56,385 nt of DNA from Herbinix sp. (GTDB lineage Bacteria > Bacillota > Clostridia > Lachnospirales > Lachnospiraceae), in contig JAQZBD010000026.1 in NCBI GenBank assembly GCA_029239235.1, positions 1 to 56,385 of the forward strand. The letters run 5' to 3'. Position 1 is the stretch's first letter. Each line of letters begins with the position of its first letter. The translations under genes and the position numbers were made by a program. The notes under the pieces were generated by a model that saw only the letters and a program-made list of their open reading frames with translations, ran no database searches and was not told the DNA's origin. Shown here piece by piece: positions 1 to 56,385 of this stretch.

Positions 1-603
1 GATATACTGAATAACCTCCTCATTCGCCCCGAGGAAGCGGAAATAGTTCGTTGATACACGAGGATGTCGTTTGCAAAAGATTCCCGTATCTACCGTAAGT
101 CCTAAATATGGAGAGTTTAATTTCTTCATTACATTAAGATATGCCTGGGTGAGGGGATCATCAAAGCTCATGCCAGCATGGATTTCTAATGTAAGAACAA
201 CATTATACTTCTTTGCATAGGGAAGAGACGGTTCAATGATTTCTGCCGGTGTATTTGACACCAATCGAATCATCGGGAAGCCAAGGCGATGTGCAAGCTT
301 GATTTCTTTGATCAGCAAATCAGTGGATTCCTTCATGGTTAAGGTACGGTTCTTGTATAAGCAGGTATTAATGAAGATATCGTTACAAACCAAGGTAGGC
401 TGATATTTATTTACTAATCTGTCCCATTCTGCTAATACTTCCTCGGAAGGCTCCGGTGTTCCCTTCATCATTTGATCGCTGATGAATTCCATTCCCGCTC
501 CCAGTTCATTTAGAAATCGAAATATCTCTTCCAGATTCATCTTGCCTCTTGCGTATTGATCTTGGAGGCTATACATCGACACAGATCTTTTTATCTTACT
601 CAT
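1..603 (-). CDS. Sugar phosphate isomerase/epimerase-like TIM-barrel protein (C-terminus cut by window edge)
   Basis: The first 201 residues are present; the reading frame is still open at base 1. The start at 603 has GGAGG eight bases upstream. The N-terminus (KRSVSMYSLQDQYARGKMNL) closely matches the complete protein at 13071-14123 (KRSVSLYSYQEEYYLGKLSL), and shared blocks follow: NxxxYKNRTxTxKE, a barrel strand with LEIHAG and another with DTGIFCK. The E and H of LEIH and the D of DTGIF correspond to metal/substrate residues of this xylose-isomerase-like family. It lies 90 bp downstream of the oxidoreductase at 694-1752, so the two probably share a transcript. By analogy it should process a keto-sugar or glycoside made by that oxidoreductase; the exact reaction is inference. 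Confidence 0.8.
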   Translation of the reverse strand, partial: MSKIKRSVSMYSLQDQYARGKMNLEEIFRFLNELGAGMEFISDQMMKGTPEPSEEVLAEWDRLVNKYQPTLVCNDIFINTCLYKNRTLTMKESTDLLIKEIKLAHRLGFPMIRLVSNTPAEIIEPSLPYAKKYNVVLTLEIHAGMSFDDPLTQAYLNVMKKLNSPYLGLTVDTGIFCKRHPRVSTNYFRFLGANEEVIQYI

Positions 604-693
604 TTTCTTTTCCTCCTTTTATTTCTATATACCTTTGGCTCTTGCAAAACCCAAAGGCTGCTGCATTTTTTTACAAGTACCTACGATATACGA

Positions 694-1752
694 TTATTCA
701 AAATCTACGGATTTACCGGTTGCAGCGGATACTCTGATTGCTTCCATCAGAGCCAGCACACGTCTAACCTCCGGTATCTTTACAACAAACTCCTCATCAC
801 CCTTCATGGCTTCAATGAAGTTGTAATAATACATCACCTGATCCGTATCCACCTTTGGCAGTTCTTCCGTAACGATCAACCCCGGTGTGGGCGGGCCAAA
901 GGATCTGGTTGGACCGGAAGCCGTCATGGTGGTCTTTCCAGGTACATTGGTCAGAAGCTTTGTTGTTCGTACAATCTTTCCTTCCGGAGCAAATCCATCG
1001 CAGTACATGCTGCCCTTATTACCGCCAAGAAACCAGTGACGCTCAAACCATTGTTCCTTATCTGCCAGAAAGTAGGTTCCCAGCTCAATTTCACCGGTGA
1101 TACCATTTTCAAACTTCAGAAGGATTTTGAAGTAATCATCTACCTCTTCATTGACTACGTTGCGGACATCTGCAAAGACAGTTTTCACCTTACTATCCAC
1201 CATGAAAAGCATTTGATCAATTAAATGCACACCCCAGTCGAAGAGCATTCCACCGCCGAATTCGGTATAAACATGCCAGTCATGCATATTTCCGTTAAAT
1301 CCAAATAGCTTGGACTGTATGGTATAAACCTCTCCCAGAGATTTATTGTCATAAACCTCTTTGGCAGTACGGAAATCCCAGTCCCAGCGTCTTTGATGAT
1401 GAACAGTAAATTTAACACCGCATTCTTCCACGACTTTAATCATTTCATCAAGCTCTTTGACATTCATTGCTACGGGCTTCTCGCATAGAATATGCTTTCC
1501 CGCCCTTGCTGCCTTCGTAACAGCTTCCAGATGGATATGGTTTGGAACAACAATGAGGACGGTATTGATTTCCTCATCCTTCAGCAATTCATCCATATCT
1601 GAATATTTTTTAATATTTTCTGGTGCATCCTGTAATTTTGCAGGGTCATTATCACAAACTGCTACTACCTCTGCCTCTTTAATCTTTAATAACTTCTCGA
1701 CATGTACATGTCCCATAAAACCATATCCGATAATACCAAATTTAACTTTCAT
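694..1752 (-). CDS. Gfo/Idh/MocA-family NAD(P)-dependent oxidoreductase
   Basis: 352 residues, normal for the family. The N-terminal Rossmann fold has GIIGYGFMG (residues 6-14). The family motif CEKPVAMN places the catalytic Lys at about K92, and a second motif GGGMLFDWGVHLID gives D173 and H177, equivalent to the D/H pair that binds substrate. These enzymes oxidise or reduce hydroxyls of sugars and glycosides, typically at C3 in glycoside-degrading clusters. The gene precedes the TIM-barrel protein at 1-603 and resembles the pair at 13071-15897. A TATAAT -10 box (1797-1802) lies 45 bp upstream without a clear -35, which fits an activator-dependent promoter. Substrate unknown. Confidence 0.88.
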   Translation of the reverse strand: MKVKFGIIGYGFMGHVHVEKLLKIKEAEVVAVCDNDPAKLQDAPENIKKYSDMDELLKDEEINTVLIVVPNHIHLEAVTKAARAGKHILCEKPVAMNVKELDEMIKVVEECGVKFTVHHQRRWDWDFRTAKEVYDNKSLGEVYTIQSKLFGFNGNMHDWHVYTEFGGGMLFDWGVHLIDQMLFMVDSKVKTVFADVRNVVNEEVDDYFKILLKFENGITGEIELGTYFLADKEQWFERHWFLGGNKGSMYCDGFAPEGKIVRTTKLLTNVPGKTTMTASGPTRSFGPPTPGLIVTEELPKVDTDQVMYYYNFIEAMKGDEEFVVKIPEVRRVLALMEAIRVSAATGKSVDFE

Positions 1753-1796
1753 AGGTGATACCTCATCTCTTGATATACTTTAATCTCTATGGTTTT

Positions 1797-1802
1797 ATTA
1801 TA
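1797..1802 (-). promoter_or_regulatory. -10 box of probable promoter for the oxidoreductase at 694-1752
   Basis: A perfect TATAAT on the minus strand lies 45 bp before the start codon. The hexamer 17 bp further upstream does not resemble TTGACA, so an activator is probably required. The rest of 1803-1960 is AT-rich and shows nothing else I can name. Confidence 0.45.
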
Positions 1803-1960
1803 CCGTTATGGCCTTTTGGGTTCATTTGATTATTTAAGTAAATAAATTTGCAGTTGGCTAAGTTTTTTATCCATTTTTTAATCGATTACCTGTAGAGAGT
1901 AAAAATCGTCATATACTTTTTATCATTTTAAATTACTAATAACATGTAAATTAACGACCT

Positions 1961-2156
1961 ATTCACATGCAATAATTCAGATGCAATGACTCAGATGCAA
2001 CGATTCACATGTTGTAATTCATATGCCGTAATTCACATGCTGTAATTCACATACCGTAATTTACATGCCGTAATTCACGTGCTGTAATTCACATGCCGTA
2101 ATTCACATGCCGTAATTCACATGTGCGTATTTTATATGCAGTACTTTACGTGTTAT
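1961..2156. repeat. Tandem array of fourteen 14-bp units
   Basis: The consensus unit is ATTCACATGCCGTA. Counting from 1961, fourteen consecutive 14-bp units fit with no indels (196 bp). The central units are nearly identical and the outer ones are diverged. There are no spacers, so this is not a CRISPR. It sits between the 2185-2324 element and the promoter of the oxidoreductase gene. Function unknown; units could be binding sites or a slippage product. Confidence 0.9.
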
Positions 2157-2184
2157 GACTTGCTCAACAAAAGTTCTCATTATA

Positions 2185-2324
2185 CTAGCGCGGTAAATAT
2201 GGGTGTATCTATATCCATATGGGCGCAGACCGGGCCTCCCGTGATTGCCTGCACTTAGCAATCATGGGATGTTAAAGGCAAGCCCAGGTGGATATAGATA
2301 CACCCATATTTACCTCTCAGCCTA
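2185..2324 (+). ncRNA. Structured palindromic element, copy 1 of 3 (candidate RNA)
   Basis: Outer arms 2192-2217 and 2289-2314 are perfect 26-bp inverted complements. Inside are a GGGC/GCCC helix, the conserved GCGCAGACCGG, an 11-bp hairpin (CCCGTGATTGC with GCAATCATGGG) with a TGCACTTA loop, and AAAGGCAAG. Copies at 6596-6735 and 14582-14715 keep core and pairing. The wobble pairs are G-U only if the plus strand is read as RNA, so plus is the likely sense strand. I cannot match it to a named RNA family. Confidence 0.65.
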
Positions 2325-2349
2325 AATTATTCCACTCGATCTAATATAT

Positions 2350-2389
2350 GAGAATCCCCTGCTGATAAATTAATCAGCAGGGGATTCTC
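2350..2389. other. Perfect 17-bp inverted repeat after the ABC permease gene
   Basis: Arms 2350-2366 and 2373-2389 (GAGAATCCCCTGCTGAT and its complement) flank a 6-nt loop, 43 bp after the stop of the permease. Neither strand has a U-run, so it is not a standard intrinsic terminator. It more likely protects the 3' end of the transporter mRNA or marks a processing site. Confidence 0.6.
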
Positions 2390-2431
2390 GTGGCACACTA
2401 CTATATGAAAGTATTATTTAGCATGAAAATA

Positions 2432-3397
2432 TTATTTGGCAACAACCTTCTTAACCTTAGCCATCTTCTGATAGGTATCATATCCGATGGAAGCCATAAG
2501 GATAAGTCCTTTTACGATATTCTGTGTATATACCCCCATACCGATGAGCTGCATACCATTGCCAAGGATACCAAGAATCAAGCAGCCAACAACCGCATCC
2601 TTTACACGTCCTTCACCACCGATAAAGGATACACCGCCAAGTACGCAAGCTGTAATAGCATCGAATTCTACACCAGGTCCGATGGAGGAACTGGCAGAAC
2701 CACCACGTGAGGTTAGGATTACAGTTGAAATGGTATATAATACTCCGGCGATACCGAATACCATAACCTTGATCTTGCTGACATTGATACCTGCCAGACG
2801 TGCAGTCTCAGCATTTCCGCCGACTGCATAGATAAAGCGCCCAAAGCAAGTCTTCTCTAACATAAAATGAATGATTAAAGCTACTACGATTGCTATTATA
2901 ATAGGAACAGACACAACACCTACATATCCCTGTCCAATTGCAATATAGCTTTCATCAAAATCGAAGAAGGATTTTGAACCGGAAAGTGTGTAAGAAATAC
3001 CTTTATAAATAGCCATGGTAGCTAAGGTAACAATCATAGGGTGAATCTTTAAGATATTTGCTGATAATCCGTTAAATGCTCCTAATGCCATACCAATGAC
3101 ACCACCTAAGATAATTGCAACCGGTACAGGTAAACCAGCACTTTGCATCAGCATTGCAATACTAACACCAATTACCGCTAAGATCTGACCAACAGAAAGG
3201 TCTGTACCACCGCTGATCATGACAAGAGCTACACCAATCGTTGCGACAATAAAGTATGCATTTTGGGTACAGATATTCATCAGGTTCTTTACTGTCAGAA
3301 AGTTCGGAGATAGCAGACCGAACACTATTACGAGCAGTACCAGAATGATAATCATCATATTACTTTTTATTATTTGTTGTATTTTACTTTTTTCCAT
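2432..3397 (-). CDS. CUT2-family sugar ABC transporter permease (RbsC-like)
   Basis: 321 residues, the usual size for RbsC/AraH-type permeases. It has about eight to ten hydrophobic segments and the family signature block GGTDLSVGQILAVIGV early on, plus GARLAGINVSKIK-like cytoplasmic loop residues (ETARLAGINVSKIK) that contact the ATPase. An AGGAGG site lies ten bases before the ATG. It is 14 bp downstream of the ATPase gene and completes a permease/ATPase pair; the binding lipoprotein is at 9749-10813. It should import a monosaccharide or small glycoside; substrate cannot be told from sequence. Confidence 0.92.
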   Translation of the reverse strand: MEKSKIQQIIKSNMMIIILVLLVIVFGLLSPNFLTVKNLMNICTQNAYFIVATIGVALVMISGGTDLSVGQILAVIGVSIAMLMQSAGLPVPVAIILGGVIGMALGAFNGLSANILKIHPMIVTLATMAIYKGISYTLSGSKSFFDFDESYIAIGQGYVGVVSVPIIIAIVVALIIHFMLEKTCFGRFIYAVGGNAETARLAGINVSKIKVMVFGIAGVLYTISTVILTSRGGSASSSIGPGVEFDAITACVLGGVSFIGGEGRVKDAVVGCLILGILGNGMQLIGMGVYTQNIVKGLILMASIGYDTYQKMAKVKKVVAK

Positions 3398-3411
3398 TAT
3401 TAAAAATCCTC

Positions 3412-4890
3412 CTATTCATGAGATGCAAGAGCCATAATATATTCCTGACTAAATTCTTGTTTTAAAACCTCTCCGGTTAAACGTCCTTCACTGATTACAA
3501 TAATTCGGTCAGACATACCAAGCAGCTCTTCCATGTCAGAACTTACCATGATAATTGACTTTCCATTTTCAACTAATCTTGACATCATCTCATAGATTTC
3601 ATGCCTTGCACCAATATCAATACCTCTGGTTGGCTCATCAAAGATGATAATATCTGAATCCATCGCTAGTACCTTTGCCAGAACAACCTTTTGCTGATTA
3701 CCACCGCTTAGTAATCCCACCCTCTGTTCCAGAGCCGGTGTTTTGATATTTAGCATATCCTTATATTTCTCAGCCTGGCTTCGGATCTTTTTCTTGTCAA
3801 TGATTCGGTTCGAGGTTAATTTTCTAATGTTTCCGATACTTATATTCCATTCGATGGAGTTATTCAAAAAGCAACCCTGTTCTTTACGATCTTCCGGTAT
3901 CAATCCCATTCCTGCCTTAATCATATCTTGAGGGGACTTGGCATTTTTCTCTTTCCCGTTTATGAACACTTTACCGCTAAGCTTTTTGTCTGCTCCAAAT
4001 ATAACTCTCATTAATTCCGTTCTTCCTGCTCCGACTAAGCCAGATATTCCCAGGATTTCACCCTTATGTAAATCAAAGGATACATCACTATTTTTTAAGC
4101 CGCTGACATTCTCTACTTTCAACACAATTTCATTTTTAATGCAATTGCGTTTTGGATAGGTATCGCTCAGCTTTCGGCCAACCATTAGGGTGATGAGCTC
4201 TTCTCTGTTGGTTTTCGCTGTTTCAACGGTTGTCACATAGGTTCCGTCTCTCATTACCGTTACTGCATCGGTAATAGCAAACAGCTCATCCAGTCGATGG
4301 GAGATGTAGATGATTGTTTTTCCCTTTTCCTTGAGACTGCGAATCATCTCATAGAGGCTCTCAACCTCAGACATAGTCAGCTGAGCTGTCGGCTCATCCA
4401 TAACTATGATTTTAGCATCCTTTGAGATTGCCTTTGTAATCTCTACCAGCTGTTGCTGAGCTGTAGACAGCTCCTTAACATAAGCTCTTGGGTTAATATC
4501 GATATTGAAACGATCAAAGAGCTCCTGGCTTATCTGAATCATTTCCTTTTTATTAATTAACCCGTTCATCTGTCTGCCAAGACAGATATTTTCCGCTACC
4601 GTCAAGCCATTAATCAGGTTATATTCCTGATAAATAACTTCTACTCCATTGGTTCTGGAAGCCAATGGCGTCATCTTATCGTACTCATTGTCATTAATCC
4701 ATATGCTTCCCTCGTCGTTTTGAACCGCGCCGGAAAGAATCTTGATCAGAGTAGACTTGCCTGCGCCATTCTCTCCAAGGAGTGCATGCACTTCGCCACT
4801 CTTAAAGTCAACACTTACATTATCAAGAGCGATTACCCCAGGATACCGCTTTGTAATATTTTTCATTTTCAATACAACTTGTTGTTCCAT
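3412..4890 (-). CDS. CUT2-family sugar ABC transporter ATPase with two cassettes (RbsA/MglA-like)
   Basis: 492 residues from the ATG at 4890 (MEQQVVLKMKNITKRYPG). Cassette 1 has an intact P-loop GENGAGKST, ELSTAQQQ signature, Walker B IIVMDEPTA and ISHR. Cassette 2 has the family's usual altered P-loop (GLVGAGRTE), LSGGNQQK, IIIFDEPTRGID and VSSDMEEL. An upstream TTG at 4938 would add 16 residues, but the ATG has AAGGA at 11 bp and the conserved N-terminus begins there. It energises the permease at 2432-3397. It has its own promoter (4962-5025), matching that of the binding-protein gene. Confidence 0.93.
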   Translation of the reverse strand: MEQQVVLKMKNITKRYPGVIALDNVSVDFKSGEVHALLGENGAGKSTLIKILSGAVQNDEGSIWINDNEYDKMTPLASRTNGVEVIYQEYNLINGLTVAENICLGRQMNGLINKKEMIQISQELFDRFNIDINPRAYVKELSTAQQQLVEITKAISKDAKIIVMDEPTAQLTMSEVESLYEMIRSLKEKGKTIIYISHRLDELFAITDAVTVMRDGTYVTTVETAKTNREELITLMVGRKLSDTYPKRNCIKNEIVLKVENVSGLKNSDVSFDLHKGEILGISGLVGAGRTELMRVIFGADKKLSGKVFINGKEKNAKSPQDMIKAGMGLIPEDRKEQGCFLNNSIEWNISIGNIRKLTSNRIIDKKKIRSQAEKYKDMLNIKTPALEQRVGLLSGGNQQKVVLAKVLAMDSDIIIFDEPTRGIDIGARHEIYEMMSRLVENGKSIIMVSSDMEELLGMSDRIIVISEGRLTGEVLKQEFSQEYIMALASHE

Positions 4891-4961
4891 AGAATACCAT
4901 TTCCTTCTTTCTAATTGGTATAACGAAGAGTTTTCCAACTGATTGATTTGATAGTATTAAT

Positions 4962-5025
4962 ATAATAGAAAATGCATAGAGCAACAATGTGAGTAGATTT
5001 CAAAAAAGTGGAGAATTTTTCGATT
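4962..5025 (-). promoter_or_regulatory. Regulated promoter upstream of the ABC ATPase gene, with operator block A
   Basis: On the minus strand a TATTAT -10 (4962-4967) is preceded, 35 bp upstream, by a 23-bp block at 5003-5025 that on the plus strand starts AAAAAGTGGA and ends TTTTTCGATT. The same block with the same 35-bp spacing and a shared TACTCNCATTGNTG stretch lies before the binding-protein gene (10850-10913). The -35 is poor, so activation by the YesN-type regulator encoded between them is the likely mechanism (inference). Confidence 0.65.
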
Positions 5026-5059
5026 TGTATACATATAGGTAGTGATGAATATGTGTGTA

Positions 5060-6526
5060 TCAGTAAGCTTCGAATTTTTGGATCTCCTTTACTCTTTCCC
5101 CGTTTCCATAGCTGTTCATTACGTAGATGGTATCACAAATTGCCTTTAGTTCTCCTATATTAGAGGAGGTAATCAATATCGCGGATTTATTCTTTGCCAA
5201 CTCCTCCAAGGCTTTATATATTATATTTCGCATAGTAATATCCGTTTCTTCACAGATTTCCTCACAGATCAGAAGGGTAGGTTTTGACAGAATCCACTTA
5301 TGAAAGATTACATTGGTTTTTACATAGGAATCGAAGCTGCTTACATCCTTATCCTTGTCCTGCTCCTTGATTCCCATCTCCTCCAGGTATTCCTTTTCCA
5401 GATACCTATTTACCCGCTCATTCTTAAACATGGTAAATAAACTCATCTTCAACATAATAGGAAGAAGTAAATTCTCAGCAAAGCTCATAGAGCCAACTAC
5501 CCCGCTGCGGTCCCTGTCTTTGGGGATATAGCCGACATTAAAGGCAATGGAATCGTCTATGGTTAATGGTGCATAATGCTTTCCATCCAATAAGATACGC
5601 CCCTGCTCTGCCTTGATATTTCCCACCAGCATATCTGTTACTTCTATATTCGCACTATTATTCATATCGTATAGGCCAACTACTTCTCCTCGGTGAACCT
5701 CCAGGTTAAAATTACTGATATAGCTTGGGCCTATTAGATTACTGGCTCTCAAAACAACCTGGTTCGTCATGTAGGATGTTCTTTGAAATCCAGTTAAAAC
5801 CGGATTTCCCACCAACCATTTTCTGCATAGCTCCTCATTATAGCTTTCAACATAGAAGGTTTTTACCGTGCTTCCTTGGCGTAAGATGATGACTCTTTCC
5901 GCAAGCTGGGTTAATTGATCCCTCTTCCTGCTGGCATAGATAATCGCTATGTTTCTCTCTTTCAGAACCCTCAGCAGCTCAAGAATCCTCAGCACTCCCA
6001 TTTGCCCATGGGAACTGAAGGCATCATCAATAAAGACCATTTTCGCTTCATTTTCAATGGCGCGAAGCAGCTCAATGACATGGCGTTGTACCAATGTTAG
6101 CTCATTGACCAGCATATCCGGTGCTAACTCGGGGGCGTATTGCTGCAGCAGAAGATTAACCCTGTAATTCATTGCCTTTTTATGGATAATACCTTTCATT
6201 TTTCGTCTTCCTGTAATAATACATAAGTTTTCAGCAATCGTAAGGTTCGGTATCAGGGTACTTTTCTGTCCCAGACACACGATATCCTTAATTGCCGAAA
6301 ACCGTTCATGTTCTTTCCATATTTGACGGTTAAACGTAACCTTACCCTCTCGAAGTATTTCCTCTCCAATAAAATAAAAATATAAAGCAGTTTTACCAGA
6401 ACCGGATACTCCCATAAGATTCACCATTTCTCCCTGATATACCTGAAGATGAAAGTCCCTCAAGGCAAAACGAGCCATTTCGTCCCCAATACAAACATTC
6501 TGCATCGAAAGAATTTCCGTTTTCAT
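5060..6526 (-). CDS. Degenerate sugar-ABC ATPase paralogue (pseudo-ATPase)
   Basis: 488 residues with the two-cassette layout of RbsA but eroded motifs. Cassette 1 keeps a P-loop (GVSGSGKT, residues 39-46), while the signature reads LTLVQRH rather than LSxxQQQ, and Walker B ends FIDDA, so Asp replaces the catalytic Glu. Cassette 2 has no P-loop (GLYDMNNSANIEV), its signature position reads FDSYVKT, and its Walker B reads LLICEE. The DRSGVVGSMSFAENLLLP stretch is recognisably the RbsA DRK/R region. It lies between the YesM kinase and the intact ATPase gene. The frame is clean over 1.5 kb, so it is maintained. A regulatory or substrate-sensing subunit is my inference; transport ATPase activity is doubtful. 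Confidence 0.8.
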   Translation of the reverse strand: MKTEILSMQNVCIGDEMARFALRDFHLQVYQGEMVNLMGVSGSGKTALYFYFIGEEILREGKVTFNRQIWKEHERFSAIKDIVCLGQKSTLIPNLTIAENLCIITGRRKMKGIIHKKAMNYRVNLLLQQYAPELAPDMLVNELTLVQRHVIELLRAIENEAKMVFIDDAFSSHGQMGVLRILELLRVLKERNIAIIYASRKRDQLTQLAERVIILRQGSTVKTFYVESYNEELCRKWLVGNPVLTGFQRTSYMTNQVVLRASNLIGPSYISNFNLEVHRGEVVGLYDMNNSANIEVTDMLVGNIKAEQGRILLDGKHYAPLTIDDSIAFNVGYIPKDRDRSGVVGSMSFAENLLLPIMLKMSLFTMFKNERVNRYLEKEYLEEMGIKEQDKDKDVSSFDSYVKTNVIFHKWILSKPTLLICEEICEETDITMRNIIYKALEELAKNKSAILITSSNIGELKAICDTIYVMNSYGNGERVKEIQKFEAY

Positions 6527-6595
6527 AATTCTCCCCTTCTACGCAATTAAATAATTCAGAATAACTGAAATTGAATAATAAACGCCTTCTTTAAA

Positions 6596-6735
6596 CTAAC
6601 GCGGTGAATCTGGGTGTAGCTATATCCATATGGGCGCAGACCGGGCCTCCCGTGATTGCCTGCATTTGGCAATCATGGGATGTTAAAGGCAAGCCCAGGT
6701 GGATATAGCTACACCCAGATTCACCTCACAACCTA
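6596..6735 (+). ncRNA. Structured palindromic element, copy 2 of 3 (candidate RNA)
   Basis: Perfect 26-bp arms at 6603-6628 and 6700-6725. Compared with copy 1 the arms differ at three positions and each change is matched in the opposite arm. The core (GCGCAGACCGGGCCT, hairpin, TTAAAGGCAAGCCCAGG) is nearly identical to copy 1. The flanks CTAACG on the left and CCTAAAT on the right are also shared. It lies between the kinase and degenerate ATPase genes. Confidence 0.65.
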
Positions 6736-6745
6736 AATCCCCATT

Positions 6746-7780
6746 TCACTTATCAAGAATCAAAGGCAGTGCTATCTCAACCTCTGTCCCCACGCCCTGT
6801 GTACTGGATACATGAATACCGTAATCATTGCCATATAGCAAACGAATTCGGTTATTCACATTCTCCATCGCAATGCCGTTATTATTTTCTTTTTCTTCAA
6901 TCCACTCAATCTTTTTACCAACATTGCGAAGCCTGTTATTTAGTTTCTGAAGTGTCTCGTCCGCTATCCCTATTCCATCATCTGTAACCAGAATCGTAAT
7001 CCGCTGCTCCGCTGCTTCAATATGAATATCGATATGACCCTGCTCAATCTTATTCTCTAATCCATGGAAAATCGCATTCTCCACAATTGGCTGCAGGGTC
7101 ATCTTGGGGATTCTGCAGTGATAAATTGCATCTGAATTGTCGTGATTATAGATATGAAAAACAAAGCGGTCTTTAAAGCGGTACTGCTGGATCTGCATAT
7201 AGGTTTGTATATTCTCAAGCTCCTGGGATAGCTTCACAATATCATTATCCTTGCTGATATTGTACCTAAAAAATCTTGCCAAAGCCTCCGTCATCTCAGC
7301 TATGGTAAAATTATCATCCACAATAGCTTGCCCTCTGATATTTTCCAATGTGTTATATAGAAAATGGGGATTAATCTGATTTTGCAGCTCAGCATATTTC
7401 ATTTTCTGTGTCATAATTGCCTGAGCATGCTCTTTCTCGATGGCTTTTTTCTGCATTTCCAAAAACTGATCTATTTGCTCCAGCATGGTGGCAGGCTCTG
7501 AAAAGTGCTCTCCATTGATTAAATTCCTTTGCTGCACGAACTCACTCATCTTATCTTCCAGCTTGCCAAGAGGAAGATAGATTTTATACATAAACAGGGT
7601 TAGTAAAACACCTAATATCACTAAAATAACAGCATCTGCCATATAGAAAATTTCCACCGCAATTCTCCAGGGCATGATGGGTGAGGATATTACAGTAATG
7701 ATCAAAATACTTACCACCAGCATTATCATAATGAAAAGGTATTTTTTTAGAAAATTCGTATTAATAATTCTTTTAATCAC
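6746..7780 (-). CDS. YesM-family sensor histidine kinase without an extracellular sensor domain
   Basis: 344 residues from a GTG at 7780 (GGGGG eight bases upstream). Two transmembrane segments (about 13-31 and 47-66) are joined by only about 15 residues, so there is no outside sensor domain. A coiled linker (70-125) leads to the His_kinase motif QNQINPHFLYNTLENI with H139, then an N-box (LQPIVENAIFHGLE) and a DDGIGI G-box. It sits 14 bp after the response regulator gene. Typical YesM proteins are about 580 residues with a large outside domain. The signal may therefore come from partner proteins such as the binding lipoprotein or the degenerate ATPase beside it (inference). Confidence 0.9.
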   Translation of the reverse strand: MIKRIINTNFLKKYLFIMIMLVVSILIITVISSPIMPWRIAVEIFYMADAVILVILGVLLTLFMYKIYLPLGKLEDKMSEFVQQRNLINGEHFSEPATMLEQIDQFLEMQKKAIEKEHAQAIMTQKMKYAELQNQINPHFLYNTLENIRGQAIVDDNFTIAEMTEALARFFRYNISKDNDIVKLSQELENIQTYMQIQQYRFKDRFVFHIYNHDNSDAIYHCRIPKMTLQPIVENAIFHGLENKIEQGHIDIHIEAAEQRITILVTDDGIGIADETLQKLNNRLRNVGKKIEWIEEKENNNGIAMENVNNRIRLLYGNDYGIHVSSTQGVGTEVEIALPLILDK

Positions 7781-7794
7781 TACTATTCCCCCTG

Positions 7795-9402
7795 TTAACG
7801 ATATAATTTACGATACTCTGTGGGTTTTAACCCAACCAATTTATAAAAGGTTTTGCTGAAATATTTTGCATCCACATAACCCACCTCTTCCGCAATCAAG
7901 TTGACCGGAAGATTTCCGTTTTTCAGCTTATCCTTAGCTGATTCTATCCTGCAGGAAATCAGATAATCGCTAAAATTAATTCCTATTTCCTTTTTAAATA
8001 CGGTACTAAAATACGCCGGACTTAATTCTATGGCTTCTGCAACCTCTTCCAACGTAATTTGACGCATATAATTTTCATTAATAAACTGCTTTGCCTTTCG
8101 AATCGGAAGCTGACTCGTATTTCGTTTGTCATCGATCACTCTTTCAAAATAGCGTTGATAGGTTTCTATGAAATTCCGAAGCAATAGCTCTTCTCTTATA
8201 TTACAATCCAGGATAAACTGCATCTGTTGTTCAAAATCATTGATGATGTTTTCTTGAATTTTATTTCGTTTCCAAATATCGATGGTAATTTCCTTCAGCT
8301 TCTCCATTAGTTCAAAGATTAGCACCGGCGAATAGTTTACCATCATATGAACATCATTCGCTATTTTATCAAAGTCACTGATAAAGGCCTGAATATCCAT
8401 AGCTTCCAGCTCATTTTCAAATTGCCGTTTAATACCTTCAGTAAATATATCTTCTACTTTAATCTGTCTATAATTAAGTTCTCTATAGTCGATAATACGG
8501 TTTGTCCCTTTTTTAATTCTGCATTTAATTGCAGCCACTGCCTCCCGTATCGTATCTTTTGTACCGGTGATGGAATTCTTCTCTACTCCAATACCAATCG
8601 TTACGTAAAAGCCATTGAACTTGTCCAGTTCAAGCCGGCAGAGCTTCAATATTTTATCAATCACCTGAAATACCTGTTCTCTATGCTCTGCTTTATAATT
8701 TACAACAGTTACCACACCGGTTTTAACGTAGGAATTAATATATTCCCACTCTCCCTCTTCCATGGCTTTCTCAATCAAATAATCAATTCCGTTTAGCAAG
8801 CTTTTTGTATCATAATTCGGAGCATTGGAATCTATCTTTGTTAAGAATGCAATAAAATATCCATTCTCAAACTCACAATGAAACTTCTCATCCAGCTCTG
8901 CTAATTCCCTGTCCTCACTAAAGTGATTGTGATGTATGATGGTACTTAAAAAATGCTTTCTAATTCGTTTCTTTCCTGAGCTTGCGATCTCCTCCAGCTC
9001 CTTCTTTTCATCATCAATGGCGCTGGCTTCTTTTCTATGTTGAAGGATTCGATCAATCGTTTCCTCTAATTCCTTTTTATCAATTGGTTTTAGTAAATAA
9101 TGCTTCACTCCCAAGTTTAATGCCGTGTGTGCATATTCAAAATTTTTGTAGCCACTCATGATTACAAAATCAGCATCCAGCCCCATATCCTTGCCTTTTT
9201 GAACTAATTGAAGACCATCATAACCAGGCATTCTGATATCTGAAATAATAATGTCCGGACGCTGCTCCTCCATCATTTTCAAGACCTCCAGACCATTATG
9301 AGCCATTCCAATGACCTCGAGTCCTTTCGCTTCCCAATGAATCAATTTGCAAATCATCAGGCAGATTATCTGCTCATCATCAGCAATCAATACTTTTAAC
9401 AT
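7795..9402 (-). CDS. YesN-family response regulator (receiver + AraC DNA-binding domain)
   Basis: 535 residues from the ATG at 9402, which has GGAGG seven bases upstream; a start 23 codons earlier has no ribosome site and precedes the receiver domain. Receiver: MLKVLIADDEQ, phospho-acceptor D55 in ISDIRMPG, and LLKPID. The middle region (about 150-420) is the large insert usual for YesN. The C-terminal AraC domain contains LEEVAEAIELSPAYFSTVFKKE and VGYVDAKYFSKTFYKLVGLKPTEYR. It partners the kinase at 6746-7780 and is the best candidate to bind the matching blocks at 5003-5025 and 10891-10913. Confidence 0.95.
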   Translation of the reverse strand: MLKVLIADDEQIICLMICKLIHWEAKGLEVIGMAHNGLEVLKMMEEQRPDIIISDIRMPGYDGLQLVQKGKDMGLDADFVIMSGYKNFEYAHTALNLGVKHYLLKPIDKKELEETIDRILQHRKEASAIDDEKKELEEIASSGKKRIRKHFLSTIIHHNHFSEDRELAELDEKFHCEFENGYFIAFLTKIDSNAPNYDTKSLLNGIDYLIEKAMEEGEWEYINSYVKTGVVTVVNYKAEHREQVFQVIDKILKLCRLELDKFNGFYVTIGIGVEKNSITGTKDTIREAVAAIKCRIKKGTNRIIDYRELNYRQIKVEDIFTEGIKRQFENELEAMDIQAFISDFDKIANDVHMMVNYSPVLIFELMEKLKEITIDIWKRNKIQENIINDFEQQMQFILDCNIREELLLRNFIETYQRYFERVIDDKRNTSQLPIRKAKQFINENYMRQITLEEVAEAIELSPAYFSTVFKKEIGINFSDYLISCRIESAKDKLKNGNLPVNLIAEEVGYVDAKYFSKTFYKLVGLKPTEYRKLYR

Positions 9403-9748
9403 GTTATACCTCCACACTCCATCTACTACCCACTCATTATACCAGGCACGCGAACTCTCATAATATGGCACATCGTGCCCGGACGTGCACTTACTGTGTT
9501 CGGCACCATTGTCTGCAAACAGACAAGTATAAGATCTATGGATATTATACCATATGCCAACTACTTAAAAAAGACAAGGAAAGAAAGCATTAACCCATTT
9601 TATCGTAAATAGGACGCTCGTATAACCCTTTAGCTATTGTATACATAATTACATAAATCTATTTTAATTGGAAAGGAGCGCTGCCGCAGGGCTTATACCA
9701 GCCTGGTGGCAACGCTTCTTTCTATACATATACTTTGATGTCTAGTTC
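9403..9748. other. 346-bp intergenic region with two hairpins between binding-protein and regulator genes
   Basis: Closest to the regulator gene is a perfect 7-bp hairpin, TTGTCTG-CAAA-CAGACAA (9509-9526). Nearer the lipoprotein gene is a longer GC-rich hairpin (9676-9717). I see no open reading frame with a ribosome site. It probably lets the lipoprotein mRNA be much more abundant than the downstream regulator mRNA. Confidence 0.5.
9676..9717 (-). terminator. GC-rich stem-loop after the sugar-binding lipoprotein gene (partial terminator)
   Basis: On the minus strand AGCGTTGCC pairs with GGCAGCGCT around an inner AGG/CCT helix, followed by CCTTTCC and an AT-rich stretch rather than a clean U-tract. 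Its place 32 bp after the stop of the lipoprotein gene suggests partial termination or mRNA protection. Confidence 0.55.
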
Positions 9749-10813
9749 TTATTCTCTCTCTGCTAATGTTTCTGGTGTAATAACAAATGCTTTACCATTC
9801 ACACGCTCGATTGGAGTCTGACCAGTGATTAATGGAGTGATACCAGTCATAAAATCACCTATTGTATCATCGAAAGTACCCATGGAGATTGTTCCTCTTA
9901 ATACACTTTCGTTTGTCTCAGATGCCTTGATCTTAGCAACGATTTCTTCTGTCTCATCGATACAGAAAATACCGAATTTGCTCTTATCCTGAATTGGAGA
10001 GGAAGATGAGCTTATGTAGGATTCAACGCCAACTGCACAAGTACCGTTTACTGCAACAACAACATCAATATCAGGTGTTGAAAGCATGGTGTTCTCAATC
10101 AGAGTACGTGCTGCGTCTGTATTATCCTGATCCTCTACTTCGGCAGTGATTAAATTAACCTTTTTGTTGTCTGCAATCTTCTTTAAGCCTTCACTACGTG
10201 TTACAGATTCAGGAACTGTTGAAGATGTGATAACGAGTACATTAACTTCTCCATCACCTGCATCAGCAAAGGTCTTGTCAATCCATTCGCTTGTCATAGT
10301 TACGCACTGCGCAGCCATGGACTCTTCTGTTGCTGAGATAACACTTGTTGTTGCGCCAGGGATTTCATAAGCAAATGCTAATACAGGAATTCCTGCATCC
10401 ATTGCTGATTTACAAGCACTTGCAACACCGTCTCCATTAACTGCCCAAACAACAATAACATCAACACCCATAGTTGTATAGTTTTCGATTTGTGTTAACT
10501 GAGTTGTTACATCGTTTTCTGCGGAGTCAACCTGAACCTTACAGCCCTGTGCTTCTAAGGTTCCCTGAAGTGCCTGGCTAAGAGCTAACATAAAGTCATT
10601 ACCAACACTTGGCATTGTAATACCAACGGATTTACCCTCTGCTGATCCCTCGGTCGCATCGGTAACTGCCTCAGTAATTTGATCCGCTGCTTCTGTAACT
10701 GCAGCAGAATCCCCATTATTGGTAGCAGACTCTTCTGCTTTTTGTGTACTACACCCTGTAAGCATTGCGAATGACACTGCAATAACTAAAATAATACTAA
10801 AAATCTTTTTCAT
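9749..10813 (-). CDS. Sugar-binding lipoprotein of a CUT2 ABC transporter (RbsB-like, Peripla_BP_4)
   Basis: 354 residues. It has a lipoprotein signal (MKKIFSIILVIAVSFAMLTGC, lipobox LTGC), then an acidic, Ala/Thr-rich linker (about 25-60), then the periplasmic-binding-protein fold beginning GKSVGITMPSVGNDFMLAL. ENYTTMGVDVIVVWAVNGDG and the later VVAVNGTCAVGVES are typical of the family's two lobes. AGGGAG precedes the ATG. It should deliver substrate to the permease and ATPase at 2432-4890. The promoter at 10850-10913 carries the same operator block as the ATPase promoter. Ligand unknown. Confidence 0.92.
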   Translation of the reverse strand: MKKIFSIILVIAVSFAMLTGCSTQKAEESATNNGDSAAVTEAADQITEAVTDATEGSAEGKSVGITMPSVGNDFMLALSQALQGTLEAQGCKVQVDSAENDVTTQLTQIENYTTMGVDVIVVWAVNGDGVASACKSAMDAGIPVLAFAYEIPGATTSVISATEESMAAQCVTMTSEWIDKTFADAGDGEVNVLVITSSTVPESVTRSEGLKKIADNKKVNLITAEVEDQDNTDAARTLIENTMLSTPDIDVVVAVNGTCAVGVESYISSSSSPIQDKSKFGIFCIDETEEIVAKIKASETNESVLRGTISMGTFDDTIGDFMTGITPLITGQTPIERVNGKAFVITPETLAERE

Positions 10814-10849
10814 AAATATTCTCCCTTCGGTATATTTGATGAATTAACT

Positions 10850-10913
10850 ATAATAAAAAATCCCTAACTCATCAATGAGAGTACTTTTTTAAAAAGTGGA
10901 TTATTTTTCGATT
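10850..10913 (-). promoter_or_regulatory. Regulated promoter upstream of the sugar-binding lipoprotein, with operator block A
   Basis: The -10 TATTAT (10850-10855) has the 23-bp block (10891-10913) 35 bp upstream, exactly as at 4962-5025. The two blocks differ at 2 of 23 positions, and a further TACTCNCATTGNTG is shared between block and -10. A small CTCAT/ATGAG inverted repeat lies within the promoter. Confidence 0.65.
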
Positions 10914-10944
10914 CCGGAAAGCTTACTGACGATCATTCTAGATT

Positions 10945-11772
10945 CTAATAATAAGGCCATTGACTAAATCTTTTTTCTCCGCTTCGATCCGGCTTATCTA
11001 TGGTAACTTCACCGGTTGCAGCCCACTGTACACCGCGAACGAGCGTGGTCAGATAGTTGATCCTTCGATAGGTATCGATATCATGTCCTAAGGAGCAGGC
11101 AAATATTCTTCCAGCACCATAGGTATTTGTCCATACCACCGGCTGCATTGTATTCACTCCGCGCATATTCTCCAGTTTTCCCTCCGGAACCAGTACCGGA
11201 TGATGAGGTGATGGGAATCCGGCTCTTTGATACACCTCAATATCATCATATACAGCTGCCAGTACCTGAGCCTTTGTGCCAGGATAGTATTCTACTCCTG
11301 CAAAGAAATCATCTCCAACCACCATATAGTCGGATAGTCCCTTCATAATAGGAGAGTCCGGCAATTCTATCTTAACATTCACATCATCACAGGGATTCTT
11401 TCTGCTCTGAGGGGTCGTTAAATAAATTCCCCACATCTCTTTGTATCTATCCGGCATATCCTCCTCCAACCAAACAGAGGAGTGATGGATAAAGAGTCCC
11501 TTGCCTGCTTTCACTGCTTCAAAAAAGACGTCCTCAGCTCCTGTATCCCATCTTTTATACTGTGACGTAGGAAGTGTCTTTCCATCATAGTTCAGGAATA
11601 GCAGGTCATAATCTTCCACCGTTCTCTTTGTGGCACCGTTAAACTCCTCAATTACTTTGACTGAAAAACGTCCTGTTGCTTCTAGCATAGTCCGAATATA
11701 TTCATTCATCTTCGGATAGTTATGTTCAGAAGTTAGTTGCCCCGATATCAATAATACTTTTAGCTTATCCAT
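10945..11772 (-). CDS. ThuA-like protein (trehalose-utilisation family, class I glutamine amidotransferase fold)
   Basis: 275 residues with the ThuA pattern: N-terminal KVLLISGQLTSEHNYPK, then YDLLFLNYDG, KAGKGLFIHHSS, then a C-terminal ACSLGHDIDTYRRINYLTTLVRGVQWAATGE. GGGAGG precedes the ATG. In rhizobia thuA is paired with thuB, a Gfo/Idh oxidoreductase that makes 3-keto-disaccharides, so its presence here supports a keto-glycoside pathway. The biochemical reaction of the family is not firmly established. The 121-bp gap upstream holds an AATTG-CGAAA-CAATT inverted repeat at 11803-11817 that could be an operator. Confidence 0.82.
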   Translation of the reverse strand: MDKLKVLLISGQLTSEHNYPKMNEYIRTMLEATGRFSVKVIEEFNGATKRTVEDYDLLFLNYDGKTLPTSQYKRWDTGAEDVFFEAVKAGKGLFIHHSSVWLEEDMPDRYKEMWGIYLTTPQSRKNPCDDVNVKIELPDSPIMKGLSDYMVVGDDFFAGVEYYPGTKAQVLAAVYDDIEVYQRAGFPSPHHPVLVPEGKLENMRGVNTMQPVVWTNTYGAGRIFACSLGHDIDTYRRINYLTTLVRGVQWAATGEVTIDKPDRSGEKRFSQWPYY

Positions 11773-11894
11773 AATTACCTCCCATTGTATTTATACACAG
11801 GTAATTGCGAAACAATTTGGCTTGTACACATAAGGAAACAATCTTTATAAGCTTCGCAGCTCCTATGATTTACCTTGTGAAGATACTCTTATTT

Positions 11895-12854
11895 CTATTT
11901 ATGACCCACATTAATGTACTTTTCTTTCAGATCCTTTAATCCTTCAACTTTTTTCTGTGTTCTGGCGCCATCCTTTATTTCATCAGAATGCTCCTGCTTG
12001 CCAGCGTCGTATAATCTGGAGCGTTTAATCTGATTCTCCGGGAACGTAACCTCAATCTTACCCTCCACAATACTAAGCTCACCTTCAATACCACAGATCG
12101 GACATTCCACCTTATTTTTATCATGCATAATAGTAAGCAGATCCATATGACATACCGGACAGGTTCCATCCTCCTCTCCACGCCACTTGGTTCTTTCCTC
12201 ATCAGTATCCGCAGCCAGGGCTTCAACGATATTCTTACCCAGTACCTTCATACGTTCCAGCACCTCAGGTCTTCCAAGAACATGCTCTACGTTCATAGCT
12301 CCATGATATTGGTATTTATCAACCACATCAATGCCCATTGGTAGTGTAAATTCGTACATATTTGGCATTGCAAGGGAAAGCCAATTTTCAGTCCGTGCCC
12401 CTCCAACTGTAACAAATGCGCCTACACGCTTCTTAAGACTTCTTGCATCCGGGAAGGTTGCCGGATCTTTTCCTTCTGCAATACCTGCATCGATTAAAGG
12501 CTTTCTAAAGGTAATATCATGGGAAGGTCCGATTCGATCACAAACCACCTTAAAATTACCTGTTGGTGCCAACACATAGGTTGGAGATCCAACAATCACT
12601 GCATCTGCAGACAGGAGTGCTTCATCGAGAATTGGGAAATCATCCTTATGAATGCAATCCCCTTTTCCTCTGCCGCTAACCATACCTCCAACACAGGCAC
12701 AGCAGCCGGTGCAGATATGTATGTTTAAATCATCACAACGTATAAACTGAATTTCTAATCCTGCCTTTTCACATTCCAATAATGCTTCCTTTAGCATTAC
12801 CTCAGTATTAGACATCTTTCTACCAAAGGATAACGCAACTACTTTTTTAACCAT
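11895..12854 (-). CDS. NADPH-dependent FMN reductase / iron-sulfur flavoprotein-like protein with C-terminal zinc ribbon
   Basis: 319 residues from the ATG at 12854. The N-terminus MVKKVVALSFGRKMSNTEVM is the FMN-binding strand-loop of flavodoxin-fold reductases. ICTGCCACVG supplies the CxxCxxC part of the compact Cys motif seen in iron-sulfur flavoproteins, with a fourth Cys in GKGDC. VGSPTYVLAPTGNFK is the usual second FMN loop. CPVCHMDL...VECPICG near the C-terminus is a four-Cys zinc-ribbon-like addition. A start 28 codons earlier lies inside a palindrome and was rejected. It probably shuttles electrons for the neighbouring glycoside-oxidising enzymes or re-oxidises their cofactor (inference). 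Confidence 0.8.
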   Translation of the reverse strand: MVKKVVALSFGRKMSNTEVMLKEALLECEKAGLEIQFIRCDDLNIHICTGCCACVGGMVSGRGKGDCIHKDDFPILDEALLSADAVIVGSPTYVLAPTGNFKVVCDRIGPSHDITFRKPLIDAGIAEGKDPATFPDARSLKKRVGAFVTVGGARTENWLSLAMPNMYEFTLPMGIDVVDKYQYHGAMNVEHVLGRPEVLERMKVLGKNIVEALAADTDEERTKWRGEEDGTCPVCHMDLLTIMHDKNKVECPICGIEGELSIVEGKIEVTFPENQIKRSRLYDAGKQEHSDEIKDGARTQKKVEGLKDLKEKYINVGHK

Positions 12855-12900
12855 ATTAACACACCCGTGCCTTTCAATTATTTGATGACCTATTCTTAAT

Positions 12901-12935
12901 ACAACAAATTTCACACTTCGTGTTAAATTTGTTGT
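12901..12935. promoter_or_regulatory. 35-bp palindrome upstream of the flavoprotein gene
   Basis: ACAACAAATTT and ACAC on the left mirror GTGT and AAATTTGTTGT on the right around TTC, with a single mismatch. It lies 46 bp before the flavoprotein start, in its leader. It may be an operator or a leader hairpin. Confidence 0.5.
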
Positions 12936-13006
12936 CATGAATTGAACATGCCTGAATAGAAAAATTGAAATGATATATTTTCAACCTAACCTCCTACATG
13001 CTTAAA

Positions 13007-13034
13007 GCTTGTGCTAGGATTTCCCCGCACAAGC
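13007..13034 (-). terminator. Intercistronic stem-loop after the TIM-barrel alpha subunit gene
   Basis: GCTTGTGC pairs with GCACAAGC around a 12-nt loop, followed on the minus strand by TTTAAG. The stem is short and the U-tract weak, so partial termination is more likely than full. Confidence 0.45.
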
Positions 13035-13070
13035 CAACCCCTTGAACCACTTTTGCTTCAAGTATTATAT

Positions 13071-14123
13071 TTATTCTTCAATTGCTCTTCTTAATGCTTC
13101 CTGATGTCTGCGAACCTGTTCCACACTATCTACATCAAAGGCATCGTTTAACATACGGTTACCTTCAAATTCAGTGCTTAGATAACCATGATACCCTGCT
13201 TTCTTATATGCATCAACTACTTCTTTGATTGGAATAGAAGTTTCAACATAAGCTTCATTTGTGTAATAGCATTTTGCATGAGTATGATAGATATACTGGA
13301 TATTATCAATGATATCCTGAGGGTCACACCAGGTATAGTCAAAGGTAGAGAAAGCATAATCCAGTGCCTTCTTATCACCGCCTAATTTATTTACCTTCTC
13401 CATCAGCTGCGGAAGACCATTTGCCTCCATATATGCATGATGAGCACGACCTAAATTTGTGTCATATTTAATCTTGGTGAAGCCTTTGGTCACACGATTT
13501 TCAAATGCCTCATCAACGGCTTTGATGCAATCCATACTGATTCCTTTTCTGATTGCCTGCTCTCTAAGAGGTGATGGAATGGATTTGCAAAAGATACCAA
13601 AGTCAGGCATAAAACCGAAGTTCTTGGTATTCGTCTTATGGATCAATTCCATATAGCCATCCGCCCAGCCGGAATTTAGGGAGAATGGGGAGTGAACTTC
13701 AATACAAATCTTGATATCATTAGCCTCTGCACATGGAATACTGCCCTTAATAACATCCATTGGTGTAGATACCAGAGTACGTAGAGTCTTAAATCCCAGC
13801 TCATGAGCCATCTTAATGTCTCGCTCCATCATCTGAATCTGTTCCTTTAAGGTGCAAGTACGATTTTTGTAAATATGATTTTCTAAAAATGCATCGTAAC
13901 AGGTCGGTTCGGTGCCATACTTCTCCATCCATCCGAACCACTTCTCTTTAAATTCGGGCGTAATTACTGGAAAATCCTCCATCATCTGTTCCGTTAATAA
14001 TTCAATGCCCGTTGCACCAGTCTTAGCAACTTCTCTGATACAATCCTCTAAGGATAATTTTCCGAGATAATATTCTTCCTGGTAGCTGTACAGGGAAACA
14101 CTTCTTTTTATATTATAAGCCAT
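13071..14123 (-). CDS. C-glycoside deglycosidase alpha-type subunit (sugar isomerase/epimerase-like TIM barrel)
   Basis: 350 residues. The barrel carries the expected metal/catalytic positions: E142 and H144 in CIEVHSPF, D174 in FMPDFGIF, H280 and H282 in HTHAKCY, and E318 in LSTEFEG. AGGAGGG precedes the ATG. It begins 11 bp after the beta-type subunit gene. That alpha (TIM barrel) plus small beta arrangement, next to a Gfo/Idh oxidoreductase, is what is known for C-glycoside deglycosidases (DfgA/DfgB of Eubacterium cellulosolvens; DgpC/DgpB with oxidoreductase DgpA in the puerarin-degrading strain PUE). The expected role is C-C bond cleavage of a 3-oxo-C-glucoside; a related O-glycoside eliminase is the main alternative. 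Confidence 0.78.
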   Translation of the reverse strand: MAYNIKRSVSLYSYQEEYYLGKLSLEDCIREVAKTGATGIELLTEQMMEDFPVITPEFKEKWFGWMEKYGTEPTCYDAFLENHIYKNRTCTLKEQIQMMERDIKMAHELGFKTLRTLVSTPMDVIKGSIPCAEANDIKICIEVHSPFSLNSGWADGYMELIHKTNTKNFGFMPDFGIFCKSIPSPLREQAIRKGISMDCIKAVDEAFENRVTKGFTKIKYDTNLGRAHHAYMEANGLPQLMEKVNKLGGDKKALDYAFSTFDYTWCDPQDIIDNIQYIYHTHAKCYYTNEAYVETSIPIKEVVDAYKKAGYHGYLSTEFEGNRMLNDAFDVDSVEQVRRHQEALRRAIEE

Positions 14124-14134
14124 CTCTAACCCTC

Positions 14135-14521
14135 CTAAATCTCAAAATCATATTCGCCTGAGTGTACTAAAATAACAGGCATATATGATGGTGCAATCGT
14201 CTGCGTTGATGTAATATGGTGCTTACCCTTTGCAAGTCCGCCATCCTTTAGTACAGTAATGGTTGCAAATTGTCCAAACTTCCAGCGGTAAGAAATAACC
14301 GTCTCCATCTCATCCAAGGTAAAGGTATCCCCTTCTAACGTAAAGCGGATATCCTCTCTCTTAAATTCTTCTCCATCCACGCAAACCTCAATATTGCGGA
14401 TAATGGAAAGAGTAACTCCTCTATAATACTGGATTCTTGTATCAAACTGAAAGCCGATCACTTTTCCTTCTGCTTCCACATTTTTGAAACCATCCGGTTT
14501 GTACATATGTCTTGGATACAT
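14135..14521 (-). CDS. C-glycoside deglycosidase beta-type subunit (DUF6379-like)
   Basis: 128 residues from the ATG at 14521 (MYPRHMYKPDGFKN), with AAAAGGAG eight bases upstream. A GTG at 14530 would overlap the ribosome site and is unlikely. All-beta, no signal peptide, with the family's early FQFDTRIQYYRGVTLS stretch and late HHITSTQTIAPSYMP. This small beta-sandwich protein is the partner subunit that completes the active site of alpha subunits such as the product of 13071-14123. The 11-bp gap between them supports a stable complex. Family assignment is from memory of the pattern, not a search. Confidence 0.75.
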   Translation of the reverse strand: MYPRHMYKPDGFKNVEAEGKVIGFQFDTRIQYYRGVTLSIIRNIEVCVDGEEFKREDIRFTLEGDTFTLDEMETVISYRWKFGQFATITVLKDGGLAKGKHHITSTQTIAPSYMPVILVHSGEYDFEI

Positions 14522-14581
14522 TATTTTCACTCCTTTTTATTATGTTTTCATATGGTTCGAGATTTCAAATCTTTTTAGCCT

Positions 14582-14715
14582 ACAGCGATGAATATGCGTG
14601 TAAATATGTTTAGATGGCGCAGACCGGCATATAATGATTGCCTGCACTTTGGCAATCATTATATGGTAAGGCAAGTCCAGATGAATATATTTACATGCAT
14701 ATTCATCTCAATACC
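14582..14715 (+). ncRNA. Structured palindromic element, copy 3 of 3 (diverged; candidate RNA)
   Basis: Arms 14587-14607 and 14687-14707 pair over 21 bp with one G-U in plus sense, then continue inward through more G-U pairs to ATGG/CCAG. The inner hairpin (CATATAATGATTGCC with GGCAATCATTATATG) is 15 bp, different from copies 1 and 2 below the GATTGC top, yet fully paired. GGCGCAGACCGG, TGCACTT and TAAGGCAAG are kept. It lies between the beta subunit and oxidoreductase genes. Confidence 0.6.
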
Positions 14716-14802
14716 TATATCTAAGTCTTTATACTCGAATCTCATTTCATCCAAACGCTTCAAGAAGGGGCAATGCCCCTTCTTAAAATATGATAAATAT
14801 AA

Positions 14803-15897
14803 TTAGAATTTGATTTCTTTATTACCTGCTGCCGCTTTATAAATTTGATCCAGAACCTTAGTTACTGCAAAGGCTTCCTCTGGCTTAACAAGTGGCTCCG
14901 TATCGTTAATAATTGCTTCTAACCATTGTTTTGCTTCTACAACGCCTTCCGCAGAAGCACCGCCTTCAAAGTATGCGATATCTCCAACCTTGGAGATGGT
15001 TTCTTCCATTAACAGACCATTCTTAGCTTTGTTATAGATCAGTTCATTCTTTTGATAGCTCATACCGGATTTAATCTCAGCACCGGATTTTGTTCCGCAT
15101 AAGGTGGTGCAGGCTTCTCTGGATTCTACAACATTCAATGCCCATGCTGCTTCCAATACGATGGTTGCACCATTCTTCATCTTAATGAAACCGATAGCAG
15201 AATCCTCTACCTCAAAGGTAGCCGGATCCCAAGGTCCAAAGAGATTTCCTTCAAAATTCTCACGCATTTTCTCAAATACAGAACCGGATACGGAATCAAT
15301 CTCATAATTTCCCATACACCATAAGGTAATATCAAGAGCATGTGTACCGATATCGATCAGTGGTCCGCCGCCTTGAAGTGCCTTATTCGGGAATACACCC
15401 CAAGTAGGAACTGCACGTCTTCTTACTGCGTGAGCCTTAGCGTAGTAAATATCTCCAAGCTCTCCATCCTGGCAGGATTTATGTAACGCTTGCACCTCCG
15501 GTCTGAAACGATTCTGATAACCGATGGTGAATTTCTTACCGGATTTTTTCCAAGCATCAATCATCTTCTGGGCATCTTCAGTGGTGTGAGCCATAGGCTT
15601 TTCGCAAAGTACATGCTTGCCTGCTTCAAAGGCAGCAACAGCAATCGGCGCATGTGCCACGTTTGGAGTAAGGATATGTACCACTTCTACCTCAGTATTT
15701 GCTAACAACTCTTTATAATCAGTATAAATCTTCGCATCTGCTGCACCGAATTCTTTAGCTGCTTTTACAGCACGCTCTTCTACGATATCACAAAATGCTA
15801 CGATTTCATTTAATTCAGAATTCTTCTTAAGTGCTGGAAAATGCTTATTATTTGCGATACCACCACAACCGATGATACCAATCTTCACTTTCTTCAT
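14803..15897 (-). CDS. Gfo/Idh/MocA-family oxidoreductase, candidate glycoside 3-oxidase (DgpA-type)
   Basis: 364 residues. Rossmann motif GIIGCGGIANN (residues 7-17), CEKPMAHT with K100, and IDIGTHALD with D182 and H186. GGAGG precedes the ATG. It is upstream of the beta and alpha C-deglycosidase-type subunits (gap 273 bp, holding palindromic element copy 3). In known C-deglycosylation systems such an oxidoreductase makes the 3-oxo-glycoside that the alpha/beta complex cleaves. A TATACT -10 lies upstream without a good -35. It resembles the 694-1752 oxidoreductase only at family level, so the two probably act on different substrates or steps. Confidence 0.85.
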   Translation of the reverse strand: MKKVKIGIIGCGGIANNKHFPALKKNSELNEIVAFCDIVEERAVKAAKEFGAADAKIYTDYKELLANTEVEVVHILTPNVAHAPIAVAAFEAGKHVLCEKPMAHTTEDAQKMIDAWKKSGKKFTIGYQNRFRPEVQALHKSCQDGELGDIYYAKAHAVRRRAVPTWGVFPNKALQGGGPLIDIGTHALDITLWCMGNYEIDSVSGSVFEKMRENFEGNLFGPWDPATFEVEDSAIGFIKMKNGATIVLEAAWALNVVESREACTTLCGTKSGAEIKSGMSYQKNELIYNKAKNGLLMEETISKVGDIAYFEGGASAEGVVEAKQWLEAIINDTEPLVKPEEAFAVTKVLDQIYKAAAGNKEIKF

Positions 15898-16100
15898 ATG
15901 TTACCTCCTAATGATTAAATATTAACTTAATGCATTTAGTATAGTGAATTTAAGATTTAACATCATTCAATTATTTACACCGTTTTGCTCAAGTTTTTAA
16001 TAATTTCATGTTGTTTTATTAACTTAGCTCCTTGTTACACAAAAAGTATATTCGATTTTTTGCTTTAGGTTTATTTTATGAAACATGATTAAGTGAGACT
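15898..16100. promoter_or_regulatory. Upstream region of the oxidoreductase at 14803-15897
   Basis: On the minus strand a TATACT lies about 50 bp before the ATG, with no good -35. Further up (about 16038-16065) AATCGAA and ACTTTTT half-sites like those of operator block A occur, but with closer spacing, so I list them only as possible. No ORF is visible here. Confidence 0.35.
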
Positions 16101-16106
16101 AAAAAA

Positions 16107-16137
16107 CGCATTTCAGTTTTATGAAAACCGAAATGCG
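16107..16137 (-). terminator. Intrinsic terminator after the broken oxidase gene
   Basis: CGCATTTCGGTTTT pairs with its complement on the minus strand (one G-U), followed by six Us (16101-16106). It ends transcripts arriving from the 16.3-17.6 kb segment before the oxidoreductase promoter. Confidence 0.85.
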
Positions 16138-16213
16138 CTAGAGGTTCGTTATATGTTATTCGTGTTAGTTCATTTTCAAACTAAATCTCGTAAATTACTG
16201 TAAGTAATAAAAT

Positions 16214-16270
16214 CTACTCCATTAAGGTATCCACCCCGTTATCTTTTCTAATCTCTGGTAAACTTCCCAT
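16214..16270 (-). other. 18-codon ORF with a good ribosome site, probable gene remnant
   Basis: ATG at 16270, with GAGGAG eight bases upstream, reads MGSLPEIRKDNGVDTLME then TAG. It is too short to identify. It may be the 5' stub of a deleted gene in this decaying segment, or a leader peptide with no obvious target. Confidence 0.3.
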
Positions 16271-16291
16271 ACCTATTCTCCTCACAATCTA

Positions 16292-17060
16292 TTAAAAATC
16301 TCTCTTCCATATTACGGACGAGTCTATGCTTAAAAGCTCTGGAGCGCAGGTGCTCGCCATTACCCCAGCCAGCTCTTTCGTTATCTCCTCTATCGACTCC
16401 CGTATTCCTTCTGCTCCATTATCCTTAAGAGGATTTAGCAATTTACGCCCTACGCATACAGCAGTAGCTCCAAGCGCCAATGCCTTGTAGGCATCCATTC
16501 CGCTTTCCATACAGCAATCCACGAAAATTGGAATTTGATGATTTACTAGCTTTGCAATCTTAGGTAATATCATGAGCGGAGGAACTGCATAATCCTGTAT
16601 GCCATGGTGGTGTGAGACCAAAATGCCTTTGACACCAGCCTCCAGCATTTATAGGTATCCCTCTCACGAGAACTCCCTTGATGATAAATGGCAGCTTCGT
16701 AGCCTCAACAAAGCTTTTAATCTCACTTAATGTCTTTGGGGACATCTGAGCGCCTACAACATTATCATACTCTCCCTTTTTATTGAATGCATGGTCCACA
16801 TCCATTCCTACAGCCAAGACTCCACATTTCTCTGCATGCTCCAGCTGCCTGTAAATAATGCTATTATCAGAATATGGCTTAATTATTTTAACAACATCAG
16901 CACCTGTTGCTACCATCGATTCCAGCTCGGCTTCATTACCCATTCCTGCCCAGAGAACTGCATTAGAATCCTTGGTACCCTTTGCCATTTCAGTCATTCC
17001 ATTAGGACGTACTCGTTCAAGATGGGATAAGGCTGCCGTCATGATAGGCGTCGAAAACAA
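16292..17060 (-). pseudogene. Broken FMN-dependent alpha-hydroxy-acid oxidase/dehydrogenase remnant
   Basis: Two overlapping frames together give the C-terminal two thirds of the family. The first (17060-16650) has TPIMTAALSHL and DVVKIIKPYSD, up to FIIKGVL; the second (16648-16292) has LEAGVKGILVSHHHG (the FMN/substrate His-Arg region, here SHHHG), then PIFVDCCMESGMDAYKAL and AVCVGRKLL. Restoring one base after GTTCTC and one C near AAATG rejoins them as GVL-SERDTYKC-LEAG, so two lesions lie at about 16645-16675. The N-terminal third is absent, with an in-frame stop just before 17060. No function is expected. Confidence 0.85.
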
Positions 17061-17123
17061 TTAACTATGCAATACCCTTTAGAATAATTTTATCTTAATT
17101 TAACTACTAATTAACGAGTAACC

Positions 17124-17558
17124 TTACCAAGCAATCACACGGTTTCGTCCTTCACTTTTCGCAGTATATAAGGCTTTATCCGCTCTTTCATACCATTCAC
17201 TAAAGGTTTCATTCACCTGCTTCTGGGCTACCCCAATGCTTAGTGTCTGTTTACCGGTAATCGGATGATTATTTTCCTCAAAGGCTCCTCGTACTTTTTC
17301 AAGGGCAACCACCGATTCCTCTAAGGAGGTCTGCGGCATAATTACAACAAATTCTTCTCCGCCAAAACGGATTAACCAATCAGACTTCCTTAAATTATTT
17401 GCAGCAATTTGAGAGACTGTTCTCAATAAATCATCTCCCGCCGGATGCCCCCAGGTATCATTTACTAATTTAAAACGATCTAAATCCATAATAGCCATGC
17501 TTAGCTTTTCATCGGAATCATCATTCTTTTTCATTTCATCAAAAATCATATAGTCCAT
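17124..17558 (-). CDS. Stand-alone GGDEF domain (truncated diguanylate cyclase)
   Basis: 144 residues that are nothing but a GGDEF domain: MAIMDLDRFKLVNDTWGHPAGD (metal-binding D), RFGGEEF active site, and TLSIGVAQ plus ADKALYTAKSEGRNRV at the end. The start lacks the usual DxLTGLYNR block and any sensor or transmembrane part, and the ribosome site is weak. It is most likely a 5'-truncated remnant, although the catalytic motif is intact and some cyclic-di-GMP synthesis cannot be excluded. It neighbours two other damaged genes. Confidence 0.7.
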   Translation of the reverse strand: MDYMIFDEMKKNDDSDEKLSMAIMDLDRFKLVNDTWGHPAGDDLLRTVSQIAANNLRKSDWLIRFGGEEFVVIMPQTSLEESVVALEKVRGAFEENNHPITGKQTLSIGVAQKQVNETFSEWYERADKALYTAKSEGRNRVIAW

Positions 17559-17763
17559 TTCTTTTGATTATATTTTCCATCCAATACTCCTTAATAATAC
17601 ATTTATATCGATATATCGACAATTGTTTTTAGTTCTATTTTACCATAGGAATAACTTCTGTGTAAATCATTTGAATGCACATTTCGTTATTTTCCGGAGA
17701 CAAGGGAGTGACAAGGGGACGGGGTTGTTGTCATTCATTTATGACAACAACCCCGTCCCCTTG
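17559..17763. other. Non-coding stretch with a short palindrome
   Basis: AT-rich, with a perfect TCGATATATCGA palindrome at 17608-17619. It otherwise shows nothing I can support before the REP-like repeat. Confidence 0.35.
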
Positions 17764-17770
17764 TCACTCC
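17705..17770. repeat. Perfect 30-bp inverted repeat, REP-like (GGGGACGGGGTT type)
   Basis: Arms 17705-17734 and 17741-17770 are exact complements (30 of 30) with a 6-nt loop. GTGACAAGGGGACGG-type palindromes are a common dispersed repeat in Clostridia, often linked to REP-associated Y1 transposases. It overlaps the last codon and stop of the restored GH43 frame (17764) and has no U-tract, so it looks inserted rather than evolved as a terminator. Confidence 0.8.
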
Positions 17771-19229
17771 TTTTGTAGCTTCGCCGGAAGCACTTCATAA
17801 TCAAACCAGCTCACCTGCGCGCTGCTGGTGCATGCTTTTCCATTGCCGCTTGCATAGATGCCTGCAAACACTCCGATGCAGCTGCTATGATTTTCAGTTG
17901 CAATTCATCGACGAGAACCGGCTCTGAAACTGTCTCCGTAACCATATCAAATACCGTCTTACGCAATAGCACAACCTTTTGATTCCCTCTTCTGGTCAGC
18001 ACCATTTCATAATGCCCGTGCCCCATATGCATAATTGCAATACCGGCTTCTTCCTGCTCCTCCTCCGGTTGAAATGATAGTGATAATTCCATTCTGCATT
18101 CAAAATCCTGTTGGCGGCGACCGATAAATGCGGGTGTTGCATTATCATTTAAGGAATATTGATTCCCGGTTACAATAAGCTTCTCTTCATTCAATTGATA
18201 ATCTTGATAAAATGTCCTTAGAAAGTTCCATTCCAATCCTAATTTGCTTTCATGAAACGTGGTATGTATATTAGTTTCTCTAACAATCGGTACCTGGGGC
18301 ATCCCCTCTACCTTCATCTCATCCGTTGGAACCTTCCCTCCATAAACTACAGGCCAACCATCGACCCATTCCATTGGAGCAATTCCGGTTTCACGACCAA
18401 GATGATGATAATATTGTTCTGTTAACCTCTGGCATAAGAATACGATCCACCATTTTCCATCCTCTGTTTCTACGAGATCTGCATGTCCCAAGGCACTTAT
18501 GGACGGATCATTTTCATTCATCGCAGTCAGAATTGGATTATGAGGACAACTCTCATAAGCTCCCCAGATGTTCTTCGAACGGGAAATAGTGGCTCTATGT
18601 CCCATCTCAGTGCCGCCTTCCGCAAGTATCAAATAATAATACCCATCTTTTTTGTAGATATGAGGGCCTTCCGGGAAACGGCCTCCGCAGCCTTCCGAAA
18701 TCACCTTACTTTCCGTCAAGAGCTTCCCTGTAGTAATATCTATTTCTGACATCTGAATGGCTGAACGAAATATCCCATCCTCTCCAGTCACATTCTTTGT
18801 ACTGGTGAAATATGCCCTGTCATCCTCATCAAAGAATATCGAAGGATCAATACCTCCCTGAGTAATCCAGATCGGATCTGACCATTCTCCCCAAGGATCT
18901 TTTGCTGTAATGATGAAGTTTCCAGAGCCATTCGGGGAAAATGCACCCGGGCGGCTTACATTGGTACTGGTTATATAGAATATACCTTCATGATATCGGA
19001 TGGTCGGGGCGAATATTCCTCCATTGGGATTACATCCTTCAAATTCCATCTGAGATGCCCTGGATATCCCATAACCGATCTGTTTCCAGTTAAATAAATC
19101 AGTGCTGTGGAAAATCGGAATTCCCGGTAAATATTCAAAAGAGCTATTTACTAAGTAATAATCCTTTCCCACCCGGCAAATACTTGGGTCAGGGTAAAAA
19201 CCTTTGATAATCGGATTCTGATACTGCAT
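17764..19229 (-). CDS. GH43-family beta-xylosidase/arabinofuranosidase with a deleted, frameshifted C-terminus
   Basis: The five-blade propeller domain is intact: YPDPSI gives the general base D14, GGIDPSI gives D128 (pKa modulator), and FPEGPH gives the general acid E187. As it stands the frame stops at 17811 after 472 residues, ending in an unnatural Ala-rich tail. In another frame the last 44 codons read HSSCIGVFAGIYASGNGK then SAQVSWFDYEV, which is the normal end of the C-terminal beta-sandwich, with its stop at 17764. The switch is near 17897 after LQLKI, where about 30 residues of the fold also seem to be missing. No signal peptide, so cytoplasmic. Catalysis is possible but stability doubtful. 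Confidence 0.85.
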
Positions 19230-19293
19230 ATATATCCTCCTTAAAACCTATATTTCATGATAAGTTTACTGATACAACTAATTATATCCCCAC

Positions 19294-19322
19294 TTGCAAA
19301 ACGCGGTAAACATAAATATAAT
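19294..19322 (+). promoter_or_regulatory. Sigma-A-type promoter of the AraC regulator gene
   Basis: TTGCAA (19294-19299), 17 bp, TATAAT (19317-19322), 41 bp before the ATG. It lies in the 133-bp gap shared with the divergent GH43 gene, where regulator sites for both would be expected. Confidence 0.7.
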
Positions 19323-19362
19323 AATATTCATGTAATTATATTAAGTTTTATGGAGTAGACCT

Positions 19363-20199
19363 ATGTCAAACAGAGAAAACCTAGATCAATTTAAGAATGA
19401 ATTCATTGCAGGTACCAAAAATCTCCCCCTATCACTGGAGGAGTTATTATATTACTATGAACAGGAACCGGTAACACGTCCCTATGGTATCCCATGTTAT
19501 CAGTGGATTCAGTGTGTGGAGGGAAGCGGTGAAGCAATTATTAACAGCCAAAAAATCACATTAACCAAAGGCCTGGGAATTTTTCTGCCTGCCAATACCC
19601 CCCATTCCTACTATGGAACAACGGAGCGTTGGATTACCAACTGTCTATGTTTTGGCGGCTTAGCCTGCGAGCAGATCTTACATGCTCTTGGACTAAAGGA
19701 AGCTGGTATTTATCAATTTTCTAACCCTGAGGCTATTGTGAAGCGTTATCAAAAGATACACCAATTACATATCAAAAAGCCAGCTCATTATCAATCTATC
19801 ATCTCTAAGCTGCTTTATGATTTTTTACTGGATTTATCCTATGATATTAAGCATGTCCAAATATCCGAAGCGGTAACAGAAAATAAGGTATTGCAGATCG
19901 TAATGCAATACCTTGCTGATCATTTTGACCAGCCAGTATCACTGGAGGATCTGGCTTCCTTGGTAAACCTTAGAAAGGAGTACCTGTGCACCCTGTTCAA
20001 GTCACAGATGCAGCAGACTATCTTTCAGCACCTGCAAGTCATACGGGTAGCCTATGCCCGGTTTTACCTTTCCCATTATCCTGAAAAGACAGTTAAAGAG
20101 ATTGGCTTGATGTGTGGATTTGAAAGCTCTAGTTATTTTTGTAAGGTGTTTAAAAAATTAATGAAACTCTCTCCAGAAGACTATCGCAGGCTTCATTGA
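19363..20199 (+). CDS. AraC-family transcriptional regulator (cupin + HTH)
   Basis: 278 residues. The N-terminal cupin-like arm contains YGIPCYQWIQCVEGSG and LPANTPHSYYG, which usually binds a sugar. The C-terminal double HTH has LEDLASLVNLRKEYLCTLFK and KEIGLMCGFESSSYFCKVFKK then LSPEDYR. GGAG precedes the ATG. It is divergent from the GH43 gene and is probably its local regulator. GH43 decay suggests this regulon may be losing its purpose. Confidence 0.9.
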   Translation: MSNRENLDQFKNEFIAGTKNLPLSLEELLYYYEQEPVTRPYGIPCYQWIQCVEGSGEAIINSQKITLTKGLGIFLPANTPHSYYGTTERWITNCLCFGGLACEQILHALGLKEAGIYQFSNPEAIVKRYQKIHQLHIKKPAHYQSIISKLLYDFLLDLSYDIKHVQISEAVTENKVLQIVMQYLADHFDQPVSLEDLASLVNLRKEYLCTLFKSQMQQTIFQHLQVIRVAYARFYLSHYPEKTVKEIGLMCGFESSSYFCKVFKKLMKLSPEDYRRLH

Positions 20200-20281
20200 T
20201 AAACTTTCCCTCTTCCGTCATGGCGCTAGCCATAAGAAATAAACATCCCTAGAGAAAATGCTGAAGAACTTTACACTTAAA

Positions 20282-20320
20282 AAACAGAACAATTTTCTTA
20301 TATCAAAAATTGTTCTGTTT
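20282..20320. terminator. Bidirectional terminator between convergent AraC and FAD oxidoreductase genes
   Basis: AAACAGAACAATTTT and AAAATTGTTCTGTTT pair perfectly over 15 bp. The minus-strand side has the better U-tract (GTTTTTTAAG), stopping the oxidoreductase transcript; the plus side serves the AraC gene. Confidence 0.85.
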
Positions 20321-20374
20321 CCTAATTAGACTAAATTATTAATTATACTTATTCAAGTTTTTGTTGGCTCTTTA

Positions 20375-21820
20375 CTACTCTCCAACAAACTCAGCCGCGC
20401 CCATACCTGCAATACGTCCTGTATTTACCGCAAAGCCCATGGAGTTACCCGGCAGCAGGAACATATAACTGTCATCATAGATATTACAAGCATCCGTACC
20501 AGCACAATATAGACCTGGAACCGGCTCAAAGTCTTCTGTAATAGCCTCGCAATTCTCATTAATCTTAACACCGCCAACAGTTCCATAACCTCCTGCACGA
20601 ACCTTAGCACAATAAAATGGTGCTTTTTTCAGTGGTCTTAAATATTTTTTATCCTTGAAGAACTCTTCATCCACGCTATCGCAATAATCATTATATGTAT
20701 CAACGGTTTCAATCAGATTATCAACAGAGATACCTGCCTTCTCCGCTAATTCTTCCATGGTATCTGCAACGAAGAAATCCTCGGAATCATTATCCTGCGC
20801 TATTTTAATTCCTTCATAGAAGTCGGACACATCCGGATTCGTACGAACCAAGCTTACATTGTCTACACCGTTACGGATATAGTATTTTAATATGGAGGTG
20901 TCAACAATGCTGTAGCAGATCCTGTCCTTCTGATGTGTAACCACATTAGCAAGATAGGTCGCATTCTGCATCTGATCCTCATTCATAACACGCTTACCAT
21001 ACTTATTTACTAATAGATTTGGCTGGGAGAATACATTGGATACACCTTGAGGAAGTTCATCACAGCCCTCGATATTTGCCGCCATCTCAATACGAACGGT
21101 GGTCTTTCCTGCACCGGCATCCCAAGCCATCTTCATACCGTCTCCAACAAGTCCAGGAATAGCAAAGTTAAACATATCCTCGCCCTGAGTAAAGCCGGTC
21201 TCCTGTTTGATTAACTCTTTGTTAGCACCAGCACCGCCGGTACACACGATAGCCGCTTTACAGGAAATCATGATCTCTTCGCCGTCCTTGCTAACAGCGG
21301 TTACTCCTGCAACCTTACCATTTTCCACAAGGATTTTCTTCGCCGGTGTCTCCATTAAGAAGGTTACTCCCAGCTCCAACGCCTTCGTGTACAGCGCTTT
21401 ATTCATAAAAGAAGCTGCTCTTGGTCCAATTGCTCGGTCAGTTTTTACAATATGCCAGGTTGCTTCGGATTTCGGGAAGTAACGGAAGGCACCTTCGAAT
21501 TCTACTCCCATATCCTCCAGCCACTCAATGGTTTCAGCTGACTGCTCAAAATAACGTTTTACAAGTCTTGCATCCACCTGATAGTGAGTGTACTCCATAA
21601 ACATATTGAAAGCCTTCTCCACGGAGAGATCAATCATCTGTCTCTTCTGATGCTTTGTACCGATTCCTAAGGGCCCCATTCCCATGTTGGCAGCTCCGCC
21701 AACCGTTGCCGCTTTTTCCAGTACAATAACACTTGCCCCATCCTCTGCTGCCTGAACCGCAGCGGATAATCCGGAGGGACCTGCTGCAATAACTACGATC
21801 TGAGCTTCTAAATTTTTCAT
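20375..21820 (-). CDS. FAD-dependent oxidoreductase of the fumarate reductase / FAD_binding_2 family
   Basis: 481 residues. The N-terminal dinucleotide site reads VVIAAGPSGLSAAVQAAEDG followed by VIVLEKAATVGG, with Ala in place of the first Gly. AAIVCTGGAGANK and the C-terminal VPGLYCAGTDACNIYDDSY and NSMGFAVNTGRIAG are the other FAD contacts. There is no FMN-binding domain or signal peptide, so it is a soluble cytoplasmic enzyme of the type that reduces enoate or aromatic-acid double bonds or oxidises ring alcohols. It is monocistronic. It could act on an aglycone released by the C-deglycosidase locus, but that is only a guess from proximity. Confidence 0.85.
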   Translation of the reverse strand: MKNLEAQIVVIAAGPSGLSAAVQAAEDGASVIVLEKAATVGGAANMGMGPLGIGTKHQKRQMIDLSVEKAFNMFMEYTHYQVDARLVKRYFEQSAETIEWLEDMGVEFEGAFRYFPKSEATWHIVKTDRAIGPRAASFMNKALYTKALELGVTFLMETPAKKILVENGKVAGVTAVSKDGEEIMISCKAAIVCTGGAGANKELIKQETGFTQGEDMFNFAIPGLVGDGMKMAWDAGAGKTTVRIEMAANIEGCDELPQGVSNVFSQPNLLVNKYGKRVMNEDQMQNATYLANVVTHQKDRICYSIVDTSILKYYIRNGVDNVSLVRTNPDVSDFYEGIKIAQDNDSEDFFVADTMEELAEKAGISVDNLIETVDTYNDYCDSVDEEFFKDKKYLRPLKKAPFYCAKVRAGGYGTVGGVKINENCEAITEDFEPVPGLYCAGTDACNIYDDSYMFLLPGNSMGFAVNTGRIAGMGAAEFVGE

Positions 21821-22034
21821 TGTTTTTCCTTACCTTTCTCCTTCAGTTAGTGATTTAAATATAGATTTCTTCAACAGCAGTCTGAGTTTACTATGTATCA
21901 CTGCTGATCTGCCACATCTTTAGATTTTCTTATATAAATTCTATCAGATAATATCTATCGCGGCATTCTAATTCTTATTGTCTTTAACCGTATTTTCTTG
22001 TCATTAATTTTATTGCAATTCTGAGAAAATGAAA

Positions 22035-22073
22035 AAACAGAGCAATTTTCGTATGCGAATTCTTGCTCTGTTT
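22035..22073 (-). terminator. Intrinsic terminator of the AraC-GH39 gene
   Basis: AAACAGAGCAA and TTGCTCTGTTT arms with a U-rich tail (GTTTTTTCATTTT) on the minus strand. It nearly matches the 20282-20320 stem in its AAACAGAGCAA/AAACAGAACAA arm. Confidence 0.8.
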
Positions 22074-22113
22074 TGATTTATTACAGTTTTGCTATATTAA
22101 TAAAACGAGTTAT

Positions 22114-24537
22114 TCAATGATACAAATAGCTAATATGGATATATTTAATTTCCTGAGCTTTTATCTGGACCTCAAAGTTCAGCTTCTGATCCTTGGCTTC
22201 ACATTCCTGAATCTGTATATACGGAGTACATATTCTCTTTAAATACTCTACCTCCTGCTTCGTAAGATGGTCACTCAAGCCCATCTTTCTCCACTCTTCC
22301 TGAACACTCCCATTGTCAGCGCTGATGGCATAGGTCTTAATCTTGTATCTACCATTCTTGATATTCGCTAATTGATAATTTAACTGTATCATCCCATTGT
22401 CCTCGAATATCTGATACATCTTTTCAAGCTCAACTTCATCCTCGGATTTTAGAAAGTACTTATAGTTTAAATGACGATAATTATGACAGGCAATATAGTA
22501 GCTGTTATGGGCATTTGTTGTTACTATGCTATTCTCATCAATATTGATTAAATATTTGCCCATATAATTCAGGAAATAGTAAGCATAATAGGAGGGCTTT
22601 TTAATACCATCCTTACTCAGAAGGCCGCAGCCCCCATAGAGAATCGGCGAACTATCAAAATGCTCGGAAAAAATATCCGAGCCAACCCAGTACCCCAGGA
22701 TATCCGTTGTATTCATACATTCTACGATATTTTTAAGGATGAAGGCCCCTTTAAAGCAGCTGTCGTTCAGAACATTTCGATTGGATATGGTAGAACTCCA
22801 TTCGGAAACATGAATTTCAACACCCTTTAGTTTTGATTCAGCGATTACTGCTGATGCCATATCTAGTTGATTCTTTAAAAAGTTCCGGTCACTGGATATC
22901 TTCGCATAGGCAACTCCGTCCTCATCCCCTTTAATATAGGGGTAGCAATAGAGGGACAGGAAGTCCGGCAAGTGCTTTTGCTTACTCCAAAGCTCTACCA
23001 ATTTGGTCAGGTTTCCTCTTTCGTATTGAATACCAATACCTCCGCCGCCAACCATACAATTCGGGGAAATTCTCTTAATTGTTTCATATAGGGCATTAAA
23101 TATATCAAAGAAATTGTCATCCTGGGAGCCCTTCTCGATATCCTCTCCGCTCCATTGCTCAAAATACCATTTTTCAATCTCTTCCAAGCCATAGCGGTTC
23201 ACCAGATGGGCAACAAAGTTTGTAATAAAACGCTTAAAGCTTTGAAGGCTTTGAAATGAGATTTCTCTTTGCTCCTCTACAATGGTTTTTGTCAATGTAC
23301 TATGGAGTCTCTTTGGCTTATAACCCATCTCAATATAGGGCCGTATATCATGCTCCACAAGAAAATCCAGTACCTTATCTAGCTTTTCAAAATTATATTT
23401 TCCTTCTTCGTTATTCTCGTTAACCAATAGTTCACTGCCAAAGATATCCCAGAAGCGTACATAACGAAAGCCTATTTCTTCTTTTAAAATGAGAATGTGC
23501 TCCTGCATATCTGACCGCAGCAAATCACCTGCTCGTCCTACATTAATCATCCGATTCCAGTATCTAGGGTATTCTGTATATTTTGTTGCATCCAGAATCG
23601 TATATTCATTTTCCTTCGTAATATCGACAGGGCTGTTTACCATATTATGCTCCAGATAAGCATTTACCCGCTCGTCGATCTTTTTCATTAAATACTCATT
23701 TTCCTGCTCGCCCTCCATGCTTATGGTCGAACGCATCTTCTGACGATATTCTGAGGGCTTGGAATTATAGGTCCGCTTAAACAATTCATTAAAGGCTGCC
23801 GTGTTGGCAAATCCATTATCAAGTGCAATTCCCATGATGGACTTGTCCGTATACAGCATATCGTCAATGGCATGATACAGACGAATATTATTGATATAAT
23901 CCACAAAGTTCATGCCCATATTACGTTTAATATACTTTGATAAATACGGTACTGACAGGTACAGCTGTTCCGCCAGCTCATTCAAGCTCAGTCGTTTATC
24001 ATAGTTGGCATTAATATAATTAATAATTTCCGCCATTCGGTCTTCATCAGGATTCTTATCCTTTAAGAATCTCTTATCGTCACTGCGCACCAAAAAATGC
24101 TCCACTAATATCTGAAGTAAATTGTAGTATAAGCCATTTAAGACAATCAGACTTAATCCGTTCTTTTCATGGTATTGATTGAACACCTGCCTCATAACAC
24201 TGCGAAGCTCGTCATAAGCGGCATTTTTATTCATGATGGAATTACACCAGAACAAAATCTGGTTTGTGTTTAACATCTCACTTAATTTCCGAAAATCTAT
24301 CTGAAAATACCCCAGCAGGACATCCTCAGTGGTATGGTAGGAATGCTTCTTATTGGCATTGACCACTAATATATCTTCCGGTGAAGCCATATATTCACTG
24401 TCACCAATCGTAATCTTTATATTACCTTCCAATACATAGAGAAGCTCAATACTCTGGTGAAAATGGGTTGGTTCACTTTTTGCTATCTGAAATTCAAAAT
24501 TCATGATATTTTTATCATCTAAGATACTTTTTCGCAT
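22114..24537 (-). CDS. AraC regulator fused to a GH39-like domain with an altered active site
   Basis: 807 residues in three parts. First, a cupin (about 1-130; THFHQSIELLYVLEG). Second, an AraC HTH (about 180-275; LNELAEQLYLSVPYLSKYIK and ALDNGFANTAAFNELFKR). Third, a GH39 beta-xylosidase-like barrel (about 310-720). In GH39 the acid/base Glu sits in a WNEP motif; here the matching place (about residue 462) reads FEQWSGED, so that Glu appears lost. The nucleophile-type VSEWSST (about residue 578) remains. A C-terminal beta domain follows. GGAGG precedes the ATG, 19 bp after the MATE gene, so they share a transcript. It probably uses the barrel as an oligosaccharide sensor, not as an enzyme. 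Confidence 0.85.
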   Translation of the reverse strand: MRKSILDDKNIMNFEFQIAKSEPTHFHQSIELLYVLEGNIKITIGDSEYMASPEDILVVNANKKHSYHTTEDVLLGYFQIDFRKLSEMLNTNQILFWCNSIMNKNAAYDELRSVMRQVFNQYHEKNGLSLIVLNGLYYNLLQILVEHFLVRSDDKRFLKDKNPDEDRMAEIINYINANYDKRLSLNELAEQLYLSVPYLSKYIKRNMGMNFVDYINNIRLYHAIDDMLYTDKSIMGIALDNGFANTAAFNELFKRTYNSKPSEYRQKMRSTISMEGEQENEYLMKKIDERVNAYLEHNMVNSPVDITKENEYTILDATKYTEYPRYWNRMINVGRAGDLLRSDMQEHILILKEEIGFRYVRFWDIFGSELLVNENNEEGKYNFEKLDKVLDFLVEHDIRPYIEMGYKPKRLHSTLTKTIVEEQREISFQSLQSFKRFITNFVAHLVNRYGLEEIEKWYFEQWSGEDIEKGSQDDNFFDIFNALYETIKRISPNCMVGGGGIGIQYERGNLTKLVELWSKQKHLPDFLSLYCYPYIKGDEDGVAYAKISSDRNFLKNQLDMASAVIAESKLKGVEIHVSEWSSTISNRNVLNDSCFKGAFILKNIVECMNTTDILGYWVGSDIFSEHFDSSPILYGGCGLLSKDGIKKPSYYAYYFLNYMGKYLINIDENSIVTTNAHNSYYIACHNYRHLNYKYFLKSEDEVELEKMYQIFEDNGMIQLNYQLANIKNGRYKIKTYAISADNGSVQEEWRKMGLSDHLTKQEVEYLKRICTPYIQIQECEAKDQKLNFEVQIKAQEIKYIHISYLYH

Positions 24538-24556
24538 TCCAATGCCTCCTGGAAAC

Positions 24557-25885
24557 TCAAGATATGGGGAGATTACGATATTTCTCCTTTTTGAATCTGG
24601 TTACAAAACAGATAGAGCGGAACAACCAGTCAATGGTCATGGCAATCCATACTCCAAACACTCCCATATTAAAATGGATCGCTAATACATAGCTAAAGGC
24701 AATTCTCCATACCCACATTGAGAACATAGAAATCCACAGGGTAAACTTCACGTCATAGGTTGCACGAAGTGCACTAGGCAGTGCAAAGGATAAAGGCCAA
24801 ATCAAGGATGATAAAATACAATGATAAGTAATCAGCTGCTTTGTCAAGGTTGAAGTCTCATCGGAGAGTCCATATAGCTTGAGGATAAGTGGCAGCATAA
24901 GGATAATTAACAGGTTTAACACGATTATAATGAGAAAGGAATATTTCATCAGCCGTTTCGTATAGTTCTTTATTCCATCAAAATCTCCGGCTCCCATACA
25001 TTGCCCAACTACTGTGATTAGCGCCAGAGCTATGGCTGAGCCCGGAAGTACTCCAAAACCTCCAATCGTTCCTGCCACGGCGTTGGCAGTAATTGCTGAG
25101 GTTCCCAGTCCTGCTATAATTCCCTGTACTAGTATTTTACCGATCTGGAATACGCTATTTTCCAGTCCATTTGGGATTCCAATGTGCAGGATTTTCTTAA
25201 TCATATTGATATCCAGACGGAAGGCTCTAATTTTGCCAATATGAATAGGCAATTTCGCATTTCTTAATAGAATAAATAGAGCTATCGCTGCAAACGCCCT
25301 GGTTATTAATGTTGAGATGGCCGCTCCTGCTACTCCAAGACCCATTCCAAAGATAAAAATAGCATTTAACAACACATGAATAATATTCATGATAATTGAA
25401 ACTTTCATAGATATTTTTGAATTGCCCATGGTTCGAAATAGCGCAGCACAAGCATTATATACAGCAAGCATTGGATAGGAAAGAGCCGAATAAAAAAAGT
25501 AAGTTCTTGCATTTGTCATAACATCAGCAGTAACCTCTCCATATAAGAGCACTAAAGCACCCCTACCAAATATCAATGCAATTATCATTACAATCACTGC
25601 CAATATAAGTATGGCGGCAATCAATTGCTCACCTGCTCTACAGGCTAACTTTTCCTCTTTTTTTCCCAATAAATGTGCAGCAACTACAGATCCACCGGTG
25701 GACATAGCACTAAACAAGCCTATTAATAAAATATTTATGGTATCTACTAAGGATACTCCGGACACCGCAGCCTCTCCTACATTAGCAACCATCATACTGT
25801 CCGCCAAACCAACTGTAACCGCAAGTATTTGTTCAATAATTAGTGGTATTATTAATTTCATTAAGTCTTTTTTTGAAAACATCAC
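24557..25885 (-). CDS. MATE-family multidrug/solute exporter
   Basis: About 442 residues with twelve hydrophobic segments in two similar halves. It has the family features LIIPLIIEQILAVTVGLADSMMVANVG at the N-terminus, GLGVAGAAISTLITRAF after the sixth segment, and IPNGLENSVFQIGK starting the second half. GTG-ATG at 25885 leaves a one-codon doubt in the start. It is cotranscribed with the AraC-GH39 regulator, so the exported compound may be linked to plant sugars or aromatics. Substrate unknown. Confidence 0.92.
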   Translation of the reverse strand: MMFSKKDLMKLIIPLIIEQILAVTVGLADSMMVANVGEAAVSGVSLVDTINILLIGLFSAMSTGGSVVAAHLLGKKEEKLACRAGEQLIAAILILAVIVMIIALIFGRGALVLLYGEVTADVMTNARTYFFYSALSYPMLAVYNACAALFRTMGNSKISMKVSIIMNIIHVLLNAIFIFGMGLGVAGAAISTLITRAFAAIALFILLRNAKLPIHIGKIRAFRLDINMIKKILHIGIPNGLENSVFQIGKILVQGIIAGLGTSAITANAVAGTIGGFGVLPGSAIALALITVVGQCMGAGDFDGIKNYTKRLMKYSFLIIIVLNLLIILMLPLILKLYGLSDETSTLTKQLITYHCILSSLIWPLSFALPSALRATYDVKFTLWISMFSMWVWRIAFSYVLAIHFNMGVFGVWIAMTIDWLFRSICFVTRFKKEKYRNLPIS

Positions 25886-25998
25886 TTCGCCGCCTCTGCT
25901 TCATAAATATGAGGCTATCACATAGGACAGCCTCATGACTTATCATTTTAACTTCATTCATTCGTTCTTTTTATGATAACTGGTTTAGATTACCCAAA

Positions 25999-26946
25999 TT
26001 ACAGATTCGATGTATTATTGGGATTGCCAGAATCAGATTGATTATCTGTACTGCTCTGTCCAGGCTTTTCTGCTCCATTTTGCGTGGAGGAATCTGTATT
26101 TTGTTGATATCCATTCTGCTGTTGCCAATTTGACTGATATCCATTTTGTTGATATCCGTTTTGTTGATACCCATTTGACTGATATTGTTGACCTTGATTA
26201 TATTGGTTATCTTGTTGGCCCTGCTGGTATTGATTATATTGACCATTTTGCTGAAATTGTCCATATTGCCCACTGAATTTGCCAGACACATCATAGAAGA
26301 AGGCAACCTCTGCCATATACGTATAAGGGGTCAACCATAAAAAACCGATTCCACAAGTAAATAGACAAAGGATACCCCAACCTATAAAGCTGATCTGAAG
26401 GCAAAATAATCTCCACTTGTTACCTCTCATCATATCTTTTGAGTAAGCGATTGCCTCACTAGCCGTCATATTAGGATTTTCTTCTAAAATATAAGGAGCC
26501 ATAGCATAGCTATAGGCTGCTATAATACCCGGGATAATGAATAACAAGCTCCATAAGAAGGTGAAAATTGTCATTAACAGTCGTAGCAAAAATGCTTTAC
26601 CAAATATCTGAAATCTTGAAAAGATATCCATAAATTGAGGATTAGCCCTATCAAGTATGTTTCTATTAAACCTGATATATCCCAGCTGTATTGCTGAGCC
26701 AATAATAAATACCACCACACCATAGATAAATGCAAAACCAAAAAAGGCCGCAAAGAATGATAAAAATAATGCGCCATAGTCCGATGAAACAAGGTTTGAG
26801 TATTCCTGTCTCCACTCAAAATCCGGTAAATTAACACCATATTCTGCTCCCAACAAACCGGCAACCAAGCTTGTAATAACTGCTAATCCCCATCTGCCAA
26901 TTAATGCTTCTCTTGCCATTCTTCGAAAATCACTTGCATAATACAT
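25999..26946 (-). CDS. DUF975 membrane protein with a prion-like Q/N/Y/G tail
   Basis: 315 residues. Residues 1-220 are the DUF975 membrane region, with about five hydrophobic segments and the family blocks FRRMAREALIGRWGLAV and DMMRGNKWRLFCLQ. From about residue 225 the sequence becomes almost only Q, N, Y, G and S, with repeats of YQQNG and YQSN, then a short S/N/D-rich end. Such composition resembles prion-like or condensate-forming tails and is cytoplasmic by prediction. AGGGAGG precedes the ATG. Function unknown. Confidence 0.85.
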   Translation of the reverse strand: MYYASDFRRMAREALIGRWGLAVITSLVAGLLGAEYGVNLPDFEWRQEYSNLVSSDYGALFLSFFAAFFGFAFIYGVVVFIIGSAIQLGYIRFNRNILDRANPQFMDIFSRFQIFGKAFLLRLLMTIFTFLWSLLFIIPGIIAAYSYAMAPYILEENPNMTASEAIAYSKDMMRGNKWRLFCLQISFIGWGILCLFTCGIGFLWLTPYTYMAEVAFFYDVSGKFSGQYGQFQQNGQYNQYQQGQQDNQYNQGQQYQSNGYQQNGYQQNGYQSNWQQQNGYQQNTDSSTQNGAEKPGQSSTDNQSDSGNPNNTSNL

Positions 26947-27123
26947 GCTCTATCCTCCCTATTACAATAAACTTGCGAGCTTATAGTCCGCATAAATCCT
27001 ATTGTTACTATAGTATGCAGAATAAATTGAATCATACCATACCCCATAGCTTTGTCTTTAGTATAGCAAATCCTGAAAGCGCCGTCAAATTTTATGAAAA
27101 ATCTACATATTTCATAAAACTTT

Positions 27124-28140
27124 TTAAATCCTGCGATATTTTTTCAAGGCAAAAATATTCAAAATAAAAAACAATCCAATAAAGATCAATAAAGCAAGTA
27201 ATTCCATCACAACTTCACTTAATGTGGCTCCCTTAATGATGATTGCCTTCAAGGCATCACAGGCGTAATATACGGGCATAACCTTTGCCAGTACTCCTAA
27301 ATGATAAGGTATTGTATCAAGGGATATTAAACCAGAGAAAAATATCTGCGGAATAACAATCATAGGGATAAACTGCATCATCTGAAACTCATTGTTTGCA
27401 TAAATGGAACAGAAAGCACCCATGCATACTGCCGTCATGGACAAAAGAATCATGACACAGCCAGCTGCCAGTAAGGAGCCCTGGATGGACATATGTAATA
27501 CCCACTTTACATAAGCCAACAGCAGTATACTTTGCAGCATCGCAAATACACCAAAGCCAAGGGTGTAGCCAAGTACTACCTGCCACCGTTTCACCGGTGT
27601 AATCATCAACCGCTCCATCGTCTGATTCGTTCGTTCCCGGACAAAGGATATTCCCGCCAGGATAAAAATGAGGAAAAACGAGATAACTCCAAGCAGCACA
27701 TAACCCAGATTATTAAACATACTCTCTTCACTATCCCCGTACAGCTGCTCGGTTCTCATACCGCCTCCAGGATTTAATTCCTTCGTGGCGTTTTGTATTG
27801 CCTTTTGAATTACACTACTTTTTACTGCATCACTAGTCTCTATAAGCAGAACCATTTCCTGCTGCTCCAGATACAAGAATGCATCCACTGTTTCATCCTT
27901 AACCGCTGCTTTTCCTTCCTCCATGCCGTAATCTATTACAGTGACATCCTGCTCCTTCAGCTCAACTACTAATTGCTCCGGTAACCCGTGAATAGCAATC
28001 GTAGGTGAATACTCAGAATCACCCAGTAGGAAATAAATAAGAGTAAACAGGAATAAAGGAACAATAAGTATAAGTCCCATAGATCGTTTATCATTTACCG
28101 TCTGGCGAATAATTCTTTTTACAATCACCCAAGTCTTCAT
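27124..28140 (-). CDS. ABC-2 type exporter permease
   Basis: 338 residues. It has one N-terminal membrane segment (LILIVPLFLFTLIYFLLG), a roughly 120-residue outside domain, then five segments including GVISFFLIFILAGISFVRERTNQTMERLMITPVKRWQVVLGY, the ABC-2 signature loop. The start overlaps the ATPase stop by four bases, showing translational coupling. Together with 28137-28856 it forms a complete exporter of the drug/antibiotic or polysaccharide type. Confidence 0.92.
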   Translation of the reverse strand: MKTWVIVKRIIRQTVNDKRSMGLILIVPLFLFTLIYFLLGDSEYSPTIAIHGLPEQLVVELKEQDVTVIDYGMEEGKAAVKDETVDAFLYLEQQEMVLLIETSDAVKSSVIQKAIQNATKELNPGGGMRTEQLYGDSEESMFNNLGYVLLGVISFFLIFILAGISFVRERTNQTMERLMITPVKRWQVVLGYTLGFGVFAMLQSILLLAYVKWVLHMSIQGSLLAAGCVMILLSMTAVCMGAFCSIYANNEFQMMQFIPMIVIPQIFFSGLISLDTIPYHLGVLAKVMPVYYACDALKAIIIKGATLSEVVMELLALLIFIGLFFILNIFALKKYRRI

Positions 28141-28856
28141 ACCTGCTTTCCCCCCTGCGCTAAGAACAATTCTTCAATAGAATGATTCTTTGTCCTGTTA
28201 AGTAAAGCCTCTACCTCATCACAGGCAATGATACTTCCATTGTATAAAAGTGCTAGTCTATCACATTTTATAGCTTCATCCATTACATGGGTTGTTACGA
28301 TAATTGTCTTTCCCTGCTTCTTTAGCTCATAAAACTCATCCCAAATCTTCTTTCTTAATAAGGGGTCAATCCCAACTGTGGGTTCATCCAATATGAGTAC
28401 TTGTGGACTATGAAGTAATGCGACAGCAAGTGAAAGTCGCTTTTTCATACCACCAGAATAGTGAATGACCTTTTTCACTGCGTCCTCGCTTAATTCAACT
28501 AATTCGAGAACCTCTTTCACACGATGCTTTAATTCTGCCTTCTTAAGCTGCTGATACATTCCACCAAAGAACAGTAAGTTGTCCTCTCCTGATAAATCGT
28601 TATAAAGAGCATCATTCTGGGGCATATAACCCAAAATATTCAGTGCCTTTAAATCCGGCACCTGATAATCAGATAGTCGAATCTTACCTTCGTCGGCACT
28701 GATCGCTCCGATTAAAAGCCGAATCAGTGTAGTCTTACCGGCTCCGGAAGGACCGATAATGCCAAATATCTCATCTTCTTTCATCTGTAAATTAATCTCT
28801 TTTAGTACCTGTTGTTTCTTAAATGATTTTGATACATCCTTAAATTCAATCAGCAT
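28137..28856 (-). CDS. ABC exporter ATPase
   Basis: 239 residues, one cassette: Walker A GPSGAGKTT, signature YSGGMKKRLSLAVALL, Walker B VLILDEPTVGIDP, and VTTHVMDEA switch His. AGGAG precedes the ATG. It is first in a two-gene operon with the permease. The leader from the sigma-A promoter at 28973-29001 carries the 45-bp motif also found before the NfeD gene. Confidence 0.94.
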   Translation of the reverse strand: MLIEFKDVSKSFKKQQVLKEINLQMKEDEIFGIIGPSGAGKTTLIRLLIGAISADEGKIRLSDYQVPDLKALNILGYMPQNDALYNDLSGEDNLLFFGGMYQQLKKAELKHRVKEVLELVELSEDAVKKVIHYSGGMKKRLSLAVALLHSPQVLILDEPTVGIDPLLRKKIWDEFYELKKQGKTIIVTTHVMDEAIKCDRLALLYNGSIIACDEVEALLNRTKNHSIEELFLAQGGKQV

Positions 28857-28897
28857 AATGGTACTCTCCTTTTGTAGCTCTTTCTATAAAACCTTAT

Positions 28898-28942
28898 ACT
28901 AACGATCCTTTGGCCTCATGGCCTCAGCATGTTGGATGTGAA
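28898..28942 (-). promoter_or_regulatory. 45-bp leader motif, copy 1 (before ABC exporter operon)
   Basis: In transcript sense it starts TTCACATCC, contains GGCC-ATGA-GGCC and ends CGTTAGT. It is 35 of 45 identical to 43022-43066, both lying about 30 bp downstream of the -10 box and before the first start codon of an operon. Named families do not fit. It could be an RNA switch or a protein operator. Confidence 0.55.
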
Positions 28943-28972
28943 TTATGATTTTTATAATTCTCATTGATTTCT

Positions 28973-29001
28973 ATCATAAGATTCGCTTGTATCAATGTCA
29001 A
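28973..29001 (-). promoter_or_regulatory. Sigma-A promoter of the ABC exporter operon
   Basis: TTGACA (28996-29001), 17 bp, TATGAT (28973-28978) on the minus strand, about 120 bp before the ATPase start. A near-consensus promoter. Confidence 0.8.
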
Positions 29002-29123
29002 TCCAAAGAATTAGTTATTGAATACTTTTTACCACTTTTTAACTGAGAATCATATAAGACTGAAAACATGTTTCAACTTCATGAATTTTCCCGCTGTTGC
29101 TACACTTTTACTATGATAAACGA

Positions 29124-29154
29124 AAACGGGTGCGATCGTACTTTGCACCCGTTT
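29124..29154 (-). terminator. Terminator after the GH94 gene
   Basis: AAACGGGTGC and GCACCCGTTT form a 10-bp stem, followed by TTCGTTTAT on the minus strand, 14 bp after the GH94 stop. Confidence 0.75.
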
Positions 29155-29167
29155 CCAAATAAAATCC

Positions 29168-31603
29168 CTATACAATTATCACATGTTCCTTCTTATCATC
29201 AACTAAATCAATCCGGTTGCCTTTCACCTTTACATCATCCACCAGCATAGAATCGATCTCCATCATACCCTTGCTTCTATTTACCACCTTAATGATATAA
29301 AGTGACCCACCAAATTTGTACTCCAACGTATATTCTCCAAAGCTTGCCGGTGTCGCCGGTTGAAGAACCAATTGATTCCCTTCCTTTCTAAGTCCAAGGA
29401 ACCACTGCACCAAACCTTGGTACATCCAGCCTGCAGACCCGGTATACCAACTCCAACCCCCTCTTCCGGTATAGGGCGGGCTAAGAGAAATATCCGCTAT
29501 CATAACATATGGCTCTTTTTCATATCTAAGTGAATCCTTGCGATTTGCTGTGATATGAATAGGATTTAACATCGAAAACAGTTTATGAGCCATATTATAA
29601 TCCCCAATCATTGCAGTGGCAATGGCAAGCCAAACCGCCGCATGGGTATATTGTCCACCATTTTCACGAATTCCGGGAATATAGTTTTTAATGTAGCCGG
29701 GATTCTTCGGTGTCTTATCAAAGGGGGGAGTCAAAAGAAGAGAGATGGACTCTTCTTCCCGGATCAAATAACGCCAGGCCGATTGCATCGCTGTCATCGT
29801 TCTCTCTTTCTTGCCGCCTCCTGATATGACACTCCAGGATTGGCTGATGGAGTCAATCTTGCATTCATCGCTCTCTTTTGACCCCATTTTTGTTCCGTCG
29901 TCATAATATGCGCGTAAATACCACTCCCCGTCCCAAGCATTTGCTTCGATACTCTTTAACAGAGCTTCCCTTCTTTCCTCCAGCTCCTTCGCATAATCCT
30001 GTTCCTGCTGCTTATAGCAGAGCGGTATAAACTCTCCTAACACCGTATAAAAAAACCAACCTAACCATACGCTTTCACCCTTGCCGTCTTTCCCGACCTC
30101 ATTCATTCCGTCATTCCAGTCTCCGCCTCCCATCAGTGGCAATCCATGATCTCCGTGACGCGTAATCTGTATTGTTTTCTTACAATGCTCGTACACACTT
30201 TCGGAAACCCCGGAAACCTCAGGGGTAAACATCACTTCATGCTGGTTGGGTTCAAGAACCGGTCCTTTGATATAGGAAACCTTTTCATTAAGAATGCTAT
30301 CATCGCCTGTGCTTCTGATATATGCCGCTACTGCATAGGGCAGCCATAGAAGATCATCCGTAATTCTGGTTCTAACCCCGACTCCTGTGGGCGGATGCCA
30401 CCAATGCTGCACATCTCCTTCTTCGAACTGCCTGGTGCAGGAAATAATGATTTGCTTTCTAAGAGCTTCTGGGTCAGTAAATGTAAGGGACAGCGTATCC
30501 TGCAGCTGATCCCTGAATCCATAAGCTCCGCCGCATTGGTAGAAAGCGGTTCTCGCATTAATTCTACAGGAGATGGTCTGGTATAAGAGCCATCCATTCA
30601 CCAGAATATCGATGGCTGGATCTGAGGTTTTTACCTTTACTACGCCTAAGACTTTATCCCAGTATTCCTTCAAGCGGTTAAACTCGCTCTCAACCTTTGT
30701 GAGATCCTTATATTTATATCTGATTTTGCGAATTTCATTGATGTCACTGCTATAGCCTAACCCAAAGATTATCTCTTTCTTTTCCTTTGGAGCTACCGCC
30801 ACAGACACTTGTATCACTCCACAGGGATCATAGCATACCCCGGTATGGCTGGATAGCTTCGCATCTACTCCCTCCGGAGCCAGGTAATCACCACGAACCC
30901 CGAAGAACTCGTGACGATCTCCGGTATAACCATTAATCATTTCATTGGAAAAGAGAAAGGCCTGGTTATTCTGAAATTGAAAGGTATAGATATTCTTTGC
31001 AGTTAAAATCTCATGTTCATTGTCGTAAGCTGTTAAGATATAGGGATTCGTATGCTCCCTCTGAGTGCCTAAGACCCATTCCACATAATAGCTTAGGCGA
31101 AAATATTTCATATGCTCGGTCTGATTTGTCAAATTTAACTTCCAAAGCTTCACCGGCTCATCGATTGGAACAAATACCGTCAACTCCGACTGTACACCAT
31201 CTTCCTCATGCAAAAACTTGGAATAGCCAATGCCATGTCTCACCAGATATTTTCCCCGTTCCATATTCCCCAGGGAAACAGGTGATAATAACTCACCTGT
31301 GACCTCATCCAGAATATAGATTGCCTCCGAAGGCTTGTCGCTGACCGGATCATTTGACCAAGAGGTTATCTTATTCTCTCTGCTATTGTGTGCCCAAGTA
31401 AATCCCGCTCCGGCTTCGGATATCTGAAACCCGAAATTCTTATTGGCTACTACATTAATCCAGGGTGCAGGAGGCCTGTTTTCTCCTTCAAGGAGAATCT
31501 CATACTCTTTTCCGTCATTAATAAAGCCTCCAAACCCATTAAAAAACTCATATTGTTTTGTCTCTTCCTTATCTAATGGAGTCGGTATTATTGTATTCTC
31601 CAA
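29168..31603 (-). CDS. GH94 phosphorylase-like half of a split cyclic beta-1,2-glucan synthase (NdvB C-terminal type)
   Basis: 811 residues from a TTG at 31603, with AGGAGG seven bases upstream and an in-frame TAG directly before it. QYEFFNGFGGFINDGKEY, then PPAPWINVVANKNFGFQ and SRENKITSWSNDPVSD, are the hallmark of the last GH94 part of NdvB/Cgs proteins, not of cellobiose phosphorylase. The catalytic acid lies in GGGDWNDGMNEVG (about residue 495). It starts 20 bp after the 2030-residue protein, which ends where this domain would follow in the usual single chain. In NdvB this part controls ring size by phosphorolysis of the glucan chain. An independent 1,2-beta-oligoglucan phosphorylase is the alternative. 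Confidence 0.82.
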   Translation of the reverse strand: MENTIIPTPLDKEETKQYEFFNGFGGFINDGKEYEILLEGENRPPAPWINVVANKNFGFQISEAGAGFTWAHNSRENKITSWSNDPVSDKPSEAIYILDEVTGELLSPVSLGNMERGKYLVRHGIGYSKFLHEEDGVQSELTVFVPIDEPVKLWKLNLTNQTEHMKYFRLSYYVEWVLGTQREHTNPYILTAYDNEHEILTAKNIYTFQFQNNQAFLFSNEMINGYTGDRHEFFGVRGDYLAPEGVDAKLSSHTGVCYDPCGVIQVSVAVAPKEKKEIIFGLGYSSDINEIRKIRYKYKDLTKVESEFNRLKEYWDKVLGVVKVKTSDPAIDILVNGWLLYQTISCRINARTAFYQCGGAYGFRDQLQDTLSLTFTDPEALRKQIIISCTRQFEEGDVQHWWHPPTGVGVRTRITDDLLWLPYAVAAYIRSTGDDSILNEKVSYIKGPVLEPNQHEVMFTPEVSGVSESVYEHCKKTIQITRHGDHGLPLMGGGDWNDGMNEVGKDGKGESVWLGWFFYTVLGEFIPLCYKQQEQDYAKELEERREALLKSIEANAWDGEWYLRAYYDDGTKMGSKESDECKIDSISQSWSVISGGGKKERTMTAMQSAWRYLIREEESISLLLTPPFDKTPKNPGYIKNYIPGIRENGGQYTHAAVWLAIATAMIGDYNMAHKLFSMLNPIHITANRKDSLRYEKEPYVMIADISLSPPYTGRGGWSWYTGSAGWMYQGLVQWFLGLRKEGNQLVLQPATPASFGEYTLEYKFGGSLYIIKVVNRSKGMMEIDSMLVDDVKVKGNRIDLVDDKKEHVIIV

Positions 31604-31623
31604 CTATATTCCTCCTCTCAGGC

Positions 31624-34600
31624 CTATTCTTCCGTCAGCTCTTCGATATTTTCCCTAACAGTTCTAAAATAAACACCTGTTTTATCTGAGAATACAACTC
31701 TTGCTACTGTGTAGAGCAAATCGATCTCGGCAGGAATCATCTGATACGTATATATCACAAAAAAGCTTGGCTTACTGTTCTCGTATTCATGAATACGCAT
31801 GGAGCTTGTCATATCATTTATGAGATCCGCAACCTCCTGAAGATATCCGTGCTTTGCTTCAATCAAAATAACCAAATCCACCATTACTCGGTTCAATCTC
31901 AGATATTCATAAGCCTTTAAAACATCCTTGATAATCCCTTCCTCTTCCATCGACTTAACTCGAAGCAGCAGAATTGGATTATCTCCCGATACACCAAATC
32001 TCCATAGGAAGCTCTGATTTTTAAAGTTTCTGCGAATCCGTTCCTCCGGTCCGCGATAGGACGGCGATGGATAAAAGATCGGGCTGATCAAATCCTGGAA
32101 TGCATTCATTTGAGAACGTGTTATCTCCAGATACTTTAATTCGATATCCTTCTGTAATCGGAATTTCTCCATAATATCGTCGATGCGATAGCAAACATTC
32201 AGTTCCTCACTTAACTTGATTGCCTCTTCCCTGCTCTCACAAACGCCTGTAACAAAGGATACACATACCGATTCTCCTGGGTCTACAGAAAGCTTGATAC
32301 GAAGACTCATAATCGGGTCATTGCAAAAGCCGGATTGATTCGAGAAGGTAATGCTCTTCATAACAGCTTCGGGATTTGTAAGAGTATGATTTCTTCCTAT
32401 AAATTTCTTTCTGTCATTCTCATACTCTACCCTTACCGGTGTTTTTGCACCTGTCCTCACCATATGAATCATATATGGCTGCTCGCCTTTTTTACTTCTT
32501 CGCTTTGCTAGGAATATTCCATGCTCCTGAAGATATTCACTTTCCAAGAATAATTTATTAAAGGCGGGATGACTCAGTTCAGCCATATGAGTGTCACCAA
32601 CCATTTCAAGATAGCTGGTAAGCTCGAAGCTTCTCTCTGAACTGGAGTGGTTCGTTAAGGATACCTTTCGAATCTCAACGGAATGATCCGTATCTAAGCT
32701 GACTAAAGTATTTGTTGAGATATTACCGTCTCTTCTGATAAACTCAGCCTGATGAGGTGCAAAGATTACTTGATATTCATCCGGCTGTACCCTTGTTGGA
32801 TGATAGGCACTGCTCCATACTTTACCGGAGGTTTGATCCTTAATATAAATATAGTGTCCTGTATTTGCATAGATATCTGATCTCCATCGGTATAGCATTA
32901 GGTCATCGTATTTCGAGAACCCATCTCCATCGGAGGTTATCATTAGGGAGTACTTGTTATTGGACAAAATGTTTGCCACCGGAATGCTCGGGGATACATC
33001 ATTTACATATCGTTTGCTAAGGCCATCCTCCCGGAACAACGGTTTTCCAATCTTGATGGTATAGCCTCGTTTTGCCAGGGAGATCAGATTGGACTGACGC
33101 TTCTCCTCAAGTAGCACTTGTGTTGCCAAAACCATGATATCTGAGTGAAACCGTTCTCGCATGATGCTATGATGAAGATAATTATTGATGGCCACCATTA
33201 TCATGCCCTGATGGTGCGCCATATAGGATCTGACGATGCAATAAGGTGTCATTTCACTGGAATTTGGCTGGTTATAATCTACTGCTTCATAGAAGCCATA
33301 GTCACCATAAACGCCCATATCCTGCAGCCTAATTAAATTCGAAATACATTCCTCTCCAACATAATCCAGCGCGAGTAGTGTCGCATATGGCGTTACTACC
33401 AGAGGATTTTTACGAACCGGCTGGAGTCTTATCTTGGGTACACCAAAGGCTTTGTATTGATAATTCGAATTTAAGTCAAAACGGTAATACTGGGATTCAG
33501 AAATTCCCCAAGGAATCTCCGCCTCTTTCGCATATTTCATTTGCTGTAATACTGCTGCCTGGAAGGTTTCAGAAAATACGGAGCCTTCATAGCCCTTCAT
33601 GACCAGACCCGGCATCAAATATTCAAACATCGTACCACTCCAGGATACAAAGCAGGGAATTCCATTGACGATAGTGTACGGTCTGCCCAGCTTATACCAA
33701 TGCTTTAGTGGCACCTCACCCTTTGCAATAGCCAAAAAGCTGGTTAGTGCTGATTCCGATGCCATTAAGTCATAGCAGCCGGCATCCAGTGTCTGTGAAT
33801 CCACATGGTAACCGATATGGAACAGCAATCTTTTATGATCGAATAAGAAACCAAAATCCGCATTACCGATTAAATTATCTATCTTATAGCAGAGTGTCTT
33901 GATTCGGTTAACCATATTAACAGCATTCTTATTCTCCTGCTCTGCTAACATTCTTAAGGATGGGCAGGCACTAAGCTTAGTTTCCTTGAGCTTATAGGCA
34001 GAGATTTCATCTACAATACTTTCAATATTACTCTGCAGCTCAAAGATCCAATAATGATCCTCTTCTGAACTGAGGGATCGGCTGTTAACATCCTCCCAGA
34101 TCTCTTTGATTTCTTCCAGAAAATCACCAATTACTAGTCCGTTGTCTATCTGAAGAAAATTAGTTAAGTGATAACGGCTTCGAATAATGGTATGATTCAA
34201 TTCCTTAACCATCAGCTCGGATAAGATTGGCTTATCCAGCTGCTCTAAAAGACCGCTCTTCATAGCCACCAGGTGTCCAAGGAAATTACCGCTATCCACC
34301 GTAGAAATATACGCCGGATTTAGAACCTCTAATGTTTTTATCTCATACCAATTATATAGATGGCCTCTCCACTTTAACATTTTTTGTACCGAATCCATTA
34401 GATGCTCGGTTCGTTCCACAGTAGAGCCAATGGTCTCATAGCCAAAGTCTCTTGCAGAAAGAATGGATAGAAATTGCAATCCTATATTTGTTGGTGAGGT
34501 TTTATCACTTACTTTAACCATTTGCCCCATCTGACAGTTATCCGGGCAAAGATAATTGTTTTCCTTCACGGAAAAGTCCTTGAAAAACTGCCAGGTTCTT

Positions 34601-37600
34601 CTTGCTGTGTCCTGCAGCAATTTCAGACTTTCTTCCTTTTCTTTCTCTGATACCTTTTCCTTTGGCTGACTGATGCCAAATGCCAGATAAAAAGCCAGCA
34701 TCCAGACAAAGGCAACCACAGTATAAAGAAGAATTACTCCCAGGGTTAAGCGATTCGTGCACAGGATCGCCACTATAATAAGTGCTGGCAGGAAGGATAT
34801 CCACATGGTCAGAAAATAACCCTTTAAAGTATTAATAATTGAGGAATCCACTGATTCTGCTGTATTCCATCGTAATAAGTTCTTCTTGCTCACCACCAAA
34901 CGATATAAGGTTCGCAGCATCGCATCCGTCGCAATATAAGCACGATAAGGTGTAATAGCAAACTCTAAAAAGGCACGTTCAAACAGCACTCCTAATTCCT
35001 TCAAGAAACTCTTATATACAAGTGCCAGCTTAGGGCGAAGCATTTTTTGTGTTAAAACTGAGATCAGAAGCACTAAGATTTGAAAAATATCTGAGAAAAA
35101 CACTAGCGGAACCCATAGGTAAAATGCATTTGGAAACCAGAGTAGATTAAATATAATCAACAGCACTTTACTAAAGGGTACAAAGCTGCGTCTTAAATTA
35201 TCGAATATCTTCCACCTCGCTAAAGCACATAAACCTCTTCCCTTCACCTTCTTTCTGGTGAATATCCATGGTAAGAGCTGCCAATCTCCACGGATCCATC
35301 TGTGCTCTCGTTTTGCAAATGATATTACACTGCTAGGGAAAGTATCCATAATCTTTGCTGTACTGGAAAAGGCTGTCCTTGCATAGCAGCTTTCCAATAA
35401 ATCATGGCTTAGCACAGAATTTTCCGGAATCGTATTATTTAACAGCTGGTGGAAGGCTTTCACATCATAGATACCCTTACCGATGTAAATTCCTTCATTA
35501 AAGATATCCTGATAAATATCAGAAATAACAGCTCCATAATGTGCCAGACCCGATTGGCCTCCGAACAACTGCGCAAACCGGCTTCCCTGCTTATCCACGA
35601 TGTGATTACGTACCGAGGGTTGAATTATGACATAGCCTTCCTTTACTTTACGGTTCTCCTCATCCAGAACAGGTTGATTTAACGGGTGGTCAATTAAACC
35701 AACCAGCTTGGCTGCATTATCCCGAAGCAGATTGGTATCTGCGTCCAAGGTAATTACATAACGGAAGCTATCCAGTATATCCTCATCGCATAGAATAGTA
35801 GAAAAACTGGTGGAATCCTTCGGAACACCATTTAACAGGTTATTAAATTCCTCCAGCTTTCCTCTTTTTCTCTCCCAGCCCATATAACAATTCTCTGATT
35901 TATTAAATTTACGGTACCGGAAGAATAGGGAAAATCTCTGATACTCACCGGGATACTGCTCATTCAGTTCCTTCATTCTCTGTACCAAAGCTGCTTCTAT
36001 TTCTTCATCCTTTGGCAGGAAGGGTTCAGCCGCATCCTCATAATCTACCAGCAGTGCAAAATATAAATTGGGCTGCTGATTTGCCAGGTAATGCTTCTGC
36101 AATCGTTTCATATACTCTATACCCTGTTTTGTAGAGGATATAATGACAGGCATGATGATATAAGTTCTGGCAGTGTCCGGAATACTTTTAAGATAATCCA
36201 GGGATGGAATTTTCTTTACAGCAATTCTTCTTGTAAATATGAAGTTGGTAAGCTCCATTGCTAAACTTAAGTATAATGGTAAACCGACCAAAAGAATTAT
36301 GACATAATAAAGGGCACGATTATCTGCTGCCGTGATGTACAGGATGTATGCAATCAGTCCACAGATTAGTGCGAGCATGGCAAAAAGCGACACAAAATAA
36401 AGAAAGCCCTTACCGTTTTTACGATGCTCTGATAAATTTGGATTCGGACGATCTAATATCTTCGCTTTTAATAAGGAATATCCGCTACCAAGAAGATAAG
36501 AACCCACATGATGTGATTGATGCAAATTCTCATTTCCCTCAGTTGCGAGTTCCAGGCACTCGGAGGCTATCTTCTCTTCACTGATACGATATTTCAGGGA
36601 GAGCTTTACTACAACCTCCCGGTACATTCCTCTTGCTTCCGGATCCATCTTCCCATAGATCCCTGCAGGATCACTGGAAAGAATTTTCTCCATGCAGGAA
36701 TATTGTTCAAAAAATTTCTCCTCATCAACCTCATTCATGTCTCTGAGACTTACGATTAAAGCTCGGATATTCGTTTCTAAGAAGGACTCAATTTTCCCCT
36801 CTTCAATGAAGATTGCAGATGCTTTTAGCTGTCTTCCTGATTTTCCAAAATGATATTCAATATACTTTTGTATTGATAAATCATGAATGGACATATTCTT
36901 CAATAAATAAATCACATGAGAATGAAAGGAATAGTCATTCACCAGCCCTGGATCAAGCTTGATTAATAATGGAGTGATATCAGCACCGCGATAATCGCTG
37001 CGCCCCTTCTCCATCCTTTCCTTTACAAATCGGTCAGCTTTCGATTTCACATCAATGACATGGATAATTTCCTCTGACATTGTGGTGATATTTTCAAGCA
37101 GACAAAAGCAAAGCATTTCTGGTAGTACCCAAATTTCTTTATCTGTCAAAGGTATAATCTGCTGGTATGCTTTCAGCATAACCTGGGTGTTTTCTTCTGT
37201 GAGATGTCCCTGGGACAACGCAACCATCTTCTTCGCAACTACATAAATTCTTGGGAAGCCCCGATACTCTTTTGTTTTTAATATTGGCAGCACCTCGTAG
37301 CTATTTCCAGAAGTACGAACCTTTTTTATTTCACGGTACATCATTTGGAAATTATCGAATAACCACCGAGCAGCAGGTATTAACGAGATGATATCCGTGG
37401 AGAGCTCCGAGATTGTGTCGCGGATCTTATTTAACTTCTTATAAGCGATTTGATTATAATCATCGAGTACAAAGCTATAACGGAACAGGCTGACCTGCTT
37501 GTGCGTTTCAGCCAGCTCTAACATTTGTTTCTCCCATTCCCTTGGGCCGTACTTTTTATCCTCTCCACTCTCTTGCATTGGAAAATGTACTCTTTTGCCA

Positions 37601-37716
37601 AAATGGTTGAATCTCAGGTACAACAAAGCCAGTATAAAAATAATCAGTGCAATTAAGATAATTAATACAATTATCCGAAACGGTGAATTTATATAGAAAT
37701 TAATCCCTTCCATCAC
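31624..37716 (-). CDS. Cyclic beta-1,2-glucan synthase, synthase/cyclase half (NdvB-like, GT84)
   Basis: 2030 residues. It has a membrane anchor (about 12-33), a helical N-terminal region with WVLPEMLCFCLLENI, a membrane pair (about 435-480), and a GT84 glycosyltransferase (about 500-820) with DADT near 655 and RWIRGDW near 805. More membrane segments follow (about 860-1020), then the glucoamylase-like (GH144/GH189-type) transglycosylase barrel (about 1080-1540) with SWSGTMFEYLMP and MAHHQGM, and a first GH94 N-domain-like sandwich (about 1570-1850), ending with FLWRFGVSGDNP. The usual NdvB is about 2800 residues; this one plus the 811-residue GH94 gives 2841. It polymerises UDP-glucose into a beta-1,2 chain at the membrane and cyclises it. 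The start is GTG at 37716 or ATG at 37713. Confidence 0.85.
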   Translation of the reverse strand: MMEGINFYINSPFRIIVLIILIALIIFILALLYLRFNHFGKRVHFPMQESGEDKKYGPREWEKQMLELAETHKQVSLFRYSFVLDDYNQIAYKKLNKIRDTISELSTDIISLIPAARWLFDNFQMMYREIKKVRTSGNSYEVLPILKTKEYRGFPRIYVVAKKMVALSQGHLTEENTQVMLKAYQQIIPLTDKEIWVLPEMLCFCLLENITTMSEEIIHVIDVKSKADRFVKERMEKGRSDYRGADITPLLIKLDPGLVNDYSFHSHVIYLLKNMSIHDLSIQKYIEYHFGKSGRQLKASAIFIEEGKIESFLETNIRALIVSLRDMNEVDEEKFFEQYSCMEKILSSDPAGIYGKMDPEARGMYREVVVKLSLKYRISEEKIASECLELATEGNENLHQSHHVGSYLLGSGYSLLKAKILDRPNPNLSEHRKNGKGFLYFVSLFAMLALICGLIAYILYITAADNRALYYVIILLVGLPLYLSLAMELTNFIFTRRIAVKKIPSLDYLKSIPDTARTYIIMPVIISSTKQGIEYMKRLQKHYLANQQPNLYFALLVDYEDAAEPFLPKDEEIEAALVQRMKELNEQYPGEYQRFSLFFRYRKFNKSENCYMGWERKRGKLEEFNNLLNGVPKDSTSFSTILCDEDILDSFRYVITLDADTNLLRDNAAKLVGLIDHPLNQPVLDEENRKVKEGYVIIQPSVRNHIVDKQGSRFAQLFGGQSGLAHYGAVISDIYQDIFNEGIYIGKGIYDVKAFHQLLNNTIPENSVLSHDLLESCYARTAFSSTAKIMDTFPSSVISFAKREHRWIRGDWQLLPWIFTRKKVKGRGLCALARWKIFDNLRRSFVPFSKVLLIIFNLLWFPNAFYLWVPLVFFSDIFQILVLLISVLTQKMLRPKLALVYKSFLKELGVLFERAFLEFAITPYRAYIATDAMLRTLYRLVVSKKNLLRWNTAESVDSSIINTLKGYFLTMWISFLPALIIVAILCTNRLTLGVILLYTVVAFVWMLAFYLAFGISQPKEKVSEKEKEESLKLLQDTARRTWQFFKDFSVKENNYLCPDNCQMGQMVKVSDKTSPTNIGLQFLSILSARDFGYETIGSTVERTEHLMDSVQKMLKWRGHLYNWYEIKTLEVLNPAYISTVDSGNFLGHLVAMKSGLLEQLDKPILSELMVKELNHTIIRSRYHLTNFLQIDNGLVIGDFLEEIKEIWEDVNSRSLSSEEDHYWIFELQSNIESIVDEISAYKLKETKLSACPSLRMLAEQENKNAVNMVNRIKTLCYKIDNLIGNADFGFLFDHKRLLFHIGYHVDSQTLDAGCYDLMASESALTSFLAIAKGEVPLKHWYKLGRPYTIVNGIPCFVSWSGTMFEYLMPGLVMKGYEGSVFSETFQAAVLQQMKYAKEAEIPWGISESQYYRFDLNSNYQYKAFGVPKIRLQPVRKNPLVVTPYATLLALDYVGEECISNLIRLQDMGVYGDYGFYEAVDYNQPNSSEMTPYCIVRSYMAHHQGMIMVAINNYLHHSIMRERFHSDIMVLATQVLLEEKRQSNLISLAKRGYTIKIGKPLFREDGLSKRYVNDVSPSIPVANILSNNKYSLMITSDGDGFSKYDDLMLYRWRSDIYANTGHYIYIKDQTSGKVWSSAYHPTRVQPDEYQVIFAPHQAEFIRRDGNISTNTLVSLDTDHSVEIRKVSLTNHSSSERSFELTSYLEMVGDTHMAELSHPAFNKLFLESEYLQEHGIFLAKRRSKKGEQPYMIHMVRTGAKTPVRVEYENDRKKFIGRNHTLTNPEAVMKSITFSNQSGFCNDPIMSLRIKLSVDPGESVCVSFVTGVCESREEAIKLSEELNVCYRIDDIMEKFRLQKDIELKYLEITRSQMNAFQDLISPIFYPSPSYRGPEERIRRNFKNQSFLWRFGVSGDNPILLLRVKSMEEEGIIKDVLKAYEYLRLNRVMVDLVILIEAKHGYLQEVADLINDMTSSMRIHEYENSKPSFFVIYTYQMIPAEIDLLYTVARVVFSDKTGVYFRTVRENIEELTEE

Positions 37717-37798
37717 AGAAACAATTATCCTCCTTATAATAAGGTTTAGTTAATTTGTCTATCTATAGATAGTGTGCCTATTTTTTCATAAAAAAAAC

Positions 37799-37819
37799 GG
37801 CACAATATTATATTGTGCC
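37799..37819 (-). terminator. Perfect hairpin plus U-run upstream of the NdvB-like gene (barrier or attenuator)
   Basis: GGCACAATA-TAA-TATTGTGCC, followed on the minus strand by GTTTTTTTTATG, is a textbook intrinsic terminator. It lies 83 bp before the synthase start in a divergent intergenic region, so no minus-strand gene precedes it nearby. It may attenuate the synthase leader or block stray transcription. Confidence 0.65.
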
Positions 37820-37843
37820 AATTTTATTGCAAGTTATTACATT

Positions 37844-37872
37844 TTTACATCAATCTATCATATATTTATAAT
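37844..37872 (+). promoter_or_regulatory. Sigma-A-like promoter of the S8 protease gene
   Basis: TTTACA (37844-37849), 17 bp, TATAAT (37867-37872), 29 bp before the ATG. Confidence 0.6.
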
Positions 37873-37900
37873 AATAACATTTGAGTCGGAGTAGTTCATC

Positions 37901-39607
37901 ATGGATCAGGAATGTAGTAATCGAATCATTAGTGAAGATTATGCTGACTTTCTCATTCAATCCGGTAGTAGTTTAAATGATCTTAGTTCTCAATTAGATA
38001 TTTGCTATACGCCCATTAATGATCAGTACGTCGTTATCTATACTCCGATTGCGGGTCTTCCAGATAGATTTATTCATCTAGTAGGGTATTTTTCTTATCC
38101 GAAATGTTTTGGATTAATGGATATTGCCAGCTTACAACAGTCCGGTATCAATCGAGTTCGCAATGTTCCAACCCTAAACCTCCTCGGTCAAGGGGTGTTA
38201 GTCGGCTTCATTGACACAGGAATTGAATATACCCATGAAGCATTTAAAAATGCGGATGGAACCTCACGTATCCTTTCCATCTGGGATCAATCGATTCAGA
38301 ATGAAAATGCCAGACCTGCAGGCTTTTATTATGGGACAGAATACTCGCAGCAGCAAATTAATGAAGCTCTTCAATCAGCTGATCCATTATCCGTCGTACC
38401 AAGTACGGATACAAACGGACATGGTACAGCTCTTGCAGGTATCGCAGCAGGTAATGCCAGCGAAGCAAATAATTTCTCGGGCGTTGTCCCAGGTTCTGAG
38501 CTAGTGGTTGTTAAATTAAAGGAAGCCAAGCGAATTACAAGAGAGTTCTGGAAAATCCCTGATGGCCCAGTATGCTATCAGCAAAATGATATATTATTGG
38601 GAATTAGATACCTGGTTGAAAAAGCCGCTTCCGTTAATAGACCTATTTCTATTATTATTGGTGTTGGAACCTCTCAAGGTGCTCATGATGATAGAGGAAT
38701 TGTATCCAGCTTTTTATCCGATATCGCTGCATTAACTGGCGTCTGTGTCTCAGTTTCTGCCGGAAATGAAGGCAGTAGTATGCATCATTACCGTGGTCAG
38801 ATACAGCAAGGCAGCAAATATGATACCATGGAGTTGAACGTAGGCCCGAATGATTCCGGCTTTTCTTTGGAGATTTGGGGAAAGGCTCCGAATACCTTTT
38901 CTATTGATATCTCCTCTCCTTCTGGTGAGTATATCGCCAGAATACCTGCCAGGTTAAACGAGAATCAGGTAGTACGCTTCATTTTCGAGCGAACTGTTAT
39001 TAATATTGATTACCAGATCATTGAAGCGGAAACAGGTGATCAATTAATTCTGCTTCGTTTTACGGAGCCAGCGGAGGGAATCTGGCGTTTTCGTGTGTAT
39101 CTCAGTGGTGATCTATCAGCTGATTTTCATGCCTGGCTGCCAATTACACCATTTTTAGGATCAGGTACTTACTTTATTCGCCCTGACCCTTATACCACTC
39201 TAACTTCTCCGGGCAACACAATCGTTCCCATCGTTGCAACAGCTTATAATTACACGAATGAAACTTTATTTATCGATGCCAGCAGAGGCTTTACCAGAGA
39301 TAATAATATTTCTCCAACTTTTGCTGCTCCGGGAGTAAACCTAATCGCACCGGCATTAAATAATACCTATGCTCCTGTTACCGGCACCAGCATCGCTGCG
39401 GCTCACACAGGCGGTGTATGCGCTATGCTGCTGGAGTGGGGGGTAGTAAGGAATCGTTATAGCCAGATGGATACTATTGATATTAGAAATATATTAATTC
39501 GCGGAACAGTGAAAAATCCCAATCTCACCTATCCAAACCGAGAGTGGGGATATGGCATCCTAAATTTATACAATTCCTTCACTAGTTTAAGCGGAGAAAA
39601 TGCATAA
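37901..39607 (+). CDS. S8 subtilisin-like protease of the Csp/germination type
   Basis: 568 residues with a complete triad: D105 in GFIDTGIEYTHEAF, H174 in TNGHGTALAG and S497 in TGTSIAAAHTGG. The oxyanion Asn is in SVSAGNEGS. A roughly 95-residue leading region has no hydrophobic signal, and a large insert (about 290-430) forms a beta-rich jelly-roll-type domain, as in the Csp proteases that cut the spore cortex lytic enzyme SleC. Such genes are multiplied in Lachnospiraceae, so a germination role is only a possibility. The sugar-binding-like gene follows 42 bp downstream and is probably cotranscribed. Confidence 0.88.
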   Translation: MDQECSNRIISEDYADFLIQSGSSLNDLSSQLDICYTPINDQYVVIYTPIAGLPDRFIHLVGYFSYPKCFGLMDIASLQQSGINRVRNVPTLNLLGQGVLVGFIDTGIEYTHEAFKNADGTSRILSIWDQSIQNENARPAGFYYGTEYSQQQINEALQSADPLSVVPSTDTNGHGTALAGIAAGNASEANNFSGVVPGSELVVVKLKEAKRITREFWKIPDGPVCYQQNDILLGIRYLVEKAASVNRPISIIIGVGTSQGAHDDRGIVSSFLSDIAALTGVCVSVSAGNEGSSMHHYRGQIQQGSKYDTMELNVGPNDSGFSLEIWGKAPNTFSIDISSPSGEYIARIPARLNENQVVRFIFERTVINIDYQIIEAETGDQLILLRFTEPAEGIWRFRVYLSGDLSADFHAWLPITPFLGSGTYFIRPDPYTTLTSPGNTIVPIVATAYNYTNETLFIDASRGFTRDNNISPTFAAPGVNLIAPALNNTYAPVTGTSIAAAHTGGVCAMLLEWGVVRNRYSQMDTIDIRNILIRGTVKNPNLTYPNREWGYGILNLYNSFTSLSGENA

Positions 39608-39649
39608 GCTTGAAACTTAGTATCTAACACTTTTAAGAAGAGGTAGCCT

Positions 39650-40546
39650 ATGGAATTTTGCAGAATAACTCAACAAAGTCAATATACCTTCGGATGGTCT
39701 GTGTATAACAGCAATCTGGAATATTTTCAGATCATGCAGGAGGGTGTACTAAGCACTGCTGAGGAACTTGGGATCAATGTGCTTCCCCACAATCAAAATG
39801 GGGAAACCACAGAAATGATAAATGGCTGTATTAATTTACTCGCTCAGGGTATTAATGCTCTTATCATCTCTCCTGTGAATCCTCAAGCTATGGGCGAAAT
39901 TGCAGACCTGGCTAAGCAGGCAAATATTCCAATTGTGGTTGTTGATATTGGAACCGGAGGTGCCGATGTAGCTGCTTTTATTATCTCTGATAATTTCGGC
40001 GGCGGCATCTTAGCCGGTGAATATGCTCTCGTATTACTCAAGGAACATCAGGTTATAAGTCGCAATGTGGTTATTATTAAAGTTGAACCAACCTCCACCT
40101 ATGCGCGCCTGCGAGGCGATGGTTTTGAAAGTGTTCTTACGGATGCAGGTTATTATATCGTCGCTCAGGCAAATGGTAATTCTGATACACTGCAAGCTTA
40201 TGAGATAATGAAAGGATTTTTAGCTGCCTACCAAAATGATCTGGCCATCGTATTCTGTGAAAATGACCGAATGGCTCTCGGCGCGGCTCAAGCTGTCTTT
40301 GAAGCAGGAAAAACAGGCCAGATACTAATCCTGGGCTTTGACGGTATTCCATCCGCTATTGAAGCCATTAAAAATGGATTAATGCAAGGGACTATTGCAC
40401 AACAACCCTTTGAAATGGGGAGGCTCGGAGTACAATCAGCCAATACCATTCTAATGGGCGGTACAATTATTTTTGATGATGTAGCACAAAAAGAATTATT
40501 TGTATCGGTATTCTTAATTGATCAATTCGGTTATTCTTGGAATTAA
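39650..40546 (+). CDS. Periplasmic-binding-protein homologue lacking a signal peptide (cytosolic sugar-binding domain)
   Basis: 298 residues with the Peripla_BP_4 fold: FGWSVYNSNLEYFQIMQEG, then LLAQGINALIISPVNP, AGEYALVLLK, and ILILGFDGIPSAIEAIKNG. The N-terminus (MEFCRITQQSQ) is neither a signal peptide nor a lipobox, and there is no HTH domain, so it is neither a transporter SBP nor a LacI repressor. AGAGG precedes the ATG. Coupled to the S8 protease gene, it might bind a sugar inside the cell or in the spore and act on that protease (inference). Confidence 0.82.
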   Translation: MEFCRITQQSQYTFGWSVYNSNLEYFQIMQEGVLSTAEELGINVLPHNQNGETTEMINGCINLLAQGINALIISPVNPQAMGEIADLAKQANIPIVVVDIGTGGADVAAFIISDNFGGGILAGEYALVLLKEHQVISRNVVIIKVEPTSTYARLRGDGFESVLTDAGYYIVAQANGNSDTLQAYEIMKGFLAAYQNDLAIVFCENDRMALGAAQAVFEAGKTGQILILGFDGIPSAIEAIKNGLMQGTIAQQPFEMGRLGVQSANTILMGGTIIFDDVAQKELFVSVFLIDQFGYSWN

Positions 40547-40552
40547 AATCAA

Positions 40553-40596
40553 TGAGCCTTTTGATACTCCCGTATATCGGAATATCAAAAGGCTCA
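40553..40596. terminator. Bidirectional terminator between convergent sugar-binding and flotillin genes
   Basis: TGAGCCTTTTGATA and TATCAAAAGGCTCA are perfect 14-bp arms, with moderately T-rich tails on both strands. Confidence 0.75.
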
Positions 40597-40682
40597 ACTT
40601 AATTCTTGCCAGCTAAATTCTTGTCAACTTAGTTCATGATAAATGAATCAAATGCAGATTCATTTTGTTTTTATTTCATGTG

Positions 40683-42269
40683 TTATTCCTGTGTTATTCC
40701 ATTCATGATACCTTCTCCAATACCAGTAACATTAACATTCTTTGTTGTCTTAGCCTCTAAGCTTTCGGCCATAATAATATTCTTCATATCAATTCCAACT
40801 GAGCTTTGAACCGTATCAAAAACCTTTGCCAGTACAACAGGCACATTGTCTACTACTTGATCTACTCCGCCGCCATAGATCTTAATATCGGAAATCTGGC
40901 TGAGCGGCTCAGCAATTGCTTTTGCAAGCTCAGGTAATTTTTCAATTAATTTATCCGCCATCGCTGCATTAGTATACTTCTGGTATGCCTCTGCCTTTTT
41001 CTCCATTGCTTCTGCTTCTGCAAGACCCTTGGCTTTGATTGCTTCCGCCTCTGCTAAACCAATTGCACTAATTGCCTTTGCTTTTGCATCACCGTTGATG
41101 GACTGGGCATCTGCCTCCGCTCTTGCCTTTAAAATAATTGCTTCTGCCTCCGCATTAGCCTCTGCCTTTTTTGCTTCTGCTCTTGCTTCTGCCTCTGCTA
41201 TTTTGGTATATTTCTCTGCATCTGCTTCTGCTTTTTTCTGTTCACGATCAGCATTTGCTGGTTCTACAACCTTTGTTTTTAATTCTTCACGGGTTTTCTC
41301 CGCACGGCGCTGTTCCAATTCAGTCTGCTTTTGCTCTCTTGCGATATCAACCTGAAGCTGAGCCTCCTGAAGTTCCTTCTGCTTTAACTGTTTCAAAATA
41401 TCAGCTTCCATCTGAGCAGCAATAATGTCTTTATAGGTAATGCTCTTCTGAATCTCGTAAGCTGCATCGGCTTTGGCCTTTGCAGATTCCTGTTCCATTC
41501 TATATTCAGACTCGCGAACCTCTTTTGCTTTAATAGCTGCACTTACTTCTGTTTCTGCCTCCAGACGAGCCTTCTCACCTTCCTTGGTTGCCTCGGACTT
41601 CTTAATGGACTCTTCCTTCAAAGCCATAGCCTGAGCAATCTCTGCATCCTTTTTCTTTTCTGATATCTGTTTAGCACCAAGAGCTCTAATATAACCATTG
41701 GTATCATTTACATCTTTAATGGAGAAGTCTTTCAGTTCAAGACCCATCTCACCGATCTTTGTACCAACAACTTCCTGAACTTTAGCAGAAAATGCTTCTC
41801 TGTCATTATAGATCTGTTCCACGGTCATGGATGCTACGATTTCACGTAACTTACCTTCCAGAATCAGAGTAACCTGATCTGAAATAGATTTTTGAATCTG
41901 CATCTCATTTCCGCCGGAGAACTGTTCAATAGCTGCATATATGCTGTCATGAGTATTTCTGACTTTAATTACAGCTGTGCCGACAACGTCGATGGGAACA
42001 CCCTGTGATGACATGGTCTGTGACGTGTTAATATTCAGTTGAATATTACCTAAGGAAATGATATCCGTTCTTTCTAATACAGGAATTACAATTCCACCAC
42101 CACCGGTGATTACTCTTTTCTTCATACCGGTTACAACCATTGCTCTATCCTGGGGCACCTTCTTCCACATGCGTAAAATAACCGTTAATACTGCTACGCC
42201 CGCTGCTACTGCGAAAACTGTGATAATAATCGGTACAATGTCTACTCCTAACCCTGTTACACCATTCAT
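40683..42269 (-). CDS. Flotillin-family protein (SPFH, FloT-like)
   Basis: 528 residues. A short N-terminal membrane segment (VDIVPIIITVFAVAAGVAVLTVI) is followed by the SPFH domain (RAMVVTGMKKRVITGGGGIVIPVLERTDIISLG), then an Ala/Glu/Lys-rich coiled coil (about 220-420) dominated by EAxAEA repeats, then a C-terminal domain with AxPLSQISDIKIYGGG-like residues (AEPLSQISDIKIYGG). AGGAGG precedes the ATG, 27 bp after the NfeD-like gene. Flotillins with an NfeD partner organise membrane microdomains and answer envelope stress. Confidence 0.95.
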   Translation of the reverse strand: MNGVTGLGVDIVPIIITVFAVAAGVAVLTVILRMWKKVPQDRAMVVTGMKKRVITGGGGIVIPVLERTDIISLGNIQLNINTSQTMSSQGVPIDVVGTAVIKVRNTHDSIYAAIEQFSGGNEMQIQKSISDQVTLILEGKLREIVASMTVEQIYNDREAFSAKVQEVVGTKIGEMGLELKDFSIKDVNDTNGYIRALGAKQISEKKKDAEIAQAMALKEESIKKSEATKEGEKARLEAETEVSAAIKAKEVRESEYRMEQESAKAKADAAYEIQKSITYKDIIAAQMEADILKQLKQKELQEAQLQVDIAREQKQTELEQRRAEKTREELKTKVVEPANADREQKKAEADAEKYTKIAEAEARAEAKKAEANAEAEAIILKARAEADAQSINGDAKAKAISAIGLAEAEAIKAKGLAEAEAMEKKAEAYQKYTNAAMADKLIEKLPELAKAIAEPLSQISDIKIYGGGVDQVVDNVPVVLAKVFDTVQSSVGIDMKNIIMAESLEAKTTKNVNVTGIGEGIMNGITQE

Positions 42270-42296
42270 ATCGAATCCTCCTTATTGATTCCCTTT

Positions 42297-42968
42297 TTAT
42301 TCATATTTATTTTTTGGTTCAACAATAAATATCCCATTTTTAATCTCTATTACCCTTACGACTCTTCCTGTTGGTAATCTCATCTCTTCGTCAATACATC
42401 TTGCAGGATAGCTTACCCTTATGTTCTTAAGAGTAAGAAAGCTTACCGAACCAAGCTGCCCTGGAAGTATAGTGTCCACCACTGTTCCGTCATAAAGGAT
42501 TAATTCTTTTTCATCGACTCCGGTATTCTCAACTTGTATTCTCTTTAAAGTTCTTATAAAGCTTTGAACGATGACAGCAGCGGCATACCCTATTACGATT
42601 GCAACCAGAAAGGTTATGATTCCCGCCACACCCTTATAGGTCATAATGCTGCCAACTGCACCAAAGACAATGGCCAAGGTAGAAAGTGCCATGGCTGAGG
42701 TTGGTACTAAGCCGACTGCAAGCATGGAGAATACTCCCTGTCCGGGATCACCATCAACTCCAATTGCTGTGCTTGGATCAACCTCGGAATGGATCGCTGC
42801 ATCTAAATTAGCGTCTACATCAACATCCATATCTACATCCATATTAAAATCTGTCGATGTATCTACACCAGCATCTACATCTGTCCCACTTCCCAGGAAT
42901 CCAAATGCAAAGCTTATCAATGGCAAAACCGCGCCCCCTGCAAGAAAACATAGATAAATGGTCATCAT
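42297..42968 (-). CDS. NfeD-like membrane protein with an Asp/Val-rich loop
   Basis: 223 residues: a hydrophobic segment (1-28), then a loop (about 29-75) with repeated D-V-D triplets (DMDVDVDANLD), then about three membrane segments (about 78-145), then a beta-rich soluble end with VDTILPGQLGSVSF and MRLPTGRVVRVIEIKNGIFIV, the OB-fold typical of NfeD partners of flotillin. The acidic loop is predicted outside the cell and could bind cations. It is first in the operon with the flotillin gene, with AAAGGGG upstream and the promoter at 43094-43122. Confidence 0.85.
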   Translation of the reverse strand: MMTIYLCFLAGGAVLPLISFAFGFLGSGTDVDAGVDTSTDFNMDVDMDVDVDANLDAAIHSEVDPSTAIGVDGDPGQGVFSMLAVGLVPTSAMALSTLAIVFGAVGSIMTYKGVAGIITFLVAIVIGYAAAVIVQSFIRTLKRIQVENTGVDEKELILYDGTVVDTILPGQLGSVSFLTLKNIRVSYPARCIDEEMRLPTGRVVRVIEIKNGIFIVEPKNKYE

Positions 42969-43021
42969 ACTATTAAACCCCTTTACTTTTTAAAACCTGA
43001 TTAACTTTGTATACAACTCAA

Positions 43022-43066
43022 ACTAACGGTCATTTGGCCTCGAGGCCACCGGATACCGGATGTGAA
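43022..43066 (-). promoter_or_regulatory. 45-bp leader motif, copy 2 (before NfeD-flotillin operon)
   Basis: It shares TTCACATCC at the 5' end, GGCC-TCGA-GGCC hairpin, CAAA and CGTTAGT at the 3' end with 28898-28942, in the same orientation and at the same place relative to the promoter. Confidence 0.55.
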
Positions 43067-43093
43067 AATTGTTTTTTCTTTCACACTAGTTAC

Positions 43094-43122
43094 AGTATAT
43101 ATTTTCCTAGTACCTTTTTCAA
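43094..43122 (-). promoter_or_regulatory. Sigma-A promoter of the NfeD-flotillin operon
   Basis: TTGAAA (43117-43122), 17 bp, TATACT (43094-43099) on the minus strand, giving a leader of about 120 nt. This differs from the sigma-W control known for the flotillin operon in Bacillus. Confidence 0.75.
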
Positions 43123-43286
43123 CACTTTTTCCCCAATTTAAACCTATTCTTAATCTATTCTTAATGATTCATTGATAGTAAAACACTCCCAATTTAATGA
43201 TTATTTATGAATTATATACCTATAAATATCACCATTTCAACATCTTTGCATAGAATAAGATAAGGCATATTAATGGAGGAACTATC

Positions 43287-44219
43287 GTGTCCCCTTGTAA
43301 TGACTTTGCTCGTCAATCCTTAGAGCTACATCTATTTTTTGGAAGAATTATGAAAGAACATTCGCTATTCTTAGAACTTGGCTTTACGCCACGCGATGGT
43401 AACTACACACAGCAAGCAGATAGCTTTCGAAGAGAATTCGATAAGTTATTATGCGAGGTCGTAGCTATTTCCAACGGTGTTGTTAGTCCAGCCGTCTTAA
43501 ATTCTGGAGAAGTATATACGCAGTATACTTTAGACGCGGAGAAGGTAAGCTCCTATTACACCGGAATCAATATCCCTACGGATATAACAAAAGAAGAGAT
43601 GAATTTATCAGGTTATGATAATTATTGCTACCCCTCCTATGATGATCGCAAATTAGATCAAAAGGTATATAGAATAAATGAAAAAGCCATTGATCTTATA
43701 TCCTCATTGATCAAATTTAAATCTACTATCTTGTCAAATGTACTCTGCTGCAAAATGTTCACTGTAAATTACCCCCTATTAATTGATCATATCTTAAGAG
43801 AAGCAAAGCTATATTTGTGTTTAGTAAAAAAATTGCAAGGCGGAGATTGCTGTAATATTGATGATGAAGCTCTTGAACAAGAGGCTTTCTGGAATAGAAT
43901 TATGGCTGAACATGCAAAGTTTATCCGTGGTCTGCTTGATCCTACGGAGGAAACTTTAATCGAAACAGCGAATGATTTTGGAAATGAATTTGATCAGTTA
44001 ACAAAAGAAGCGAAAGCTGCTATGGATTGTTCCCTACCTGCATCCAAAGTAACGCAGGACAGCTTAGAGGCGACAATGGGAATTAGAGACTTTAAAGCAC
44101 AAGGAACTCAAGGCTTAATTGAATGTAAGGTGAAATCAATTATTCTGCCTTTGCTGGGTGACCATACCTTGCGTGAAGCAAACCATTACTTGAGGCTACT
44201 AAAAACATTTCGGCGGTAG
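43287..44219 (+). CDS. DUF2935-family protein (duplicated helical metal-binding-like fold)
   Basis: 310 residues from a GTG with GGAGG seven bases upstream. Two similar helical halves: FFGRIMKEHSLFLELG with DSFRREFDKL in the first, and FWNRIMAEHAKFIRGLLDPTE with DFGNEFDQL in the second, each later followed by a HILREAKLYL or HTLREANHYL motif. The repeated E-H and HxxREA positions suggest a di-metal four-helix site. Family members are frequent in Clostridia and linked to spore coats, but no reaction is established. It stands alone. Confidence 0.85.
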   Translation: MSPCNDFARQSLELHLFFGRIMKEHSLFLELGFTPRDGNYTQQADSFRREFDKLLCEVVAISNGVVSPAVLNSGEVYTQYTLDAEKVSSYYTGINIPTDITKEEMNLSGYDNYCYPSYDDRKLDQKVYRINEKAIDLISSLIKFKSTILSNVLCCKMFTVNYPLLIDHILREAKLYLCLVKKLQGGDCCNIDDEALEQEAFWNRIMAEHAKFIRGLLDPTEETLIETANDFGNEFDQLTKEAKAAMDCSLPASKVTQDSLEATMGIRDFKAQGTQGLIECKVKSIILPLLGDHTLREANHYLRLLKTFRR

Positions 44220-44612
44220 CTTCTAAGAGTATATTTCATAGAACGAGTATTTACGTAGAAACTCTTTATAAAACGATAGGCTGTTGTTTCGTAATAAAAT
44301 TGAGACTCACCTTCCTAAACAAATCGACCTATTAATCATTTAAGTCTTTGTGCAGGGTAAGTTTGAATCCTAGCGTTATATACAACAGCCTTATTACTAA
44401 TTTAATTCCTAAACAGGGTAATAAGCTTATTTAAATCTAAACTAACGTGATATTCTTATTTGATTAAAAATCATCGTAATCTCTTATTTCGAATAATTTC
44501 TATTTTGATTTCACAACACCATAATCTCTTATTTCGAAGTCAAAGTCAGCGTTCTATTTTGAATTCACAATCATCATAATTTCTTATTTTAAATCTAAAT
44601 GAGTACAATCAC
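44220..44612. other. 393-bp convergent intergenic region with an inverted repeat and degenerate repeats
   Basis: It contains the 44278-44391 inverted-repeat element and, at about 44474-44612, three imperfect ~50-bp units each having ATAAT-T/C-TCTTATTT and CTATTTTGAATTCA-like parts, which resemble the 3' end of the adjacent DUF3877 gene. No gene is supported. Confidence 0.5.
44278..44391. repeat. 114-bp element bounded by 10-bp perfect inverted repeats
   Basis: AGGCTGTTGT (44278-44287) and ACAACAGCCT (44382-44391) bound a segment with GACTCACCTTCC and GCAGGGTAAGTTTGAATCC. It looks like a folded RNA or a small mobile element. I could not match it to a riboswitch, and it lies downstream of both neighbours. 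Confidence 0.4.
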
Positions 44613-45167
44613 CTATTTGAATTCAAAATCAGCATAATCTTCCTTTGTGAATCTATGATAAGTAGCATGGCATTCTTCAAATTTAATGCAATAGCGATAG
44701 GCATCCGGCTTTTCATCTCCAAAATAAATGAGGTAATCGAATTCTTCTCCGGACATCTTCTCACAAACCACTTGACTTGAATACCTCTCGAAAATTCTTT
44801 GAATGTCCTCCAAGGAACAATCATGCATCCTTATCTTATCAATAAACTCTGTCAAAAAGCTTCTATCTTGAATCTCTCTATATACAAAGTCAACCCCTGC
44901 TGGCGGTACTATAATGCAGAACCTATTTTCCTTATTCGTATGCTCCAGAGCTCCTAAGGTTGGATTGGAATATTGACAAAACTGATCCAGTGTATGCTGT
45001 AATTCCTCTATGGATAACTGTGTATCTAAAATCCTGTTAATTGACTCCGCAGGATAGTATAATCGGATGGTTTCGCTCCGATATCCTAACTTAATCTGCT
45101 GTTCAACGATTACATCTATAATATTCTTTTCAAGTGCTTGAAATTTTGGCAAATGCTGCAATTGCAT
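44613..45167 (-). CDS. DUF3877-family protein
   Basis: 184 residues from the ATG at 45167, which has GGAGG six bases upstream; a start 11 codons earlier has none. ALEKNIIDVIVEQQIKLGYRSETIRLYYP is the family's conserved opening, and RFCIIVPPAGVDFVY and RFTKEDYADFEF appear later. Soluble, no catalytic motif I recognise. The function of the family is not known. It lies 64 bp downstream of the membrane protein gene at 45231-46034. Confidence 0.75.
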   Translation of the reverse strand: MQLQHLPKFQALEKNIIDVIVEQQIKLGYRSETIRLYYPAESINRILDTQLSIEELQHTLDQFCQYSNPTLGALEHTNKENRFCIIVPPAGVDFVYREIQDRSFLTEFIDKIRMHDCSLEDIQRIFERYSSQVVCEKMSGEEFDYLIYFGDEKPDAYRYCIKFEECHATYHRFTKEDYADFEFK

Positions 45168-45230
45168 GTTAGTCCTCCAATCATTACGTGCGTTAAACAA
45201 GTACGTATTTCTGCCTATTCAATAGAATGC

Positions 45231-46034
45231 TTAAAACCTGGTATTATCATTATCTATTTGCTTCATTCTATATTCCTTATACACAAGAAACAACATTGGA
45301 ATGATAAATAAAGATATAATACCGCATATAATTAGTAAAACAATATAACTAGGTGTAATAATCTCACCTTGCGCTACCGAATCATAATAAATAATTTGAT
45401 AAAAAATGATTGGCAAATACGTTGTAAGCAAGATTATGACCAGCTTCCAGTAATTCTTTACTCCTGCTTTTGCTCCAATCTTTATTCCTTGAAATATCTT
45501 TACATCATCCATAAGGATGGATGGAATGCATAATAGCACAAAGGGAATGATTAGAATCGTTATAAGAAGTATCAGTATAGTAATAAATACGCTTGTGTAT
45601 ACTAATCCACTCGGATCTCCTCCTATCACTTGAATCATAGTAATAGGTACCAGAATTATGGATATAATGATTGAAAAGGCAAACGCTGCTGCGGTACCAA
45701 GAAGTGTCAGCAATAAAAATCTCACAAAAAATCTGTTAATTCCCTCTAGGAAGGACTTGGCAGATGTTTTTCCTTGTATAATGGCTTCTGAGAGCATATG
45801 ACCATATCCCGGCATAAAAATAATAGATATAAGAAACAACAGCCCACATGCTGAAAGCATCTTTATTAGCATCATAAAATATGCAGCAATATCAAAATTT
45901 TCATTTCCCATGAATTGGTTCATGTTAGTAGGATAAAGTAAAACTACGATCAATATTAAAAGCAGCTCATATATCAAATGAAAAGCAATAATGACTGGAT
46001 TATTCCTAAGTAAATTAAATACATTTTTAATCAT
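45231..46034 (-). CDS. Polytopic membrane protein of unknown function
   Basis: 267 residues with about six hydrophobic segments, including LIYELLLILIVVLLYP and FITILILLITILIIPFVLLCIPS, and a short KR-ending tail. ILMDDVKIFQGIKIGAKAGVKNYWKL resembles the cytoplasmic helix of DUF975 and glycerophosphodiester phosphodiesterase membrane domains. GGAGG precedes the ATG. I do not recognise a specific family. Confidence 0.7.
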   Translation of the reverse strand: MIKNVFNLLRNNPVIIAFHLIYELLLILIVVLLYPTNMNQFMGNENFDIAAYFMMLIKMLSACGLLFLISIIFMPGYGHMLSEAIIQGKTSAKSFLEGINRFFVRFLLLTLLGTAAAFAFSIIISIILVPITMIQVIGGDPSGLVYTSVFITILILLITILIIPFVLLCIPSILMDDVKIFQGIKIGAKAGVKNYWKLVIILLTTYLPIIFYQIIYYDSVAQGEIITPSYIVLLIICGIISLFIIPMLFLVYKEYRMKQIDNDNTRF

Positions 46035-46172
46035 TGTTTCTCCTCCACTGTTTATTTAACATCTAATTTATTTATTATATTACATAAAACGGAGAATTAC
46101 TATAACTAGTTTAACGAACTAAGACAAAGCCTCGCATTCAGAATATGGGTTGTACATCAAAATCAAAACACC

Positions 46173-46202
46173 GTTGACTAATCAACATTTTACTAATATA
46201 AT
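46173..46202 (+). promoter_or_regulatory. Sigma-A promoter with overlapping MarR-type operator
   Basis: TTGACT (46174-46179), 17 bp, TATAAT (46197-46202). The palindrome GTTGA-CTAA-TCAAC (46173-46186) covers the -35 box, as expected for an autorepressing MarR protein. Confidence 0.75.
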
Positions 46203-46241
46203 ATGTGATGGTAAATAATTATTACAAAGGTGGTTATCCTT

Positions 46242-46676
46242 GTGGAAAAAGAAAATATGCATTTTATCATGCTCAATAATAAGATCTTTCGAAACATCCA
46301 GATTTATTTAGATCGTGTTTTAAAAAAGTATGAATTAAGCAGTGGGTCTTGCCCATATTTATTTAATTTAGAAAATCATGAAGGTATTGGTCAAAATCAA
46401 ATCAGTAAAAAGGTAAGAAATGACAAGGCGATGTCAGCTCGAACGATTACAAAACTAATCGAACAGGGTTATGTATTTAAGAAGCCTGATGATAATCACA
46501 GCAGCGCTTATAATTTATATCTTACGGAAAAAGCAAAAGCTATTTTACCCGCAATTCATGAAGAGATTCAACTTATTTTGAATTTGATAACTGAGGATTT
46601 GACTCCCGAAGAAATTACCATAACTATGAGATCTTTAATTAAGATTCTAGATAGTACTCAAAAATTAAGGGAATAA
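46242..46676 (+). CDS. MarR-family transcriptional regulator
   Basis: 144 residues from a GTG at 46242, with AAAGGTGG eight bases upstream; a GTG at 46230 lies inside that ribosome site. The winged helix reads GIGQNQISKKVRNDKAMSARTITKLIEQGYVFKKPDDNHSSAYNLYLTEKA in separate conserved blocks (recognition helix SARTITKLIEQG, wing DDNHSSA). It is 40 bp before the MFS exporter gene and likely represses both, releasing on binding the exporter's substrate. Confidence 0.9.
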   Translation: MEKENMHFIMLNNKIFRNIQIYLDRVLKKYELSSGSCPYLFNLENHEGIGQNQISKKVRNDKAMSARTITKLIEQGYVFKKPDDNHSSAYNLYLTEKAKAILPAIHEEIQLILNLITEDLTPEEITITMRSLIKILDSTQKLRE

Positions 46677-46716
46677 ACTGTAGACTTAGCACTAGAACAT
46701 TGCAGGAGGAATTGAA

Positions 46717-48135
46717 GTGGAAAAAGCAAAAGACAGCAGCAGATGGCTAATCATGTTAGTGGTTGTAATGGCAACCTTTATGGCTACCCTGGATGGTAGT
46801 ATCGTAAATGTAGCATTACCTAAAATGGCAGAAGTTTTGGGTGTAACAACTTCTAATATCCAACTAGTTGCTACTAGTTATTTAATCGTTATCTCAGGAA
46901 CTGTACTAATCTTTGGTAGATTAGGTGATATCTTAGGAAAGACAAGGATGTTTCAATTTGGACTAGGCATATTTACCTTAGGTTCATTGCTGTGCGGCAT
47001 CTCCGGTACTTTTTCAATCTTAATTATCGCAAGAATTATTCAAGCAATTGGTGCCGCTGGTACCATGGCAAATAGCCAGGGTATTATCACCGAAATATTC
47101 CCTGCAAATGAAAGAGGAAAAGCACTTGGCCTTAATGGAACTGCAGTCGCTTTAGGTTCTCTGGTTGGCCCGGGTCTTGGCGGTCTTATTGTAGGAACTG
47201 TCAGCTGGGAATATATCTTTTTAATTAATGTACCTATCGGTTTGTTTGCATTATTTTTCGCCATAAAAAAACTTCCAAAGGGACAGGAAAAGCCACGCGG
47301 CACGATGGATCTGCTTGGTGCCTTTTTATTTATACTCACCATCGTACCACTCTTTACTGCACTAAACGAGGGAGTAAGACTGGGCTTCACACATCCTCTT
47401 ATTTTATTGGGGCTGGCAATCGCAATTGTTTCCTTTATCCTCTTTCTTCTCGTTGAGCGTAAAAAGAAAAATCCCTTACTGCAATTGCAGATATTTAAAA
47501 ACAAACTATTTTCCCTCAGTATTTTCTGCGGATATATTACTTTTGTAGCTATCTTCTGCAATAATATTATTCTTCCCTTTTACCTGCAAAATGCCATGTC
47601 CTATACACCACTGCAGACGGGATTAATTCTTATGATATATCCTTTAATTCTGACCGTAGTGGCTCCTGCCAGTGGACACCTGTCTGATAAGATTGGCTCA
47701 GAAATATTGACCTTTATCGGATTAGTACTTGTAAGTATCGGTTTACTTTTGATGGCGACCTTAAATGAATCTTCCTCCTTATTGATTTTAATCCTATTCA
47801 TTGCCTTTATGTCCTTTGGCATGGGCTTATTCCAATCACCGAATAATTCCTTAATTATGTCCACTGTACCAAGAGATAAGCTAGGAATTGCAGGAAGCAT
47901 TAACGCACTTGTAAGAAACCTGGGTATGGTTTGTGGTATCGTTCTAGCAACAACCCTGTTATACAGCATGATGAGCTATAAAATTGGTTATCATGTAACT
48001 GATTTTATTCCTGGAAGAGCCGACGCATTTATCTATGGTATGAAGGCTGTATATATTACTGCTGCAATCATATGCTTAATTGGAACCGTTCTGACATTTT
48101 TCCGATTATATGGCAAAAAGAATCGTGAGATTTAA
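46717..48135 (+). CDS. DHA2-family MFS multidrug exporter (EmrB/QacA type)
   Basis: 472 residues from a GTG with AGGAGG seven bases upstream. About 14 hydrophobic segments. Motif D1 LDGSIVNVALPKMAE in segment 1, motif A GRLGDILGKTRMF, motif C ALGSLVGPGLGGLIVG in segment 5, and a SGHLSDKIG loop in the second half. It should be a proton-driven drug exporter under MarR control. A strong terminator follows. Confidence 0.93.
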   Translation: MEKAKDSSRWLIMLVVVMATFMATLDGSIVNVALPKMAEVLGVTTSNIQLVATSYLIVISGTVLIFGRLGDILGKTRMFQFGLGIFTLGSLLCGISGTFSILIIARIIQAIGAAGTMANSQGIITEIFPANERGKALGLNGTAVALGSLVGPGLGGLIVGTVSWEYIFLINVPIGLFALFFAIKKLPKGQEKPRGTMDLLGAFLFILTIVPLFTALNEGVRLGFTHPLILLGLAIAIVSFILFLLVERKKKNPLLQLQIFKNKLFSLSIFCGYITFVAIFCNNIILPFYLQNAMSYTPLQTGLILMIYPLILTVVAPASGHLSDKIGSEILTFIGLVLVSIGLLLMATLNESSSLLILILFIAFMSFGMGLFQSPNNSLIMSTVPRDKLGIAGSINALVRNLGMVCGIVLATTLLYSMMSYKIGYHVTDFIPGRADAFIYGMKAVYITAAIICLIGTVLTFFRLYGKKNREI

Positions 48136-48140
48136 GAATA

Positions 48141-48172
48141 AGGCTGTTACACTATTTCTTGTGTGACAGCCT
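48141..48172 (+). terminator. Intrinsic terminator of the marR-MFS operon
   Basis: AGGCTGTTACAC and GTGTGACAGCCT pair over 12 bp (one G-U), followed by TTTTTATAT. Confidence 0.9.
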
Positions 48173-48233
48173 TTTTATATCTTTTATATACTTATAGCTT
48201 TTATTTTCTTTTAGTTATAATATTCTTTAGCTT

Positions 48234-49901
48234 TTAGATTCTTTTTAAAGCCTCAATAAACTTGTCCGCAATCTCCGCATCAAAATGCGTGCCCTTACAT
48301 CGCTCTATTTCCTCAAAGGCTTCCTTAAATGTTTTCGTTTTCTGGTAAGTCCTCTGATTTGTCATTGCATCGAAGGAGTCCGCTACTGTTAGAATTCGGG
48401 CTAGATAGCTTATCTCATCCCCTTTTAGTCCATTTGGATACCCAGTTCCATCATATTTTTCATGATGCTCTAATACAATGGGTACTACTTTTTCAAAGCC
48501 CTTTACCTGTTTTAGGATATCAGCACTATCCTGGGGATGTTTTTTTAACTCCTCCCACTCCTCCTTCGATAGCTTCCTGCTAGAGATTAATATTTCCTTC
48601 GCAACATTAATTTTCCCCAAATCATGAAGGTAAGCTGCATACAGCAATTGCCTTTTCTCCTCTTTGGGTAACTTTAAATGCTCCGCAACAATTCTGCAAT
48701 AATGATACACTCTCTCCACGTGCTTATAGGTATAAGAATCTCTGGAATTTATAACAGTGATCAAAGTCTTTAAAGGCTTCATTTCTTCGATTAAATTAGT
48801 ATCAATATTATTTTCTTTAACCTGCTCATAAATGGAGGAATATACCTCAACTTTATTTCTCCGCAAAAATTTGGCTCGATACAATGCCATATCTGCATTT
48901 TCAATCAAATCTTTATAATTCTCATTTTCTCTGTTATAGGTTGATACACCAATGGATATTGTCATATTCCCATTTTTCAAATATTCTTTGCCGAAGCATT
49001 CATATTTATTGACCGCTTGTCGAATCGTATCCGCCAGCCGGGTTGCTTTTTCCTTATCCGTATCCGTCAATATGATACAGAATTCATCCCCGCCATACCG
49101 GCATAGAAAATCGTCCTTTCTGAGACTGTTTCGAAATACAGCTGTTATTTCTCTCAGCAACTCATCACCCTTATAATGCCCATACATATCATTATACTTT
49201 TTAAAATAATCAATATCTATCATTAGCAAAGAAAGCTCCGTGTTGAACTTTTTACTTTCCTCACAGCAAACTTCAATTCTTTCATAAAAATATCGGTAAT
49301 TATATGCCCCCGTTAGTCCGTCAATATTAGCATAATCCGTTAAATCCTGTATATGTAATTTTTCCATCTTCACATAAAAACCCAGAGTCCAGGTGATAAG
49401 ATAGAACATGGCAATCAGTGCCAGGTCATTTTCGAAGGGGATATTAATTCCCTTTGTTCCTCCGAATATTAGATCCATACCTAGGATAACAAGTGTCGAT
49501 GCAGAAGCAATACCCAGTCCGGTATTCATACCATATTCAATGGTATAAGATATAATAATAAACAAGAAAATAAATTTATTATTACTGGTACTTGCTCCGC
49601 TAACATAGATAACAACAATAAAAACTGCAATAAAGATAATCATCTCAAGAAGCTGCAGTGCCCTTTTATGTTCATTTCTTTTAAAAATAAACATCAAGAA
49701 TAGCATTAGAATACAAATTGCAAAGGTTATCCCTAAGGTATAAACATTATAATTCGTAAAATCTAAATTAAACCTAGTAGAAAAGTATTGTAATATCGGG
49801 ATGATAGAAAAGAATAGAGCAAAAATCTTTAGGGCAAAAAACATAGACCTGATTTGATCTTTCTTTACATTATTTAAACTTGGGAGATGCCTTACCATCA
49901 T
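48234..49901 (-). CDS. Membrane-bound GGDEF / HD-GYP bifunctional cyclic-di-GMP protein
   Basis: 555 residues. About six membrane segments (about 20-180), then a GGDEF domain (about 195-350) with DGLTGAYNYRYF and intact YGGDEF, then an HD-GYP domain (about 365-550) with HDLGKINVAKEIL and HHEKYDGTGYPNGL. It can potentially both make and degrade cyclic-di-GMP. GAGG precedes ATG-ATG. It is 66 bp downstream of the peptide precursor gene of the agr-like operon, separated by a terminator hairpin, and no kinase or response regulator is nearby. It could be the output or receptor of that signal (inference). Confidence 0.92.
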   Translation of the reverse strand: MMVRHLPSLNNVKKDQIRSMFFALKIFALFFSIIPILQYFSTRFNLDFTNYNVYTLGITFAICILMLFLMFIFKRNEHKRALQLLEMIIFIAVFIVVIYVSGASTSNNKFIFLFIIISYTIEYGMNTGLGIASASTLVILGMDLIFGGTKGINIPFENDLALIAMFYLITWTLGFYVKMEKLHIQDLTDYANIDGLTGAYNYRYFYERIEVCCEESKKFNTELSLLMIDIDYFKKYNDMYGHYKGDELLREITAVFRNSLRKDDFLCRYGGDEFCIILTDTDKEKATRLADTIRQAVNKYECFGKEYLKNGNMTISIGVSTYNRENENYKDLIENADMALYRAKFLRRNKVEVYSSIYEQVKENNIDTNLIEEMKPLKTLITVINSRDSYTYKHVERVYHYCRIVAEHLKLPKEEKRQLLYAAYLHDLGKINVAKEILISSRKLSKEEWEELKKHPQDSADILKQVKGFEKVVPIVLEHHEKYDGTGYPNGLKGDEISYLARILTVADSFDAMTNQRTYQKTKTFKEAFEEIERCKGTHFDAEIADKFIEALKRI

Positions 49902-49928
49902 TTCATCCTCTTCTGTATTTTTAATGAA

Positions 49929-49959
49929 AAAGACTTGTGAAATTTTTCCACAAGTCTTT
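49929..49959 (-). terminator. Terminator between the AIP precursor gene and the GGDEF/HD-GYP gene
   Basis: AAAGACTTGTG and CACAAGTCTTT form a perfect 11-bp stem followed by TTCATT on the minus strand. The tail is only partly U-rich, so some read-through into the downstream gene is likely. Confidence 0.75.
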
Positions 49960-49967
49960 ATGCCAAA

Positions 49968-50096
49968 CTACTTGTCACTCAAGCTCTTGGGCTCTTCCGG
50001 CTGATAGAACCAAAAATAGCAAGCGGAAGATGCTATCATTGTTGCAAATACAGTTGCAATTGCTGCTACCCATGTTAATACATTTCTTTTTTTCAT
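49968..50096 (-). CDS. Cyclic lactone autoinducer peptide precursor (AgrD-like)
   Basis: 42 residues read directly: ATG at 50096 with GGAGG upstream, TAG at 49968-49970. An N-terminal amphipathic/hydrophobic helix (KKRNVLTWVAAIATVFATMI) precedes SSAC at C26, then YFWFYQPEEPKSL. The small residues before Cys and the charged PEEPKSL tail after an aromatic ring segment are the pattern of clostridial AgrD peptides. The mature signal is expected to be a thiolactone made from C26 and the residues following it. It is last of the four agr-like genes, directly after AgrB. Confidence 0.88.
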   Translation of the reverse strand: MKKRNVLTWVAAIATVFATMIASSACYFWFYQPEEPKSLSDK

Positions 50097-50190
50097 GTTA
50101 GTGCCTCCTTCCCTTTGTATTTCTCGTACTAAATACTTGAAACTTTATAGGAAATATCGTGAGATTGCTACGTAGTATAGCATGTCCCCT

Positions 50191-50844
50191 CTATCCTAAT
50201 TCAAAGATTGCATTTATTCCTGCATCAACCTTACCTAACAGCTGGATACCGGTTTTAGTCAAGGTTAATACCTGCCAAAGCATTGCCAGTCTGATGCTGA
50301 AGGCCAAGCTGTAAAATCGATTGTTCTTTACTGCCAGAAGTATGAGAATGAACGATATTACAAACAACACCGCCAGTAGAATAAAGCTTTGCTTCCTCAG
50401 CCTCTTAATTTTTTCGCTCTTTATAATAGGCTTATTCGGAGAGTCTACAGGAACACGGAGATAAAAAACAATAAATCCAATTGTAAAAACCAAAAATAAA
50501 ATTAGTAAATTGGCATAAACATTGATCTCAAAGCCTAAGGCATAGCGTGATATCACTGATAAACCGGTAATTGATAAAACACTTACAACGATGCACCCCT
50601 GCATCGACTTTGAGTGAGCTCCCCCGGTGGATTTTCTAATGATTCCAACACTCATATATATGATGAAACATTCATACCAAATATGTAATATTAAGCCGAT
50701 GGTTGTTATGGAGGCAAATATAGTTACCATCTGAATCATTGCTGTTAATCCATAAGCAATAACTGCTCTCTTGTCCTCATCATAATTTAGTTGCAGAGCA
50801 ATTTTTTCAGCCATGTAATGAGCTAACTTTTCTATGATGATCAC
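50191..50844 (-). CDS. agrB: AgrB-family autoinducer peptide endopeptidase
   Basis: 217 residues with about five to six membrane segments. RKSTGGAHSKSMQGC carries the catalytic pair, H77 and C84 when counted from the GTG at 50844, the same numbers as in the well-studied Staphylococcus aureus AgrB. It cuts the C-terminal tail of the AgrD-like peptide at 49968-50096 and forms the thiolactone at the membrane. The start overlaps the preceding gene by 38 bp. The ribosome site (AAGAAAGG) nearly abuts the GTG, so a start at the internal ATG (codon 11) cannot be ruled out. Confidence 0.9.
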   Translation of the reverse strand: MIIIEKLAHYMAEKIALQLNYDEDKRAVIAYGLTAMIQMVTIFASITTIGLILHIWYECFIIYMSVGIIRKSTGGAHSKSMQGCIVVSVLSITGLSVISRYALGFEINVYANLLILFLVFTIGFIVFYLRVPVDSPNKPIIKSEKIKRLRKQSFILLAVLFVISFILILLAVKNNRFYSLAFSIRLAMLWQVLTLTKTGIQLLGKVDAGINAIFELG

Positions 50845-51301
50845 CTTTCTTCTTCATGATGTAATTCGCCAGAACAACAAATGCCATAAACAAAACATTA
50901 GCAGGTACACCGATCATAGACTTATGCAGAGAATTCTGCATTAAGCTTTCAAATCTTTCATTTCCAACGACTGAACTGATTACGGCCACATCCACCATCT
51001 CAAAAAGTAGTAAAAGAACTGTTATCAGTGACATAGATCGTAAGGTGGTATACATTGGCATTTTTAATAACAAGATACAGATGACGAATAAAAACAGCAT
51101 ATTGATTATGGTATGTACGCCAAAGCTGATGGGCAGCATCCTTACGAGACACGAAACAACCATCACAAGGCCACTTGCTAAGCAATAGTCTTTTAAATTA
51201 ATCTCTTGCTTGTTGAAGGTATAAATTCCAAGAACGATAGCAAATCCCTGCAGCATGTAACCTAACAAAAATTCAAAAATGATCACCTTGAAGGTCTCCA
51301 T
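50807..51301 (-). CDS. Small membrane protein of the agr-like operon (AgrC sensor-domain-like, no kinase)
   Basis: 164 residues, about five hydrophobic segments (FEFLLGYMLQGFAIVLGIY, then INMLFLFVICILLLKMP, then MSLITVLLLLFEMVDVAVI), ending in KKKGDHHRK. AGGAG precedes the ATG. The topology resembles the membrane sensor of AgrC-type kinases, but there is no kinase domain and the frame ends inside the start of agrB. It might be a peptide receptor or partner of AgrB. I do not recognise a named family. Confidence 0.7.
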   Translation of the reverse strand: METFKVIIFEFLLGYMLQGFAIVLGIYTFNKQEINLKDYCLASGLVMVVSCLVRMLPISFGVHTIINMLFLFVICILLLKMPMYTTLRSMSLITVLLLLFEMVDVAVISSVVGNERFESLMQNSLHKSMIGVPANVLFMAFVVLANYIMKKKGDHHRKVSSLHG

Positions 51302-51872
51302 AGGCTATACTCCTTCTTTTATCCTTTGGGTTTATAGTAGCTTTATTCAATTCCTTTATTACATTATAAATTATGAGGAAAACAACGGCATGTATTAATA
51401 GGTCACCAACGCTCAGGATACAATATCCTACATCAATAAAATCTGTTAAAAACTTATATTTGGTGGTTTCAGTTCCAATTATGTGAAGCTTGTCCGCAGT
51501 TAAGATAGCTGAGCTATCGTAATAGCCGGTTATCTTTGAAAAGGATGCAAACACAGGCATTTTTCCACCATTTTGACTAATGACAAATCGATTCAGTATC
51601 GTTCCTATTATAATTAGACCTGCACCCAGAAATCCGGGCTTATATAGCTTGTAAACCAGAAGAGGAATAATCAGTGCAAAAAAATAAATATTTTTAAAAA
51701 CGACTGAATATTGTACAAAATAATAATTCCCCATAAAGATACTTACTTGTAAAAATAGATATAGCATTTCGACGATTATAAAAGGGTAAATAGCATGAGC
51801 TTTTAAGATAGGCTTTATCTGATAGCCTTTTATCTTTGCACAAAAAACTGCCAACAGTATATTAAGAAACAT
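51273..51872 (-). CDS. DUF5317-like membrane protein, first gene of the agr-like operon
   Basis: 199 residues with about five hydrophobic segments. NGGKMPVFA in the middle and IDVGYCILSVGDLLIHAVVF near the end match what I recall of DUF5317 proteins. GAGG precedes the ATG. Its end overlaps the next gene by 29 bp, so translation is coupled. It is presumably part of signal export or sensing; function unestablished. Confidence 0.65.
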   Translation of the reverse strand: MFLNILLAVFCAKIKGYQIKPILKAHAIYPFIIVEMLYLFLQVSIFMGNYYFVQYSVVFKNIYFFALIIPLLVYKLYKPGFLGAGLIIIGTILNRFVISQNGGKMPVFASFSKITGYYDSSAILTADKLHIIGTETTKYKFLTDFIDVGYCILSVGDLLIHAVVFLIIYNVIKELNKATINPKDKRRSIAYGDLQGDHF

Positions 51873-51912
51873 AGTTTTACCTCATATTTTCTCAAAAAAT
51901 GCTTACTGGTAA

Positions 51913-51941
51913 AATATAACATATTTATCCTATGATTTCAA
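51913..51941 (-). promoter_or_regulatory. Sigma-A promoter of the agr-like operon
   Basis: TTGAAA (51936-51941), 17 bp, TATATT (51913-51918) on the minus strand, about 40 bp before the first ATG. Confidence 0.7.
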
Positions 51942-52053
51942 TATCAATTTACATTTTAAGGAATATATTTGTAAATATTTATAGTTGCACGACAAAATAA
52001 TAGACCAAATCACAGTTTTCAACGGGTTATTACTATGAAGAGCTACAAAAAAC

Positions 52054-52099
52054 TACATCCTCAAACTTATCATATTGGCTACGTAAGCTGGAGGATGTA
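52054..52099 (-). terminator. Terminator of the alpha/beta hydrolase gene
   Basis: TACATCCTC and GAGGATGTA close a long stem that continues through CAGCTTA/TAAGTTTG, with GTTTTTTG following on the minus strand. Confidence 0.75.
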
Positions 52100-52178
52100 T
52101 GTCATTTAATATATTTTTCAACATTTATATTTGTTTAGATTTTAATATATACCATTATGAAAGCTTTCTAACGTTTCG

Positions 52179-52991
52179 TTAGCTCTCAATGAATTTTACC
52201 AAGGTCTCATTAAATTCATCTTTTTGATCATAAAAGGATGCATGGCCGGAAAACTCAAAGGGCCTAAGCTTGGAATTACGAATCATTTTATGCTGTACCT
52301 CACCCAATTGATAGGGTACAACTTTATCATGAATCCCATGAATAATTAAAGTAGGAATACAAATCGTTTCTAAATCAGCAAACAATACTTCTCTGATCCA
52401 AGTCTCTGCAATTGCTGCGGTGGACCATCCCGCCGCCTGTAAACCTAACTGAAAGAACCATTCTGAGAATGCACCTGTAATATACTGATAAAAGAATAGG
52501 TTCCCAAAATCCTGAAGCATCTGCGGGCGATCCTTATTGGTATCAGCTATAATCTTGTCAACTACCTTTTTATCCTGACCATAGGGGAAATTAGGGCGCT
52601 TAATCAGGCTGGGTGCTGCTGCTGCTGCCAGTACCAGCTTTTTTACACCATAGCCTTTATGACGGCTCATATACTTAATTGCCATTGCTCCTCCGGTAGA
52701 ATGCCCCACCAATGTAAAATCACGCAAGTCCAACGCCTCAACAACACATCTCACATCATCTGCCAAGGTATTATAATCGTAGCCGTGAAATGGCCTGTCT
52801 GAATTACCAAATCCCCTTGTATCCATGCCAACACAGCGGTATCCTAATTTCGGCAGTTGATCAAATTGATATTCAAAAAGATTATGACTTCCAGGCCAGC
52901 CATGAAGAAAAAGAATTGTTTCATTACAACCGGGATTTAGATCCTCCACATATATATTTACATTATCTTGTACAGTAACATAGTATCCCAT
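52179..52991 (-). CDS. Alpha/beta hydrolase (haloperoxidase/esterase-like)
   Basis: 270 residues. HGWPGSH forms the oxyanion-hole region, GHSTGG is the nucleophile elbow (Ser), HGIHDKVVP provides the acid Asp, and SGHASFYDQ the His. FLxRPNFPYGQ-like cap residues (LIKRPNFPYGQ) follow the elbow. AGGGAG precedes the ATG. No signal peptide, so cytosolic; single gene between terminators. Typical for esterases, lactonases and non-haem haloperoxidase-like enzymes. An N-acyl or thiolactone-degrading role beside the agr-like operon is conceivable but unsupported. Confidence 0.88.
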   Translation of the reverse strand: MGYYVTVQDNVNIYVEDLNPGCNETILFLHGWPGSHNLFEYQFDQLPKLGYRCVGMDTRGFGNSDRPFHGYDYNTLADDVRCVVEALDLRDFTLVGHSTGGAMAIKYMSRHKGYGVKKLVLAAAAAPSLIKRPNFPYGQDKKVVDKIIADTNKDRPQMLQDFGNLFFYQYITGAFSEWFFQLGLQAAGWSTAAIAETWIREVLFADLETICIPTLIIHGIHDKVVPYQLGEVQHKMIRNSKLRPFEFSGHASFYDQKDEFNETLVKFIES

Positions 52992-53095
52992 TATAATTCT
53001 CCCTAAGGATTAAATTATAATTATTATATTCACTAGTGTTTCGGTTGACACAGTTGATATCCCGATCTCCTCAATAACTGGCGACAATTTTATAA

Positions 53096-53140
53096 AAATC
53101 CTCCTGTACACATGCTATAATCACTGTGTCAGGAGGATTT
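53096..53140 (-). terminator. Terminator of the methionine aminopeptidase gene
   Basis: AAATCCTCCTGACACA pairs with TGTGTACAGGAGGATTT (one mismatch), followed by a U-rich TTTTATAAAA on the minus strand. Confidence 0.85.
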
Positions 53141-53185
53141 ATTTTATTCTTCCTTAGAAGATTTTTAAAAATTTCAATTTTTTTT

Positions 53186-54061
53186 TTAGTATGCCAGTAT
53201 TTCATAGCCACTTTCTGTAATCAACACCGTCACTTCCCATTGTGCCGAATCTTTCCCATCCTTCGTACTTATTGTCCATCCGTTTTCCTCATTCAGAACC
53301 ACATCTGCTTTACCCATATTTATCATCGGCTCAATCGTAAAAACCATACCCGGAACCAACAGCATCTCCGTTCCCTTTTGGGAAACATAGCTGACATAGG
53401 GCTCCTCATGAAACTCAATTCCAATCCCGTGACCACCAATTTCTCTAACGACAGAATACCCCTTGGAACGTGTAAAATCATCGATTGCCTGGCCTATATC
53501 CCCCAGGAAATTCCAGGATTTAGCCTGCTCTAAACCAATATCAATCGCTTTTTTTGCTGCCTCAACTAATTGTTTTCGTTCATCACTGACAGCTCCAAGG
53601 CAAAACATCCTTGAGGAATCTGCAAAATATCCATTAAAGATAGTAGTTACATCAACATTAATAATATCTCCGTCCTTTAAAATCACTTTATCTGACGGTA
53701 TACCGTGGCACACTTCGCCATTAATTGAGGTACATACACTTTTGGGATAGCCTTCAAATCCCAAAGTTGCCGGAATGCCTCCCAGCTCTTTCATCTTATG
53801 ATTAACCAAAGTATTAATGTCCTCTGTGCTCATGCCTATATGAATCTGCTCTGCAATATAATCCAATACTTTTATATTAACCTTACCGCTTTCTCGTATT
53901 CCCTGTATCTGTTCAGCGGATTTGAGGATCTTTCTTGGTGGCACGACACACCCGATCTGTCTGTATCTATTTATTCTTTCATCCGTATTGGAATGGCAGA
54001 CTTTGTATTTCTTGCCACTTCCACACCAGCAGGGATCGTTTCTTTCTAATTTTGCTATCAT
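53186..54061 (-). CDS. map: Type I methionine aminopeptidase with N-terminal SEC-C zinc motif
   Basis: 291 residues from the ATG at 54061 (GGAG six bases upstream); a TTG four codons earlier overlaps the ribosome site. NDPCWCGSGKKYKVCH is a SEC-C motif (C11, C13, C22, H23). The catalytic pita-bread domain has HGIPSDK, then the metal ligands in NVDVT, FADSS, GGHGIG, FTIEPM and QWEVTV. It removes initiator Met from nascent chains. The SEC-C type is common in Clostridia as a second aminopeptidase, thought to contact ribosomes. It is 22 bp after the small AraC gene. Confidence 0.94.
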   Translation of the reverse strand: MIAKLERNDPCWCGSGKKYKVCHSNTDERINRYRQIGCVVPPRKILKSAEQIQGIRESGKVNIKVLDYIAEQIHIGMSTEDINTLVNHKMKELGGIPATLGFEGYPKSVCTSINGEVCHGIPSDKVILKDGDIINVDVTTIFNGYFADSSRMFCLGAVSDERKQLVEAAKKAIDIGLEQAKSWNFLGDIGQAIDDFTRSKGYSVVREIGGHGIGIEFHEEPYVSYVSQKGTEMLLVPGMVFTIEPMINMGKADVVLNEENGWTISTKDGKDSAQWEVTVLITESGYEILAY

Positions 54062-54082
54062 AATTAGCTCCAATACAATTTA

Positions 54083-54451
54083 CTAGGGAGTAATAGTGAA
54101 AACTACAGATTTGTCATACATAGAGAGTTGTGGTAGAACTTTACGGAATTGACTTGGAGTGTATCCAAATTTCTTATAAAATGCCCTTGAAAAAGCTTCA
54201 TTGGAAGAAAAGCCATATTTTACGGCAATATCTATAATCTTAAGATTTGTTTCTCTTAAATCCATAGCAGCCAAGGTTAGCTTACGTCTCATTACATATT
54301 CCTTAAAGGATATTCCCACAACCTCGTGAAATTTGGCAGAACAATAAAAGGATGAGTACCCAACATAATCAGACATCTTCTCAAGTGTTGGCCCATTCTT
54401 TAAATTAGTCTCTACCCAGTTTATCATATTTTCAATTGTTTTTACTGACAA
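54083..54451 (-). CDS. Small AraC-type DNA-binding protein (HTH only, SoxS/MarA-like)
   Basis: 122 residues from a TTG with GGAG nine bases upstream. Both helix-turn-helix units are present: LEKMSDYVGYSSFYCSAKFHEVVG and IDIAVKYGFSSNEAFSRAFYKKFGYTPSQFR in conserved blocks. There is no ligand-binding domain, so activity would be set by its amount, as for SoxS/MarA. It precedes the aminopeptidase gene by 22 bp. Targets unknown. Confidence 0.85.
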   Translation of the reverse strand: MSVKTIENMINWVETNLKNGPTLEKMSDYVGYSSFYCSAKFHEVVGISFKEYVMRRKLTLAAMDLRETNLKIIDIAVKYGFSSNEAFSRAFYKKFGYTPSQFRKVLPQLSMYDKSVVFTITP

Positions 54452-54574
54452 TACTATTCACTCCTTGTAAGGTTATTATATCAAAGCCATAGATTATATA
54501 CTTGATAGAAGTTGTGAAAATATTAAAACGGCTGATATAACGGATGCTTATTCCTTAATAAACACCTTTTTTCT

Positions 54575-55837
54575 CTATATTAATTTGATAACATCAAAAT
54601 TTGCATTTATAATTGTCCATAATTGTGCATTATATATCATGATATTCCATACGCCAGCGCCATTAAGATTATATTCTATAATAAGATTATTTACGGCATT
54701 AATTGTTCTTGCATCAATAAACCATACGATATGCTGAAAAGGATAGTCGAACGTAAACTGGTTATAGTAAAAATACGGTGTTTGTGAAACATCATCAAAT
54801 TGAATCGTTGTACCAACATGATCAGCCAAACGTAATACGGCATCAATGCTAAGAGACGTCGCACTTGACTTATTTGGTATGTATGGCAACTGCCAGTCAT
54901 AACCAATCGCCTGTATACCAATACTTAATTTATCTAATGATGTGTTTGTAGCTGCATAATCTATTAATATTCTTATATTAGTTAAATTAGTGACCGGATC
55001 AGGAGGCCCATAATCGAAACCAAATTTAAATTTTACAAAAATTAAGCCATTGGCCAATCTACTTAAGTTTCCATAATCTATTTGTTCAAGCTGTAATTTT
55101 GTTTCTACGATTTGCATATTAAAGTTAATTGTTATAAAGAATAAAAAGCCTTCCGACTGTATACGATCATAAATTCTTTGTACAAAGCTTTGGTAGAGTA
55201 ATTGATTCTCTTCATTCAAATAACTAAAAATAATATTAATGCCTTGATAGCCTTTTCGTTTTATAATTTCAATAAAATTATTAATCGTTTCCTCTTGATA
55301 TTCCTCATTTAAAAGTATACTGTAGGCAGTTTCTATATTTGCTGCTCCTGACGGGGTTAAGGTCGTCAGCATCATTAGCGGAATAACACCATAATCTTTA
55401 GCTACCTTAATGATTTCTGTATCATCCTGGTATTCAACGATTTCACCTTTTTCAATTGTCGTATAATTAAAAACAGACATATAAGTCAAGCTTGGCAAAG
55501 TTTTTAGTAATGTCTCTCGTTTAATGAACGGATAGACAATACCATTTGTTGTAATACTCCTAGTTGTATTATAACTTATTACTAACGACTCGCCTACAAA
55601 AAGATACTCTCTATCTGAAAGATATGGATTATTCCTTAATATTTGCATCGGGGTGACATCATAAGTATTAGCTATACTTTGCAACGTATCTCCTTGCTGC
55701 ACAATATGTGTCTGGGCTGGGTACGTTATCACAATTGTTTGACCAATAACTAAGTTATTCGAAAATTCTAAGCCATTATCTATTATTATTTTTTCAACAG
55801 GAACACCATATTTCTCTGCAATTGAATAAATACTGTC
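54575..55837 (-). pseudogene. LysM / GH18-like (spore germination YaaH-type) protein with a broken 5' end
   Basis: The frame encodes two LysM domains: the first reads DSIYSIAEKYGVPVEKI then NNLVIGQTIVI; the second HIVQQGDTLQSIANTYDV then EYLFVGESLVI. A glycoside-hydrolase-18-like barrel follows (KGYQGINIIFSYLNEEN, IGIQAIGYDWQLP). The usual catalytic DxDxE is not seen (GINIIFSYL stands there). Just before DSIYS the frame has TGA (55838-55840), where LGKGDS would be expected, and no start codon precedes it; the first possible start (GTG 55732) lies inside LysM 1 without a ribosome site. Probably a recent pseudogene of a spore cortex/coat protein. Confidence 0.65.
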
Positions 55838-56044
55838 TCATTTTCCTAACTCTACTATTAACGAAAACCTGATATGTTACCCAATTCTCTCATGGCTGAA
55901 AGATATCCTTGAAAACGAACATTTCTTAATTTGATATCCTCTTCACCTACTCCCCTGAAAACAAATAATCTATTAATCAGGCTTCGCCCACCATTACTAC
56001 ATCGAATATCCCCTGTGGTTCTTTCAAAGAAAAGGCAGGTATTA

Positions 56045-56350
56045 TTACAATAGGTATGCATTCTGAGGTTTCAATCCTGCCCAAATACTTAAAATCGTCA
56101 TTTCTCTACTTTCATCTTTAGGTATTAAATTATAATCTATTATTATTTGATTATCCTGATAATTACGCTTATTAACTGTAATGTAATACCCATAATAAGT
56201 ATAAAATTCATTAGTTGGATATCGAGTGCCATCAACTTCATAAATAACTATATTTCCATCAAAATATAGAATGGATGTAGTTGCGGGTCCATCAATACCA
56301 AATTTTGTTATCCTTATTTTATCAGGTATACTTTTATTGTAATTATCCAT
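56045..56350 (-). CDS. Hypothetical 101-residue protein, possibly a fragment
   Basis: An ATG at 56350 reads MDNYNKSIPDKIRITKFGI and continues, rich in Tyr, Ile and Asn, to GLKPQNAYLL. No signal peptide, no strong ribosome site. I do not recognise the family. An overlapping 67-codon frame follows (55858-56061) and ends 18 bp before the damaged LysM gene, so this stretch may contain remnants of one or two genes. Confidence 0.4.
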   Translation of the reverse strand: MDNYNKSIPDKIRITKFGIDGPATTSILYFDGNIVIYEVDGTRYPTNEFYTYYGYYITVNKRNYQDNQIIIDYNLIPKDESREMTILSIWAGLKPQNAYLL

Positions 56351-56385
56351 AAAAATGAGAAATCTGCCTATATTAAAATTTAATA

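What the first reader, a model, noticed from the sequence alone, without database searches (positions are those of the whole stretch)
2185..14715. Three-copy family of ~140-nt palindromic elements with covarying stems, probably a structured RNA on the plus strand
Copies at 2185-2324, 6596-6735 and 14582-14715 share a core (GCGCAGACCGG, a hairpin capped by GATTGC/GCAATC with TGCACTT in the loop, then TAAAGGCAAG or TAAGGCAAG) inside long outer arms. Between copies 1 and 2 the 26-bp arms differ at three positions and all three are compensated, leaving both stems perfect. Copy 3 has different arms and a different lower inner stem, yet pairs almost throughout. All non-Watson-Crick pairs I found (for example in 14587-14607 with 14687-14707, and in the CCCGTGATTGC hairpin) are G-U if the plus strand is the RNA and A-C if the minus strand is. 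The RNA sense is therefore opposite to every neighbouring gene, which points to an autonomous ncRNA or mobile element rather than an operon leader. TTGCCT in the loop side and AGGCAA downstream could form a pseudoknot or switch. Shared edges CTA...CCTA may mark its ends.
Basis: partly seen in the sequence, partly recalled or inferred. Interest (0 to 1): 0.82.

Follow-up and report, generated by a model that had tools for sequence, protein, structure and literature searches.

The report
Mobile hairpin with invariant RNA-like core
Bacteria related to Herbinix (class Clostridia) carry dozens of copies of a small jumping hairpin whose stem sequence changes freely but stays self-complementary, while a short loop motif hardly changes, so it looks like a new kind of structured RNA carried by a mobile element.

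Summary
The three window copies are real and belong to a family of 64 places in this genome and at least 69 in a second genome of the genus (capped list). They are the inner part of a roughly 185-195 bp palindromic element. Where its outer inverted repeats (GATTC...GAATC) are recognisable, 16 of 51 copies have 6-7 bp flanking direct repeats (about 2.2 expected): a non-autonomous, MITE-like mobile element. In 59 copies 95.3% of stem cells pair, 31 of 48 pairs show double changes, and G-T exceeds A-C on the core strand 168:19, whichever way neighbouring genes point. The outer repeats of the same copies show no such excess (43:76). The same core sits in different stems in other genera and in two further families of the order. 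In one of these genomes a 30-nt core is nearly invariant over 16 copies whose left arms are 57% alike. No Rfam 15 family reached its gathering score. Function, promoter and transposase were not found; no transcript data were available. New variant of a known kind (structured MITEs).

The parts
2157..2341 (+). Copy 1, full element with decayed outer inverted repeats (boundaries approximate, inferred)
   Evidence: outer-repeat remnants GACTTGCTCAACAAAAG / ...CTCGATC read directly; no clear flanking direct repeat
2185..2324 (+). Copy 1, inner covarying hairpin (subfamily A); arms 2192-2217 and 2289-2314
2222..2233 (+). Copy 1, 5' strand of conserved internal loop (GGCGCAGACCGG)
2275..2285 (+). 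Copy 1, 3' strand of conserved internal loop (AAGGCAAGCCC)
6596..6735 (+). Copy 2, inner covarying hairpin (subfamily A); arms 6603-6628 and 6700-6725; left outer repeat decayed, a possible right remnant runs to about 6761 inside the histidine kinase gene
   Evidence: gene
6633..6644 (+). Copy 2, 5' strand of conserved internal loop
6686..6696 (+). Copy 2, 3' strand of conserved internal loop
14554..14741 (+). Copy 3, full 188-bp element, outer repeats GGTTCGAG... / ...CTCGAATC, imperfect flanking repeat TCATAT/TCATTT
   Evidence: read directly
14582..14715 (+). Copy 3, inner covarying hairpin (subfamily C)
14616..14627 (+). Copy 3, 5' strand of conserved internal loop (GGCGCAGACCGG)
14668..14678 (+). 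Copy 3, 3' strand of conserved internal loop (AAGGCAAGTCC)

Best explanation
The element is a small non-autonomous mobile element (MITE-like) that carries a strand-specific structured RNA module. Shown: it is dispersed in dozens of copies; in this genus it ends in inverted repeats and is often flanked by 6-7 bp direct repeats; the core strand folds into a long hairpin; pairing is kept while the stem sequence changes; an asymmetric internal loop (GGCGnnGACCGG / AAGGCA) hardly changes between genera and families. Inferred: a transposase supplied in trans moves it through the outer repeats; when the core strand is transcribed, the long stem presents the invariant loop, which is the working part (a protein-binding or catalytic site). 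Also inferred: the stems change mostly in pairs because replication template switching copies one arm onto the other, with selection removing what does not fold on the core strand.
For: Copy number: 64 places in the own genome; 12 of 34 genus genomes, own included, match R1 and R2. Mobility: 51 copies have both outer arms; 16 of the 51 have direct repeats scoring 6 or 7 (offsets up to 3 bases allowed), against about 2.2 expected from swapped flanks. Internally deleted derivatives of 63-116 bp keep the ends but lack the core. Structure: A1 95.3% paired, 31 of 48 pairs with double changes, score 0.321 versus 0.139 shuffled; A3, 27 divergent copies, 95.7% paired, 21 of 28 pairs, 0.453 versus 0.153; A4, 15 copies from another family, 98.0% paired, 24 of 33 pairs, 0.591 versus 0.158. 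Strand: G-T:A-C 168:19; 208:39 in middle arms plus apical hairpin but 43:76 in outer arms; 18:6 in G363; 31:5 in 14 copies between + genes and 103:16 in 57 copies between - genes; 94 copies with more G-T, 7 with fewer, 14 equal. Core: over 111 copies chosen by the motif, GGC and GACCGG of the 5' strand and AAGGCA of the 3' strand are 99-100%. Inner non-pairing is 11.2, 7.3 and 6.2% in copies with intact, middling and decayed outer arms, so it does not rise with decay.
Against: No transcript evidence was available. No + strand promoter in or left of the window copies. In tandem contexts the core strand is antisense in 52 of 61 cases in the two main genomes, so read-through mRNA would carry the other strand. 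The 16 copies of G363 show no flanking direct repeats at their ends, so their way of spreading may differ. Single-stranded DNA with G-T pairs would give the same bias as RNA. G046 copies show no G-T excess in the middle arms (5:5), and G048 outer arms lean to G-T (14:9). Over all copies the outer arms pair only a little better within a copy (mean score 21.6) than swapped (17.3-19.3).
Confidence: 0.7

Rival explanations
1. It is only a palindromic DNA element. Its arms stay complementary because polymerase template switching keeps copying one arm onto the other; there is no RNA function.
For: Among 20 nearest pairs (core differing at 0-4 columns) the arms show 80 double Watson-Crick changes against 27 single ones, 48 of the 80 being transversion types that cannot pass through G-U; core change is 37 of 1780 columns. 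Template switching is proposed to create and maintain RNA hairpins (PMC8794818, outline and abstract seen).
Against: It does not predict G-T over A-C on one strand (208:39), nor a nearly invariant internal loop across families. Double changes are not clustered (16 adjacent, 13.6 expected).
Confidence: 0.12
2. The folded core strand acts as single-stranded DNA, a hairpin substrate of a Y1/HUH transposase (like REP/RAYT or IS200) or of an integrase (like attC).
For: Strand-specific folding with tolerated G-T pairs fits single-stranded DNA as well as RNA. G363 copies lack flanking direct repeats.
Against: 6-7 bp direct repeats in this genus fit double-strand (DDE-type) transposition. 6 of the 12 element-bearing genus genomes have no Y1_Tnp match (G004, G015, G017, G023, G046, G048); several of these drafts are only 81-87% complete.
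Confidence: 0.1
3. It is a host regulatory or 3'-end element (terminator, mRNA-stability element) that has been adopted behind genes.
For: In tandem antisense contexts the right edge of the aligned 145-nt region lies a median 28 (G000, n=26) or 25 nt (G023, n=26) from the stop codon of the upstream gene, against 186 or 104 nt to the next gene; orientation 52 versus 9, p=1.8e-8.
Against: No terminator-like site at the window copies; terminator-like signals beside copies (8 of 52) are about as common as in element-free tandem gaps of 100-600 nt (10 of 50), though both scans are crude. Flanking genes are rarely shared between genomes. The selected strand is the antisense one. Settling behind genes is also what tolerated insertions do, as argued for BOX, RUP and SPRITE (PMC3049150, passages).
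Confidence: 0.08

Closest known systems
BOX, RUP and SPRITE repeats of Streptococcus pneumoniae (PMC3049150, passages seen)
   Same: Mostly under 200 bp, many copies, highly base-paired; BOX and RUP have terminal inverted repeats and target-site duplications; BOX shown to be expressed; found mostly where insertions are tolerated.
   Different: No sequence comparison was made here. In this family the stems vary almost freely with compensation around one internal loop, and the core recurs in three families.
ERIC/IRU, Correia/NEMIS, YPAL (PMC2229807, passages seen)
   Same: Small mobile palindromes whose transcripts form long stem-loops; for ERIC the effect on mRNA depends on orientation.
   Different: Other phyla; no comparable invariant asymmetric loop is described in the passages I saw. 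Sequences not compared.
bcr1 of the Bacillus cereus group (seen only in a search listing and a reference list; details recalled)
   Same: Repeat with mobile-element traits in a Firmicute.
   Different: Different host group; sequence not compared here.
Bacterial structured RNA families of Rfam 15
   Same: Covarying stems around a conserved loop.
   Different: No gathering-level match in the window or in 20 divergent loci except an unrelated L10 leader; matches below the cut-off are mostly microRNA and snoRNA hairpins, all far under their gathering scores.

Membership tests
MITE (miniature inverted-repeat transposable element) | Short element in many dispersed copies | tested here: met
   64 places in the own genome
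MITE (miniature inverted-repeat transposable element) | Terminal inverted repeats | tested here: met
   51 copies with both outer arms alike at 11/16 or better, from 131 entries (115 + 16, a few entered twice); subfamily A arms mostly about 11/16; no separate outer repeat seen in the G363 form
MITE (miniature inverted-repeat transposable element) | Target-site duplication | tested here: met
   16 of 51 at score 6-7 versus about 2.2 expected; but 0 of 16 in genome G363
MITE (miniature inverted-repeat transposable element) | Parent transposon or transposase with the same ends | tested here: inconclusive
Rfam RNA family | Reaches the gathering score of a family | tested here: not met
REP/RAYT or IS200-type element | Y1 transposase in element-bearing genomes | tested here: not met
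   no match in 6 of 12 element-bearing genus genomes, some incomplete
Intrinsic terminator | G+C-rich hairpin followed directly by a U-tract | tested here: not met
   0 found around all three window copies, both strands
Functional structured RNA | Covariation beyond controls | tested here: met
   0 of 500 shuffles (which do not keep relatedness) and no slid register (which does) reach the observed values in A1, A3, A4
Functional structured RNA | Transcribed from the folding strand | not testable with these tools
   no RNA-seq at hand
Self-cleaving ribozyme | Site-specific self-cleavage | not testable with these tools
   no gathering-level match to catalogued ribozyme families

The most novel reading that the evidence does not exclude
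The roughly 30-nt core (GGCGnnGACCGGCYGA ... AAGGCAGCC, carried in most Herbinix-genus copies as GGCGCAGACCGG ... AAGGCAAG) is the active site of an undescribed RNA class, a small ribozyme or a protein-recruiting RNA, shared by at least three families of the order. It spreads as the cargo of small mobile elements while its long helices diversify by paired changes at several times the rate of the core.
Probability: 0.3. Interest if true: 0.9.

Novelty: new variant of a known kind. Interest (0 to 1): 0.72.

Why it matters
It adds an RNA-like motif, without a gathering-level Rfam 15 match in my scans, with very strong covariation and a nearly invariant loop in many genomes, so its partner or chemistry can be sought directly. 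It is also a natural experiment on how hairpins evolve: dozens of sister copies in one genome, stems changing about three times more often in pairs than singly (80:27), and the outer repeats of the same copies as an internal control. That makes 'selection or template switching' directly testable.

Tried and rejected
Chance origin: rejected by copy number and shuffles. Known Rfam family: none at gathering level. Hosts outside the order: pattern matches in two Acidobacteria and one Burkholderiales record have no stem and look like chance. Weak model matches without the core were set aside: G072 and one G073 match (L302), and G256. Phages and plasmids: blastn with window 14540-14745 only, none. 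Viral contigs: none; the one match looks like the bacterial side of a prophage edge: the element lies between hydrogenase-like and signal-peptidase-like genes (gene names from my reading, not from a search), and its sequence is that of locus L101. Transposase partner: end patterns in five genomes and neighbours of 8 single ends, nothing. Terminator replacement: no difference from element-free gaps. Orthologous copies: blastp of flanking proteins between copies gave few shared neighbours; one pair of copies (loci L144 and L110) shares both flanking genes, but the elements are of different types. Clustering of double changes, expected for long template-switch tracts: not significant. Hammerhead, hairpin and twister-type cores were compared from memory only and do not fit. 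Prior description: library searches showed none in their listings; papers opened: PMC3049150, PMC2229807, PMC2267715 (passages), PMC8794818 (outline and abstract).

Limits of counts: the 64 places include two partial matches (C1, C195). The 69 places of G023 are my count of a capped list (which reports 83 matches, mirror matches included). A1 holds 59 of the 60 copies, the truncated copy in L029 left out; L008, L028, L030 and L038 failed the motif filter or were cut by contig ends. One search counted 115 copies for middle arms, 85 for outer arms and 112 for apical hairpins. G363 gave 16 model matches, all read; 15 went into A4, L323 left out because its arms do not align in register (it is counted). 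In one search the strict motif missed four further G073 copies and two G027 copies; the two G027 ones were then seen with a looser motif, the four G073 ones were not. The family-wide search over 299 genomes used strict filters and scored 10 candidates each, so absence there is weak. One search selects copies by the core motif itself, so its percentages lean high. In one search one of 115 copies fell out, and the fixed window includes constant non-pairs of subfamily C.
Full report
OBSERVATION. They are not a three-copy family. A blast with copy 1 gave 49 matches in the own genome, mirror matches included. A covariance model built from 59 copies (A1, R1) gave 116 matches, by my count 64 distinct places and 52 mirror-strand matches to the same palindromes, and at least 69 places in genome G023 (my count of the capped list). 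Twelve of 34 genomes of the genus, own included, match both R1 and the broader model R2. Records found by an exact core pattern are two Herbinix sp. MAGs, a 'Clostridiales bacterium' and a 'Bacillota bacterium' MAG, plus three chance matches; equal contig lengths tie these four to G048, G047, G023 and G046. NCBI places Herbinix in Lachnospiraceae, Lachnospirales. That the window's own genome belongs there is inferred from the tool's 'same genus' label.

ANATOMY. From outside in: (i) outer inverted repeats, about GATTCGAGYGTCAAAAG ... CTTTTGACRCTCGAATC, variable and often decayed; (ii) a 26-bp middle stem; (iii) an asymmetric internal loop, 5' strand GGCGCAGACCGG, 3' strand AAGGCAAG(C/T)CC; (iv) an apical hairpin that is unrelated between species and sometimes carries an extra hairpin (subfamily B) or is reduced to a few bases. 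Window copy 3 is about 14554-14741, with an imperfect flanking repeat. Related elements share the ends but hold other contents: short forms of 56-116 bp and, in genome G010, about 300-bp palindromes with a different interior.

MOBILITY. From 131 entries (a few copies entered twice), 51 distinct copies have both outer arms at 11/16 or better; 16 of the 51 have flanking direct repeats scoring 6 or 7, offsets up to 3 allowed, against about 2.2 expected from swapped flanks. Copies in different genomes rarely share flanking genes. No parent transposon was found. In genome G363, where the element is a bare roughly 84-bp hairpin, none of 16 copies shows such repeats, so the mode of spread there is open.

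STRUCTURE AND STRAND. In A1, 95.3% of cells pair and 31 of 48 pairs have double changes; no shuffle of 500 and no slid register comes near. The broader A3 (27 sequences) and the independent A4 (15 sequences of G363) repeat this. G-T exceeds A-C on the core strand 168:19 in A1, 82 of the 168 lying at three pairs. Counted per arm over six genomes it is 122:27 in the middle arms and 86:12 in the apical hairpin, but 43:76 in the outer arms; in G363 it is 18:6. Exceptions: G046 middle arms 5:5, G048 outer arms 14:9. The bias is the same when the flanking genes run with the core strand (31:5, 14 copies) or against it (103:16, 57 copies); 94 copies have more G-T, 7 fewer, 14 equal. A replication or transcription mutation bias should flip with orientation, so the simplest reading is selection for folding of the core strand. 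RNA and single-stranded DNA cannot be told apart by this. Inner stems stay paired in copies whose outer repeats have decayed (non-pairing 11.2% in 13 copies with intact, 7.3% in 28 with middling, 6.2% in 73 with decayed outer arms), which speaks for upkeep in place, by selection or by arm copying. One caution: subfamily A outer arms may never have matched fully.

PAIRED CHANGE. Among 20 independent nearest pairs of copies, the core differs at 37 of 1780 alignment columns, while the arms show 80 double Watson-Crick changes of 520 pairs and only 27 single ones; 48 of the 80 are transversion types. Stepwise compensation through G-U cannot make those 48. Template switching, proposed as a maker and keeper of RNA hairpins (PMC8794818), can; but the double changes are not clustered. 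I take both processes as likely: arm copying supplies paired changes, selection sets the strand bias and freezes the loop.

CORE ACROSS TAXA. With R1 or R2 the core appears in other genera of the family: G073 (core read in two copies, L305 and L306), G148 and G219. It also appears in two further families of the order: G363, 16 copies, and G027, core read in three. In G363 the 30-nt core is nearly invariant while left arms are only 57% identical between copies; on average 25.9 of 27 positions pair within a copy (lowest 14) against 17.9 when arms are swapped. Over 111 copies selected by the motif the loop bases are nearly fixed. Among draws of other genomes it is rare: true core in 1 of 39 other family genomes with R2, in 2 of 298 with stricter filters, and in 2 of 38 other order genomes.

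SETTING. In G000 and G023, 61 of 90 copies lie between tandem genes: the core strand is antisense to them in 52 and sense in 9. In the antisense cases the edge of the aligned region lies a median 25-28 nt from the upstream stop codon. In 25 copies of other genomes it is 5 versus 5. No + strand promoter in or left of the window copies and no terminator were found; terminator signals around copies are about as common as elsewhere. The bias fits removal of insertions that place the folded strand in an mRNA, but that is inference.

WHAT IT WORKS LIKE AND WHAT IT IS. It works like structured bacterial MITEs (BOX, RUP, ERIC, NEMIS). By the usual features it is MITE-like in this genus; a parent transposase is unproven. 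As an RNA it reaches no Rfam gathering score and has only weak chance-like matches below it. I saw no description: the listings showed none, in an open-access library only.

VERDICT. Observation confirmed, interpretation partly supported and extended: a mobile, strand-specific hairpin family with a nearly invariant loop. Main gap: no transcript or activity data.

Noticed in passing
window 1947-2137: About a dozen head-to-tail copies of a 14-bp unit (ATTCACATGCCGTA-like) directly left of copy 1.
   Followed up: no
window 17702-17773: 33-bp inverted repeat, 97% complementary with 6 nt between the arms (AAGGGAGTGACAAGGGGACGGGG...), first in the list of inverted repeats of the window and not of this family by its sequence.
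   Followed up: no
window 2350-2389: Palindrome of 20-bp arms (95% complementary, no gap) without a terminator-like tail, between copy 1 and the stop of the permease gene.
   Followed up: no
L281, L282, L283, L295, L296 (G010), L300 (G004): About 300-bp palindromic elements with related GATTTGAGTGTCAAAAGCC-type ends but a different long hairpin interior.
   Followed up: partly
L249 1500-1605, L261, L263, L267, L285: 56-116 bp hairpins with the same kind of ends and no core, as if the tip of the hairpin had been deleted.
   Followed up: partly
L337 (viral contig, 13905 bp): A contig that looks like a prophage edge; its bacterial side carries an element copy antisense behind a hydrogenase-like gene, same sequence as L101 (gene name from my reading).
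   Followed up: partly
G023 contigs C25, C29, C32, C41: These contigs begin inside an element, so the repeat seems to break the assembly and copy numbers are lower bounds.
   Followed up: no
window 14135-14530: Gene left of copy 3 matches the C-glycoside deglycosidase beta subunit (PF19906); a GFO/IDH/MocA oxidoreductase lies on the other side at 14803-15897.
   Followed up: no
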